From assembly GCF_026914265.1 (NCBI RefSeq), contig NC_069136.1, positions 26,982,701 through 27,046,700 on the forward strand: a stretch of DNA of 64,000 nucleotides, read 5' to 3'. Positions 1-64,000 of the stretch are shown in pieces; position 1 is the stretch's first letter, and each line of letters begins with the position of its first letter. The stretch is from Mya arenaria (Eukaryota > Mollusca > Bivalvia > Myida > Myidae). A program made the translations under genes and the position numbers. The notes beneath the pieces are model-generated. The model saw nothing but the letters and a program-made list of their open reading frames with translations, did not search any database and was not told where the DNA came from.

Positions 1-890
1 ATGAAAATATAATGCTTGTTGAATGGAAAATGGTGAGGATCCAAAGCTAGGATTTCAGTTGTTTCCCAGATGAGTGGTAAAGAAAGTATAATGCTTGTTG
101 AATGGATATTGGTGAGGGTCCAAAGCTAGGATTTCAGTTGTTTCCCAGATGAATGGTAATGAAAGTATAATGCTTGTTGAATGGATAATGGTGAGGATCC
201 AAAGCTAGGATTTCAGTTGTTTACCAGATGAGTGGTAATGAAAGTATAATGCTTGTTGAATGGATAATGGTGAGGGTCCAAAGCTAGGAATTCAGTTGTT
301 TCCCAGATGAGTGGTAATGAAAGTATAATGCTTGTTGAATGGATAATGGTGAGGGTCCAAAGCTAGGATTTCAGTTGTTTACCAGATGAGTGGTAATGAA
401 AGTATAATGCTTGTTGAATGGATAATGGTGAGGGTCCAAGGCTAGGAATTTAGTTGTTTCCCAGATGAGTGGTAATGAAGGTATAATGCTTGTTGAATGG
501 ATAATGGTGAGGGTCCAAAGGAAGAATTTCAGTTGTTTACCAGATGAGTGGTAATGAAAGTATAATGCTTGTTGAATGGATAATGGTGAGGGTCCAAAGC
601 TAGGATTTCAGTTGTTTACCAGATGAGTGGTAATGAAAGTATAATGCTTGTTGAATGGATAATGGTGAGGGTCCAAAGGAAGAATTTCAGTTGTTTACCA
701 GATGAGTGGTAATGAAAGTATAATGCTTGTAGAATGGATAATGGTGAGGGCCCATGAATCGGATTTACGGTGTGTCATGGGTGAGTGTTGATGAATAGTA
801 TAGCGCTCTTTGAATGGATAACGATGAGGGTTCATGAATATGATCTCAGTTGTTTCCCGGGGGAGTGTTGATGAATAGTGAATCAGTTGT
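1..890. repeat. 79-bp tandem satellite, about 10 units, cut by window start
   Basis: Units share the core aatgcttgttgaatgg, which recurs at 11, 90, 169 and 248 and then about every 79 bases to near 730. The last two units (about 750-890) are strongly diverged, as is usual at an array edge. Units differ by a few substitutions and one short deletion form (ccaaaggaagaa instead of ccaaagctagga). The array probably continues left of the window. No coding frame is conserved across it. Confidence 0.93.
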
Positions 891-2670
891 TCCCCAAATA
901 TTTATTAGGCCCCTTAAAACGTTGCACCTCGATGACGTTTACATTTTAATTGAGCAACAAAATGGTTTTCGGCTTATATTGGTAAACTCGATCTAGAATT
1001 GATGACTGCAATAATGTATTCTGGCTTATATTAATTTACAAACATATCAGGAATGAGAAAATGCAAATTGCAAAAAAGTACGTGTATTTGATGAACAATT
1101 TTAGGGTTAATTTGTTACTTAACTGCAAATTAATATCAATTTAAGTTTATTAATATTCATTGTTTGCAATTAATTATGAGCTCTGAATTTGCATTATGTG
1201 TTACCATTAATGATTGTTGATTGAAACGCTTATCCAAAGTTCATATTAAGCAGACAGAGAAACAAACATGATTATTGTCGTAAACATGCTATTAAAGAGG
1301 TTCTTTACGAAATATAATAAGAAATAGCATATATATATAACGATGCATGACATAATACAAGGAAAAGAGAAAGGAATAAGTATGTAAAATCAAAGAACAT
1401 ACAAGAAGGTTAAAAAAAAGAAGAAAAAAAAAAGATACATAACGAATCAACTGTGAGATTTATAATTAATAGAGTAATGAAATATTACGGGATGCTATTT
1501 TCAAATGTCATATTTCTTGAAAGATCGAAACGATGTCATTTATATTATAAGAATTTCTAAAAAGAAATGCTTGATTTATTAATGTACCTAAATAACTTTT
1601 AGTATGCTTACGTTTTTTAATTACATTATTTCGATAAACTTCACATACTTAGACTTCTACTATAATATGGTTAAATCATTTTTTCTGATGTTTTTATATG
1701 CAGGACATATAGTGATACAATGATATTCGTCTTCGTATGCATTAAAGTTACACACTGTTCAATAACATTGAGCTGTGTCTATTCTATTTCGGCCATTTAT
1801 GGCTGTTTCTGTATGAATATTTATGCGAAAAGCTACAGAAACAAGCTCAGTAGCAAAACGTTTAAACATAGACCCGGTTTAATGGCACTGGGTAAACGCC
1901 AAAGACATAGAACATAAAATCACAAACAAGAAACATGGAAGAACAGCACAAAACTCCACAAACAGCACAGTGCATACATACTGTATATAAAAAACTAGGT
2001 ATGTTTATCAAGAACTGTTAGGTACATGTACCGCCTTTGAACGGTCAGTAAAATGCAAATTTACTGGGGGTTTAAAGCAGTTTATGTGCACAAACCTCAC
2101 TCTTTTCCCAACAATCCTTAATAAAGATTAAACGCAAAGGTAAATCTTATCAAAGTATGCATAAACTTGAGGAAACTTAACAAAATGTTCCTTAATGATT
2201 TCATATGGGCATAGAGTAACACTTTTGCTTATTCCTTCACATCATGATTACTTGAAAACATCGAGCACTCTATTCTTGAAAGTTCTTCGGTTAGGATTTA
2301 AACTCACACGTGAGAAAACATACATATCTTACAGAGATTTTACCTTATTGACCCAGTTGTGACGATAATCAAGACTTCCTAACATGTCACTTGGCATTTC
2401 TTGGTAACATTGTCGGTAGAAATAGTTTCACACCAAAATTTGATCATCATAGAATATCTGTTGAAGCCTATTTCAGTGTAAACAGCCATGCTGCTTGAAC
2501 TCGTTCTAACACCAAGTATATATTTGCAAAATTTTATTAAGGTGAATATGCCCGATTGTTTTCGAAAGATATCCCCATATCTCTGACTCATGATTCAACG
2601 TTGCCCCCAAAAAACGTCAAACATTTGACAAAGAACGCTCTGCTTAGCATTGTAATGCTTTGTATTATTT
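891..2670. other. AT-rich non-coding stretch
   Basis: I see no conserved reading frame, RNA gene or terminal repeat here. It is AT-rich with short homopolymers. It lies downstream, on the minus strand, of the last visible exon of the Ig-domain gene, so a 3' exon or UTR could be hidden here, but I could not identify one. Confidence 0.4.
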
Positions 2671-2673
2671 AAT

Positions 2674-2778
2674 ATCGATAGCAGGCAAATGTCTTTTTTT
2701 AGGCTCTTTATGTTCTTATAAATGGTTTATGAATAAGAACATTAATTGCCTAAAAATAGACATTTCCCTGCTATCGAT
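2674..2778. repeat. 105-bp near-perfect foldback hairpin
   Basis: The left arm begins ATCGATAGCAGGCAAATGTC. The right arm, reverse-complemented, begins ATCGATAGCAGGGAAATGTC. The arms pair over about 48 bases with roughly five mismatches, around a short A/T loop near 2724-2737. A small MITE is the simplest reading. The length also fits a long pre-miRNA-like hairpin, but nothing else supports that. Confidence 0.75.
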
Positions 2779-2819
2779 TCTTGGTTTACAACAAAAGACC
2801 CGGTAAAGTTAAAAACTGT

Positions 2820-3260
2820 TTCAAGGCAATTAAAGTCATCAACTGTTTCAAGATATTTCAAACATTTTAAGAATGCAACAAATCTGAGCTATTTTGCAAT
2901 TCATCAACAGTTTTGACAAAAACTACCATATCGTTGGCAAATGACATGAGTCTAATCATCTTTGTCCGCTTAGTGGATCATCCTCTAAAAATAATTAAGT
3001 CAAGATCATTGAAGAAAAGTGCAAATGAAATCGGGAACATTATTTCCCCTTGTTTAAGGGTGACAGCACAACAAAGAGCTACATTTTTTTCACACGATTT
3101 CACATATAAATACAAATTCTGAACAGTTCTAAGCATTTTGCCATCAACTCCTGCTCTTTAAAGCTTTAGCCAGAGGCTATGTAAACTAACATTATCAAAA
3201 GCATTGTTTGAAGTAGCAATGATTAAGGATTGATCGCGTTCTTTCGTGTGTTCATGCTGT
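2820..3260 (-). pseudogene. LINE reverse-transcriptase relic
   Basis: Reading the minus strand from about 3230 downward gives degenerate non-LTR reverse-transcriptase motifs in the right order. They are a KAFD-like NNAFDNVSLHSLW, then a GVDGKMLRTVQNLY block, then a (V/T)LKQGE..FPISFALFFNDL block, then FANDMVVFV in place of FADDMV. In-frame stops occur, for instance just after the LWLKL stretch, so it cannot make an enzyme. The minus-strand open frame at 3223-3498 may be the decayed upstream part. It is a 5'- and 3'-truncated plain LINE copy in intergenic DNA. Confidence 0.7.
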
Positions 3261-4105
3261 TTGATCGCAGGATCCCCAAATGCTTGTTTTGTAAATTGCA
3301 AATGTGCACTCTTAAAAAATATAAATCACCAATTAAATTAGGTAAAACCTTCTGCAGCTGTGTATTTGTTGTTAAAGAACGTTTATCGGCAATATAAGTT
3401 TGTACACAATTAAGGCGACCATATACTCCAAAAACAAAGTCGGAACAAGCAATTTGTGTTTTAAATAAAACGATCCTTGTGTCATCCAAACACATCAAAA
3501 ACGAACTTCATAATCCCATTGAAATTATGTGCATATTTTTATTCGATATTCCGGGTTATTGAAGATGCATTTCGGACAAAACGTTTGTTGGCCCGACATT
3601 ACCCTTGACTATGTACATGTATTTGTTTTGTCGGTGACACCAATATGAACAGAGGAAATCCACGTTCCCGGCTTGGTGCACGCCAACAAAACGCCTATGC
3701 ATCCTGGCTAGTAATCAAGATGAGAAGTAATTGTGCGTACAACATCATCTGCGGTTAGAACAATCAAGGATTTAAAATTACCCAATGTGGTGCGAGGGGA
3801 TTAACTGCCACTATTTCCTTTAGACAGATATAAACTTTAGAATTAAGTGACATGCAGCCTAAAGCATTATTCTTCCCTTCTGGTTGACATACGACCTTAT
3901 TCCTAACAACGGTTTTGCCATGAGACAACCAGAATTCTGGCATTTCTTGAATGGCATAATTGATAGTTTTTATCCATAGTTGTATTTTATGTGTAATTCT
4001 TAAGAACAAATACATACTACTAGGTCACGTGTCACTTTTACAGGTCATATGACACTCAAAAAATAGCAAAATTCCATCCCTTCATACCACTGTGAAATTG
4101 CTTAC

Positions 4106-4450
4106 CTGTAATTTTCAAAACGCCACTTCTATAGTACTCTTGCTGGTTTTCAAACTCCACCGAGCATCTAAACTCTCCGTCTTGGGTGCATGATAGTCGA
4201 TGTAGAAACAATTTTGTCGTGAAATCTCCATTTTTGACAGCAAAACACATCGTCGCTTTCACGTCTTGGAAGGAATCGTTCAGACAGGATTGGGATAAGA
4301 TGTCTCCTCTAAGTCCAAACATGGCTGCTCCTGTATGGGTGTGTTCAATAGTTAGTTTTTGGATGGCCTGTGTCTGCACCCGGGATATTTGACATGTTAT
4401 TTCTACCCGCTCTCCGTCTTCGTTTGTGATGGCACCAGTGACTTGAATAT
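4106..4450 (-). CDS. Exon 4: Ig-like domain exon, phase 1-1
   Basis: A TATTGCAG acceptor joins in phase to exon 3 (CCA G|AT ATT). The frame reads DIQVTGAIT..ERVEITCQIS and ends DGEFRCSVEFENQQEYY..GVLKITG. The VEITC strand-B cysteine (residue 459) and the DGEFRC strand-F motif (Cys535) are the classic Ig disulphide pair, about 76 residues apart. Three more cysteines (494, 508, 527) could form an extra bridge. Symmetrical phase 1 at both ends is typical of Ig-domain exons and allows exon shuffling. The V/I-set call is from motifs alone. Confidence 0.72.
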
Positions 4451-5537
4451 CTGCAATATCATTCTCATTCATCAGAAGTTTGACAAAGATAAATCTGACA
4501 AAACTAGCATCATCATTTTGGTGTTTTGGTGTATGAGAATGTGTTAACTAAACTGGACTATTTTACGAAATGAAATTTATATGTTTAAATAGCATAACTG
4601 ATACAAATAAGTATATGTAGGCGGGCTAGTTTTATTAACACCGGCCAGGTCTATGTAAATAGGTCCTTTTGTCGTTTAATTCGTATTTTAATTCGAATTC
4701 AAGGAAATTTTCATTATGCAAATTAATGAATTGTGGTTTATAGGTCCGTGATTGTATGTTATGTTTTCGCTGTGATAATGAAAGTTCAGAAGACTTCAAA
4801 ACTTCAAAGACCAACCGCAAAGCGAAGAAACAAAACACCGGAGTGACAGTTTAACAACACGATTGAAGAACAAAATAAGGTGAATGTGAAAAGCTACAAA
4901 ATAACGGCTGTGAGTCAACAATACATGTACACATTTATGATAAGAATGAGAATACAAGGTCAGTTAAAAGTTTTAACTGACCCTGTATTAATATATGAAC
5001 TTATATGTTTTAACTTGAAACATATAAGTTCATATATTAATCAAGAACGAAATAAATACGGCAATGGAAATTTTCACGAATAAACTAAGATGAAACAATA
5101 TTTCCCGCCTGAAATTGTGTAATCAGATTGGACATCAATATTAGCAATCCAATCAGGTTGCTAAGTTTGTTTTGTGTTTAAACTAGGCGAGGTTCTTCTG
5201 CACTATTAATGTACATGTATAGTAGTTGCCAAAATTTTACGGATCTGCTCACCTGGTTGTGGGTATCGTCTAGTTGACGTTTCCATCGGATGAAATATCA
5301 CTGAAGATTGTGTCACTAAAGGTCTAGATGTTGAGGTATTGGATTCCCCAATCTTGGTGCTGGTTGCTGCGGACGGTGTCATTAATATTGGAAGTGGAAA
5401 CGATGGATTCATAGACGATGGTAAAGATTCCGAGGATGATGCTGATGAAAAGGAAGATGATTCTGATGCTGATGCTGATAATGGTGATTCTGATGCTGAT
5501 GTTAATAATGGTGATTCTGATGCTGATGATGCTGATA

Positions 5538-5597
<60 letters not shown>

Positions 5598-6141
5598 TTG
5601 TTGTTGTACTAAGAAAAGGGAAAGGAAAATGTGTCTCTCCATCAATCGTTCCATTATTTTTTCGCGCTGCCTCATCAAATCCTGAAATCAAAAAACAAAT
5701 GAACATAGTTACATGCACGTTCCTACTTCATTTACTGTTTATTAATACGAATGTGAAGCCCTTCTGCACTCAATAAGTATAACATTTCAATGTGTAATTT
5801 ATGTGCATTGCAATTATCTTGATGAGTAATGTATTTCAGAAGCAATACTTTATCCTAATTGCAATTATTTCCCTTTCTGAATGAACTGTTTTATTGAGAA
5901 AAAAGGATTTAACTTAAAGAAATTAACAAATGAGAGATGATTTATTCCGAGTGCGGAGTAATTCATCACTTAAGTCTGATATAACGCTCAGAATACAAAA
6001 AAAACGTCTTAAGAACGCTAGACACGTACAGTCCTTCAGTGCTCTTACGTAACAGTAACGACATTATCTAATTTTGAATACTCTATTATGAAGTGTCAAA
6101 CGTTTATGCGATATTCGATATTTTGTATTTATTACGTGATA

Positions 6142-6212
<71 letters not shown>

Positions 6213-9200
6213 ACGTTTCATATTTGCATTATCTAAAGATATCAAGCTTCGACAATAATTGTGCTATAAAGCCTACAGCTTATACACTTATATCATATAC
6301 TCAAATTGACTTGTTTAAATATACGAAACCTCAACAATTATTAACAATAAGTATGCATAAACATTTAACTATATTTCACTGTAAAATAATAACAATTAAT
6401 ATTAAACATTTCTTCCTTATCAATCAAATATTAAATACTGTGCTAGACATCTAATTGTGACGACTTACGCCTAAAATGTAACGGTAAAGAAGGGTTTCTT
6501 ATTAATACATGTAATAAACAGAGCGAAGATTTGCATATAAGAAACATATAATATAATGGACTGCTTTGTCTAGCAAACGTCTACAGAAAGGACAATATCT
6601 AACTAATCTATATTATGTGTTTGTGTTTGGCCAAAGGCATGCATTTGCTGATATTGCCAATGAACCGATACGTTGATACAATTTGTTTCTAATATTAGTA
6701 ATCCAGCTTTTATGACAAAAAATCCAAAAGCAATATACTTAAACACACATTTTAACATATTGTATTTGGCATATTCAAAATATGATCCCTTACTTTGCCA
6801 TTCTCTCACATGAAGAAACATATATAAGATAGCTACATAGATCTCTTAAGATTGATTTATTACAAGCAGATATATCAACTTTCAAAAATCGTTTACACGT
6901 TTACACGAATAAGTTGTAATATTTCAAGAACACTATAAAATAGTTTCCACCATATCTAACAGCCATAAAGTAATATAGTTGATACCTTGGAATCTTTTTT
7001 TTAAACCCGCAATTTTAAGGAATTTAAGTTATAGTGAGCTAAATAAATTATTAATGACCTTTCAGCTTTAATGGCCATTTTATATATGCAAACTATATTT
7101 GTAAACTATTGGCCGACTTAATAAAATACGCTATTGTTATCATATGTCCATGACTTTCTTGCAGACATATTACAACTATTTTCGTTTGAGCAATGCATGA
7201 ACTCAACTCAGCACAGAATATTTTGTTGTTTTTACAGAACAACACTTGTATCATATATCAAAGCAATATCATGTACGACCTTACGCACGACTATTTCAGC
7301 AATAAATGGAAATAGCTGTATTAACACACTCATTCGTATATTTCATCAATAAATAAACAAAACAAAATTGAGCTTAGAGCACAGCATTGACACATACCAA
7401 TACGATAATATAATATTAAGATATTTATATTCTATATAAATAATTGTAGATTGTAGTTTTTGGTATTTAGTTGTTAAAATAACAACAACATTATATTCAT
7501 ATTCAATTTTAAATCGCATATTTTAATTCAAGCTAGAGAAGAGTAGATCATATACAGATGATGTGGGCATAAAGTCATGTCGACTAGTTGTATGTCGACT
7601 TGCGAGTTATAAAACCAGATGTCTTGAAATGTCGCAGAAATTATGTCGACTTATATAGGTTAAACGCGTTCACATCAACATAATTATTGCGGCATGTCGT
7701 GTCATAACTCGCAGGTCGACAAAAGCAAGTCAACTTGCAATTAATAACACCCCATGTCGTAATAGTTGCGTCTACTTTTCTTGTTACAGGTCGACAAATT
7801 ACAAGCGATACAAGATACAAGAATGTTAAAATAAAGTCGAGCACACGCTAACAAGAAACATTAGGTCAATGAGCAATTTTCCGACATGAATAACAAACAT
7901 TCATAACATTCATATCAAAACATATCAAAGAGCTGACGACCTGGAAATAAAAGCATGTAGTTTAAATAGGTTCACTATTGAAACTATGATTTACAAAAGC
8001 CATTTCTTCATATATCCATGCATTAAATTACAAAAAGTAAGATGAGCACTGTTAATACAGAGATAACATCAACGGGTTTTCCCGCCTGTAAAGAGAATCC
8101 ACACGGGCACGGGTCCTCTAGTAGACATATCAAATTATGAAAAATCATATACACTTAAAGCAGCAGAATTGTAAGTAGTGAAAGGTAATAATTAAAAACA
8201 TGGTACATTGATGTGTAGTTGGTAAAATCGTTATAATAATGCAACTTTTATTCATATTCAGTATGCTTGCTTAAACTTGTCTGGAATTTGAATGCCAAAT
8301 CACGTCTAGTGGGTGTAGGCCATCCCACTGAAACAAAACTAATTTTCTGTGGAGACAAAGATTTAAAGATATTCAGTGATATACCTTAAAATTCTCAATT
8401 TCTTCTTATTTTTTCAGTTACAAAAGATTAGTTGCACTTTGAGCATTTACAAGAGGTACTTGTCCAGTTGGGGAAACAACCTCCTAAATTCCAGGTAATT
8501 TTGAGAGCACCGTATTGTCTTTGGGAGGCTGTTACATACCTGACTGGCCTCAAGGCTCAATGCGGAAATATTATTTTTCATACTCGGTTGTTCTTACCGA
8601 AGGCACATCTACACATTTTTCATATCTGAGATTAAAATTACATGTCTTCCAAGCTACAAGGTTTTAAAAAAAAATCTGGTGATATACCGTACGGACATTT
8701 GTAAGTTTCAACAGCAATGCATCTTACCCTGCTAGGATGTTATGTTGGTAATTGAATTCTATGAATATTTTTTTGGGGGTGTTATCATTAAAACATGTTG
8801 ATGTTCTTTCTAACCTTTCTAAGTTGGTCTTGCTACAAAAATGCTTAACCAGTAGTTGAAATTGGATCTGATAAAATTTTTAAATATAATAAGCTTAGTT
8901 TTAATTGTCAAAAAATTGCTTAGTCTTTGCTGGAAATTTAGTTGCTTAGCTATTTTTGCACATATTAGAAATCTGGGCATTACAATTTAAAAAAAAACAA
9001 ACTATCAACCTCAATGCCTAAAAGTTTAACAAACAAAAGTGTGATTTAAAGTATATTGAATTGTTTTATTTCTTTACCAGACTTTGAGGCAAATTATATT
9101 TGCTTGAAATCTTTCAGGATGGAGTCCCACTCTCTGGTAATTTGTCCAAGTTTGACCCGTTGTTTTCTGTTTGTAAGATAGCTGTTCAAAAGTGTACATG

Positions 9201-12200
9201 CTGGAGCTGAGAGGCCATCTGCATTAACTTGTCTAAGATGAGATCATGGGACAGGCAGTCGAATGTTTTTGAGATGTCCATTAGAACTGCACCTACATAA
9301 TTATCTGTCCTCATCAAGGGCTTTTTCCCAGTCTTCCACCAGCCTTAACAGGGTAGTTTGACACCCATAAAAATATGCTCTTCTCAATTCTTTTTAAGGG
9401 TTTTCTGTTTTACTGAGGCATGCAAATTCTTGTAATAACTAAAAGTGACTTTCTTATTATAAATGGCTCACATTGTTCTCGTATACTAGTTGCTAGGAGG
9501 TTGTGACAGTCGCTAAGCCTCATATTGCTTGTCGTGTGATATCTCGCAAGTCGACATTTGAAAATTAGAAATTACTACATGAACACGTGCATCATCTGTA
9601 AATAGGGTAAACTCTTCCATAGCGACCCTTCTTACATGTATCTTGTTGACGATGATTTTCATTTTATGTCATTTGCTTGGTGGTGACGGTACGGGGGTGG
9701 TGGTAGTGGGGATGGTAGTAGTGATGGTGGTTGTGGTGATGATGGTGGTTGTGATGGTAATGGTGGTTGTGTTGGTGATGGTGGTTGTGTTGGTGATGGT
9801 GGTTGTGGTGGTGATAGTGGTTCAGGAGGGGATGGTGGTGGTGATGATGGTAGTGGTAGTTACAGTAGTAGTATTAGTAGTTATCATTGTTTTAATGGTA
9901 TTCCATCATTTATCGTATTTAATTTTCTACAAGTTAATGTCAGATTTTAAACGGTAAATAGATATATGTTCCAACTCAAGTTTGTTTACTGTACCATTTA
10001 CACAGCTGGTGAAACAAAAAACGTAATTACATTAAAGAAAATGAAATGGGAAAGGTTTGTTTAGATTAATATGTGCAACTAAAAGTTGACATTCGAGTGA
10101 CAACTAGAAAATGTTTCTGTCATTTACTGTGATTTAACAACCGCATACTTTTTTGAAACTTCCAAGTCATTTAAATCCAATTAACAGTTTTTTTGCTCAT
10201 AAAATTTATAAATACTGACATAGCTGCATATCTGGGGTTAACTGGTTGACGGAAAATAACCATAAATCACATAATGGCAATCAATAATGCTCTATTAGAC
10301 ACTTTTTATAGTATGTAGTCAAAACTATTCGTAAATGCGTAATGTTCGAAAAAACATTTTTTTTTGTTTTGCGAAGATTTTTGCTCGTAAATATCAACAG
10401 TTTTTATTAAGTTAAGATCTTACTAATATTATTTTCATTTGCCGATACAAATTAAATTGTGAAAAAACTGTTATTATTAATCATCATGTTACATGTCAAT
10501 GTTATTATTTCATCTTCCAACTGTTAAAAATATCAAAGAAAAAATCTTTCTGAATCTGTTTTTTTTTGCTATCAAAAATTGATTATCACAAATCTAACTT
10601 AATTAGATTAACAAAAACAGAAAGAGAAAAAATATCCATAAAAGACAACAAAACACGGATATTGCAATAAATTAAGATTTTCTTGCCAGTAACCACACAC
10701 GACACAATATAGAATGTATTCAAAATGGTCACACCCACCATTATTTCTCGTGTACTGCGTGATGACAACAGCAGCAGCAATCAACATCACTACTACCACT
10801 AGCACGACCCCGCCAATCACGAGCGTCAGACGCTTTTTCGTGCATCGTGGAGGAGGGGCGCTCTTCTGTCCTTTATCAATGTACCTGAAAGAAACAGTAA
10901 TTCATTAAATGACGTTACGTTAAATAATTAACGTCCATTTATGCAATTACAAATATTAGGTATCGATGCTATCAATCAATTGATGTGAAATTCAAAGGCT
11001 AGAAACTGCGTAGCCCCTGAATAAAAAAAATATGTTCATTTCTTAATAAAAGCTGCTTTCTAACAGATTGACAGTTTTGACATTTTTTTTTCGTCTTGGA
11101 ATGAGCCAATGTTTGCGTGAATGGCTCGAAACCATTGATCCAAGACTAACGAAAAAAGACCGCTACTTTCGATAATTGATAGTTTATGGCTTAAAACGTT
11201 ACTAACGCTTAAATAAAGAAAATAATTTTCTGCAGTTTCCGAAAAGGATTGAGATATGTTCTATTGTAACTTTGTGAGTAATCTTATATGACTTAATTGA
11301 AGGCATTGATACCAAAATCAGCTTATTGGTAGACGAAAACTAAAAATATGTCAATCTCTGAGAGTGCAGCTTTAAAGGGGCTGTCTCACGTATGATAAAA
11401 TAGCGGGGAAAAAAGAAAATTGTCGAAAACTGACATAAACTTGGCATCGATGTGTACAATGCATTGAAACTTACTAACTGAAGTACACATAGTTTACAAT
11501 GTATTTAAGTTTAGCAGTTATTTCGTATTTTTCCATTAAAAAAGATTACTGGGTATGTCTACCAGGTAGAATTCATTCCTTATGCGTGATTGGCTAGTCG
11601 GTGTTATCACATGATATTACCCAGATAGGTATATAGCTTAATTTTGTCACCCGATTAGAATGAGCTTTTGTAGCGCAGTGAGTAAGACGTTCGACTACAA
11701 TTTTGGCGACGCGGGGTTCGAACCCGGTCTCCGACACAATTTATTTTTTTACATTTTGGTACTTTTTTTACAATTATGATATCAAAGCGTAACACATTCT
11801 ATTAGATAATTGTCCTGAGATTCGTTACAGAAAAAACTTTTTTTGGTGCCAATCTGTGACACAGTACCTTTAATAACAGAGCAATGTTTCGTTATGAAGG
11901 AAAATGCACTTCGTTACAACGTAAAATTTTACCGTTTTCTCTAGACTGGTACTCTCATTCTTTTTTCTCCAAAAAGGAACGTAGGGTACCAGTCTAGTTA
12001 TCTCGGGATTACAAAATAACAGTTCGTTTGACGAAAAGAGTATTTCGTAAGAACGGAAAAATAAATTCGTTATAACAAAATACTATTCCGTTGTAACGAA
12101 AACCCTTATCCGTTATTCCGATATATTAATATAATATTTCGTTAAGATAGTACAATAAAAAATACATTTCTAAACCGACAGAAAGTGTGTGTTTTATCAC

Positions 12201-13131
12201 TTTAGCATTGTGGGGGAAAGGAAACCGGATATAGCTCAAAAATCAAAAAGTGATAAATCGATAAGCGTTTGGTTTTGACACATGGTAAGTTTTTTTTAAT
12301 CATTTTCTGTATTTTATGGTGATATATTTATCAAAATCGAAGAGTTTCAAATAGCTTGATCCCGTGTAATATACCACTAAGAAGGAAATGTGTCCCCTCT
12401 TTTGAACAATTCTTGCCGAAAGTTGCATGATCGCTCACAAATGTTCAGAAATGTGGTACGATTTCAAACATATAGACAAAAAATAGAAAATAAAAATAAA
12501 AACCGAATCGAGCGAATTCATTGTAATTACAGCATCTAGTATTGTGTAAGATATAATTACGGCATGTTTTGTTGTTATGGGGATAATTATACTTTTTGGT
12601 GACCTGAAGGTGTACTGGGGATATATGAAGCAAATAAATTACTGCACAGGGGATAGCTATTAAGTGGACTGAGGATAGTAACGATGTATTTAGAAAAACA
12701 AGATTGTGATAATGATTACGCCTCTTTACGTCTACGCAAGCTCGGGGAAAATTGTTCGATGTTGTCCATATCGAGGGATGAGAGCAAAAAATGTTGTTGT
12801 TTTTTGTATATGTTTGTACTGTTTCATTCAAATAGATTGGTTAACCATGATGTGTTTTTCACAAGCATCAACGTTCGAGTCGCAAATATTTAAATATTTG
12901 AAACACGCCGGTAATCTGATTGGAACGCAAAACATCTGGCCGTAGATTTTATGTGGTGTTTGCTATACATATATATGGTATTGTTTTGTAAATCACGTAA
13001 GTACGCTTTTGCACACAGAAAGTCATAAGTTAAAAATGAGATAGTGTGCTCAAATTTGGAGAAAATGGTCTCTGCTCGTTCACTTCAGTGAGAAATTATG
13101 TATTGTGACCAACCTTGATATTTAAGCAGCT

Positions 13132-13226
<95 letters not shown>

Positions 13227-15443
13227 GTTAATATAAGGAGAGCATGGATCAAAATCATTGTTATCAAAAGTTTGCTAAACGTACGTAGGATAATTATTTA
13301 TAAAGACTGGAGTAAAGTTCGAAATAGACATACATGTATATTGTATATAAACAGTGTTACTATAATTTTTGTCCCATTTTACATGCTTTACCCAGTACAT
13401 ATTTCTCGACTTTGGAAACTATCCTCAGTACATAATACGGCTATCCCCAGTACAGTGCTGTGAACATTTCTAAGGATCAATCATTAACAGTTTAAAGGTT
13501 ACATTGCCAGTTCTTACAATAAAAAAATAGTTGAGCTCATGCTTGAAAAATCCTTCGATTCAGATTTTTTATTTATTCGATATATTTCCTAAAAATAACA
13601 ATACTCGAAATTCTGTGAGTTTTGAGGTGATCATCTCAGGTTTGAGGTAACATTTTTCATGGTCTGCTGAATCGTAAGCATTATAAAGTACACCAAAGGC
13701 CAACTTTAGCATTCAACTCTTAGCTAAAACACTAGTTTCATTTGTGGATACGGTATCTAAGCGTTAACACATCTTACCTCTGGTAAAGAAAAACAACTGC
13801 ATATATTTGTCTGTTTACTTATCAGTTTTTGAGCTATATCCGGTGTCCGTTCCCCCACAGTGTTCAGGGGCTCCGCAAGAAACATAGCAATATTACTTTA
13901 TTTTTTCAACTGCATCGATTTATCACGCCAATTAAATAACCACAACGCAGAATACCAAGCAATCAATTGAAAAAAGTGTTGTTGTTTTTATTTCGTTGAA
14001 GTTATCCAACATATTTATTGGATGGTCAATATCGTTTCATTAGTGACTAATAACCATATTTTCTCGGTGCCCGAAAAGTTCGCGTGGGATAATAGTAAAG
14101 CGGAAAGATATGTTGCATATTTTACGCTTAAATTTAATGTTATGTACGACACATTGATAGCATTATTACCTTCCAAAATTGGCAAGGCTATTAAGTTGTC
14201 ATATTTCGATCAAGCGCAATTGAACGGAGATTTTAAAAAGAAATAGAATGTATAATGCTCCTCTGACGCAGCCGCATTGGTGAGGTGGGCTATGTGACGT
14301 TAAAAGGCGAATTATTTCAGAAATCTTAGAAAAAATCGTCGATTTAACGCTAATTCTGTTTAAATGGAGTATCAGCAGACTTCATGTGATTTTAAATCTT
14401 ACGTTTTAAGCCATTACTTACAATACCAGAGGGGAAAAGAGTCGCAGCTTATCAAAAATCGTATTAAGCCTTTTAAAAAAAAAATACTGCTTGGTTTGAG
14501 CGTTTTTCAAAAATGATTGGCGATGTAAGTAAGTGGAATAGAAAAAAGAGTTGGGAACACGACTTATTCCAAAGGTCTAACCAAAATAAAGGCAATACCA
14601 CGGCATACCTTTTTTTGGAAATAGTCGTGTCCTAGCTTGGTCGTATATCGCTAACCCGACTGACAACTTGAACCTTACTTTCAAGGGCAATGAATTTTAC
14701 CTGAAGTCATCGTCAATGGACGCTCGCGAGTTTGAGCGAGATGAGGTGGTCGAGGACTTGGACGACTTCCGCCTCCCGTTGTCGTGGTTACTACTAAACT
14801 TCCGGGATTTCGAATGCGGCCGTTTGGTACCGCTAGTTTTATGATGTTTGCCTCTACTTTGGCCTTCCGCATCCGATAAACTGTGGTTGCTATGTCTGTG
14901 AGCAAAAGTGTCCGGATGGGAATGTTGCATTGAAGAGAGATCATGGTTATATATCTCATCACTTTTACCATGAATACCATTGCCAACAGGGTGTATCATA
15001 CTGGCATCTGTGTGGAACATAGTACCGTCAGAAATATTTATATCACCAGAATGTTTACCGTTTTGTACCAGATTGTAATCCATGTCATATGAATTCTGTA
15101 CACCATGATGCGGATATCTGGCGTGAGAATGACGGATGTCGCTGAATTCTGAATCTTCATTTACATCATCCAATCGTTGTGACGGCAGTTTCTTGGACAC
15201 AATGTGAGCTGCATTGTCTTTGTATATTGCATTATACTCTCGGGCATGCAAGCCATTCCTTCCGGGTCGAACAACCTTGTCTGACGCTGACCTTCTTGTT
15301 TTATGTCTCACCTTGTCAGGGTCGTCGTCCGAGTGACCTTCAGGCAACGAAAACGTTCTCGCTCCTAGAATGTCACTTCTGTGCCAACGGGTAGATGGCT
15401 GCTCAGAGTTTGCGCGGTCTCTGAAGTTCGTCTTGCCAGACAT
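4106..15443 (-). CDS. Predicted type II membrane protein with Ser-rich stalk and Ig-like domain (3' end not found)
   Basis: Four exons fit together on the minus strand: 15443-14701, 10884-10739, 5681-5253 and 4450-4106. All introns start GT and end AG, and the phases (2, 1, 1, 1) agree at every junction. The 554 residues seen have no signal peptide. They run: a 266-residue hydrophilic N-terminal part; a hydrophobic span at about 267-289 preceded by KKR, which by the positive-inside rule puts the N-terminus in the cytoplasm; a Ser/Thr-rich stalk at 298-439 with a 19-20 residue poly-Ser run; and an Ig-like domain at 440-554. The fourth exon ends in a strong GTAAGC donor in phase 1, so at least one more exon is expected; read-through would instead stop at 4056. 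I do not recognise an orthologue. A surface adhesion or recognition receptor is an inference from architecture only. Confidence 0.75.
5253..5681 (-). CDS. Exon 3: Ser-rich stalk with microsatellite-encoded poly-Ser
   Basis: An ATTTCAG acceptor and a CCAG|GTGAGC donor frame 142 codons in phase 1/1. The exon opens GFDEAARKNNGT, which contains one N-glycosylation sequon (NGT). It then has Thr4, about 19-20 Ser, and repeats of SASESP/SASESS type, and ends with Pro/Thr/Ser-rich sequence. Such composition fits an O-glycosylated extracellular stalk. The poly-Ser is written by a (TCA)n tract, so its length is likely to vary between alleles. The plus-strand poly-Asp frame over the same DNA is a shadow. 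Confidence 0.75.
5539..5597. repeat. (GAT)n microsatellite inside coding exon
   Basis: About 19 uninterrupted gat triplets, flanked by imperfect gatgct/gataat repeats from about 5458. On the minus strand this reads as Ser codons in exon 3 of the Ig-domain gene. Confidence 0.95.
6144..6209. repeat. (TA)n microsatellite
   Basis: About 33 TA dinucleotides in intron 2 of the Ig-domain gene. The open frame over it is only Tyr-Ile repeats and is not a gene. Confidence 0.95.
6210..9100. other. Intron 2 interior, no gene seen
   Basis: AT-rich intron sequence of the Ig-domain gene. Scattered gtcgacttgcgagttat-like words occur near 7600, 7710 and, inverted, near 9545 (ctcgcaagtcgacat). They may be ends of a decayed inverted-repeat element of about 2 kb, but the interior shows no coding capacity. 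Nothing else could be supported. Confidence 0.4.
9105..9345 (-). pseudogene. Second LINE reverse-transcriptase relic (CR1/Jockey-like)
   Basis: On the minus strand the frame reads NYVGAVLMDISKTFDCLSHDL, matching the DLSKAFDCLPHDLL motif of CR1/Jockey-type LINE reverse transcriptases. After a frameshift another frame gives SYLTNRKQRVKLG..TREWDSI, the next conserved block. Upstream sequence includes the LVEDWEKAL-like block. At least one frameshift and severe truncation make it a fossil copy. It differs in sequence from the relic near 3 kb, so it represents a second LINE lineage. Confidence 0.75.
9685..9895. repeat. GTG/GTA-rich imperfect microsatellite
   Basis: Imperfect ggtggttgtggtgatg-type repeats. 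The Val-rich open frame across it is low complexity and is not supported as a gene. Confidence 0.85.
10739..10884 (-). CDS. Exon 2: transmembrane segment of the Ig-domain membrane protein
   Basis: A TTTCAG acceptor gives phase 2, completing the Arg codon opened by exon 1. Residues run RYIDKGQKSAPPPRCTKKR, then a 23-residue span made of Leu, Val, Ile, Gly, Met and Ala, then TQYTRNNG. The donor is GTGGGT in phase 1. Only one membrane span was found in the gene. Confidence 0.78.
11043..11375. mobile_element. TTAA-flanked MITE, family 1 (diverged copy)
   Basis: The right end reads ATCTCTGAGAGTGCAGCT followed by TTAA. The left end is a diverged TTAA..AGCTGC. Internal sequence gtcttggaatgagccaat is shared, inverted, with the better preserved copy at 30147-30499. 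TTAA targets point to piggyBac-like mobilisation. Its right-hand TTAA is the left-hand TTAA of the next element. Confidence 0.72.
11372..11883. mobile_element. TTAA-flanked MITE, family 2, with tRNA-like core
   Basis: TTAA lies at both ends (11372-11375, 11880-11883) and the imperfect inverted termini are AGGGGCTGTCTCACG and AGGTACTGTGTCACAG. A second copy in opposite orientation lies at 20172-20675 and a half copy ends at 53605. Inside, at about 11661-11735, is a tRNA-like segment with an A-box-like word (TAGCGCAGTGAGTA) and a perfect B-box word (GGTTCGAACC, 11715-11724). The acceptor stem does not pair well. Confidence 0.75.
11661..11735 (+). other. tRNA-like segment inside MITE
   Basis: It carries A- and B-box-like Pol III promoter words at tRNA-like spacing, and a four-pair T-arm-like stem (CGGG/CCCG). 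The acceptor arm and anticodon arm do not fold properly, so this is a tRNA-derived relic and not a working tRNA gene. Confidence 0.55.
11940..11998. repeat. Short inverted repeat (CTAGACTGGTAC arms)
   Basis: Two perfect 12-base arms, CTAGACTGGTAC and GTACCAGTCTAG, flank a 33-base pyrimidine-rich centre. The surrounding 11.88-12.13 kb is full of cgttataacga-like words in both orientations. It is probably a small foldback element. Confidence 0.6.
12205..13862. repeat. 1.66-kb imperfect long inverted repeat (foldback element)
   Basis: The left end reads GTGGGGGAAAGGAAACCGGA and continues tatagctcaaaaa. The right end, reverse-complemented, reads GTGGGGGAACGGACACCGGA and continues identically. 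Further inside, the block at about 12605-12682 (gtactgggga, ggactgaggatag) is mirrored at about 13413-13460, and caaatgttcagaaatg is mirrored near 13460-13480. The arms are therefore a few hundred bases long and clearly diverged. The centre holds a (TA)n tract. It lies in intron 1 of the Ig-domain gene. Confidence 0.65.
13133..13226. repeat. (TA)n microsatellite
   Basis: About 46 TA dinucleotides at the centre of the foldback element. Open frames on both strands here are Tyr-Ile repeats only. Confidence 0.95.
14022..14246 (+). pseudogene. Possible LINE endonuclease-region scrap
   Basis: A 74-residue frame contains PEKFAWDNSKAERYVAYF, which resembles the W(D/N)xxK..F motif after the endonuclease domain of some molluscan LINEs. 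It is isolated, lies inside an intron, and has no flanking coding frame. This is a weak call based on one motif. Confidence 0.25.
14701..15443 (-). CDS. Exon 1: cytoplasmic tail of the Ig-domain membrane protein
   Basis: This exon gives 247 codons from ATG at 15443 to a CAG|GTAAAA donor. The protein is low in hydrophobic residues and rich in His, Ser, Asp and Arg. Its last 50 residues are very basic and Ser-rich (SKSRKFSS, RRKSSKSS, SRSNSRAS), then acidic (DDDF). This looks like a disordered tail with many possible phosphorylation sites. Just upstream (15490-15570) is a GTTGTT-rich stretch that would lie in the 5' UTR or promoter. The first ATG of the frame is used because no hydrophobic leader exists upstream. 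Confidence 0.75.
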
Positions 15444-16769
15444 GTTTTAGATTTGCAATATTATCTGCTCCGTCTTACACACTCAATGTAGCACCTGCTA
15501 CGGCTGCTTCTACTGTTGCTGTTTTTGTTGTTGTCGATGATGCTGTTGTTGTTGTGGATGTGTTATACCAAATACAAAACCCATGATAATGTCAGTTGGG
15601 TCATTTTGCCCATTATTACACTCCTTGATAACATACTTCAAATCAATTAAAATTCGTCTTTATACTTCGATATCACGTATAAGTCCAAAACTGTATATTC
15701 ACGTTTGTAATCTTTGACTAAGCAAAGTAAGTTCTTTCGAGGCAAATTTTATCTTTCTGCAAATATAACTTATGGTAATTTCCTATAATATTCTATCTTC
15801 AATTGCAGCTAAGTTTCTTATTTAACTATTTAACGTGTACGTTTACCATGAGTTAACGCTCCACGCCAGTAAACAATACAATAAAACGTTGACACAGCCG
15901 TCTGCGGTATGTAAAAAACGTATCTATATTTTAACATATATATATAAGACTTTTATTCCTTAAATACATTGCATAATATTAAAGAAATCTCCATTAGAAC
16001 AAAAACGGCTTTCAACTCTCCACAATATTTCTGACACGTTAATGAATTATTTGTAATACGACATTGTCCATAATGATTATAAATGTATACCATCAATTTA
16101 TGCACGGTAACAAATGAAATCGCAATGAACTTATGTACGTTTTCACAAATGATTAATCGGTTAGTGAGAACAGACGTAATCTAGTTTGCTAGCTCTGTTG
16201 ATCAAGGATGAAATAATAAAAAAAGTGCTCACAAAAAGCGCGCCACGGCGTAAACGTCATTGTTCAACTTTTTTCTTTCTTTTTTCTTTTTCTTTTTATT
16301 TATATTAAGTCTCTCACATATCTAGAGTTCCTAAATGGGACAAAACACTATATTAGCTATTTGATTGAAAAGGCTGGTACATTTGCACCAGCCAGTGTCT
16401 GTTCTATGATAGTTTAAATGATGATACGAGATGAAATAATGAGGACTAAAATTGGACGTAAAATAAAGTCCTTTCCGTTTTAACAATACGTTCATAAAAT
16501 ACCAAGGTTAAGTACTTGGACAAAAGAGTTAGTGTAAACAATATGACAAAGATTGGACTGGCAGAAAGGAGGTAGGATGGGTTGAGGGGAAAAGGGGCTA
16601 TCTCTATCACCAATGCCTAAGTTATTTGACGACCATGACACCGCCGAAGCCAACAACCGGAAACTAAGTCGACTTTGACAATACCTGTGACCATACTAGT
16701 TTAATTTCTGATGCATATCATGTTTTGTCAAGAAACTTTAATAACATGTTTATGACAATAAACAATTAT

Positions 16770-16890
16770 GTCTGTATGTTTGTCTGTCTGTCCGTCCGTC
16801 CGTCCGCCCGCCCGCCCGCCCGCCCGTCCGTCCGTCTGCCCAATCGTCCGCCCGCCCGCCCGTCCGTCCGTCAGTCGGTATGTCTGCTGT

Positions 16891-16938
<48 letters not shown>

Positions 16939-16985
16939 ATGGATGGATGGATGGCTGGCTGGCTGGCTGGCGGTCGGTCGATCTG
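16770..16985. repeat. Tetranucleotide microsatellite mosaic (CCGT/CCCG then TGGC/TGGA)
   Basis: Runs of gtcc, gccc, ggct and ggat tetranucleotides. All the Pro/Arg- or Gly/Trp-rich open frames over this block come from the repeat and are not genes. Confidence 0.95.
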
Positions 16986-17438
16986 TGGGTCTGACTGTCC
17001 TATATACATTTTCTTTGAACAAAAGACGACCTAAAATTTCAACTCATTACAATTAATTGCCTAATTTATAGGTCACTTCAGAGTAGTACATGTAACGTTT
17101 GTGATAGGTGTATTTAAAAAGAAAGAAATGTTAACTCTGATCGACCATTTCGTAAGCAATTAAAAAAAAAATCAGTATGAAATAGAAGCAACATTAATAC
17201 TAATATATGTTAAGTTTGTCTATTTGAATGCGCTCCTTGCTTTAATGGTTATACACATCACAAGGCATTCATTTACAGGATACGCACATTATTGTTTTAA
17301 ACAATTTCAACAATTCATATCTGAGTGAACGATTAAAGGCCATCGTTATTTGATAATGTTATTGCAGTCTGAAAAGTGCAGACTGTTTTTTTTTAATTGA
17401 GATAAATGACTTCTGATTAGTGACTGTGTGAGCAGTAT

Positions 17439-17455
17439 TGTCCTTTCCGATAACT
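17439..17455 (+). repeat. Left terminal inverted repeat of ISL2EU-type transposon
   Basis: TGTCCTTTCCGATAACT, preceded by the target duplication AT. Confidence 0.9.
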
Positions 17456-17557
17456 CGATTATCTTTCCCTGAATACTCTTCAAGTGGGCATGCGCAAAAA
17501 GCGGAAATTTACTTCCGGGGACTACACAAACCAGGAAGTAAACAGCAACAAGTGAAA

Positions 17558-19574
17558 ATGGAAAGTAAAGATTCAAAACTAATAAAGAAAACGGGCAGGA
17601 AAACCCCTAAGTACTGTTGTATTTGTAAAGGAATTTACAGAGGAAAGGTTATTGATGGGAGAAAAGTGTCATTGCACCGTTTTCCTCAGAACAAACGTTT
17701 AAAACGTGTGTGGGTGCAGCGATGTAAAACGGTCATGAGATCGTTCCAGTGGAATGAACACAGACGATTGTGTAGTGAGCATTTTGTTGGCTTCAGAGGA
17801 CCTTCATTCCAGCATACACTTCCATCTATGTTTCCAACTGAGACTGGTGCTACCAAAACCTTCCAGCCAACGGTATTTTTTATTTCTTATATTAGTTTAA
17901 GTTCTTCCTTACATGCACCTCAAAATGAATTATGTTATATCAACGGTGCTTAAAAACAATGTCACAGCACTTATTTGTAAATTTTGTAATTTAAGAAATG
18001 ATTAAAGAATTGTTTTCAAATACAGCCTGGAAAAATGTGTACCATATAGCCTGGCAGATTTTGTACTAAAACATTTATCTTATACAGTTTCATTTGCAAT
18101 TTCAGCTCCTTGATGAAGACGTAGGTGATGATGATGATGGTGATACGGTCAATGACGATTTAGACCTAGAACTGTCAAATGATGATAGTATACAGCCACA
18201 ACTGTCATTTGTATCCCCTTCCGGGCATGCCATTGATACCTCTGTCCACCTGCATGATTACTGCATGGGACCAGTACTACAGCCACAGAATCAGTCCTTT
18301 AGGTATTGTTCAATATATATATATATTGCTTCTTGTGCTATGAAATCGATCTGATAAGTTAATTACTTCTGATCATTTTTCTTCATTCTTTAACAAAAAT
18401 AGGAAAATTTAAGTGTTTGTAAATGTTTAAGGCCAAAAAAACAAACATTTGGTTAGGGTTACCAGACTGTACATGTAAGATGTGGTAAATGGGTACATGA
18501 TCAATTTGTATATGTTTCAGATGTTGTGACACACAGACTGAGAACAACTGTGCAGTGATGGAAGTACAAACTGAAGAAAGTTTCCTGGGAAAAACAGCAG
18601 ACTTCAGTTCACAAACAGAACATTCTACTAGAGACTTTGGTGTACAATGTCAGCTACCTATGCTCACATATGATGACGTAAAATACAATGACGATTTGGT
18701 CAGTTTTTACACCGGAATCCCTAATCGAGTTGTGTTTGAAGCTTTGTTTGATGAAATCAAGGATGAAGCTGAAGTGCGGACATCAAGGCGGAAACTTAAC
18801 TATAAAGATTCAGATGGAGGACGGCCAAGAACTCTAAGTGTTCTGGATGAATTTTTCATGGTGCTGATGCGCCTACGTCTAGGTCTGTTATTTGAAGATC
18901 TAGGTACTAGGTTTTGCATATCCACTTCACAATGTAGTGACATTGTTGAAAGATGGATCAACTATTTACATGTACAATTATCCTTTCTTGTTCAATGGCC
19001 ATCTCGTGAGGTAGTGAAAAATAACATGCCTGAACAATTTAAAGAGAAATATTCTAACACTAGAATTATTATCGACTGCACTGAAATTTACAGTGAAACA
19101 TCCAGTTCTCTTTCTTTGAAAAGTTTAATGTACAGTGATTACAAGTCTCACATGACTCATAAGATTTTGGTGGGTATAAGCCCAAATGGTGTTGTAACTT
19201 TTGTTTCTGACTGTTGGGTGGGCTGTACCAGTGACAAGAAACTCACAGAAAAATGTGGACTCTTGGACTTGCTTGAAGAAGGAGACGCCATAATGGTTGA
19301 TAAGGGTTTCACTATTACAGACCTTACTACTCCAAGAGGCATTCATCTCATTATTCCACCATTTAAACAGAAAGGAAAACAATTCTCTAAACGTGAGGTT
19401 CTCCTTACAAAAGATATTGCAAGTTTACGAATACATGTTGAAAGGCAAATGGAGAGAATCAAGAACTTTCGAATATTGCATGGCAATATTCCTATAACAC
19501 AGTCAAGGAGAATTTCTAAAGTGTTCAAAATATGCACATATTTGACAAATCTATGGCCACCACTTGTTCAATAA
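17558..19574 (+). CDS. THAP-DDE transposase (Harbinger/ISL2EU type)
   Basis: Exons 17558-17872, 18106-18302 and 18521-19574 join in frame (phases 0 and 2, all GT-AG) to give 521 residues. The start is ATG 17558, just before a basic stretch. Residues 20-93 form a THAP zinc finger: C20-x2-C23, C72-x2-H75, the conserved RFP and W, and a TLPSMFP end motif. An acidic linker (GDDDDGD) follows. Residues about 205-515 match the DDE_Tnp_4 fold with the triad Asp356 (IIIDCTEI), Asp431 (IMVDKGF) and Glu478 (RIHVERQMERIK). The THAP domain should bind the transposon ends and the DDE core should cut and join DNA. A canonical AATAAA lies at 19895-19900. No stop or frameshift interrupts the gene. Confidence 0.9.
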
Positions 19575-19894
19575 TAACTCATGTGTCAATGAAAGCGTTT
19601 GTATATATCAAGCATTAGATTTAGGGATAAAAACTTGTATACTTCTAACTAGAACAATGAAATTACAATTTTGTTTTAAAATCATTTTTTCGAGCAAGTT
19701 ATATGATAACATATGAGATTACACATTTGATTCAGGTTTGACAAAAATGGATAAGGAAATATGCTCATGTGAATGGATTTCAAGATTTGATTTGAAACAT
19801 GTATGCATTAACTGATCAATTTATTGATATAATTTTTTGTTTGTGAAACATCTGCTTTGTATTTTGTGGTTTTATTATTTGTAACATTTCTAAG

Positions 19895-19900
19895 AATAAA
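19895..19900 (+). terminator. Poly(A) signal AATAAA for the transposase gene
   Basis: Canonical hexamer about 320 bases after the transposase stop codon. Confidence 0.55.
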
Positions 19901-20171
19901 AGTCAAAGATCACTTATTAAGTTTGGCTCTGAAATGAGTTTTTTTTTATTTGCCATGTGTAATTGATCTACCACGTACTTCAAATCATTAGTATTGAATT
20001 GCTTAAAGGATTTTTCAGTATGAACCATTTTCATATCAGTTTCATAATTGAACTAAGTGGAAATAAGAATAGGCAAGAGTGCCATAGATCAAACTGAAAT
20101 GCCCGACAAATGTTAACTTTAAGATACATTAGATTAAAAAAACTAGCCCCATGCTAAATATGTCCCAATGT

Positions 20172-20675
20172 TTAAAGGGACTGTACACCAGATTGGCACC
20201 AATAAAGTTTTTTTCTGTAACAAATCTCAGGACAAATTATTTAATAAAATGTTTTACTCTTCTGATATGATAATGGTAAAGAAATACCAAAATGTAAAAG
20301 AAAATTGAGCTATGGATTGAACTAGTGTCACCAAAATAGCTGTCCAGTGTTGTATCCACTTTGCTACGAAGGCTTATCCGAAACCATATGAATGCTTAAG
20401 CTAATATACCTTACTTGGTTATATCCCATGATATCATCAACTAGCAAATCACGCATAAGAATGAATTCTACTAGGTATACATACCCAGTAAAAAAAAATT
20501 AATGGAGAAATATGGAAAAAATAATGCGAAAATAAATTAATTGTATACTACGGTATGTGGTACTTCAGTTAGTTAGTTTCAATGCATTGTACACATTGAT
20601 ACCAAGTTTATGTCAGTTTTTGACAAGTTTCTTTTTTTTTTCGATATTTCATCACACGGTGTATAGCCCCTTTAA
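20172..20675. mobile_element. TTAA-flanked MITE, family 2, nested in the ISL2EU-type transposon
   Basis: TTAA stands at both ends, with termini AGGGACTGTACACCAGAT and, inverted, AGGGGCTATACACCGTGT. It is an inverted copy of 11372-11883 and contains the decayed complement of the tRNA-like core (about 20315-20385). It sits between the two transposon genes, so it inserted after the host transposon arrived or travelled with it. Confidence 0.82.
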
Positions 20676-21110
20676 GTTTTGCACCCTGCAAACATAAGAA
20701 AGTAACACTCATTTGTTGTTTTTAATTAGCAAGTCAGAAAAGGAGAACAACTCGACAGTCTTGAGTTATGGGCCGTGCAGTAGCTACATGCAAACCAATA
20801 TTCAATTGAACATCTTCAATTGTTTTAGAGTAAAACTCAGCTACTTCTTTAAACAATGGCAATATAAACGCTATCACTATCCTGCACACAAAATGCAATA
20901 ATAACACACTTGAAAGGTTAAACATATGTCCATTTATTAAGCTCAGAAATACATCCCTGAAAACTAGATAAATGGAAAGGAAAAGTAGAAAAGGTCAAAC
21001 ATAAAACAAGGAAATAATTAAAGTAGATTTACAGCATCGCATAATCACAATATGTTGACAAAAGTACACATACTTTCAAAATACTGCCCAAAATTTAGAT
21101 TTACAACTTT

Positions 21111-21116
21111 TTTATT
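21111..21116 (-). terminator. Poly(A) signal for the YqaJ-type gene
   Basis: TTTATT on the plus strand, AATAAA on the minus strand, 160 bases after the stop codon. Confidence 0.5.
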
Positions 21117-21275
21117 CATGGTTTCAAATTATAGTAACAATACAGTCATTTTGGAGTTTCATTTTGAATATAGTTATGAAAATAACTGAAAGCAAACAAG
21201 ATATTCACATAAATTGCCATTATTGATCATTCAAATGTACATGTATAAACAACACATAACTAGACGATGTACAAA

Positions 21276-23833
21276 TCAATTGAACAGACTCATTCCCCTT
21301 TTAACACGTTGTGCGTACAGTTCAGGAATGTATGATTCAAGGCAAAATCTGTCAAGTTGACACAACATTTTCAGCCAAAATGATTCACAAAATGCAATTC
21401 TCTGTATAGAAAGACCTACACATGTCCAAACTACAAAATCACACCATTTCCTCCCGGTGATTCCCATCTGCCCTTGGACCTGGTAGTAATATTTGTGTGT
21501 TTCCTTGAGTAACACCTTGCCATTCTCTAACTGACAAAAAAAATCATTGTCTTCACAGCATTCCTCAGGCGTTTGCATCCTCCATTTCTTAGAGGCAGGA
21601 CACTTAATCTCAACCAGACCAACACTTTCTGTACAATGTGAACAGAACACAAGCCCGTCTGGACTGGCACCAAGGTAGGGTCTGTCGGCACATACAACTA
21701 GACCACTGTCTTTAACTGCTAGTCCTTTGTGGTCAGTTTGCATTGCTTTCGCATACATTCTCTTTGCAGCCTTCTCATGTTTAATTCCATATTCTGTGTA
21801 CTTGCTTGTGAAATTGGAATACAACATCTGCCGCAGGAGTCCGTCAGGTTCAGTTGATTCTTTCCTACGACAGATGCTGCCAAAGTTTGAAGCTGTTAGG
21901 CGTTCTTTTCTGGCCTCTTGCCATTTCCCACTTTTTTGGCCCCTTGTTAAGATTTCAGTTAATTGAATTTCTTCAGCGCTTTGCTTCAAAGAGTCAAAAT
22001 GATCCAAAAACACTGTCTTACTAGAACTGTCCCTCAAGTTTACACTATCATGGTAGTTGAATGGCACAGAATGTAACACAGGGAGATCTGGTTCATTTTC
22101 AGTTGTTTCAATTTCAAAGTTTTTTAACCAGCCTACATTCAACTTCGAACCAACCAGTTTCTGCCTAAATCTGTCAATGTTAACAGTGCATCCATTGATA
22201 GAGTTCAGTTCATGGTTTTTGTTTACAGAAACTTTACGTACTGACACGTTGTACAGTTTCTTCTTTGAGAACATAAGATCTTCAGATTTCCTAGGCGACA
22301 GCTTACGTTTCCGTGGTGCAGACAGCATGCTGAAGTTGTTCCAGGCACAGGGTTTGGATGTTGGAGCAAGGGTTTTTTTACGCGTCAGGTCTTCAAGTCC
22401 ATACAGCAGGGCACCAATATGGTTGCAGCATTCACCTTCACTAGATGAAAATAAAAAAATTCATTTACATGTGTGCCTTTTTACTTGTTATACTTACATG
22501 TATATTCCAAAACATTAAAGTTTGAAAATGGAGGTGAATACACAGTATTTTACACTTAGTATTTCCTGGTAGGCCATGAACATACAAAACACAAACAGTG
22601 CCATAAGTAAACACCAACACGGTGAAGGGAGTTCATTGAATCAATACATAAGCTCGCCTGTTCTTTCATTCAGAAAAAAATAGCAAAACTCAGCTAACCA
22701 TGAAAGCCAAAATTATGACAGTTATAACATGTGCTTTTTTGTCTCTTGTAACAAGTGTACCAAGTTTGATAAGAAGATATGAAATAGTTTGAAGAATGCC
22801 CCAAGTTTAAGTATTTGATAATACTGACAAAATAGCCTAGCGTGTGTGGGTTTGACACCTTTCATCAATGCAGATCAGAGACTTTGATTTATCACAAATT
22901 AATTCAACTTACCCAGCTGGACAGTTGCAGAACGCGGAGTGTATGCAGCCAGTCACTTTCGACAGAAGGATCCAGGGTTGGTACTCTGGTGACTTTCTTT
23001 TGTCTGCAGTTGGAAATGATGGCAGCACGGAAGCTTGAACATAACAGTGGCTGCACTCTTCGCTTATGAGATGGACCTGAAGAATAAATTATAAATAATA
23101 TTTTAATTTAAATGACAATAAATAAACAACATACATCATAGAACATATGAAAATTGTACAAAATACATTATTTTTTTTAAAATTAAGATAAGTATATAGT
23201 CAGTGTGGTTCGACACATACATGTGCTTGCATCCACCACACCCCCCTTAATTGTGGCTAGCCCCGCCTACATAAAAATGTTGAGTACATTTTTCACACCA
23301 AATTATTTTTATGTCCAAGTCAAAATAGTCCCCTTGAGCTAATTATATAACTAGATGAAGTAAACATGGCAGAAAAAACAGCCTCAGACTTATTATAAAC
23401 TCACTATTTGACATACCTCAACTTTCTGTACATGTCCGTCCACATAATAAGTCCTCGCCTTCAATTGACGTTTCGAGTCTCTTTTCAGTACAATGTAGTT
23501 GTATATATCCTTTTCCTCTACAGCAGGAAACAGATCAATAGTGGACTTCCATGCCTTCAGTGTTGATGGCGGTGGAAGACCCTCGCCACATGGGAGGATA
23601 AAGCGTTCGGTTGCTCTTCTCTCTCTTTCTTCCCGATCTCTCTCCTCCAGCACGCGTTTGTCAGTTATAGAAAGTCTATATGCGCCTTTTATCCTCTCAA
23701 TCAATTCGCATTTAAGACCTGATACATTCAATTTCCGGTTCGCAAGGTATCTTTTCAAATCGACGACCTTAAATGGTGTCAACTCATTGTTATTCATACA
23801 CGCCCCAGTGATCTCATTGTCTACGTCGGCCAT
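21276..23833 (-). CDS. SAP-SWIM-YqaJ nuclease of the ISL2EU-type transposon
   Basis: Exons 23833-23417, 23076-22913 and 22440-21276 join in frame (phases 0 and 2, GT-AG) into 581 residues. Residues about 18-50 are a SAP DNA-binding motif (LTPFKVVDLKRYLANRKL). Cys189-x-Cys191 and Cys199-x-His201 form a SWIM zinc finger. Residues about 370-530 match the YqaJ/lambda-exonuclease PD-(D/E)xK family: GIKHE (Glu416), ASPDG (Asp455), VEIKCP (Glu471, Lys473) and YYYQVQGQM (Gln514-Gln518). All catalytic positions are present. In this family the protein is the second transposon gene, thought to process DNA ends, but its exact role is not settled. An AATAAA lies on the minus strand at 21116-21111. Confidence 0.88.
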
Positions 23834-23901
23834 CTTGCAAAATGTATTCCCCGGAAGTAGGAAATGGAGTAGCCTCCCTTAGAAATCAGGGGAAGTAACC
23901 A

Positions 23902-23918
23902 AGTTATCGGAAAGGACA
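23902..23918 (-). repeat. Right terminal inverted repeat of ISL2EU-type transposon
   Basis: Exact reverse complement of the left 17-bp end, followed by AT. Confidence 0.9.
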
Positions 23919-23996
23919 ATTAGTTACTGTTACATTTAGTGACCATGGATACCATACGTGCTATGATTTAACGTGAAACCCACAAGCAGTTGACTC

Positions 23997-24535
<539 letters not shown>

Positions 24536-24920
24536 ACTATGACAAAAACAGAGAACATATAAATACAGGGTTTAACAATAATATCAAAATAATCATCAAT
24601 CATTACACATACATGCACATTATGCAGACAATAATCAACAATCCCTATAATGCAACACACATTTATAATGAACTACGACTATTCATTTTTCAATTACATG
24701 TAAATGATCTTTATGTATGTTTAATACAAAGCTTTAAAAGTATTTAGTGTAGAAGCTTGTCGAAGAAGAACTGTAATAGTGTTCGATCCTTACATCTTTC
24801 GATAATGATTTATTCCTACATTTGGTTTTGTAGCGAGGTGAACTGATATGTTTGTGGGTAGTGGACCTTAAAGAGTATTTTTTATTGTTTGTAAATGAAA
24901 TTTCTTCACTTTAATATGGT

Positions 24921-25260
24921 GGCTTAATGCACCAGTCAATTATAACCACGGCTCCCCCAGGTCCGGGGAATAGCGGGGACTTTGACTTTCGGTCCAGCCA
25001 TGCCCGGGTAAAATCCCCGCCCTGCGGGTACGAACTGCTGGTTAAAACCCCGCTACTGAATGCCCCCGCACCCAGGGACCAGGGACCATAGGTAAGGACC
25101 ATTCCCCGCTAATTTGGGCGGGAAGACAAAATCACCCGGCACTGCGGGGCCATCTGGAAGGTAAAAACACGGCTCACTTCCCCGGCTATCCTAGGTATAC
25201 CCCGGTATACCTCCAGACCTGGGGGGGGGGGCGTGGTTACAATTGACTGGTGCATAAGCC
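24921..25260. mobile_element. GC-rich MITE, family 3, full copy
   Basis: The left end is GGCTTAATGCACCAGTC and the right end, inverted, is GGCTTATGCACCAGTC. Both continue into aattataaccacg and aattgtaaccacg, so the terminal inverted repeats are at least 30 bases. The interior is much richer in G+C than its surroundings (agcgggga, ccccgc words). Open frames in it are not conserved. Two more copies lie at 26571-26875 and 26919-27033. Confidence 0.8.
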
Positions 25261-25930
25261 CAAGCACATATTTAAAGAAAATAACGCCAACATGAAATTC
25301 ACGTGTTATCAACTAACCAATTTCTTGAATAAAGGACCAGACGGAGTAAAAAGAGGTTTTTGTAAAATTACTTTGGCAGATCACTCACCATTAAAAAATC
25401 TTTGAGTCTTTTCTGAATTGTGGATATTTTAATGGTGAGTGATTTTATACCTCTGCTACATATTGTACAGCAATTTTCCATCGTAAGTAAAATATAAGCG
25501 TTGTAAAAAAGCTTTTTCATGTCATAGTTTAAAAAAATAACTAATGAGAAATGCAATTTTCGAGTTCTTTTACAATTGTATACTGTATGGGTCTCAAAAT
25601 GACTGTGGTGACTTGAGCCCTTTGTAAAAACTCTTGTCAATACTTCAATACTTTGCAAGTGGTCAAATATAAAAATGCAAGGGAGTGAAAGGTGTCCACT
25701 TAAAAGACAAAATTGAATATTAAATCGTTCCTGAATACAATATTTTCAAATCGACTTTGTCAATAATATTCAAATATTGAATGTAAGGGGAGGTCACTGC
25801 GTAGACATTTTAAATATATTCGTGTCCTTTCACCTTAAACCGGAAACAGCATGTTGTAGAGCATAACAAACAAATCGAAAGTAAATCGACACAAACACAA
25901 CAAAAAGGTAGAATTGATTGTGCAACCAGT

Positions 25931-26224
25931 GGTGGTGGTGTTAGTAGTTTATACTCCGGGTCCCGGCGTGAGCACATTGAAGGGTCCCAGAGTGACAGTT
26001 CAACCACCGCACACATATCCTGGGCGGTTAACCAGTACTAGGTGCCTCTGCAAGGAACTGACAACTTCTGTACATGCCAGGGGCAGTGGTACAGTGTGAA
26101 TGGTCGTAGAAAGGATTTCATAACCAATCACAACAGAAGTGACTTGGTCCGCCCGGGAATTGAACCCGGGTTGTCCGATTCGCAGTCCAACGCTCTACCG
26201 ACTGAGCTAACCGGGCGGACATAA
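25931..26224 (-). mobile_element. tRNA-headed SINE with 11-bp target duplication
   Basis: GTGCAACCAGT occurs directly at both sides (25920-25930 and 26225-26235). On the minus strand the element starts with a tRNA-like head (26220-26147) carrying an A box (TTAGCTCAGTCGGTAGAG) and a B box (GGTTCAATTCC). A unique body of about 200 bases follows, and it ends in an ACC-rich tail. Head, body, simple tail and duplication are the full SINE anatomy. Confidence 0.85.
26147..26220 (-). other. tRNA-like head of the SINE
   Basis: GTCCGCC pairs with GGCGGAC, and GCTC/GAGC forms a D stem. The loop CTGCGAA would read anticodon GCG. Extra bases between acceptor and D arm and a mismatch in the anticodon stem argue against a working tRNA, as does its place at the 5' end of a SINE. 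A genuine tRNA gene is the less likely alternative. Confidence 0.7.
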
Positions 26225-26570
26225 GTGCAACCAGTCCCTGTGGTTTTCATATAAATACTTGGGTCAATGCATTAAGATATCCCTAGATGGCATTTGTATT
26301 TTTATGTACAGTCGAAACCCGTTGGCTCAATATTTTAGGGACCGGCCAAAATACAAGCCTCGCGAATATCGAGCCAAGCGGGAATGCTAACCGAATGTGT
26401 ATTTATCTTTGATACATTTATTTGTTAAATTACTTAACCTCGTTATATCCTAAACGAGTTACTTAAAGAACTTCACCGAACACGTTACTGTATATGTTAC
26501 CTTACTTTAATTTGACTTAGTTCGCGTACCCACATCGTTATGTTCACCACATTACTCAGTGTTATACTCA

Positions 26571-26875
26571 AGTCGATTGTAACCACGGCACTCTCATGTC
26601 CAGGGGTAAACTGGGGATTGCCAGGGAAATGGGCTGTGTTTTTTACCTTCCAGGTGGCCCCGCAGTGCTGGGTGAATGCGTAGGTTTTGTCTTTACATCA
26701 AAAATAGCGGGGAATGGGCCTTACCTAGTGTCCCTGGAGTCGAGGGCATTTTGCGGGGATTTAACCAGTAGTTCGTTCCCGCACGGCGGGGATTTTACCC
26801 TGGCTTGACTAGACCAAAAGTCAAAGTCCCCACTATTCCCCGGACCTTGGGGGCCTGGTTAGAATTCACTGGTGC
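26571..26875. mobile_element. GC-rich MITE, family 3, second copy
   Basis: Starts agtcgattgtaaccacggc and ends with its inverse near gaattcactggt. Internal words (tagcggggaatgggcc) match the copy at 24921-25260. Confidence 0.65.
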
Positions 26876-26918
26876 TTAATGCTTACACGCCAGCTTAATT
26901 CGACTAAAATGTCGCTTT

Positions 26919-27033
26919 ATAGCGGGGAATGGGCCTTACCTAGGGTCCCTGGAGTCGAGGGCATTTGGCAGGGATTTTACCAGCAGTTCATGCCCTGCAG
27001 GGGGGGTGCTTTGGTTTCAATTGACTGGTGGAT
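26919..27033. mobile_element. GC-rich MITE, family 3, truncated copy
   Basis: Begins tagcggggaatgggccttac, nearly identical to the middle of the copy just upstream, and ends tttcaattgactggtg. The left half is missing. Confidence 0.6.
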
Positions 27034-27856
27034 TACTGGTACATGTACACATTGGCGTATGCTGCAGAATGTTGATGTTGTCTGCATTTTGCTTTTTAGA
27101 TTCACGTCCACCCTCAACAGCCATTTTGGCCCCATACTTTTGATGTAGCTTTTACAGTATGTTTTCTCTTTTTCCCCTGAGTTCCTAAGGCTGAAATTCA
27201 TCTGGGGATGCTGATTTAATGTGAATGAAGCCTTCTCAAAATGCATTGAGATTTATACTTGTAATGAAGTAATTTTGATGTATTGTACTTATGCCAACTA
27301 AAGATAGAAATTAAAATGATGGTATGTTTGTTCAAACTGTTAGGCTAGTTTAATTTGATTATAATTATGATACCATTTAAGCAAATCTAATCGGTAAGCA
27401 CCTTTTGCCAATGTCGAGCTCATTCTTATAAAATATGGTGTGAAATTCTTACCTGGTACCGCAAAAATGACATCCAGCCAAGCAAATAAAACAAACTATG
27501 AAAATCGAACAAGGAACCGAAAAACTGACATCGAGTGTGGAAAAAAATTCACCTGTGGCCATGCCCCTCTATCAATAACCAAAAATATTCCCAGGCTTAT
27601 AAATTATGATTGCAGGTAAATATTACAGAACAATAGTAAGTTCTTGTGATATAGTACTACAGTACCCCCAACAACATATATATAGGTGAGGAAATATTTA
27701 TCCGTTTTTGTCAATTGATATGGGTGGGACAACCATTGGGAGTGGCATAGCTAAGCACCCCGCCCCTTTGCATGATCCTACCAGTGTAACTGATACCCGG
27801 TTTAATTTCAGAAAGAGAGAAGTCTCTGCATCATTTTGCGCGTTAAGGAAACTTTT

Positions 27857-28480
27857 TATGCCCCCTTTTGAAAAAAGTGGGGTATATTGTTTTGCACATG
27901 TCGGTCAGTCGGTCGGTCTGTCTGTCTGTCGGTCGGTCGGAATACCAAATGGTTTCCGATCAATAACTTGAGAACGCTTTGACCGAGGGACCTCATACTT
28001 GGTATGTGTATTGGTCATCACCAGCAGATGAACCCTATTGATTTTGAGGTCAGTGGGTCAAAGGTCAAGGTCAGTGTGACCTTTACATGAAAAACGGTTT
28101 CCGATCAATAACTTGAGAACGCTTTGACCCAGGAACCTCATACTTGGTAGGTGTATTGGTCATGACCAGCAGATGAACCCTATTGATTTTGAGGTCAGTG
28201 GGTCAAAGGTCAAGGTCAGTGTGACCTTAACATGAAAAACGGTTTCCGATCAATAACTTGAGAACGCTTTGACCCAGGGACCTCATACTAGGTAGGCTTA
28301 TTGGTCATGACCAGCAGATGAACCCTATTGATTTTGAGGTCAGTGGGTCAAAGGTCAAGGTCAGTGTGACTGTAAGCTGAAAAAAGGTTTTCTGATTGTC
28401 CATATTTTATTTAAGTGTCCAAATCCTACTAACAATTTGGCTCCCAAGGGGGCATAAATGTTTCACTAACATCTCTTGTT
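27857..28480 (+). mobile_element. Pearl-like (Helitron-related) element A with three 145-bp units
   Basis: It begins at the tgcccccttttg block, then a gtcg/gtct tetranucleotide run (27899-27940), then three tandem units whose starts (ggtttccgat at 27951, 28096, 28241) are 145 bases apart. It closes with GGGGGCAT, a stem-loop (ATGTT/AACAT) and CTCTTGTT. A near-identical inverted copy is at 61031-61650. Tandem core, tetranucleotide and terminal hairpin fit what I recall of bivalve pearl/HINE elements. It has no coding capacity. Confidence 0.75.
28055..28082 (+). promoter_or_regulatory. Nuclear-receptor-like motif cluster in pearl unit 1
   Basis: The stretch reads GGGTCA-A-AGGTCA (a DR1 spacing), then AGGTCA overlapping as a direct repeat, then AGGTCAgtgTGACCT, a perfect palindromic oestrogen-type response element. 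Unit 2 repeats it at about 28200-28227; unit 3 keeps only the left part. Motif matches are exact; function is not shown. Confidence 0.5.
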
Positions 28481-29068
28481 TATCATTCATTATGTAGGGT
28501 TGCGAAAACAAAAATCATCAAAGACTCAGAAGCGTCTGTTTATATGGACTAGGAAAGGTCTATCATCTATACTTTCTGGCAATATACTGGAAGACAAATA
28601 CTTTAAAACAAGCCGTGTGATGACATGTTTTTATTATAATAATAATGTCTTATTGAACCATGACATATAAATTATGTTCACTTAAATGTCATAGAGACTT
28701 TTGACGATTTTAGTGCTTGTCAGACTTGAAACAGGGATACATAACAAATGTCAAAATGTGAAAAAAATCCCTGAACTTTAATTATTTCGGTTACAACAGA
28801 ACTATGCAGTTACTATTTTACCTTTTTATCAAATAAACATCAGGACCAGGGTCAACTATAGATGTCTTAGCATAAGTATACTGTATTTTATACATAAAAT
28901 TTATCTAGTCAAGCGGTAATGTTCACAGTCCAATGGCATGTGGTGATGCCACTATATGTTAAAAAAGTAATAGAGTTACTGCATTCACTAGTTATTGAAA
29001 GAATAGCGCCAGTTGTTTTAGGTAAAGTATGGGTTGTAAATTATCTGCGAACAACTAATTGCATGGTT

Positions 29069-29440
29069 TAGTGATGTTCCGATGATCGATTATAATCGGC
29101 GACAATCGATAGTATTTAATTAAAATCGATTATCGAAAAAAAAAAATATATATATTAGTAAGTGTTCAGATGTTATACTTAACAAAATGGCTGATGAAAG
29201 CCACAATGAGCAAGAAAATGAACTATTTTTTATACAACAACACTTAATAACTTCAATCATAGACATAAAGGTATATGCATATAATAATTAAGAGTTTGAT
29301 ACTGTACATGAATAAAACTACAACTCAGGTACTATCTAGTATTTTAAAAACCGATTATACTACATTGTATCGATAATCGGTTACTTGAGTGGAACCGATC
29401 ATCGATAGTAAAATTGCAACCGATTCCCAACACTAGCATA
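29069..29440. mobile_element. MITE with TAGTGATG-like ends
   Basis: The left part reads TAGTGATGTTCCGATGATCG and the right part, inverted, starts CTAGTGTTGGGAATCGGT. Both ends contain cgataatcg/cgattatcg words able to pair. Ends of this kind resemble hAT-type MITEs. Confidence 0.5.
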
Positions 29441-29602
29441 GTTTAGATCCGTCTACATTTCCGTGTATCTGTTCCGATATGGGATTAAATTTTTCAGACA
29501 AAAACAAATAAATCTCTTCAACATGGTACAAGCCTGCTCCTGGCTGTAGGCCATTACCTATGTATATGCATATATATGTGTACATTCTTTTATAATCAAA
29601 GG

Positions 29603-32225
29603 ATGAAGATCTATTTCTGTGGGAGTATTCGGGCAGGAAGACAAGATGCTGACCTCTATTTGCGACTTATTACGCAGCTGAAAACCTATGGAGAAGTGCT
29701 CACTGAACATGTTGGGGCTAAGGAGCTGGAGAACGGTTTGTACATTATTAAATATAAATAGCTGTGCATATATCTATGGGAGGCTTAATTTTAAACAAAA
29801 CAGTTACGGTATGTGTGTAACCTCCCCTCAAGCACCTTGCATAATAAATATTCCTTCGTTTTTTTCCAAATCATGCATAACAGGTAATATTTAAGTTTGT
29901 GAAACCAAATTATACCAAAATTGAGTTTTTGAGTACATTATTGGGTCCAGAGTTCTCCTTAAAATCCCCTTGAATACTACATACCAAAAGGGGTGGGGCC
30001 GTGGGGGGAGGGGGGGTTACAGCATCCTTCTTTAAATGAAGAATAACACTTGCTGAATAGTACTAATGAACATAGATATATGATGATTATCTTCAAAGTT
30101 GATTGAAACATTTGTCACTTTCGTATATAAATGTTCACCTCATCATTTAAAGCTGCACTCTCACAGATTTAACATTTTTACATTTGTTTTTTGGAAAGAG
30201 CAAATTTTTGCGTAAATATCTGCAAACCAATAATATAAGATTACTGACAAAAAATCAGATCGTAGATTTTCATATTTCTGTTTGAAAATTAATGTTTAAT
30301 GGCATAAACCATTACTAACGGTTTAAGAAAAATGTATAAAAGATCAATTTTTGAACTGAAATATAAAAAACTGCGATCTATTTTTTTGTCAGCCATCTTA
30401 TTCAACTGGTTTCCATGGATTTTCGCAAAAATTGGCTCGTTCCAAGACAAAAAATAAAAAAGTTGTCAAAACATTCAATCTGTGAGAGTGCAGCTTTAAT
30501 GTTCAAGTGATGGATAGATAAGTGTGTTTGTATTTCATTTTTAAAGAATAGATAATAACTGTTCTCTTGTACTTTCTTTCAGGTGAAAAGAACCTTACAG
30601 ACAAGTTTATTCATGACAGAGATGTGGATTGGCTGAAACAGTGTGATGGTATACTTTCAGCTTTGACTTTAATAATCAAAACAAAAAATCCACGTTTTGT
30701 GTACAGATTAAAAAAATCAGAGCGGCTCCTGGATTTAAAGTTAGAGAGGCATTACTTAGGGGAGTAAGCTTTTGGTTTGCACCACTCCCTCTGAATGAAG
30801 ATTTATTTTGCTTAAAGTGTAGGCAGGGATGTTGGACAATTTTCTTGTCCAAAATGGTGCATTTTGGCATATTTTATTACTTTTGTTCTTCTATATAGAA
30901 ATAAAAGTAAACTTGGACATTTTTTTTGGGGGGTGAAGGCTGGCTGCGCCCCTGCGCCACCCTCAAATTGTCCCAAGTTTCTCTGTAACTGTTAAAGACT
31001 GTAAGGTTTGTGTTGGAACAAAATCAACCAAAACTTCAACAAACAACTCCCAAAACCTGGGTCAGTATTCACCAACGTCTAGAGTCCGAGTTTGAGACTC
31101 TGGCTCAGGAAACTGAATTCTTAAATGTTTCAAAATAACTTTAATGTAACAAATTTTGACAAAAGATGTGTGCCTCATTGTAGAACAGATTATATGTAAC
31201 AGATACAGTTGTTTTTACCATCTTTGCTCCTTTAATAGCATTTTTACAACAATCTTAGAATTTTACTCTTCCGAGTCTCGAGTCTCAAACTTACTCAAGA
31301 TGTTAGTTAACGTGGGCCTATTTCAGTAATTTTAAACTTGAAGACTTGCTTCAAATACTTGTCGCCTTGCAGAATCAGAAAGAAAATGCAATTTTCAATT
31401 CCAAACAGTTTGTTCTGATTAGCTTTTTCTTAATGGATTTTCATTTATGTATAGCAATAAAGCAGTAATGAAATACTTTTCCAGTGGTTGTTGCCGAGGT
31501 GACCCAGCCGTCCCTTGGAGTCGGGTATGAAATTGGACGAGCTATTGATATGGGCAAAAGGATTTTGTGTCTCTTCAGACCTGCTCCTGATAAACGTAAG
31601 CTTTTATTATATGCATACAAAAAACCATGTTCAGAAGGAATATGTGTATGGCTGTATTCAAATCTAGTGACAATCCACGATTTCAGATCAATATTCCTGA
31701 AACTTGGTACACATGATGCTCGACATATTTTTCATTTACCATTTCATCAGAGAGTTACCTGCCCTTGAACTTGTCAGAAAATCAGACAAATTTCCCAATC
31801 GATAATCAAATCGAAACGGAAAACTATGATCAATCGTTTAAAAAGTCAGGGCAAGTGCTTTTTAAGACTAAACTGTGGTATGAAAATTTTGGCGACTTTA
31901 TCTTGTAAATTTCAAAAATAGTCAGAAAACTCATTCTTTATACTTTTTTGTTCATTTAGCAACATCTTTTATTTCATTACCAGAACCACTCAAATTTAAC
32001 CAAACTTGGCCAGTTGGTGGGCAGGTTTTGTGGGCTCTGTTAGATAAAAAAACAGTAATTAAGATGTTTTGTTGTAAAGTTTCCCTTGTATTTGAAATGT
32101 ATACTCTTGACTGCCTTTCAGGTCTGTCGGCCATGATAGCAGGAGCAGACAATGGTTCATCATTTATTGTGAAGAATTACCAGGAAGAGCAGGCTGCCCA
32201 GATTTTCTCCGACTTTTTCAAATAA
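29603..32225 (+). CDS. DNPH1: DNPH1: 2'-deoxynucleoside 5'-phosphate N-hydrolase 1
   Basis: Exons 29603-29735, 30583-30648, 31485-31595 and 32122-32225 join in frame with GT-AG borders to give 137 residues. The enzyme breaks the N-glycosidic bond of deoxynucleoside 5'-monophosphates, chiefly modified ones, releasing base and deoxyribose 5-phosphate as part of nucleotide-pool cleaning. Family hallmarks are YFCGSIRAGR (Tyr4), VLTEHV, HDRDVDWL (Asp58), AEVTQPSLGVGYEIGRA (catalytic Glu82) and ILCLFRP..LSAMIAGAD. These match human Tyr24, Asp80 and Glu104. It is shorter than human DNPH1 (174) because it lacks the N- and C-terminal extensions. An in-frame ATG at 29576 would add nine residues; 29603 is chosen because the fold begins there. 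It converges on TUBGCP3. Confidence 0.93.
30147..30499. mobile_element. TTAA-flanked MITE, family 1, in DNPH1 intron 1
   Basis: TTAA at both ends is followed by perfect inverted termini AGCTGCACTCTCACAGATT. It is 353 bp with no coding capacity. A diverged relative is at 11043-11375. TTAA targets suggest a piggyBac-like source. Confidence 0.88.
31065..31326. mobile_element. MITE with tCAGTATTCACCAAC-like ends, DNPH1 intron 2
   Basis: The left reads cagtattcaccaacgtctag then gagtttgagactc. The right, inverted, reads ctgaaataggcccacgttaa then agtttgagactc. The sub-terminal pairs are clear and the extreme ends are diverged. Confidence 0.5.
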
Positions 32226-32835
32226 TTTGAAGATGGAGATTGATTTGAAGATATACCACCAAATTGTGTTCATTGTTTATAGCCCAATTTTGAATTCATG
32301 TGACGCTATAATCTTATTATGACTGCTCTGTTAATTACCTATTTTGTTTAACAAAGAATATATTGAAATCGAACCCAACAGGCATTTGTGTGTCCAAGGC
32401 TATCATTCCACTAGTAAATCTCTCCATTGGTTGAACAGTTATGAAAAATCATACCAGGATGGTTCTGCATCATTTCAATTGTGTTTTTAGTGCCATAGAC
32501 ATCATTCCCGAGACTTATCACTGTTGCATGGCTTTGAAGGCCAAATCAGATTTAAACAATCGTTGAAAAAGGTTGCTGTGCAGCTGGAGGTATAACTTGC
32601 CCTACATATTATTGACAGCATATTACTTTTTACCCATGCTATTTTGAGATTCTTAAATCACATTGTGTATTAAAAAATCAGAAATTTGTTTTTTTTTGTT
32701 AATTTGAGTTTCTCTTGTTATGTTTTAAATATACACGACAAAAGTTGGAATAAGAAAGTGTGAAAGTTGGTATAAATATTTTTTATTTCCAAAATCCAAA
32801 ATCTAATGAAACAACTTCAAAGTAAGCACATCTCA
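32226..32835. other. DNPH1 3' flank, no gene seen
   Basis: Presumed 3' UTR of DNPH1 and intergenic DNA. I saw no AATAAA on the plus strand here. A TTTATT near 32779 could serve a minus-strand transcript. Confidence 0.4.
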
Positions 32836-33165
32836 CATACATGTATAATCTTAGACATACATGTACAATCTTAGACTTACATGCACAATTTTAAACATAC
32901 ATGTACAATCTTAGACATACATGTATAATCTTAGACATACATGTACAATCTTAGACTTACATGCACAATTTTAAACATACATGTATAATCTTAGACATAC
33001 ATGCACGATCTTAGACTTACATGTACAATCTTAGACATACATGTACGATCTTAAACATACATGTACAATCTTAGACATACATGTAGATTTTAAACATACA
33101 TGTACAATCTTAGACATACATGTATACATATACAATCTTGTACATACATGTACTTTGTTCAATAA
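32836..33165. repeat. 20-bp minisatellite (acatacatgtacaatcttag)
   Basis: About 15 units of acatacatgtacaatcttag with variants such as acatgcacaatttta. It lies between the converging 3' ends of DNPH1 and TUBGCP3. Most units contain the self-complementary word acatgt or tgtaca. Confidence 0.92.
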
Positions 33166-34314
33166 CAAATATTCAATATTAAACATTCAAAGGCAATCTT
33201 AAATATATACATATAATATCATGCAATACTATATCACAAGTCCTGTCATATTGATGGGTTTGTACATGATGCAGGAATAGGTGAAAACAATGGACTGTCA
33301 TGAGAAATGTTAACATAAATGAAATATAACATGGTTCAGATCTTAAATAATAAGCATGAAATGATCAAGATGCGTGTTAAGTAATGAGGACAAATTCTGA
33401 AAACTGAAAACTCAGGATAGTGATGGAAGGGCTGAACGCATATGGTTCGATTTTCATTTTTTTAAACCAGTATATGGGAATAGAGATTTACACAATCAGA
33501 TGTTTATAATAATATAGAACTAGTATCTATCAGTCAACAACGCTTATGTAAATACACAGGCATCCGATAATCCAAAAACCTCATCATTTCTTCGAAACAT
33601 ATGCAATACTTCTAAATTTTGATCCATACAATTTTTTAGTGTCATTTGAAAGGGAAATGCTGACACTACTAATATCTAGAATAATAGAAAATATCCTAAA
33701 GATAGTTTTTTCAAAACGTGTTATGTTTCTTAAAAGAAACTGAAATCGTACATTTTAAGGCATATTTCACCATCTTTCAAGGGTCAAAACGCTTGTTTGT
33801 AATATCTTTTAGGTATTATTGTTTCTACACACATCAGCCCCTTTCAAATGATACCAAAATGATATGGGGTCATCACGAATAATTGTACACAGAACACCTG
33901 AATATTGTCAACCTCCCATTAATTCATCATACATGAATCTTGACAAAGAATTTTCTCAAAGTTTAATTTCTGTAAAAGTTTGACACTGAAGGCAGGAATG
34001 TGACTGATCTGGCGGCTGATGGGCTCAAACTATTTTAGCGTTGGGTTGGGACGGCACTTTACCCCACCATGCTGCATAAGCAAAACTGGCTTTTTAGAAG
34101 CCGTCTTGAGGGATCTCTCTGACTTACAACTTGAAGCAAACTGAATGTCAATACTAAAAAAAAATAAAGTAAAAACCAAAAGCAACCACCTAACTATTCA
34201 TATCAATTAAAAAAATAAATATTTCTTCATTTTTCTATGATTTTTTATGGTCCCTGGCACTATAAGATCCACAAATCACATCCATGCATCTCATAATTTT
34301 TACTGGTATCATCT
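33166..34314. other. Probable TUBGCP3 3' UTR and flank
   Basis: AT-rich sequence following the TUBGCP3 stop on the minus strand. No other frame, RNA gene or repeat was identified. The poly(A) site was not located with confidence. Confidence 0.4.
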
Positions 34315-37300
34315 TTATGTGAGTCTTTTGGCACGCATGTTGCCGGGAGTGCCGTACAGCTGTGGCTCCCGCGCCTTATAATGCTCGTTAAAGTCTAGAC
34401 GGAACGACAGGAAGCGCAGACTCACGTCCTGGTGGCTTGTCACCATCACCAGAAATTGCTGGACCATGTCCTGGAAATTATGGATTAAAAGTTTGATGGT
34501 CATTGAGTAGATAAAATAAGAGCTTGGCAGAGTGAACCCGAACAGTCGTCAATTTTTTTTCAGAAATGACAAACATTACTCGATAATAAAAAATGCAAGT
34601 TACAGATTTGGTCTTGCTAGACCTGGGCGTATAGTCTCTACCACGTTTTATTTGAATATCTTGAACGGTCTTAAGTAATGGCAAAGGTTCAAGTGTTTGC
34701 ACTATGATGATGCCAACGACAACGACGCCAAGGCTTTCAAGCACCTCAGTGTTTTATCTTCAATGAATTAAATTTTGTTATTGTGTCATACAGAATCAGT
34801 AGATTTCAGAAAAAAGATGCCAAAGCTCGACTGATTTTTCAGTTCACCAAGGGGCATAACTCAACAACTATGTAAGCCACAGTGATTGGCCTTTCTTCTA
34901 TTAGTATTATCAATATTATTGTTATTTCAAAGAGGTGCACTTAGGTTCATGTGAATAATTTAACAGTTTCTAAGTTATGGTCAACATTGTTGTCATCACA
35001 AGTTTTTGTATGAATCCAAAACCAACTACAATGATTATGTTAACATCAAGATTTTAAATTACAAAAGCAAAAATGTGCTACTACTTCAGTTTTAAAACCT
35101 TATTATAACTCGACATTCTGATTTCACCAATATATCTTAAGTTTGGCTACCGGACCAACTTTGTGAACACGCACCTGGTATGACTGTGCCAGGACGGCCA
35201 TCTTGGCTCGTGTAGAGGGTATCACTGTCTTGAGGAACTCCACCCGGCGAGCACGCTCCTCTTCCTCCATTGCCTCAGTAATGCCCCAGTCACCCTGAAA
35301 ACAGAAAATAATCTTGTATATGAATATATTCAAAGTTACTATCATTTAAAATTTCATTGCCTGGTAAACCCATTTTGTGTTTAAAATTAATGCAAAAATG
35401 GTCAAGCCTTACTATTTATCTAGGCTCAAATTGCAACATATTATAATGTATTTTGTAAAGTCAACTTAGGGCACAACTAAAAAATTACAAAAAAACAATG
35501 CTATGTGCTACATTCATGTCATATCATTTGAATATATTGAATGGTTTTTGAGTTGTGGCCAAGTTTGATGACGACAACGTGTACATCGAGGTTCTACAGC
35601 AAGAGCAATGCATACAGATGACAATGCTCTGGCGTGATTGGGCATTGATTATCTAACCTCACTAGTTCTCTGTCTCTGGAGCTTGGCATAATGTTGGCGG
35701 GCCAGAAGCTCATGTTGCGCTGTCTCATAGAAGGCGTCCTGGGCCTGCTGGAAGTCGATTATCAGATCGAATATCGTCCGCAGCTGGGTCAGAATGCCCT
35801 GGAGAGGAGGGATGGAAATGTTGAGGAAAATATAGAGATTATATTATAGGAAGCATAGAAGTTTGGTAGAGATATTTTCATTGTAAACAAATTCCCTTCA
35901 AATAGATAGTATATTAGAAATACTGGTACATTAGTTAGCTTTGTAGAACCTACTTTAATCGAAATACTGGTACATTAATTTTGTAGAACTAACTTTAACA
36001 GAAATACTGGTACATAAAATTTTATACTGGTACATTAACCCATACACTATGTACAATAATTCATGGTCTTCTACTGAAATGTTTTATATGTGATTAAAAT
36101 AGAATGACCAGTAGCCCACCACATGTATTTCATTAATTTTTCATTCAATGCTTTGTTTTCAACTATTAACCATGAATGGGCCTAGAAGTGGTTTGTTAGT
36201 AAACAAAGAAGACAAATCTTATTCTTTCTTGCAATATTGTTAACAGCACAGCAATCAATATTACCAAACAGCTCAAACCAGTTCACATGTTATGCAAATA
36301 TCAGGGGTTCTAACAGGTGGTCAATCCTGAAAAGTAGCTGGGTGCCTGTTCCACTAGGGATTCATGCCCAAACCAGAGTTAAGGGCTTGGACACTTCTTG
36401 AAATTATTTCCAAAAGTCATTTATATTCATTTCAATGAATGTCCTACTGTTTTCGTTTTAAATGTCTAAGGAAAAAATAATCTATACAATTGTATAATTG
36501 TCTGAAATTAAAAGATCCCAATCCTGAAATCAGGATTAAGGTAATCCTGAACTTTAGAACCCCTGGCTCCAATTTCTCGAAACCTCTTAAGTCCCTTATA
36601 ACAGGATCAAGCTAATCTCACTATTTTTGTTGTTCTATAAAATGTGTTCTATTTACTTATTAAAGAATTTTCAGAAATTATTTAGGAAAAATCTGTATGA
36701 TTATCAGAAAAAAACATTTTTCATTTATCAAAATCCATTTTCAGTATGTATTTTGGCTAATTGAAATAAGCGACTTAAGCCTGTTAAGCTTAAGAAGTTT
36801 CGAGAAATTGGGGCCTGAAGTATGATATGATTGTGTACAGTGATGATTTTATCTCCTTTTGAAACTGTTGTTAATTGGGTCTTTCAAATTATACAGGATC
36901 GAGGCAAACTGGTAACTAGGACTACTTACTGGCATTTGCATCTAGGTGAAACATTCATAAGTGATAAAAATCGTTAGGTTGTAAACTAGATATTATACTT
37001 AAACATACAGAAACTTTAAACCTGAACAGTCATAGGATAAACATGTACATTAAAACAAACATGAATCTTCATGCATTTAAAAAAAAAAACACACAACAGA
37101 CTATGATGGACTTCATTCTACAATCAGCTTAATGTCTGATTATCAACAAAGCATTTTCTGTCAATTGCGTGGCACAAGTTAGACCATGTCAAATTGATTT
37201 TATGCTTTAGCATCCAACAAAAAACAAACCTTAATATCTTTATTGATTTTACAAATAAAACAATCAAAAAGCAACGATCATACAACTTCAAAATAATCAC

Positions 37301-40300
37301 AGTCCATACATTTACAAAATTAAACTTCTCTTTGTATATCTTTACTCAGATGCTTATTTCATGAACTTACTGATTAAGCTCTTAAAAATCATATTTAGTT
37401 GATTGATTCAGACTTCGGTGAATGATTTTGTTCCTTTTGAAGGCTGAAAACCAACCTGTCTGATTATGCTAAACATTGAATCAATTTTGCCTGGCCTTAG
37501 AGCTAACACCAGCTTCATGTTCATGTCCTGAACCCTGCCCCACCACCAGTAAGCCACATCATACCCCCACCCCATCACCAATAAGCCACACTGTATTGTG
37601 AGCAGAGACCTGATATGTCACTCTCCCCCTACTATCATCATGCTAATTTACATGGAAAACAGATTAATGTCAGAATATGCACAAGATAACAAACAATTAG
37701 TATAACTATATGAAATTTCAAAAATTTCTTTCACAATGTTTCAGAATTTATTATTTATCTCTGATCTAAAGTTGAGGTAGTCAGCATATAATCTTGTTAT
37801 TAACGCTTATGCAAAAACTATCATGCAAGTAAAACAATTATTAACTATTCTTAATTTATCAAAATCTTTGCAAAAAGCAATAGATCTCTGCTTAAGATTT
37901 AGCCCTGATGCAGGAATCCATTCATTTTACTGAACTCAATAATACATCTACCCACCCTTGACTGTTCATCCAGAAGACACCGTGTGATAACAGTGTCTAG
38001 GAACACCTGATGCGCGGCTATAACACAGTCCAGGTCTTCCGCCTCCCGCACCTTCCCCAGTAGTTCATGCCAGGAACACTCAAGTACCTGGGGAATACAA
38101 TATTTACAATATAATGTTGGACCACACTATGTAATTAGTGTCTAGACACCTGATGCGCGGCTATAACACAGTCAAGGTCTTCCGCCTCCCGCACCTTCCC
38201 CAGTAGTTCATGCCAGGAACACTCAAGTACCTGGGGAATACAATATTTACAATATAATGTTGGACCACACTATGTAATTAGTGTCTAGGAACACCTGATG
38301 CGCGGCTATAACACAGTCCAGGTCTTCCGCCTCCCGCACCTTCCCCAGTAGTTCATGCCAGGAACACTAAAGTACCTGGGGAATACAATATTTACAATAT
38401 AATGTTGGACCACACTATGTAATTAGTGTCTAGGAACACCTGATGCGCAGCTATAACACAGTCAAGGTCTTACGCCTCCCGCACCTTCCCCAGTAGTTCA
38501 TGCCAGTAACACTCAAGTACCTGGGGAATACAATATGTACAATATAATGTTGGACCACACTATGTAATTAGTGTCTAGACACCTGATGCCCGGCTATAAC
38601 ACAGTCAATGTCTTACGCCTCCCGCACCTTCCCCAGTAGTTCATTCCAGGAACACTCCAGTACCTGGGGAATACAATAATGAATATGTACAATATAATGT
38701 TGGACCACACTATGTAATTAGTGTCTAGACACCTGATGCGCAGCTATAACACAGTCAAGGTCTTACGCCTCCCGCACCTTCCCCAGTAGTTCATGCCAGT
38801 AACACTAAAGTACCTGGGGAATACAATATTTACAATATAATGTTGGACCACACTATGTAATTAGTGTCTAGACACCTGATGCGCAGCTATAACACAGTCC
38901 AGGTCTTCCGCCTCCCGCACCTTTCCCAGTAGTTCATGCCAGGAACACTCTAGTACTAAATGAATTCTTACCTTAAAGCTGATGTAGTTCTTTGTCTGTT
39001 GAATGAAGTGAGTTATGAGGTACAGGTGGATTAAATGTGTCTATTTGAGACACAGGGAAAACATTGATACAGAAATTAATTCCAATCGATATACCTCAAA
39101 GCTGATGTAGTACTGTGTCTGTTGAATGAAGTGAACCATCTCACTTCCAAGAATGTGGCACTGGTGAAGAATTCGAGACAGTTCTGAAAAACACAGGATT
39201 CATATTACCCTGTCAGAGTGCTTTTGGCATCATAGGAATAATTCTATGAACAATGGTCCAAGTAAAAATATAGACAACCCTTTGAGTCTGTAAAGCTAAC
39301 TGAAGGGAAACTAAAACTAGGTGCTTGCATAAGTTTGAAAAATAGGTCTTATGTTAACATTGTAAGTATTAGTTTTGGTATCAATAATACTTCAAATATG
39401 TTATGTCATATAGTGATAAGTATTGCTTCATGTGTGTATTTAGATTTTGAGATAAATTTTAAGTGAAAGTACTTGAATCAGAAACTAGATTCATAGCGAG
39501 GATTCCCATAACTCTTTACGCTCGGGTTGTGTAAAGCATGATGTAAAAATAGATTCCTGTCACATGATTGTCCCATTTCTATGGCACACTAAACAGTCTA
39601 TGACAACATTTTTAAATTAAATGATTACAACTTAGTTTCTTCTTCTCTTTTCATATTTAGAAAACCCCAACAACTTCTTTCAACAGTTTTAAGACAGTGG
39701 AGAACTTATCATAAATGTTAATTAACACGTTTAAATAATTAACATTTGTCAAACTAAATTCAGTTCCTTTAAAAGCACTATGCAATACCACAAGAGACGT
39801 ACCAGGTAAAGACTCAAGGAGTTTTGAGTTGAAGATCTGGTTTTTCCATATAAGGGCAAGAACATACTCCATCCTTTTGGCGCGCCATAGGAAGTTGAAC
39901 ACCCGGAGGTACATTATCATGCACTCTGGGGTAAACACCTGCAGATACAGACATGTATATTATAATATTTATTCTATTCTTTATATTCTTTCTACCCTTC
40001 TCCATTATTATCTTCTTACTCTTTTTTCTTTAAACACTTAAATATTGAAAGATTAAATAACTGCTACCTGCTTTGGCAGTCACTCATATAGACCTTTTTG
40101 TACAATATGTTTTTGCGTGCGATATCACTCATACACCAATACTTAAAAAACAATTATTATGTAATACAAATATCAAGTATGCTATATTAATGTCTCATTG
40201 ATATGTATATATATGTTTGCAATGTGCTGTGTTGTATAATATTTGTTAATTTTGAATAATAATTTTTTTTTTTTATAATATTGATTATGGCTAAGCTGAA

Positions 40301-43300
40301 AAAAGCTGTTTTGAGAATTAAATGGTATATACATGTTCAATTCAATAGAATTTAATTTGATTTTTTTTTTCTTTATGAAACAATATAAAACTATTTCTTG
40401 ACCATTCTCCTCCCATACCTATGCACAATGTTATTAGTTAGTCCCTGAAGAGCATATCAGTACAAACAAGAGTGCTACGAAGCAAACATTAATGCTCATC
40501 TGTTTTTTTCCCTCTCACAAACTTGACACAACTCAACATTTATCAAATTTAGAGTTATGAGCCTTGCTTAACAAGTGCTTATTGTCCTTGGCAACAAGTG
40601 CACCAAGTTTCAAGCAAATATCTGGAAAATTTATTGAGTAACGACCAAGGTTTAAGTTTCGGCACAATGATAACTCTTTTTTTTAAGAAGAGATGAGCTT
40701 AAAATGTCATAAATCGAAAAATGAATACATTGAAACATGTGTTTTTATGGAAAGAACAAAGTTACGTACTGTTCTGATTGGTCCGTCCACATGATAGTCG
40801 AGACTGAACACATCCCAGCCTGTGTCTCCTGGGGATACCTGCAGGGAATGGTAATATTATACTCATGGGTGAAAGACTGACAACTTAAAAATATGCTATT
40901 TTAAGAATGAAATAACATTTTAACATAAGGTTTTTTTAACATTATAATCGTAGGAGAATTATTTTATAAAATACTGAGTTAAATATCATTGCAAAAAAAA
41001 AATCAACTATGTAAACTTACTCTAACTGGAAGCAAAAGAAGAAAATGTTATTTTGATTTAAAAGGGTTAAACATCCAGGTTAAAACTATTCTTCAAATGT
41101 TACTTTAACTTTTTCAAAGTACTCCTATTCTTGGTCTGCCATGCTTAGCAAGCAACACAAACGTTACAAATATTAAGATTATTTTTTTCCTTCTTTTCGT
41201 GAATCAAAACTAAAAAACAAACCTCAAGCAAGCGGACATCAAGCCTCTTAAGGATGTCTGAGTCGTCAAACTGTGCGTTAGTTCCACGTATAGCTGTTTC
41301 CAATATACCAGTCAAGTTGTGAAGATACAGGTTGGAGGCCGGCTTAGCTAGGTCCTCCCTGAATATAGACAGAAAAGTTTAATAGAAATAGTTACACACA
41401 CATGCCTTGACTAGCACTGTCACAAGAGTGATGACTACTCCCAGTGCTCAAAATTAACACAAGCCCGCAAGCCCTGCACTAGCAAAATGTCTTTGGGCTT
41501 GTTCATCCAAAAGTCTAATTTCAATGATTGTACTCCCACAAACTGCTTGGAACAGGTATATTAAACTATTTCTTTTAAAAGGGGCCATACCTCCTGTATT
41601 TCATGGTGTTCATCAAGTGTACCAAAAAGTATTTAAATACCCCCATATATCCCCCCACCCCCAGATTTTGTTTTGTGGGGGGCATAATAACAAAAACATT
41701 TGGCATCGCAATGAAAATGACACCCAAGACTTTCACAATACCTTGATTTCTTTTTCTCCACAAACAATAATCTAAATGCTTATCAAACGTCTTCTTTATT
41801 AATTCAAACCTCAAAATTGGTTATGTTACTTAAGCAGAACCAATTTTAACACAGCAAGTACAAAATTGAAAGCACATACTCTAATAAGTCCATAAGGTGT
41901 CTGATGAAATCTCCTTGTCCAAGCAACAGGTATCGCCGCATCGCCTGGAATATATCATGATTTATTTGTGAGCTGTGACAATCAAAAATGGATCATCTCA
42001 GTAATTTTTGAAGATGTCAGTTTTTATAATCATGTCACATGTTTTACATACAATTGATGGTAAATAACCATGAAAATATCTTTGACACTCTAAACTTGCC
42101 ACTTTGTAGGGGCTGCCAGTTTCTTTGCAGTGTAACAGCTAAATATTATGTCATGTTTCTGATATATCATATGAACGATAACACCCATTTCTGCTTGACA
42201 CTGCTCATGAATCTCTGTTATTTTTAAATACCATGTATTTCAAGGCTTACAAAACTGGACAATTAGCCAGATTTAAACTCGCTGAACCAATTCCATTTTA
42301 TTGTTAATTCTATTTTTAATATCTACCCAAAATGGCTAACTCAGTGGCACATGTAATACACATTTTTCATTATTAAACAAGAGCTGTCACAGTATGTGAC
42401 GAATGCCCCCCGAATGTGACATTGACCTATGAACAAGGTCAGTACATGAAAAGTTGATCCTGCCTTTACGTGTCAAATACATATGGCAAGTTATTTTAAA
42501 TTGCCTCTAAACATAAAAAAATACCACCGATACTTGACAACCGACACTGTTATGTCCTTATAAGCAGCATTCCATTGTGAATAAACACTAAGTGTGACCT
42601 TGAACTTAGAGGTAGGGACATGGGTATTGCACATAACATGTCGTCTTGGTATGTCGGACACATGTGGCAAGTCATTTTAAAATCTGTCCATACAAGAGAA
42701 AGTTACAGCCTGGACACTACAACCTATACTCTGAGTCCATATATAATATGCAGCATTCCATTGTGAATAAACACCTAAGTGTGACCTTGACGTTAGAGGT
42801 AGGGACACGGGTCTTGCATGCGACACATCGTCTTGGTATGTGGAACACATGTGGCAAGTTATTTTAAAATCTGTCCATACAAGGGAAAGTTACAGCCCTG
42901 ACACGACAATTTATACTTTATGTCCTTATATGCAACACTCCATTGTGAATAAACACCTAAGTGTGACCTTGACCTTAGAGGTAGGGACACGGGTCTTGCA
43001 CCCAACACGTCGTCTTGGTATGTGGAATACATGTGGCAAGTTATTTCAAAATCTGTCCATACAAGGGAAAGTTACAGCCCGGACATGACAACCTATACAC
43101 AATGTCTTTATATGCAGCACTCCATTGTGAATAAACACTTAAGTGTGACCTTGACCTAAGAGGTAGGGACACCGGTCTTGCACGCCACACGTCGTCTTGG
43201 TATGTGGAATACATGTGGCAAGTTATTTCAAAATCTGTCCATACAAGGGAAAGTTACAGCCCGGACACGACAGCTTATACTCTCTGTCCATATATGCAGC

Positions 43301-46300
43301 ACTCCATTGTGAATAAACACTAAGTGTGAACTTGACCTAAGAGGTAGGGACACGGTTCTTGCATGCGACACGTCGTCTTGGTATGTGGTACACATGTGGC
43401 AAGTTATTTTAAAATCTGTCCATACAAGGGAAAGTTAAAGCCCGGACACGACAACCTATACTCTATGTCCATATATGCAGCACTCCATTGTGAATAAACA
43501 CTAAGTGTGACCTTGACCTTAGAGGTAGGGACACCGGTCTTGCACGCGACACGTCATCTTGGTATGTGGAACACATGTGGCAAGTTATTTCAAAATCTGT
43601 CCATACAAGGGAAAGTTACAGCCTGGACACGACAATCTATACTCTATGTCCTATATGCAGCACTCCATTGCGAATAAACACTAAGTGTGAACTTGACCTA
43701 AGAGGTAGGGACACGGTTCTTGCACCCAACACGTCATCTTGGTAGGTGGAACACATGTGACAAGTTATTTTAAAATCTGTCCATACAAGGGAAAGTTAAA
43801 GCCCGGACACAACAACCTATACTCTATGTCCATATATGCAGCACTCCATTGTGAATAAACACTAAGTGTGACCTTGACCTTAGAAGTAGGGACACGGATC
43901 TTGCACGTGACACGTCATCTTGGTATGTGGAACACATGTGGCAAGTTATTTCAAAATCTGTCCATACAAGGGAAAGTTACAGCCCGGACACGACAATCTA
44001 TACTCTATGTCCTATATGCAGCACTCCATTGTGAATAAACACTAAGTGTGACCTTGACCTTAGAGGTAGGGACACGGGTCTTGCACGCGACACGTCGTCT
44101 TGGTATGTGGAACACATGTGGCAAGTTATTTTAAAATCTGTCCATGCAAGGGAAAGTTACAGCCCGGACACAAGTTATTGAGCCGGACACACAGACGGAC
44201 GGACGAACGGACGGTGCGATTTTAATATGCCCACCTTTGGGGGCATAAAAATAATATTTTCAACATCTTTACCCAGCATAATTAACATAGTATTTAACTG
44301 AATTTTCTCACCATCTCCTGCGTATTATCTATCCAAGAGAACTTTACCATTTACAGTAAAATTTGGTAACTATTAACTGTCACATTGACTCCTCAATACA
44401 AAATCTTACTGTATTAAAGTTTACCTTAAGGTGGTCCATGAACTTGTATTTTGCATGTAGCACATCGAGCAGGTGTCGACTTGTCTCCTTGTATACCTTG
44501 TCGATCATGTCCTGGAAGTTATTACTTTGGTCCTGGGTGAACATCCACTCGGCTGAAATGTGTACATCAGTTTTATGCGCGATACAATAGATCCTGGTCA
44601 AATACCCATCCTGCCAGAATGTGTACACCTTGTCAATCATAAGGACGTCCTGACTCTGGTTCTGGGTAAACACCACTCTGCTGAAATATGCACACTACAT
44701 TTGATTCTAGTCAAACACCCACTCCGCTTAAATGTGTACATCAGTAGATTCTGGTCAAATAACCACCCTGGAGAAATGTGTACACCTTGTTGATCAAGTG
44801 GAAAGTGTTACACTGGTCCTGGCTGAACATTTACTTCGCTGAAATGTGCACAATGTTTGATTCTAGTCCATCATCAACTTGGCTAAAATGTAGACACTGA
44901 AAGTTATTTTTTCACAATTATGATAGACAAATTTATACAGATAAGGTTTTTATTGTCCAGGCATATGAATTGATGCACTAACATATGCTCAACCTCCATT
45001 TTATAACCATGCAAAGCAGGCTTGATGTAGGTGGTCTAAAAGTATAGATGTCCAAATTTCCACCAGGTTTTGGTTTTGGTTCAGACCAGGGATACTTTCT
45101 TATTACCTCTCAAAAAGAAATCAGCACTGCTTTTTTCCCAGGAAGGAGTAGGTATATTGGTGAGATGTATCAGTTTTCAAATGTCTGCACAATCTAGTGT
45201 AAAACTTATTATACAAATCCCTTACCCTGACTCATATCGAAGGCCATAGCCATCTCTCTCCCCGGGGTTGGGGTTCGGTCCTGACAAACCTGGCGGAGAA
45301 AGTTGATGGACTTTCCTGTCAACAGGATCTAAAATGTAACATAAATGATAATGATAACAATATGGGCTGCCAAGACAATAGTAATGATTTTGGCTGCCAA
45401 AGGGTTAGAGTGTTGACACAATTGGCAGTGACCTTGACCTAATGGCCCCAAAAAGATAGGGGTCATCTACTGGTCAAAGGCATTTTTCAGGCTAAGTTTA
45501 AGGGTCTAAGGTCAATCTGTTCTTTGTAAATGAAGCCAGGGTACTAAGAAATGTAAAAATAGCAACAAAATGCCTAAAATTGTGAATTTACAACAGCATA
45601 TTTCAACAAGAAAACAAAGCAAAGGCACTTTAAGAAACAGAATGCGAAGAAATTTAAGAGATAAGGAATGCATTTAAACATTACTGTACTAGATGACTTG
45701 TTAAAGTTGAAAAATTCTTTATTTTGGAGACAAAAGAAACACTATAAGCTAACATCCCAATTAAATATTAGCTATCCTTTAAAGATAAATAATGTAAATA
45801 TAACCGAAACATATAACAAAATTAACTAGAGATTGCTTTTTTGAAAAAGCGCTTGTCTCTCCCATTGTGTGGTTGTAGGTGAAAAATAATCAATGATGGA
45901 CATTAAATTTGTACTTTTGGACGGGAGGCAATTACCAACTAGCATACCAAGTATGAAGTTTCTGGGTGCAAGCATTCTTTAGTTACTGAGCGGAAACCGT
46001 TTCTTCACCTCAAGGTCACAGTGACCTTGACCTTTGACCTACTGATCTCAAAATCAGTAGGAATCATCTACTAGTCATGACCATCTAGCAAATAAAGTAT
46101 GAAGTTCCTGGGTACAATCATTCTTTAGTTATTGAGCAGAAACCATTTTTAAGCTAAAGGTCACTGCCAACATATCGTTTTTTGCATAAAGATAACCTTG
46201 ACCATTGACCAGGGCTTCCATTAAGAATTTGAAACTGGAAGTATAGACTTCCTGTCCATCAATATTGGAAGTTTTTCACTGAAATGTGGAAGTTTAAGTC

Positions 46301-49300
46301 TCCCCGAATACACTTTTTCCAGTATTTTTAAAATAGGATGACAGATGTTAAAAATCAAATAATTTGAAACAATATATCTTGCCGAATTCACAGATTTATA
46401 TTATAATAATTCATTTTACTTCAAGACTGATTGAAATTGTGTGCATAAAAGTAATATTGACACCAGGTTTTGATATTTTGAACTTCCAAGCTTTTGACTT
46501 TGGAAGTTTTCTTCAAAATTATGGAAGTTTTTGTACTTCCAAGGAATTAAGTTTGGAAGTTTAAACCTATTTCTAGGGGGTAATATACTTCCAAACTTCC
46601 TTTAACGGAAACCCTGATTGACCTTTTGATCTCTTAATCAATAGGGTTCATCTACTAGCCATGAACAACAAGCATACTAAGTATGAAGTTCCTGAACCCA
46701 AAGGATCTTTAGTTATTGAGCGAAAACCAATTCTTCACCTCTTCTTCATTTCTTCCTTGGTCTAAGCGTTCTATAGTTATTGAGTGGAAACGAAGTGATG
46801 TAGTGACGGACTGACTGACTGACGAACAGGGCAAAACAATATGTCTCCCCATGAATGGGGTAAACATAAAAATAAAATACTTATTTTAAAAACATACATG
46901 TAATCAACTTAAAATACCAAACAGAAACACAAATAAATATTTGCATTAAAACAGCAACAAATATACCGTTATGTAGGTTATTGTCTATATTTTTGCAAAA
47001 AAAGATGAATAGATTTATTCTGTAAGAAATACATGATACATTGTTTACTAAAAAAAAACATGTGTAAAATAATTAAAACATTAATAACCTCACGAGCCAT
47101 AAAAAAAACATCACATGAACACCTACACCATGGATGACTCAATAAAGAGTCAACTCTTATTTCCATAGTAAGATTCAATAGATATAAACAATTATCGGTA
47201 AGGCTTGAATTCTTATGACCAATTGTAATTTAAATACTTTCTTTTTACGTGTTCATTCTTTGACTGTGATGACAAAGTGTAATTTAGCATTGAAATGTAA
47301 CAGTGCTGACATAGTTTACATAACTCCATGACAAGAAAACACTGATTTTCATAAATAACGTTGAGCAGTTAATTTTTTAAAGACTTTTAAGCCTCAAATT
47401 ACACATTCTTATGTCAAAAATTTTGACAGTTTCTCTCTGGAAGTTTAATTTTTTTTTATATAAATGAACCATCGTATCAATTTTGCGAAAAAAACTTCCA
47501 GGGTCATGACAGGGAAACAAACTCTTTGAGCTTGATTTGTGGTGATATAGGCTGTAATTACAGCGAATAACACAGGATTACCGTACTATGTAAACAAATG
47601 GCACTGAATACACTAAAACAGGTGGATTTCAATAACAAAAGTATCTCAAGAAGTTACCCTGCGAGCTTGGTCTGTGGTTATATAAGCTGGAATCATTGAT
47701 TTCCGTAAACTGTATTTATCGTGCCATAATCGGTCATTCTTCACAGTTGGGTCAGCAGCAACAAAGAACTGGAATAGAAGGGTGAAGTTGTGAAGTGCAT
47801 TTATTTCTGTCAATTTTTTTTTTAAATCGCATAATTTATATGTACTGAAGCATGCTTTTATTTTGCAAGGTCCTTTTTCGCAGTTTGGGTTATGGGCCAA
47901 CTTCCCTTAGTGTCAAATTTTTTACACCATTTTTGAAAACTTGTAATTACACATGTGCATATATATTGTCAGTGGGCACATGTGTAGAAAGTAAAATGTG
48001 GATATCTTGTTTAATGTTTTTTTAGTTATGGGTATGGTTGAAGTTTTTGCCTTAAAACACCGAGGATGTTTGGACATAAACTCAACATTTTTCTTGATGA
48101 AAAAAAAAGTAACAGACACCTAATAATCGGTAATTAATGTTTTCATATATGTAAGGTTTTAAATTTGCAACCTGGTTGATTTGCAAAAAAAACACCATAT
48201 TCTAAACTATTACAAAATCTAATCAGTCTAGCATATTTATCCATTTTGTTATCATATTTTAATGCCCACATATTATGAAAGACTTGTTGAACAGGGTTTA
48301 TTGTAAAAAAAAATCTAAAAATTATATGAATGAATATACAGACGCATAGCTAGGGCCAATTAGGGATTACACAGATCTATGCCGGACTGCATACTAACCC
48401 CTTCACCCCCTTCCCCACTTCAGTTTTTAGTTCAAATTCAGGGTTTATGGGATGACAAAGAATTTGACCTGTCAAAATTTCATTACGGAACTGCATATTA
48501 ATTTTGTGTACAGTCAGCTACGCGCCTGATATGTGTTCTTAATAAAAGATCAATGAACAGTCTGTTTTGATATATAATACAAATACATGCATGCGGGATT
48601 TATACTGTAAACAACTTCTTTATAAGACCATGAATAAATACCATGGCAACATCATGGTGATAATTTCTTTAAGCATACACAATCCTAGAAAAAAACATAA
48701 AAGAATCATAGATATACAGGTACAATACATTATTAAACAGTTATTTACAAAGTGTTTGCATTACATGTGCAAAAAGTAGACTTGTTGAGTAGGATATTAA
48801 AACAGTAAAGGTAATATACATGTAACAGTTACCTATAGTATATATAACCTTTCATGTATAAATGCAATAATACTTCTGATGTTATTCTAAACAGATGCCT
48901 CCTTATGGGGTTGTTTTTCATAAAGACAAAACTTCAACACTCCATCCTTAAATGTGTTTTAACAGTTTGGAAATTTATTCACAGACAAGCAAACTCAGAA
49001 AATGTACTCATCGCCTTTCACATTTTTCTCAGACAACCCATACATGGGATTTCCATCTCCCTGAATCCTGAGGTTGTATTCATAAAGCTTCAAAATTAAA
49101 TGTTTCAATATAGTGAATTCCATCAGTTTTACAAATCTCTTGAGAACACTACCTAGCAAGGATGTAAGAAACTAGAGCTATCACTGTATGTGATATATGC
49201 CCTATCACAGCACCTTCTAGTAATAGAACAACCATTGTCCATGAAAAGGCAGCAATTCAATCAATGCTCCTATATCATATTATATCATATGGTGCAGGAA

Positions 49301-52300
49301 TAGTGAAAAGATGACATCGCTAAAAATGCCAAATTTCAGACAAAGTGATTGTAATATAGCCCTAACCACCAAATGGTGGGGTTATCAATAACAAGCTTAT
49401 ACTGGTGTATCATATTTATTTATTAAAACATCACTAATAAATATATCAGTTTTATAAAGTCCCTGTATTTTCCAACATATTCATGTGCCATTATTATATG
49501 GAATTTTACAGTTCATTTTTTTATATCTTTAGTGTAAAAACTGTGTTAGTTTTCTTTAAATTCAACTTAAACAAGAGGCCCAAGAGGGCCTATGCTCTAC
49601 TGGCATGGCTCACGTGGTCATTTTCAATCCAAAGCATGTACGTATGAGTAATAGGCAACAAATACATAGTTCACTTTTTGTGTTTGGGTTAGCCGAAAAC
49701 ACTGTACAATCAACATCTGAGGACAGAAAGTGTTGTAAGCATTTTTTTGTTTTTACTATGATGCTTTATGCATATGGTGCCTGGATTAAACAACATGTGT
49801 ATATACCTCATCATGAGTGTCCTCTAGTTCACCATCGTAGATCCATCTCAGCAGGGTGGCATAGATCGGCTGGGACACCTGCACAGTAGGTAAATAACTC
49901 CATTGAGGTATTAATTTAACTGTAGTAGTAGGGCACAGTGTACAAAACTGTAGAATCAGGTACCAAAATGAAGCAAATAAATGCATCAGCATGACTTTTT
50001 TAAATAATAATTCTTTAATACAATTTTCACAAAAATCAGTGCCTTGGTGAAACGCCATTGTTAACCTTTACGCTAGCTACACCAAACCATAATACCTACT
50101 GTACCAGATCATTAAGCTAACTACACCAAACTGTAACACTATCTACACATAACTGTTACACTAACTTGACCAAACCATTACACCAACTGCCCCAAACCAT
50201 TACGCCAACTGCCCCAAACCATTACATCAACTGCCCCAAATCATTACACCAACTGCGCCAAACCATTACACCAACTGCCCCAAACCATTATGCAAACTGC
50301 CCCAAACCATTATGCCAACTGCCCCAATCCATTACACCATCTGCCCCAAACCATTACACCAACTGCCCCAAACCATTATGCCAACTGCCCTAAACCATTA
50401 CACCAACTGCCCCAACCCATCACACCAACTGCCCCAAACCATTACACCAACTGCCCCAACCCATCACACCAACTGCCCTAAACCATTACACCAACTGCCC
50501 CAAACCATTATGCCAACTGCCCTAAACCATTACACCAACTGCCCCAACCCATCACACCAACTGCCCTAAACCATTACACCAACTGCCCCAACCCATCACA
50601 CCAACTGCCCCAAACCATTACACCAACTACCCCAAACCATTACACCAACTGCCCCAAACCATTACACCAACTGCCCCAACCAACTGCCCCAATCCATTAC
50701 ACCAACTGCCCCAAACCATTATGCCAACTGCCCCAATCCATTGCACCATCTGCTCCAATCCATTACACCAACTGCCCCAAACCATTATGCCAACTGCCCC
50801 AATCCATTGCACCATCTGCTCCAATCCACTACACCAACTGCCCACAAGCATTATGCCAACTGCCCCAATCCATTACACCAACTGCCCCAAACCATTACAC
50901 CATCTGCTCCAAAACATTACACCAACTGTCCCAAACCATTATGCCAACTGCCCCAAACCATTACACCAACTGCCCCAAACCATTATGCAAACTGCCCCAA
51001 ACCATTACACCAACTGCCCCAACCCATCACACCAACTGCCCTAACCATTACACCAACTGTCCCAAACCATTACACCAACTGCCCCAAACCATTACACCAA
51101 CTGCCCCAACCAACTGCCCCAATCCATTACACCAACTGCCCCAAACCATTATGCCAACTGCCCCAATCCATTGCACCATCTGCTCCAATCCATTACACCA
51201 ACTGCCCCAAACCATTATGCCAACTGCCCCAAACCATTACACCAACTGCCCCAAACCATTATGCCAACTGCCCCAAACCATTACACCAACTGCCCCAAAC
51301 CATTACACCAACTGCCCCAAACCATTATGCCAACTGCCCCAAACCATTATGCCAACTGCCCCAAACCATTATGCCAACTGCCCCAAACCATTATGCCAAC
51401 TGCCCCAAACCATTACACCAACTGCCCCAAACCATTATGCCAACTGCCCCAATCCATTACACCATCTGCCCCAAACCATTACACCAACTGCCCCAAACCA
51501 TTATGCCAACTGCCCCAAACCATTACACCAACTGCCCCAAACCATTATGCCAACTGCCCCAAACCATTACACCAACCTAACCACTATGCCAGCTATACCA
51601 AACTAGTGTGCTAATTACACCAAATCATTAAGCTTACTTTACCAAATCATTAACAAACCTCACCACACTAAAGTTAACACAAGTTCAACCATAGTAAGGC
51701 TTTAACATAAGCAATTAAATAAAAAACGTTTCAAATACCTACCATGGTTAGAATATGTTTGATTAGGGACTTGACAAATGGGTCACCATGTTGCATGTAG
51801 GAATAGATAGTTGAAGCCAACGCTCCTCCCTTCTTCCCTGTAATGTATTTCAAACAGGCAATGAATGGCACTAGTAGAAGTATGAATATAAACAATATAT
51901 AATACGAAAAATTGTTTCTCTAAATTTGAATTTCCAAGATCCTAAAACCAAGTAATGAAAACGCACAATCTAAATATGAAAACATGGCTGTCTTTCTAGT
52001 GATTTTTCAGACCCTGAAAAGTAAGGGCACTGTCCCATTCCTCTAGATAAATTCCTGGAAAAGTTGTGACATGTTTTTCTATGACTTAAAGCTTATATTT
52101 GATTATGCTCCAGTTATGTGAAAAAAAACACACACAAAAATTCCAGTCATTTTCCCAAAATGCGGGGGAAACAAACTGTGTGATACAACCTTAAGGTACA
52201 TATCAATACAATTTTACAACAAAAATGCTAAAATGAGAAAATTCTATGAAAATGATATGCATACTAAAATACACCCTGGACATTGTCTCACCTTTACACA

Positions 52301-55300
52301 CATCAACCAGGGCTGCAAGGGTCTTCAAACGTATGAGGGGGTCGAATGTCCACACGACCAGCCGACGTAGCGTAATACTGCCATGTGTCGCCAGCCCAAT
52401 ACCCTGGTCAACCTCATCTTGTATCTTGAAAAAGAAGATAAACAGGTATCATGGTCAAAATTTCTCCTTTAAAACAGGATTAAGCTTAGCTCACTATTTT
52501 AGTCTTTCTAAAATTTGCATAATATTTACATCTTTAAGTGTTTTTTTATAGTTGTTCTCTTTATTTCAATCACGATAAGCCATTTGTTTGCAACTCTTTG
52601 TTTAGTTTAGGTGAGTCAGCCTTTTTACCCTTCTTTGCCGTAGCAGATACCCAGCTACTTCCCCAAGGGCCAGACCCTTTTTTTCCCTACAAAAAGCCTC
52701 TGAAATTCCACATCTAATTTTTTAAATTTCATATAATTAAAAATCTCACAATTCATCAAGAGATGTTTCTGATTGAAATATTGACTGCTTTATTGTTGTT
52801 TGTTTTTACTCTAGAGAATTTTTGCCCAAAACTTGAAAAACAACAAAAAGGGCTAGGTTGTGTTCCCTGCAAGTGGTAAAAAGGCCGTGATGTAAAATTG
52901 TTATTAGAACAGGCAACCACATTGGTCATCAGAACAATAACATTGTCAGCTGTTTGATCTCTTAAACAGTCTGTCTACTATAGTCTCCATTTAAGGGCTA
53001 TTCCATTCAAACATACAACCCCCAGGGGGAAGGCACTTTTAAATTATGGCACCCCCCTACAGAAGCAAATTTACCCTTGTGGAGTCCAAATGAGCGAAAA
53101 AAGACACCCACGTATATACTATTTAAATAATTGCCTTCCCCCCGTGGGTTATATGTTTTACTGGAATAGCCCTAAGGAATGAGACACCAGATGGTCCTAA
53201 AATCAGCAAATACATTAATTCCACATAACAAGACTAGAATTGTCATTTACAAGCTAGTATGAGGCTGATAATACATCTTTTTACATGATTTAAAGAATAT
53301 TTTGTCACTGTCTCTGCTGAATTTACCCGTTTAAAAATAGCGCATAATGGTTTCCCATTTTATAGTGAGTATAATAAGCATGTGCTACGTTTAAATTAAC
53401 TGGAATTTACATAGACAAACCCAGTAAATTTCATATTAAAAAAGTATGAAAAACTCTAAAAAAGTACATGTGCCATAAGCCAAGTGAAACATCAGTACAT
53501 TCAATGCGTTGTACACAGTGATATCATATTATAAATCTTATGTAAGTTTTTGGCAATTTTCTTTTTTTTCTTGCAATTGTATCATCTAGTGTCCAGTCCC
53601 TTTAATTCCCTTTATTTCTTACCTGAGATTCCAGCACAGCTATGAGTCTGTAATATTCTGTCAGTTCCTGTTGTAAAGCTGCACAGAAACTCTGGAAATG
53701 TAAAAGTCCTGCATTGACTACATTCACAAGTGTCTTATGACATCGTATACAAAAAATTACATGTATGTTATCATTAGTAATGATATAAAATCAAAATTTG
53801 TGTCAACTGAACAAATACACTTTTTGAAAGTGAGAGTAGTCTAGTAGTATAGGTATCCACCTCTCACCCAAGCGGTTTCAATCCCCACTATGGGTGTCTT
53901 CTCATGGCCTCTCATAACAATCAAGCTTAAAGAACAGAGTATAAAACTAAACAAATACACTCCATAAAACTAATTAATGGGTAAGGCCTGAATGCAAATA
54001 GGTACAGTTTGAGTTTTTATTAAATGATTTCATTGGTTTTTACCAATTTACCAAGCTTTAATATTGATGACATTGGTAAAAAAATATTTTGGGGTAAGTA
54101 TAAAAAAGACGATATCCATACGCAAATATATGCCAATACAAAATCTAACAAAATTTTAACAATCTTCAGTACTGGCAAGTGTCAGGTATAAAATTTCTTA
54201 AAAGAACAACATCATTACATCAAACTTCTACACAAAACATTTCAGGGGTTTACTGATTTGCTAAAATATTTTTTCAACTCCTTTTTGTATTTATAAAGTC
54301 AAATTGGGAATTATTTCAAATTTAGAAAAAAATTCTTGCATTGGGAATTTGGCTAAGTTTGGTAACAAATTGGTAAGAAAGTGAAATAGGGAATTTGGGA
54401 ATTGTTTAACATTTTGGGAAAAAGATCATGTTTCTGTATTCAGAATGACACCATTTTGGTTGCCCCAAAATTGTTAATAAGAAAAAAACACCACTGAACC
54501 CTGAAGTAAGCATGTATACCTGTCCCACCAGTCCAAATGTCTTGTCTGCACTCCGTGTCTCAACGTAGTTTTTCACCTTGTTAAACAGCCAGCCACACTC
54601 AGCCAGTTTGCTCACTAGCTGACGAATGGCTTTAGGAATGCCAGCCTGAAAAATGTGTCACATTTTTGTTACTAGGCATGGACCTGTGGGCCGTTTCAAT
54701 TTTAGTGACTTCAATAATCTGAAATTTGTATAAATGTCACAAATGGTAAAACATGACTTATTTTATTTCATCACTTTGTTTTTAATTCTGACTAAGTTTT
54801 AATTCACTCAAATAAGAACCAAATAATGAAATTCATCTCCATTGCCCTCCTTCAAGTGTATATTTTTTAGGAGCATTGACCTCTTAACATTTGTAGCAAT
54901 AAAGACATTTTTCAAAAACATGGTGATTCATGTAAGATCCCTCAAATACATAAAATTAAAAACAATTTTTAACAATTCCTTGATGATAAAGTGCAAATCA
55001 TCAACAAAGCTCTAGGCAGCAATCAAACGCGGGATCATCATATCTGGAGTCTGATTTCACTAACCACTTTTCAATGACCACCCATATGATTTCCATACAC
55101 TTCACATACCTGGGCGTCGACCTTATATCCGTCTTTGGAAGGGTCAAAGTGAACCCATTTGCCCTCAATGCCTTGAAAGACGTAAACCAAGTCACGGACA
55201 AGTTCAGTCTCCGGGATCTCAAAACTCGCTGAAATATGAAAGTAGAGCTGCAGCCTAGTGTATAAAACAGGTCAATTTTTATTTGGTCAAAATTAGCCAA

Positions 55301-58300
55301 AACAATTGCCAATATTTATCCAATAGTTGGTATTAACCAATCAAATCATTTAAATTTGCAATCTAGCCAAAAGATAACCGGACAACATCTCAAAATGTTA
55401 TGCAATTGGTCGCAGGTGTCAGACAATAATACAACCTTGCGTAAAGTTTCATTGAAAAAAACTAAAGTATCAAACATTCCTTAGCCAAGATGAAAGTGTC
55501 TTTCAAGTGTCTGCAATCCGAAAGATCAAGCTAAAATCCCACAAACTGGATATGTTGCTTGTCTGAAGTGCCCATCAATAAAGCTTGACCTTAGACTTAC
55601 TGGCCCACAATTAATTAGGGATCATCCACCGACCATGATGAATGCGCATACCAACAAAAAGTCATTAAAAGGTTACTGGCTGGAAACAACACCGTGATGC
55701 CGCTATAGCCATATAAAGGAATCTCTATAGATGTGTTTACAGCAGATCACAGGTACTGTAAAAATGTGAATGGAAGTAGACAGAATGTATCTTACTATTC
55801 TCCCCCTGGGCTTTCACCGTGCTTCTTCCACCTCTAGGAACCACAGCAGAACTCGATTCTGGAAGCAAATACAACATTTGCTATTATGCAATTACGGACT
55901 TTCATTGATCATAGCAGATTTTACAGTCTAAGTCAGATATGGTGTGTAGTATATAAACAAGGGAGTTGTGGTGCAAACCACAATGCTTATCTGTTATTTT
56001 CAAGTCGAAAAAGACAATTATTTTGCCTGAGTTATAGGCTTTGCCTCTGGCAACATGTGTACCAAGTTTGGAAAATCATGAATGGCTTTTGAGTTATAAA
56101 CAAAGCTTTTTGCATAACAATGACGCGGACAATGACACCAACGCTCTGACGATACCCCAACTTTTTATTTTCCCAAAACAGACCAGCTAACACAAAGTTT
56201 TTTCTTTGATTCTGGGACATTGACTTGATTATTTCTGATACTCTGACGTGAAACTTTAAAAAATACTGCTTACTTCCCTGCGTATCAGGCGTACAGGTCC
56301 AAAAAAACAAACACACAAAAATCTAAAAAAATACAAGGATATTCTTTCTTCAAAATCAGGAAGACAAGCAAATAAATATATTTAAAGTCTAGAACTGACC
56401 TGTGTCCCTTCTGGAGACAGCCCCAACCAGACGAGACATGGCGGCATGTCTGTGTGTCTTGTCGCCATCCACAGATGCAAATGTTGTCCTGGAACAGAAG
56501 AAAGGTTGAATATTTGTCATCAAGAACCTTGGGTGACTAACAAACTCCTGGAATGCAAGGTTTTGTATTTCATTCACAACATGGCACATCAGGGACAAGG
56601 CCATACCTAATTGATTCACTGTTTAGCGTCTTATTCCCATTTGACGTACCAAGCTTGAGTTATTACTATGTATATCACCATGGATACCAATACAGCCAAC
56701 AACCACCTTTCCATGGCAGAAATGAGTCATTTCTATGGATATCACCATGGAAACCAATGCAGTCGTTACTATGGATATCACCATGGAAACCAATGCATCC
56801 AACAACAACCTTACCTTGGCAGAAATGACTGTGGTACGGGGGTGGGGTCATTACTATGGATATCACCATGGAAACCAATGCATCCAACAACAACCTTACC
56901 TTGGCAGAAATGACTGTGGTACGGGGGTGGGGTCATTACTATGGATATCACCATGGACACCAATACATCCAACAACAACCTTACCCTTGCAGAAATGACT
57001 GTGGTACAGGGTTGGGGTCTTTACTATGAATATCACCATGGATACCAATACGTCCAACAACATTCTTACCTTTGCAGAAATGACTGTGGTACAGGGTTGG
57101 GGTCTTTACTATGAATATCACCATGGATACCAATACGTCCAACAACATTCTTACCTTTGCAGAAATGACTGTGGTACAGGGTTGGGGTCTTTACTATGAA
57201 TATCACCATGGATACCAATACGTCCAACAACATTCTTACCTTTGCAGAAATGACTGTGGTACAGGGTTGGGGTCTTTACTATGAATATCACCATGGATAC
57301 CAATACGTCCAACAACATTCTTACCTTTGCAGAAATGACTGAGGTATGGGGTGGATTATTACTATGAATATAACCATGGATACTAATTTAATGAAACCAA
57401 TACAACAATAACCTTACCCTGGCAGAAATGACTGCGGTACAGGGGTGGGGTCGTTACTACGGATATCACCATGGATACTGCTGATTCCACTACTGCCTGT
57501 CGTGTCAATGGAGTGTATGGATGGGGTTCCACCTGCATGAACAAAGTGACAAGTATGATAATCAACAAAACTAAAACTAAAGGAGTTAATTTTTACAACA
57601 TAGCAAAAGTTCCATATATACTTCTTATGTGATATTAAAGGCTTACAATATAGGTTGAGGATTTTTATTCCTGAGTCGTAATGCTTTATTATGTTTAGGC
57701 GTACAAAAATAATCTGTTTTTGGTTTCAGGCCCACAAAAAATAGGGTAGGTACTATGTAGGTTTGAAAATCTTTTTGATTACTTAGTTCATATAAAGCTT
57801 AACAAACCATGGTGTTCATGTGACCCAGGCCCAGGCATAAGTCTCCTCTGGGCTGCTGCGTTGAAAGGGGTAGACGTCGCATAGGCAGGGAGCCCTTGGC
57901 CAAATAGTAAACTGGTCGACTGAAACATTATTATCATTTCTACTAATTAATAATTGTTTTCTATATTGCATTATATTTTTACCACTTATGTTTTTTATGT
58001 ATTTGTATCATCCAAATACATTTAGTAATCTGGTTGGCTCAAATATGACCATTTGTAGGTGTGTTATGATCACCATATTATGTATATAAAAAACAAACAT
58101 TTAAAATGTAAAAGTATTAAACGAAGTGCAGAAACACAACATAAAATAAGTCTGGTCTTAACAGACCCTAGATTAGTGTTTTCCAATTTCGGCAATAACA
58201 CATATAGGGTGGGCGAATTAGTGCAACAAAAGTAAGTAAAAAATATCTGTAGTCTAACTACCAGTGTTTTCTCTTCATCCTATTTGTTAATAGTGCCTTT

Positions 58301-60866
58301 AAAACTGAAAATAGCGACAAAAAGACTAAAATTGTGAATTTACGAAAGTATATTTCAAACAAGGAAACAAAGCAAAGACATTTTAAGATACAGAATTTGA
58401 AGAATTTTAAGAGATAAGGAATAACTGTACTATTTGACTTGTCCAGAGTTGAGACAAAAAAAATTAAAAAATTGAATTGTTAATTTTGAGCCCATTTTTT
58501 GCCTTTGGTGAAAAATATTCTTTTTGGGATTGCAAATGGGACTGAATTTTGGCCCCATTATCAGTTAAAAAAACCCATAAACTACTAAATGTCACCCTTA
58601 CCTTGTCACGAGCATGTCTGGCCTCGCTTTCACTGATGGACTTTAACACATGCAACACTGCCCATCTGTTCTTGACCAATCCCTACAAAAAGCATATAAA
58701 ATTGAATACAAGGAATATAATATTATCAATACTATTCTATCTCAAATAGGTTACTGTATTTACAAATCATACTTTTTATCTGAAAGAAGACAGAAAATTG
58801 TTAACCTATGTGCATTATTAAATGCCGATCTTTTGATTATTCAAACATTATATAAGAATAAAGGAATTCATTGTCCTTTTCTCAATAAGTTCATTATGAA
58901 ATTTAAAAGTAACTAAGAATATACTGTTAAAAACAAGTTATATTAATTTAGTAAAAATGCAATGTATTAAGATAAAAAAAGTTGTATATCATGATTTTTT
59001 TGTTCACTATTTGTCATGTTTACAGTCATTGAAATTAGACTTTTGGATGAACAAGCCCAAATTCCTATACAGAATACTATTGTTTGGCATCAAATTTTCT
59101 AACAAGCCCTGCTATATAAAATTCAGAATTAGAACAAGCCCGGAAGACATTTTACCAGTTCAGGGCTTGTGGGCTTGTGTTAATTTAGACCACTGTGTTT
59201 ATGATCTGTATATGTTTTTATGAATAAAAGGATCACCTCTAATGGTTCAAAAAAAACAACAAAAAAACCTACGAACAACCATGACAATGAACAATTAAAG
59301 CAAGTGGATGCCTGGACACACACCCTTATTACAGTTGATCAAGTGGTTATCATAATTATATAATAATATTGACATTTTTAAAGTCAAGTCAAGAGGCATA
59401 ATGTTATTGAAGTTTTTTTTTAATTTTAATGAATAATAATTAACTCATTTGACTTTATGATCAATACAATATAAACAAAGCATATGATTATCGAACAGAT
59501 AAGAACAGAAGAAAAAGATATAAGTGATATTTTGGCACTTTTTTAACTGGGGAATTTGTGGCTACATAGCTATTAAATGAAAAAGTGATTTTTATCATAT
59601 AAAGGCTGATGTCTTTTTAACAGTACACAAATCATAGGTGTACATAAATCATATGCTTTTTTTGGTCAGAATGATGAATAAATTCTGAAAAATATCACAT
59701 AATATATTTTATAATAAGGAAAATTCAAATTCATTAATTATTCCATTTTTGGATGATATTTTATCATTGTAACAAGCATTTTGTTTCCATTTCACACAAA
59801 ATATTTTTTTTCGAAGTCTGACCCTATAAAAAGAGAATTTAAAAGGAATATTGCATTTTTATATTTCCATCTATATATTAAGTATGTTTTTACCAGAATA
59901 AAAACCTAAATAAATGGTAAATAAACTTCTTTTTTTTTTCAACAGATTAGTAAAAGCCAACCTGTGTCTGTAGCTTTCTGTGCAGTTCTGCAAACGTGGC
60001 AGCATCCTTTTCCCTTCCACGCCTTACCACTGTACCAAGAAAAAAATCTAGCTCTATATAAAAAGTTGGTGAATTTTTCTTATAATTTGGTATTAATTGC
60101 AAATAACTGCAAATAACCAGTGCTCTTAATATTATGTAAACTAAAAAAATCAATGTTTACAGGTAAAAACATGGGTAAAAAGTTGATATTTTATCTACTA
60201 TATATTCAGCATTTAAGTCAGATTTTAGCGTTAAAGGAATATAAATTGTTCTTTAATATTTGTATTGAGTATAATACATATTAAATATATTGGTATGACT
60301 TTCAATTTGCTTACAGACCATACTATTTTTGGGAAGTTGTTATAAACTCCAGAATCAAGAGAAAACATTTTTTATTTCAAAATATTATTAACAAAAAATT
60401 TAAAAAATGTTCTGCTTGCTCTGAATAAATTCATAAAAATCTGAGGTCCAAGTCGGCATAATACAAGAAAGCATGTTATATTGGCTTTAACAGTAATATC
60501 ATTCAAATCAGACAAATAATGACAGATCTACTGCATGGATCCATACTTACACTGCTTTCTTATTCTCTCGGAAACCTGGAACTCATCATTGTCCACAGGC
60601 AAGCTTGAAGAACTGAAATATAAAAAAAAATTAGTGGCATTATCTCGGTAATTATATTATTTCATTTCATCATTAATGAAGTAGAAATTATCTGTAAGAG
60701 TTATTGAAACACATTCTATTGTAGATATGTCAAAAACTGACCCAGTCTAAAATATACAGGTTAGGCCTAAAAAAAAAATACATTTGGTTCGGGTTACCCG
60801 ACCCTACCTACGGAATAGGCGCCGACCCTACCGTTTTTATAGTCAGTTTGAAAAAAAAATGAAAAA

Positions 60867-60902
<36 letters not shown>

Positions 60903-61845
60903 TTCGTTTTTTTTTTTAATTGCTTTTTAATATTAAGTTTAAACCTTAAATAATTGTACAGAAGATAGCTTTGACACCATTCTCCAATGATGAAAATTAT
61001 ATTCTTATATAAAACCTAATAAAAAAACAAAACAAGAGATGTTAGTGAAACATTTATGCCCCCTTGGGAGCCAAATTGTTAGTAGGATTTGGACACTTAA
61101 ATAAAATATGGACAATCAGAAAACCTTTTTTCAGCTTACAGTCACACTGACCTTGACCTTTGACCCACTGACCTCAAAATCAATAGGGTTCATCTGCTGG
61201 TCATGACCAATAAGCCTACCTAGTATGAGGTCCCTGGGTCAAAGCGTTCTCAAGTTATTGATCGGAAACCGTTTTTCATGTTAAGGTCACACTGACCTTG
61301 ACCTTTGACCCACTGACCTCAAAATCAATAGGGTTCATCTGCTGGTCATGACCAATACACCTACCAAGTATGAGGTTCCTGGGTCAAAGCGTTCTCAAGT
61401 TATTGATCGGAAACCGTTTTTCATGTAAAGGTCACACTGACCTTGACCTTTGACCCACTGACCTCAAAATCAATAGGGTTCATCTGCTGGTGATGACCAA
61501 TACACATACCAAGTATGAGGTCCCTCGGTCAAAGCGTTCTCAAGTTATTGATCGGAAACCATTTGGTATTCCGACCGACCGACAGACAGACCGACCGACC
61601 GACCGACATGTGCAAAACAATATACCCCACTTTTTTCAAAAGGGGGCATAATAAAAAAAAATAAAAAGCCTACCTACCCTACCTATTTTTTTTAAGGATG
61701 TAACCCTAACCAAACAATTTTTTTTTTTAGGCCTTATGATTATGTACAATAAGTGCTTTTTCTAAAATGATATTAAATTATGAGCCTACCAATACATACC
61801 TTGCAAGTAACTTGTAAGCTAGTTGTAAATATGGTTGAACTTCAT
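34315..61845 (-). CDS. TUBGCP3: TUBGCP3: gamma-tubulin complex component 3 (first exon not found)
   Basis: GCP3 pairs with GCP2 on gamma-tubulin to build the ring that nucleates microtubules at centrosomes. Minus-strand exons: 61845-61800, 60612-60551, 60029-59962, 58682-58602, 57919-57808, 57532-57418, 56488-56400, 55858-55796, 55228-55110, 54645-54520, 53691-53623, 52424-52292, 51837-51743, 49878-49807, 47768-47658, 45328-45226, 44552-44425, 41944-41880, 41358-41223, 40838-40770, 39938-39803, 39183-39095, 38087-37956, 35798-35658, 35294-35175, 34470-34315. All have GT-AG borders and every phase agrees, giving 877 codons plus a stop; human GCP3 has 907. The GRIP1 half runs from [16 protein letters not shown] through [10 protein letters not shown] and [12 protein letters not shown] to [16 protein letters not shown]. 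The GRIP2, gamma-tubulin-binding half has [37 protein letters not shown] and [18 protein letters not shown]. The exon with the initiator Met is outside the window or unrecognised. Confidence 0.95.
36569..36815. mobile_element. MITE with CCAATTTCTCGAAACYTCTTAAG ends
   Basis: The left reads ggctccaatttctcgaaacc and then tcttaag. The right, inverted, reads ggccccaatttctcgaaact and then tcttaag. It is about 247 bp, in a TUBGCP3 intron. A shared inner word (caggattaagcttagctcactattt) suggests a truncated relative near 52465-52560. Confidence 0.75.
37992..38965 (-). repeat. 145-bp tandem array carrying six extra copies of part of a TUBGCP3 exon
   Basis: The unit start agtgtctag falls at 37992 (inside the true exon 38087-37956), then 38137, 38280, 38425, 38570, 38720 and 38863. 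Each extra unit repeats the 5' 95 bases of the exon with its CCCCAG acceptor, plus about 50 bases of upstream intron. The true exon alone keeps the 3' part and donor. Two copies keep the exon-like form taggaacacc; the others have a 2-base loss (tagacacc) that shifts frame. The array lies upstream of the true exon in transcription order. Confidence 0.92.
38967..39014 (-). repeat. Partial copy of the preceding TUBGCP3 exon with a donor-like site
   Basis: Repeats the 3' end of exon 39183-39095 (minus strand: TTCATTCAACAGACA, ACTACATCAGCTTTAAG) followed by GTAAGAATTC in place of GTATATC. It abuts the 145-bp array. It has a good donor sequence but no matching acceptor nearby. Confidence 0.8.
40465..40700. 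mobile_element. Pearl-like element end (AACAAGAG + stem-loop)
   Basis: AACAAGAG at 40465-40472, then TGCT-ACGA-AGCA, then taatgctcat. The following words caacaagtgcaccaagttt and agttatgagcc occur in related elements near 22750 and 56040. The far end is not defined. Confidence 0.45.
41438..41520. mobile_element. Truncated MITE (cagtgctcaaaattaacaca end)
   Basis: Starts cagtgctcaaaattaacaca and continues agcccgcaagccctg, then gggcttgttcatccaaaagt. It matches the inverted copy at 59020-59205. Confidence 0.6.
42376..44250 (-). mobile_element. Pearl-like element with about nine 182-bp tandem units
   Basis: AACAAGAG and a stem-loop (GTCACA-GTA-TGTGAC) and atgcccccc mark one end. The tandem unit has its landmark cgtcttggt at 42642, 42829, 43011, 43193 and so on, about 182 bases apart, to 44098. 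The other end has an acggacgg-type tetranucleotide run (44190-44217) and gcccacctttgggggcat. The overall order equals elements A and D although the unit is unrelated. Units carry TGACCTTGACCTTAGAGGT words. Confidence 0.8.
44575..44880 (-). repeat. Degenerate tandem copies of part of a TUBGCP3 exon
   Basis: Just upstream, in transcription order, of exon 44552-44425, two to three diverged copies of its 5' part appear (for example gtgtacaccttgtcaatcat, then ggttctgggtaaacaccact, then ctgctgaaat). They keep the order of the true exon, including the acceptor-side tttcagc word, with many substitutions and gaps. They are too decayed to be exons. Confidence 0.7.
45545..45735. repeat. Dispersed repeat, copy 1
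   Basis: About 190 bases (aaaattgtgaatttac, aaacaaagcaaag, ttaagagataaggaat) recur in direct orientation at about 58300-58460. No terminal structure was recognised. Confidence 0.6.
45824..46870 (-). mobile_element. Pearl-like element C, interrupted by a MITE
   Basis: AACTAGAG at 45824-45831 is followed by the stem-loop GCTTTTT-TG-AAAAAGC, then units with tatgaagttcctgggt and ttagttattgag. It ends in a gactgactgac tetranucleotide run (46806-46825) and a tctccccatgaatgggg block. At 46013-46027 is the perfect palindrome AGGTCAcagTGACCT. A MITE is inserted at 46210-46616. Confidence 0.72.
46210..46616. mobile_element. hAT-like MITE nested in pearl-like element C
   Basis: Ends are CAGGGCTTCC and, inverted, CAGGGTTTCC. 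ATTGAC flanks both sides directly (46204-46209 and 46617-46622). Joining the flanks restores the parent repeat (ccttgacc..ttgatctc). CAGGG termini are typical of hAT elements; the visible duplication is six bases where eight would be usual. Confidence 0.7.
48338..48527. mobile_element. MITE with CAGRCGCRTAGCT ends
   Basis: Left CAGACGCATAGCTAGGG and right, inverted, CAGGCGCGTAGCTGACTG. About 190 bp in a TUBGCP3 intron, with hAT-like CAG termini. Confidence 0.6.
49170..49400. mobile_element. Pearl-like element end (AACTAGAG + stem-loop)
   Basis: AACTAGAG at 49170-49177, overlapping the stem-loop TATCAC-TGTAT-GTGATA, then tatgccc. The far end is uncertain. Confidence 0.45.
49570..49780. mobile_element. 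Pearl-like element end (AACAAGAG + GC-rich stem-loop)
   Basis: AACAAGAG at 49570-49577, with the stem-loop AGGCCC-AAGA-GGGCCT and then atgctc. This is the most stable of the eight terminal hairpins. The far end is not defined. Confidence 0.5.
50165..51590. repeat. 22-bp minisatellite, about 64 units, in a TUBGCP3 intron
   Basis: The unit is ccaaaccattacaccaactg plus two bases, with main variants cattatgcc and catcacacc. Because 22 is not a multiple of three, the reading frame rotates and all three plus-strand frames stay open for long stretches, giving the same 22-residue peptide cycle ([16 protein letters not shown]). No start context, splice sites or conservation support a gene. It lies just upstream of exon 49878-49807. 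Confidence 0.95.
52993..53176. mobile_element. MITE with AGGGCTATTCC ends
   Basis: Left taagggctattccattcaaa and right, inverted, ttagggctattccagtaaaa. Both are followed by catawaacccac/ccagggggaaggca-like inner repeats. The terminal inverted repeats are about 40 bases. Confidence 0.75.
53485..53605. mobile_element. TTAA-flanked MITE, family 2, right-half fragment
   Basis: The stretch ttcaatgcgttgtacacagtg..aagtttttggcaa..tagtgtccagtccct followed by TTAA (53602-53605) matches the right end of 20172-20675. The left part, with the tRNA-like core, is absent. Confidence 0.7.
55956..56175. mobile_element. Pearl-like element end (AACAAGGG + stem-loop)
   Basis: AACAAGGG at 55956-55963, the stem-loop TTGTGG-TGCAAA-CCACAA, then tgcttatc. 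It continues with ggcaacatgtgtaccaagttt and gagttata and ends near gctctgacgatacccc. Confidence 0.5.
56655..57412 (-). repeat. 85-bp tandem array carrying about eight extra copies of the 3' part of a TUBGCP3 exon with its donor site
   Basis: The landmark gcagaaatg occurs at 56716, 56819, 56904, 56989, 57074, 57159, 57244, 57329 and, in the true exon, 57422. Each unit contains, on the minus strand, the exon segment ATCCATGGTGATATCC..CCACAGTCATTTCTGCC and a copy of the donor (AAGGTAAG). The true exon (57532-57418) alone keeps the acceptor and 5' half. The array lies downstream of the true exon in transcription order. Four central units are almost identical, so expansion is recent. Confidence 0.92.
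58300..58460. repeat. Dispersed repeat, copy 2
   Basis: Matches 45545-45735 in the same orientation (aaaattgtgaatttacgaaag, ggaaacaaagcaaag). Confidence 0.6.
59020..59205. mobile_element. MITE, longer copy of the family at 41438
   Basis: Begins cagtcattgaaattagactt and ends ttgtgttaatttagaccactg, with internal aacaagccc repeats. It is the inverted, longer relative of 41438-41520. The open frames here are not genes. Confidence 0.6.
60764..61733. mobile_element. MITE with GGCCTAAAAAA ends, carrying pearl-like element D
   Basis: Left GGCCTAAAAAAAAAATACAT then ttggttcgggttac; right, inverted, GGCCTAAAAAAAAAAATTGT then ttggttagggttac. Pearl-like element D fills most of the inside. Related solo ends occur near 18430 and 57735. 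A long poly-A run lies at about 60870-60899. Confidence 0.65.
61031..61650 (-). mobile_element. Pearl-like element D, inverted near-identical copy of element A
   Basis: AACAAGAG, the stem-loop ATGTT/AACAT, atgccccc, three 145-bp units and a gaccgacc tetranucleotide run, in the reverse order of 27857-28480. Unit bodies match A almost base for base. Units 2 and 3 keep AGGTCAcacTGACCT. Near identity to A implies recent spread. Confidence 0.8.
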
Positions 61846-61989
61846 CTGCAAATGGTGAAAATATTTTAGTGAGCTGGTGATTAAAAACAAATAAACTAAA
61901 AAAAGTTACTACCAATAACCTTATAATGTTGGGATTCAAATTAATAAATCCTTTGTGAACTGAGCGGAAACTGCCGATTTAAATAATTA

Positions 61990-62120
61990 CTAGAATGGGT
62001 CATGGACACTACGGACCATGGACATTACGGACCAGACATTACGGACCAGATTTAGGGACACTACGGACCAGATTTAGGGACATTACGGACCATTTTCAGA
62101 AACCTACGGACCATCATTTA
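61990..62120. repeat. Short tandem repeat (ggacattacggaccagattt)
   Basis: Five to six imperfect units built on tacggacca, about 15-22 bases each. Confidence 0.75.
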
Positions 62121-62599
62121 TAATGTTTTTAAACATTTGTTGTTTTTTAATTCATTCACTCATTGGTCTTAAATTTGTCAATAAATACTTGAATAATAGT
62201 GCTCAGTATGAAAATTATCTTTAATGTAACTGAAAAATCCCAGGAAATTCCAATGTTAAACATCAATGTATTTTTAATAAAATATTATAATAATTTGAAT
62301 AATAATGAACGAAATATGTGTTTATCTTAATAATTGTAAATGTGAATATTAATGTTTTCATATGTGATCGATTGCTTTCTGAAATAAACTTTGAATCGTC
62401 ATATTTGATTGTTTTCCGTTTCATCTATTTTAATTGAAAGGTTGTTTCTTCTGTAATATACCGCCGATAATTACGGGTACAATTATAACTAATAAACACT
62501 AATTACGGCAACAGAAATTGCCAGTTTTAAACATCAGTTTGCAAGAATTGCAACAAACACACATCGTTTATTTAATATAAAGCAAGAGTATGGTCCTTT

Positions 62600-63085
62600 C
62601 AGGGCTTTTTCTGGCCATTTTGGGAAAAAGACCCTAGACATTTTGGGAAATTTTGCGTCGTGAAAATGCCAAAATTGGGAAAATTTACAGTAAAAAGAAA
62701 AGGCTGTCTAGTCTCCTGCGAATTAGGAAATGATTTAATATTAGTTTATTTTCCCTTTAAAAGACCCCCAAAATATCAATCCTTGGGGTGTAAATATCTA
62801 TTGCAATAAATCATGACAGATAATATTTCATACTGATCTCTGAATGTAATGAAAATCAATGATTTCCGAGTTCAATAATCAAAAAAACTTTACATCACAT
62901 AATTTATGAGAATGTTGAAAATAAACAAGTACAAGTAAAAAGACTTTCTAAAAAAAAAAAAAAAAAAAAAATTTTTTTTTTTTTTTGATTGGGATTTTTT
63001 TCTGAAAATTGGGAAAAATATCTTATATTTTGCTTTGGGAATGGGTCCGATAGTCGGACCCGTGGGTACTATAGAAAAAGCCTTG
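62600..63085. mobile_element. MITE with AGGGCTTTTTCT ends
   Basis: Left cagggctttttctggcc and right, inverted, gcaaggctttttctatag. The interior has ttttgggaaa repeats and an A/T homopolymer stretch at 62951-62986. Ends are imperfect. Confidence 0.5.
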
Positions 63086-64000
63086 CCTTTACTTTTATTT
63101 TCGGGATATAATTTCCATAAAAAGGTTACAAGTAGTAGTTAAGGTTATATGTTTTTATTTATGTAATAGTTATAAAAAGAATAGCCATAAAACACTTCAA
63201 ATGGAATTACATAAAAGGTTACAAGTAGTAGTAAATGTTGTTATGTATGTAATAGTTATATTAGTGTTTTAGCCAGGAATTAAAAAGGGCAGGGTGGGCC
63301 AAAAAAGGGCAGGGTGGGCTAAAATAGGGGCATGGTGCTTTCTTAAATGGGAAAACAATGCGCACAATATTAGCTTTGTATTGTTGTAAAACGATCATGT
63401 ACCTTATCAAAGCACATGCATGTTCATGAACACATTGTAGTAATATCCCTACTGAATACTCTTAATTCTTTTTTCTTGTTCATTTTCACTTCAGACACTT
63501 TCTTTACCATCTCGGGTTGTTGTCACCAGGGCTCTCACAAGGCTGATTTTTTGGGGAAGTCACTTCTCCCACCAGTCAAATTAGGGAGAAGTGGGGAGAC
63601 TTAAAGGAGACGTGATACTTATCTTTAAACCTGAGATAAATATTGTTCCATGCCACAAAACTTTAAATTCACATTTACTTTAATTGCTTTTACTAGATGG
63701 AATGTTAAAAAAAGTGTTCTTGTTTGGCCTATCAAAAGTGTACTTGTCTATAGTCTCCTTTTTGCAATGTAAAGTTTACCTCCAAAAAAGTGTATAAAAA
63801 AAACAAAGACAGTTAAAAAAATACCATTACAAAAAATCAGAATGGCCTTATATATGAGCTGTTAAAAACATTTAAGTGCAGGGGGCGAATCTTGTTTTGG
63901 TACGATCAGGATAGGGTACGAATGTCAAATTCAGCTTTGCTGTTGTTTACTTGTCTTTGGTTAAATAAATTTTAATATGCTGACATTTTAAAACAAAATG
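63086..64000. other. No gene seen; expected TUBGCP3 exon 1 not found
   Basis: A short tandem duplication (aggttacaagtagtagt) lies at about 63120-63255. I searched the minus strand for a frame ending in phase 1 with an LCxRILG-like motif, as the first GCP3 exon should have, and found none. That exon is probably beyond the window. Confidence 0.4.

Follow-up and report, generated by a model that had tools for sequence, protein, structure and literature searches.

The window (the whole stretch of 64,000 nucleotides of Mya arenaria DNA analysed here) carries a TUBGCP3 gene on its minus strand. As the first-pass annotation had proposed, the gene is TUBGCP3: its translation contains the Pfam domains GCP_N_terminal and GCP_C_terminal, its top PDB match is a GCP3 homolog, and it matches Mya arenaria GCP3 isoform X1 at 97% over 100%. 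Two of the 26 exons (those beyond 24) were placed by peptide patterns and splice sites; peptides of the first coding exon were searched for in the window and not found. Half-exon copies adjoin five of the 26 exons:

34315..61845, minus strand: TUBGCP3 gene; 26 exons mapped, with an open reading frame of 877 amino acids over them
57418..57532, minus strand: exon e06, functional copy (exon mapping)
56646..57416, minus strand: array 3' of e06; 85-bp units in which the exon 3' half, with the 5' splice site position, recurs 8 more times
47658..47768, minus strand: exon e14, functional copy (exon mapping)
47521..47558, minus strand: single decayed copy of the e14 end plus GT, 79% identity
44425..44552, minus strand: exon e16, functional copy (exon mapping)
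44553..44897, minus strand: decayed array 5' of e16; 3' splice site and exon 5' half, long and short units mixed (by eye)
39095..39183, minus strand: exon e21, functional copy (exon mapping)
38969..39011, minus strand: single copy of the e21 end with its 5' splice site, 93% identity, E 2e-10
37956..38087, minus strand: exon e22, functional copy, the last unit of its own array (exon mapping)
38088..38956, minus strand: array 5' of e22; units of 143-150 bp, with the exon 5' part present in 6 decoys

The tandem units straddle the intron-exon boundary, and at all five sites the side of the copies follows the border affected: those carrying the 5' splice site (e06, e14 and e21) lie downstream of the exon and those carrying the 3' splice site (e16 and e22) lie upstream. 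TRF describes the e06 array as 85-bp units (56762-57478, 8.3 copies) and the e22 array as 143-bp units (37992-38956, 6.7 copies), with copies matching the exon plus 40 nt at E values as low as 2e-22 and 2e-52, respectively. Seven of the eight decoy donors of the e06 array are intact, and seven of the eight score at least as high as the real donor on a matrix built from TUBGCP3 itself; five of the six e22 decoy acceptors are intact and identical to the real 3' splice site. The e16 array comprises three decayed copies (44852-44779, 44745-44700 and 44694-44622; 77-80% identity, E 4e-12 to 2e-6). The e06 and e22 arrays, the decayed one and the partial duplicate of e21 had all been noticed in the first-pass annotation and are borne out by our searches; e14 is a fifth site which it missed, its copy being found at E 6e-4 against the whole window and at 3e-5 in a local search. 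Copy-to-exon divergence in the border families runs from a few per cent up to 23% and, on this sequence evidence, the border copies differ in age.

At the thresholds used, a complete exon copy was found neither for 24 exons searched across the whole window nor for 26 exons searched within 1.5 kb. Near 38969-38956 the e21 copy is followed, after about 15 bp and in frame, by the first e22 copy. We considered a retrocopy here and rejected it: by eye, the spacer resembles the start of intron 21, and two adjoining arrays together with an intron deletion would be the likelier origin.

The window locus and a second GCP3 locus (C4) correspond over at least 97 kb, with 96.3% identity in the aligned parts and 11 coding differences in 2636 nt; the protein P0002 contains the 877-amino-acid translation of the true exons of C4. 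Given this extent of identity, and the high heterozygosity of the species, C4 is likely to be an unpurged allele of the window locus; it could also be a recent segmental duplication. The Mya arenaria assembly was subjected to haplotig purging and its heterozygosity is high, according to the excerpts of PMC10663159 used here. All five border families occur at both loci, and there are unit variants that are locus-specific. Counting the exon, there are 7 e22 units in the window versus 47 at C4 (TRF 6.7 versus 46.6; 46 decoys at C4), and the e06 array has 8.3 TRF copies in the window versus 5.3 at C4 (4.4 in a second TRF row). Between the e22 exons of the two loci there are 3 differences in 81 nt compared, and at both loci the nearest unit matches its own locus' exon at 3/3 of these positions; an E/K difference is common to exon and nearest unit at each locus. 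At position 6, the C4 base is present in 44/46 of the C4 units and the window base in 0/46. The acceptor reads AAG instead of CAG in 38/46 e22 units at C4, for which we considered selection against strong decoys; amplification of one founder is probably the better account. A DNA search of the whole genome (1.216 Gb, very common words skipped), with the e22 and e06 units as queries, gave 54 and 10 matches, all of them at the two GCP3 loci, and the two arrays were therefore most likely made on the spot.

We think it very probable that the border arrays are mirage-type minisatellites, born of tandem duplications that span an exon border by chance, and that the process behind them is a general one in this genome, GCP3 being no special case. 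A tandem duplication of about 35-160 bp would, by chance, span one border; since the copy takes in a single border, an entire exon would persist with its two splice sites, and the extra half-exons would land in the intron. Most likely, then, nothing beyond ordinary tandem duplication lies behind the arrays, which can persist since a complete exon is left. Duplications within an exon, or of a whole exon, would alter the protein, so that selection would tend to remove them; half-exons would be largely silent, as they have no strong partner splice site. From two copies onwards, slippage or unequal exchange could enlarge and homogenise an array, and the coding exon itself may join this exchange, as the 7 versus 47 units at e22 and the substitutions common to its nearest unit suggest. 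Replication slippage or template switching between short stretches of identity at the two ends probably gave the first duplication, to judge from two junctions: that of a kinesin exon (exon GGAAAGAG versus its 5' splice site GGTAAGAG) and that of e16 (TATACA and TGTACA).

The TUBGCP3 arrays belong to a known kind, the mirages first described in amphioxus, where they occur in genes including Adh3, troponin C and PGBD5 (PMC3087553 and PMC3902484, here and below as far as excerpted). The statement of the first-pass annotation that it knew of no such description for GCP3 agrees with our literature search, which found none for border arrays in this gene; the pattern itself, however, already has a name, and the search turned up mirages from amphioxus genes only. 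In the amphioxus accounts excerpted, as in TUBGCP3, the units run across an exon border, 5' and 3' borders alike are affected, and many units keep AG/GT, comparable with the intact e06 donors and e22 acceptors. In the BflGb6 mirage the units measure 150-160 bp, and two haplotypes carry 6 and 3 of them; clusters evolve in concert, boundary units excepted (PMC3087553, PMC3902484). The Adh3 mirage is reported to be somatically unstable in length. The e22 counts at our two loci of about 96% identity would parallel the length difference between haplotypes if the loci are haplotypes and not paralogues. Mirages are described as leaving regular splicing undisturbed; among the clam gene models, P0002 corresponds to the true exons of C4, and P0020, a submitted model, includes one e22 decoy. 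The excerpted amphioxus work examined splicing by RT-PCR; our analysis covered DNA sequence and gene models. Unlike the amphioxus cases, ours has a bivalve and not a cephalochordate as its host, five families in one gene and up to 47 units. New are the mollusc host, the contrast of 7 and 47 units at nearly identical loci, and the substitutions common to a coding exon and the copy nearest to it.

Internal gene duplication, and the gain of introns from tandem arrays, are reportedly treated by Gao and Lynch in 2009 and in the Rogers model. The likeness is that a tandem duplication within a gene copies splice signals; the TUBGCP3 case shows no new intron. Tandem exon duplication carries part of the neighbouring intron with it (PMC6071210, in part); in tandem or mutually exclusive exons, as excerpted from PMC9013439 and PMC6071210, whole exons are copied and used, whereas the TUBGCP3 copies are confined to half-exons, each with a single splice site.

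The finding of several border events in one gene had led the first-pass annotation to suggest a local process, with slippage, template switching or repair in transcribed exons turning them into satellites; we took this as one bound to GCP3 or to its transcription. Repeated tandem copying at different ages, five families in a single gene, is upheld; a process tied to the gene is improbable. The same border structure is present at 3/29 exons of other genes versus 5/26 in GCP3 (P = 0.45, in a small sample), namely at L005 and L045 with the 5' splice site and at L007 with the 3' splice site; copies thus lie on the predicted side in 8/8 cases (five in GCP3, three in other genes), and 8/55 exons tested, about 1 in 7, have them. 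This small sample of other exons supports a duplication process that is general in this genome. By gene, the split is 1/25 kinesin exons and 2/4 exons of other GCP-family genes. Random genes having the same rate would count against the proposal, and the 29 exons do speak mostly against a GCP3 enrichment, although the kinesin exons alone lean towards it (P = 0.19 against GCP3, or 0.10 counting e02). This e02 is the sixth exon in the 6/26 given by our automatic filter, a 25-bp poly-T tract dropped by hand, while random segments were not hand-pruned; a filter on low 3-mer diversity either loses the genuine e22 array (4/24 exons left) or, in its other form, retains the e02 match (6/26).

Similarly, the claim that the pattern was 'not chance' holds for the border matches, which as matches exceed chance, but a rate above chance is not supported by comparison with introns. 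Pooling random intron segments over-counts large arrays, and each array was collapsed to one founder unit; 39/300 segments then lie in local duplications (P = 0.37 versus exons, or 0.15 counting e02). Tiling of the gene gives 10 duplication families, 5 touching exons and 5 intron-only. With hand-set footprints and founder families placed at random, exons are touched by 5 of 9 (or 10) families versus 2.2 (2.3) expected (P 0.041 and 0.061), a hint that leans weakly towards an exon excess and that could come from exons being conserved by selection and their copies staying recognisable longer. The intron-only arrays of TUBGCP3 also behave like the border arrays, down to changing copy number (window versus C4: 181-bp array, 9.0 versus 5.9 copies; 44-bp array, 32.7 versus 35.2). 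That GCP3 is special among genes is not supported, though a modest GCP3 or exon excess may be compatible with these data.

It is less probable still that the decoys were selected as alternative exons, the e22 unit being an 81-nt in-frame cassette (27 residues) from the 3' splice site to a cryptic CAG/GTGT donor. P0020, a Mya arenaria 'GCP3-like protein', does have a 24-residue stretch twice in tandem, and the 81-nt frame is open in 2/6 e22 decoys of the window, but only 1/6 combines this open frame with a 3' splice site that is intact; at C4 the frame is open in 5/46 units read, the real exon included, and most acceptors there have the AAG. By eye, P0020 is without several true exons and looks like a poor model. 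We hold an assembly artefact, with repeats invented or miscounted in long-read assembly, to be very unlikely: it might explain the 7-fold copy-number gap at e22, but not five border families at both loci, whose units differ by several per cent in structured variants, and, if the assembly is that of PMC10663159 (as excerpted), it was built from PacBio long reads with 10x polishing. Transposon-like repeats that contain arrays do occur in the window, but a dispersed satellite or transposon inserted beside the exons can be practically dismissed, as the units include the exon sequence itself and those of e22 and e06 match only the two GCP3 loci in the genome search.

Returning to mirage-type duplication as the preferred reading, we suggest more tentatively, and with rather more doubt than confidence, that exon borders may be a common birthplace of minisatellites in this genome, and that the arrays may trade sequence with the living exon, a housekeeping protein thereby changing in concert with its half-exon copies; most decoys carry a stop codon which exchange could deliver. 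If so, the arrays would serve as a natural experiment in, and a test of, splice-site choice, the spliceosome having to pick out the true exon from among dozens of nearly identical decoy sites, and new exons could also arise from them. That a decoy half-exon stands as coding sequence in one clam gene model already submitted is a warning for annotation. A bivalve with mirages at about one in seven of the exons tested, and with a 7-fold difference in array size, would make mirages a more general, and a fast, process.

TUBGCP3 (GCP3), a minus-strand gene, was mapped in the window as follows:

61845 to 34315, minus strand: TUBGCP3, 26 exons mapped

AG precedes all 26 exons and GT follows every one except the last, which terminates at a stop codon; joined, they give 877 residues in a single frame. 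GCP3 is the top solved-structure match of the translation, and both GCP Pfam domains are present (tested on the 841 residues of the 24 exons mapped initially). A search of the window for the first coding exon did not find it.

Each exon with its flanking 40 nt was searched against the window, and local copies were found for 5 of the 24 exons first mapped, and for 5/26 once two exons were added; the latter count leaves out one poly-T match, of e02, that was removed manually among the exons but not among the random segments, and is 6/26 if the match is kept. In all five families the copies, which are half-exons carrying one splice site, lie next to whichever exon border was duplicated:

e06, 57532-57418, minus strand: eight further copies of the 3′ half, with the position of the 5′ splice site and some intron sequence, after the exon
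e22, 38087-37956, minus strand: six copies of the 5′ part, before the exon
e16, upstream side: decayed array
e21, downstream side: one copy, 93%
e14, downstream side: one copy, 79%

The first-pass annotation had named e06, e22, e16 and e21, and matched copies do lie beside each of them; e14 was absent from its list.

A second contig, C4, carries a copy of a block spanning 97 kb or more, at 96.3% identity over 73.6 kb (aligned pieces of at least 400 bp). All 26 exons recur in the C4 GCP3, which differs from that of the window at 11/2636 coding nt and 3/877 residues, and is contained exactly, as translation, in the protein record P0002. All five border families (5/5) are carried there; the e22 array has 46.6 units, each of 145 bp (6.8 kb in total), vs 6.7 units in the window, and the e06 array 5.3 units (4.4 in another TRF row) vs 8.3. 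The genome searched comprised 1.216 Gb in 18 contigs (window, C15:26982701-27046700); by a search that skips common words, the e22 unit had 54 matches, of which 7 lay at C15 and the other 47 at C4, with none elsewhere in the genome; the 10 matches of the e06 unit likewise fell at the two GCP3 loci. As unit matches are confined to these loci and copy numbers differ between them, the e22 and e06 arrays look home-made, present at two loci (alleles or paralogues) and apparently quick to change length. TUBGCP3 also holds two intron-only arrays, at 42471-44173 (181-bp units) and 50062-51668 (22/44-bp units), whose lengths differ at C4 too.

A 630-bp element is present twice in the window, at 27853-28481 and, in the reverse orientation, at 61030-61655; the two are 99.0% identical. 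It contains an array of three 145-bp units, has an 80% relative at 45931-46164, and resembles a mobile element that carries a minisatellite. ORFs at 29600-31500 (+) presumably resemble DNPH1. No long alignment was obtained between 16597-25863 and the C4 locus, which also contains a 2.5-kb assembly gap; this part of the window holds two ORFs with domain matches:

18501-19574, plus strand: DDE_Tnp_4 transposase ORF
21276-22460, minus strand: YqaJ-domain ORF

At each GCP3 locus the nearest unit differs from e22 at 1/81 nt, one other unit is equally close, and the remaining units (4/6 in the window, 44/46 at C4) show 3-9 differences. The e22 exons of the two loci differ from one another at 3/81 nt, out of the 11/2636 coding nt (binomial P = 0.004, for a comparison chosen post hoc), and at all three positions, at both loci, the nearest unit matches the base of its own locus's exon. 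The C4 base at position 6 is carried by 44/46 C4 units; the window base there is carried by 4/6 window units and by none at C4. For position 49 (codon E in the window, K at C4) and position 55, the C4 base is in 4/46 and 6/46 C4 units respectively, and in no window unit. These locus-specific bases, common to exon and nearest unit, indicate that e22 participates in array turnover; the copying may have run in either direction. K at the position-49 codon site is also found in Solemya, Gigantopelta and Lingula.

Many copies retain splice sites resembling the real ones. Scored with a simple matrix built from TUBGCP3's own sites, 7/8 e06 decoy donors reach 9.7-10.2 (real donor, 9.7); read-through past the true e06 donor meets an immediate stop codon. 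Five of the six e22 copies in the window have a 3′ splice site identical to that of e22 itself, and every unit there has CAG|GTGT, predicted to close an 81-nt in-frame cassette that is stop-free in 2/6. In the 46.6-unit array (L012, C4:62102228-62109049), 44 of the 46 units read, the exon itself counted as the last of them, have AG at the exon start, 38/46 are a dominant variant with a weaker AAG acceptor, and the 81-nt frame is open in 5/46. The submitted model P0020 (“GCP3-like protein”) includes a decoy as coding sequence, which may be an annotation error or a genuine isoform.

The first-pass annotation had proposed that a local process, and not chance, concentrates such arrays in GCP3. A local copy was found for 305/1000 random GCP3 intron segments (191 after a complexity filter) and 110/1000 segments from the rest of the window (42 after the filter), and for 5/24 exons (4 after the same filter); when the exon set was shifted round the gene, the mean was 6.9 matches and 119/131 shifts gave at least five. 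A local search matched 104/300 intron segments vs 5/26 exons with arrays left intact (P = 0.13), and 39/300 vs 5/26 once each array was reduced to a single founder unit (P = 0.37; P = 0.15 for 6/26 with e02 included); 39/300 segments also matched in the rest of the window. Counting founder events leans towards exons: 5/9 families touch them, with 2.2 expected under random placement of footprints set by hand (P = 0.041), or 5/10 vs 2.3 with ten families (P = 0.061). We think that exon copies stay recognisable for longer, since selection would keep one partner, and that this probably accounts for the lean.

Exons of other genes were examined as well. Our kinesin sample comprised 20 exons out of 132 matches, picked before their flanks were seen (±350 fetched), and 5 added later (±250); several of the 132 were tied-score pairs located at different places, suggesting that the assembly commonly retains uncollapsed haplotypes. 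Border copies occur at 1/25 (vs GCP3 exons P = 0.19, or P = 0.10 counting e02): at L045 (C9:23517787-23518700) a P-loop exon ending in KSYTMMGRSDEAQQGIIPQ has this end copied repeatedly on its downstream side, together with a 5′ splice site. Among four non-GCP3 exons of the GCP family (L001, L002 and L007, near one another on C6, and L005 on C3), two have border copies, with exon ends placed by eye: at L005 the 3′ part is copied (79%) 133 bp off on the 5′-splice-site side, and at L007 a 34-bp unit with the 3′ splice site is repeated many times upstream. Taken together, other-gene exons (3/29) and GCP3 exons (5/26) do not differ significantly (P = 0.45; small sample). A local process tied to GCP3 seems to us very improbable.

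We consider it highly probable that the copies are mirage-type tandem duplications across exon borders, made on site and leaving one complete exon. Tandem copies across one border, unequal copy number at two loci and unit variants common to the exon are directly observed, and an origin on site is strongly suggested. The initiating step may have been slippage or template switching where short identities occur, such as GGAAAGAG/GGTAAGAG at kinesin L045 and TATACA/TGTACA at e16. The arrays would survive since one complete exon remains.

PMC3087553 describes arrays of this kind in amphioxus globins, names them mirages and cites Adh3; PMC3902484 adds PGBD5 and mentions troponin C. No report of border arrays in molluscs was found among the matches listed from open-licence literature, mostly titles and abstract openings. 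The clam arrays are therefore filed as a kind already known from amphioxus, whose occurrence in a mollusc is new within the literature searched.
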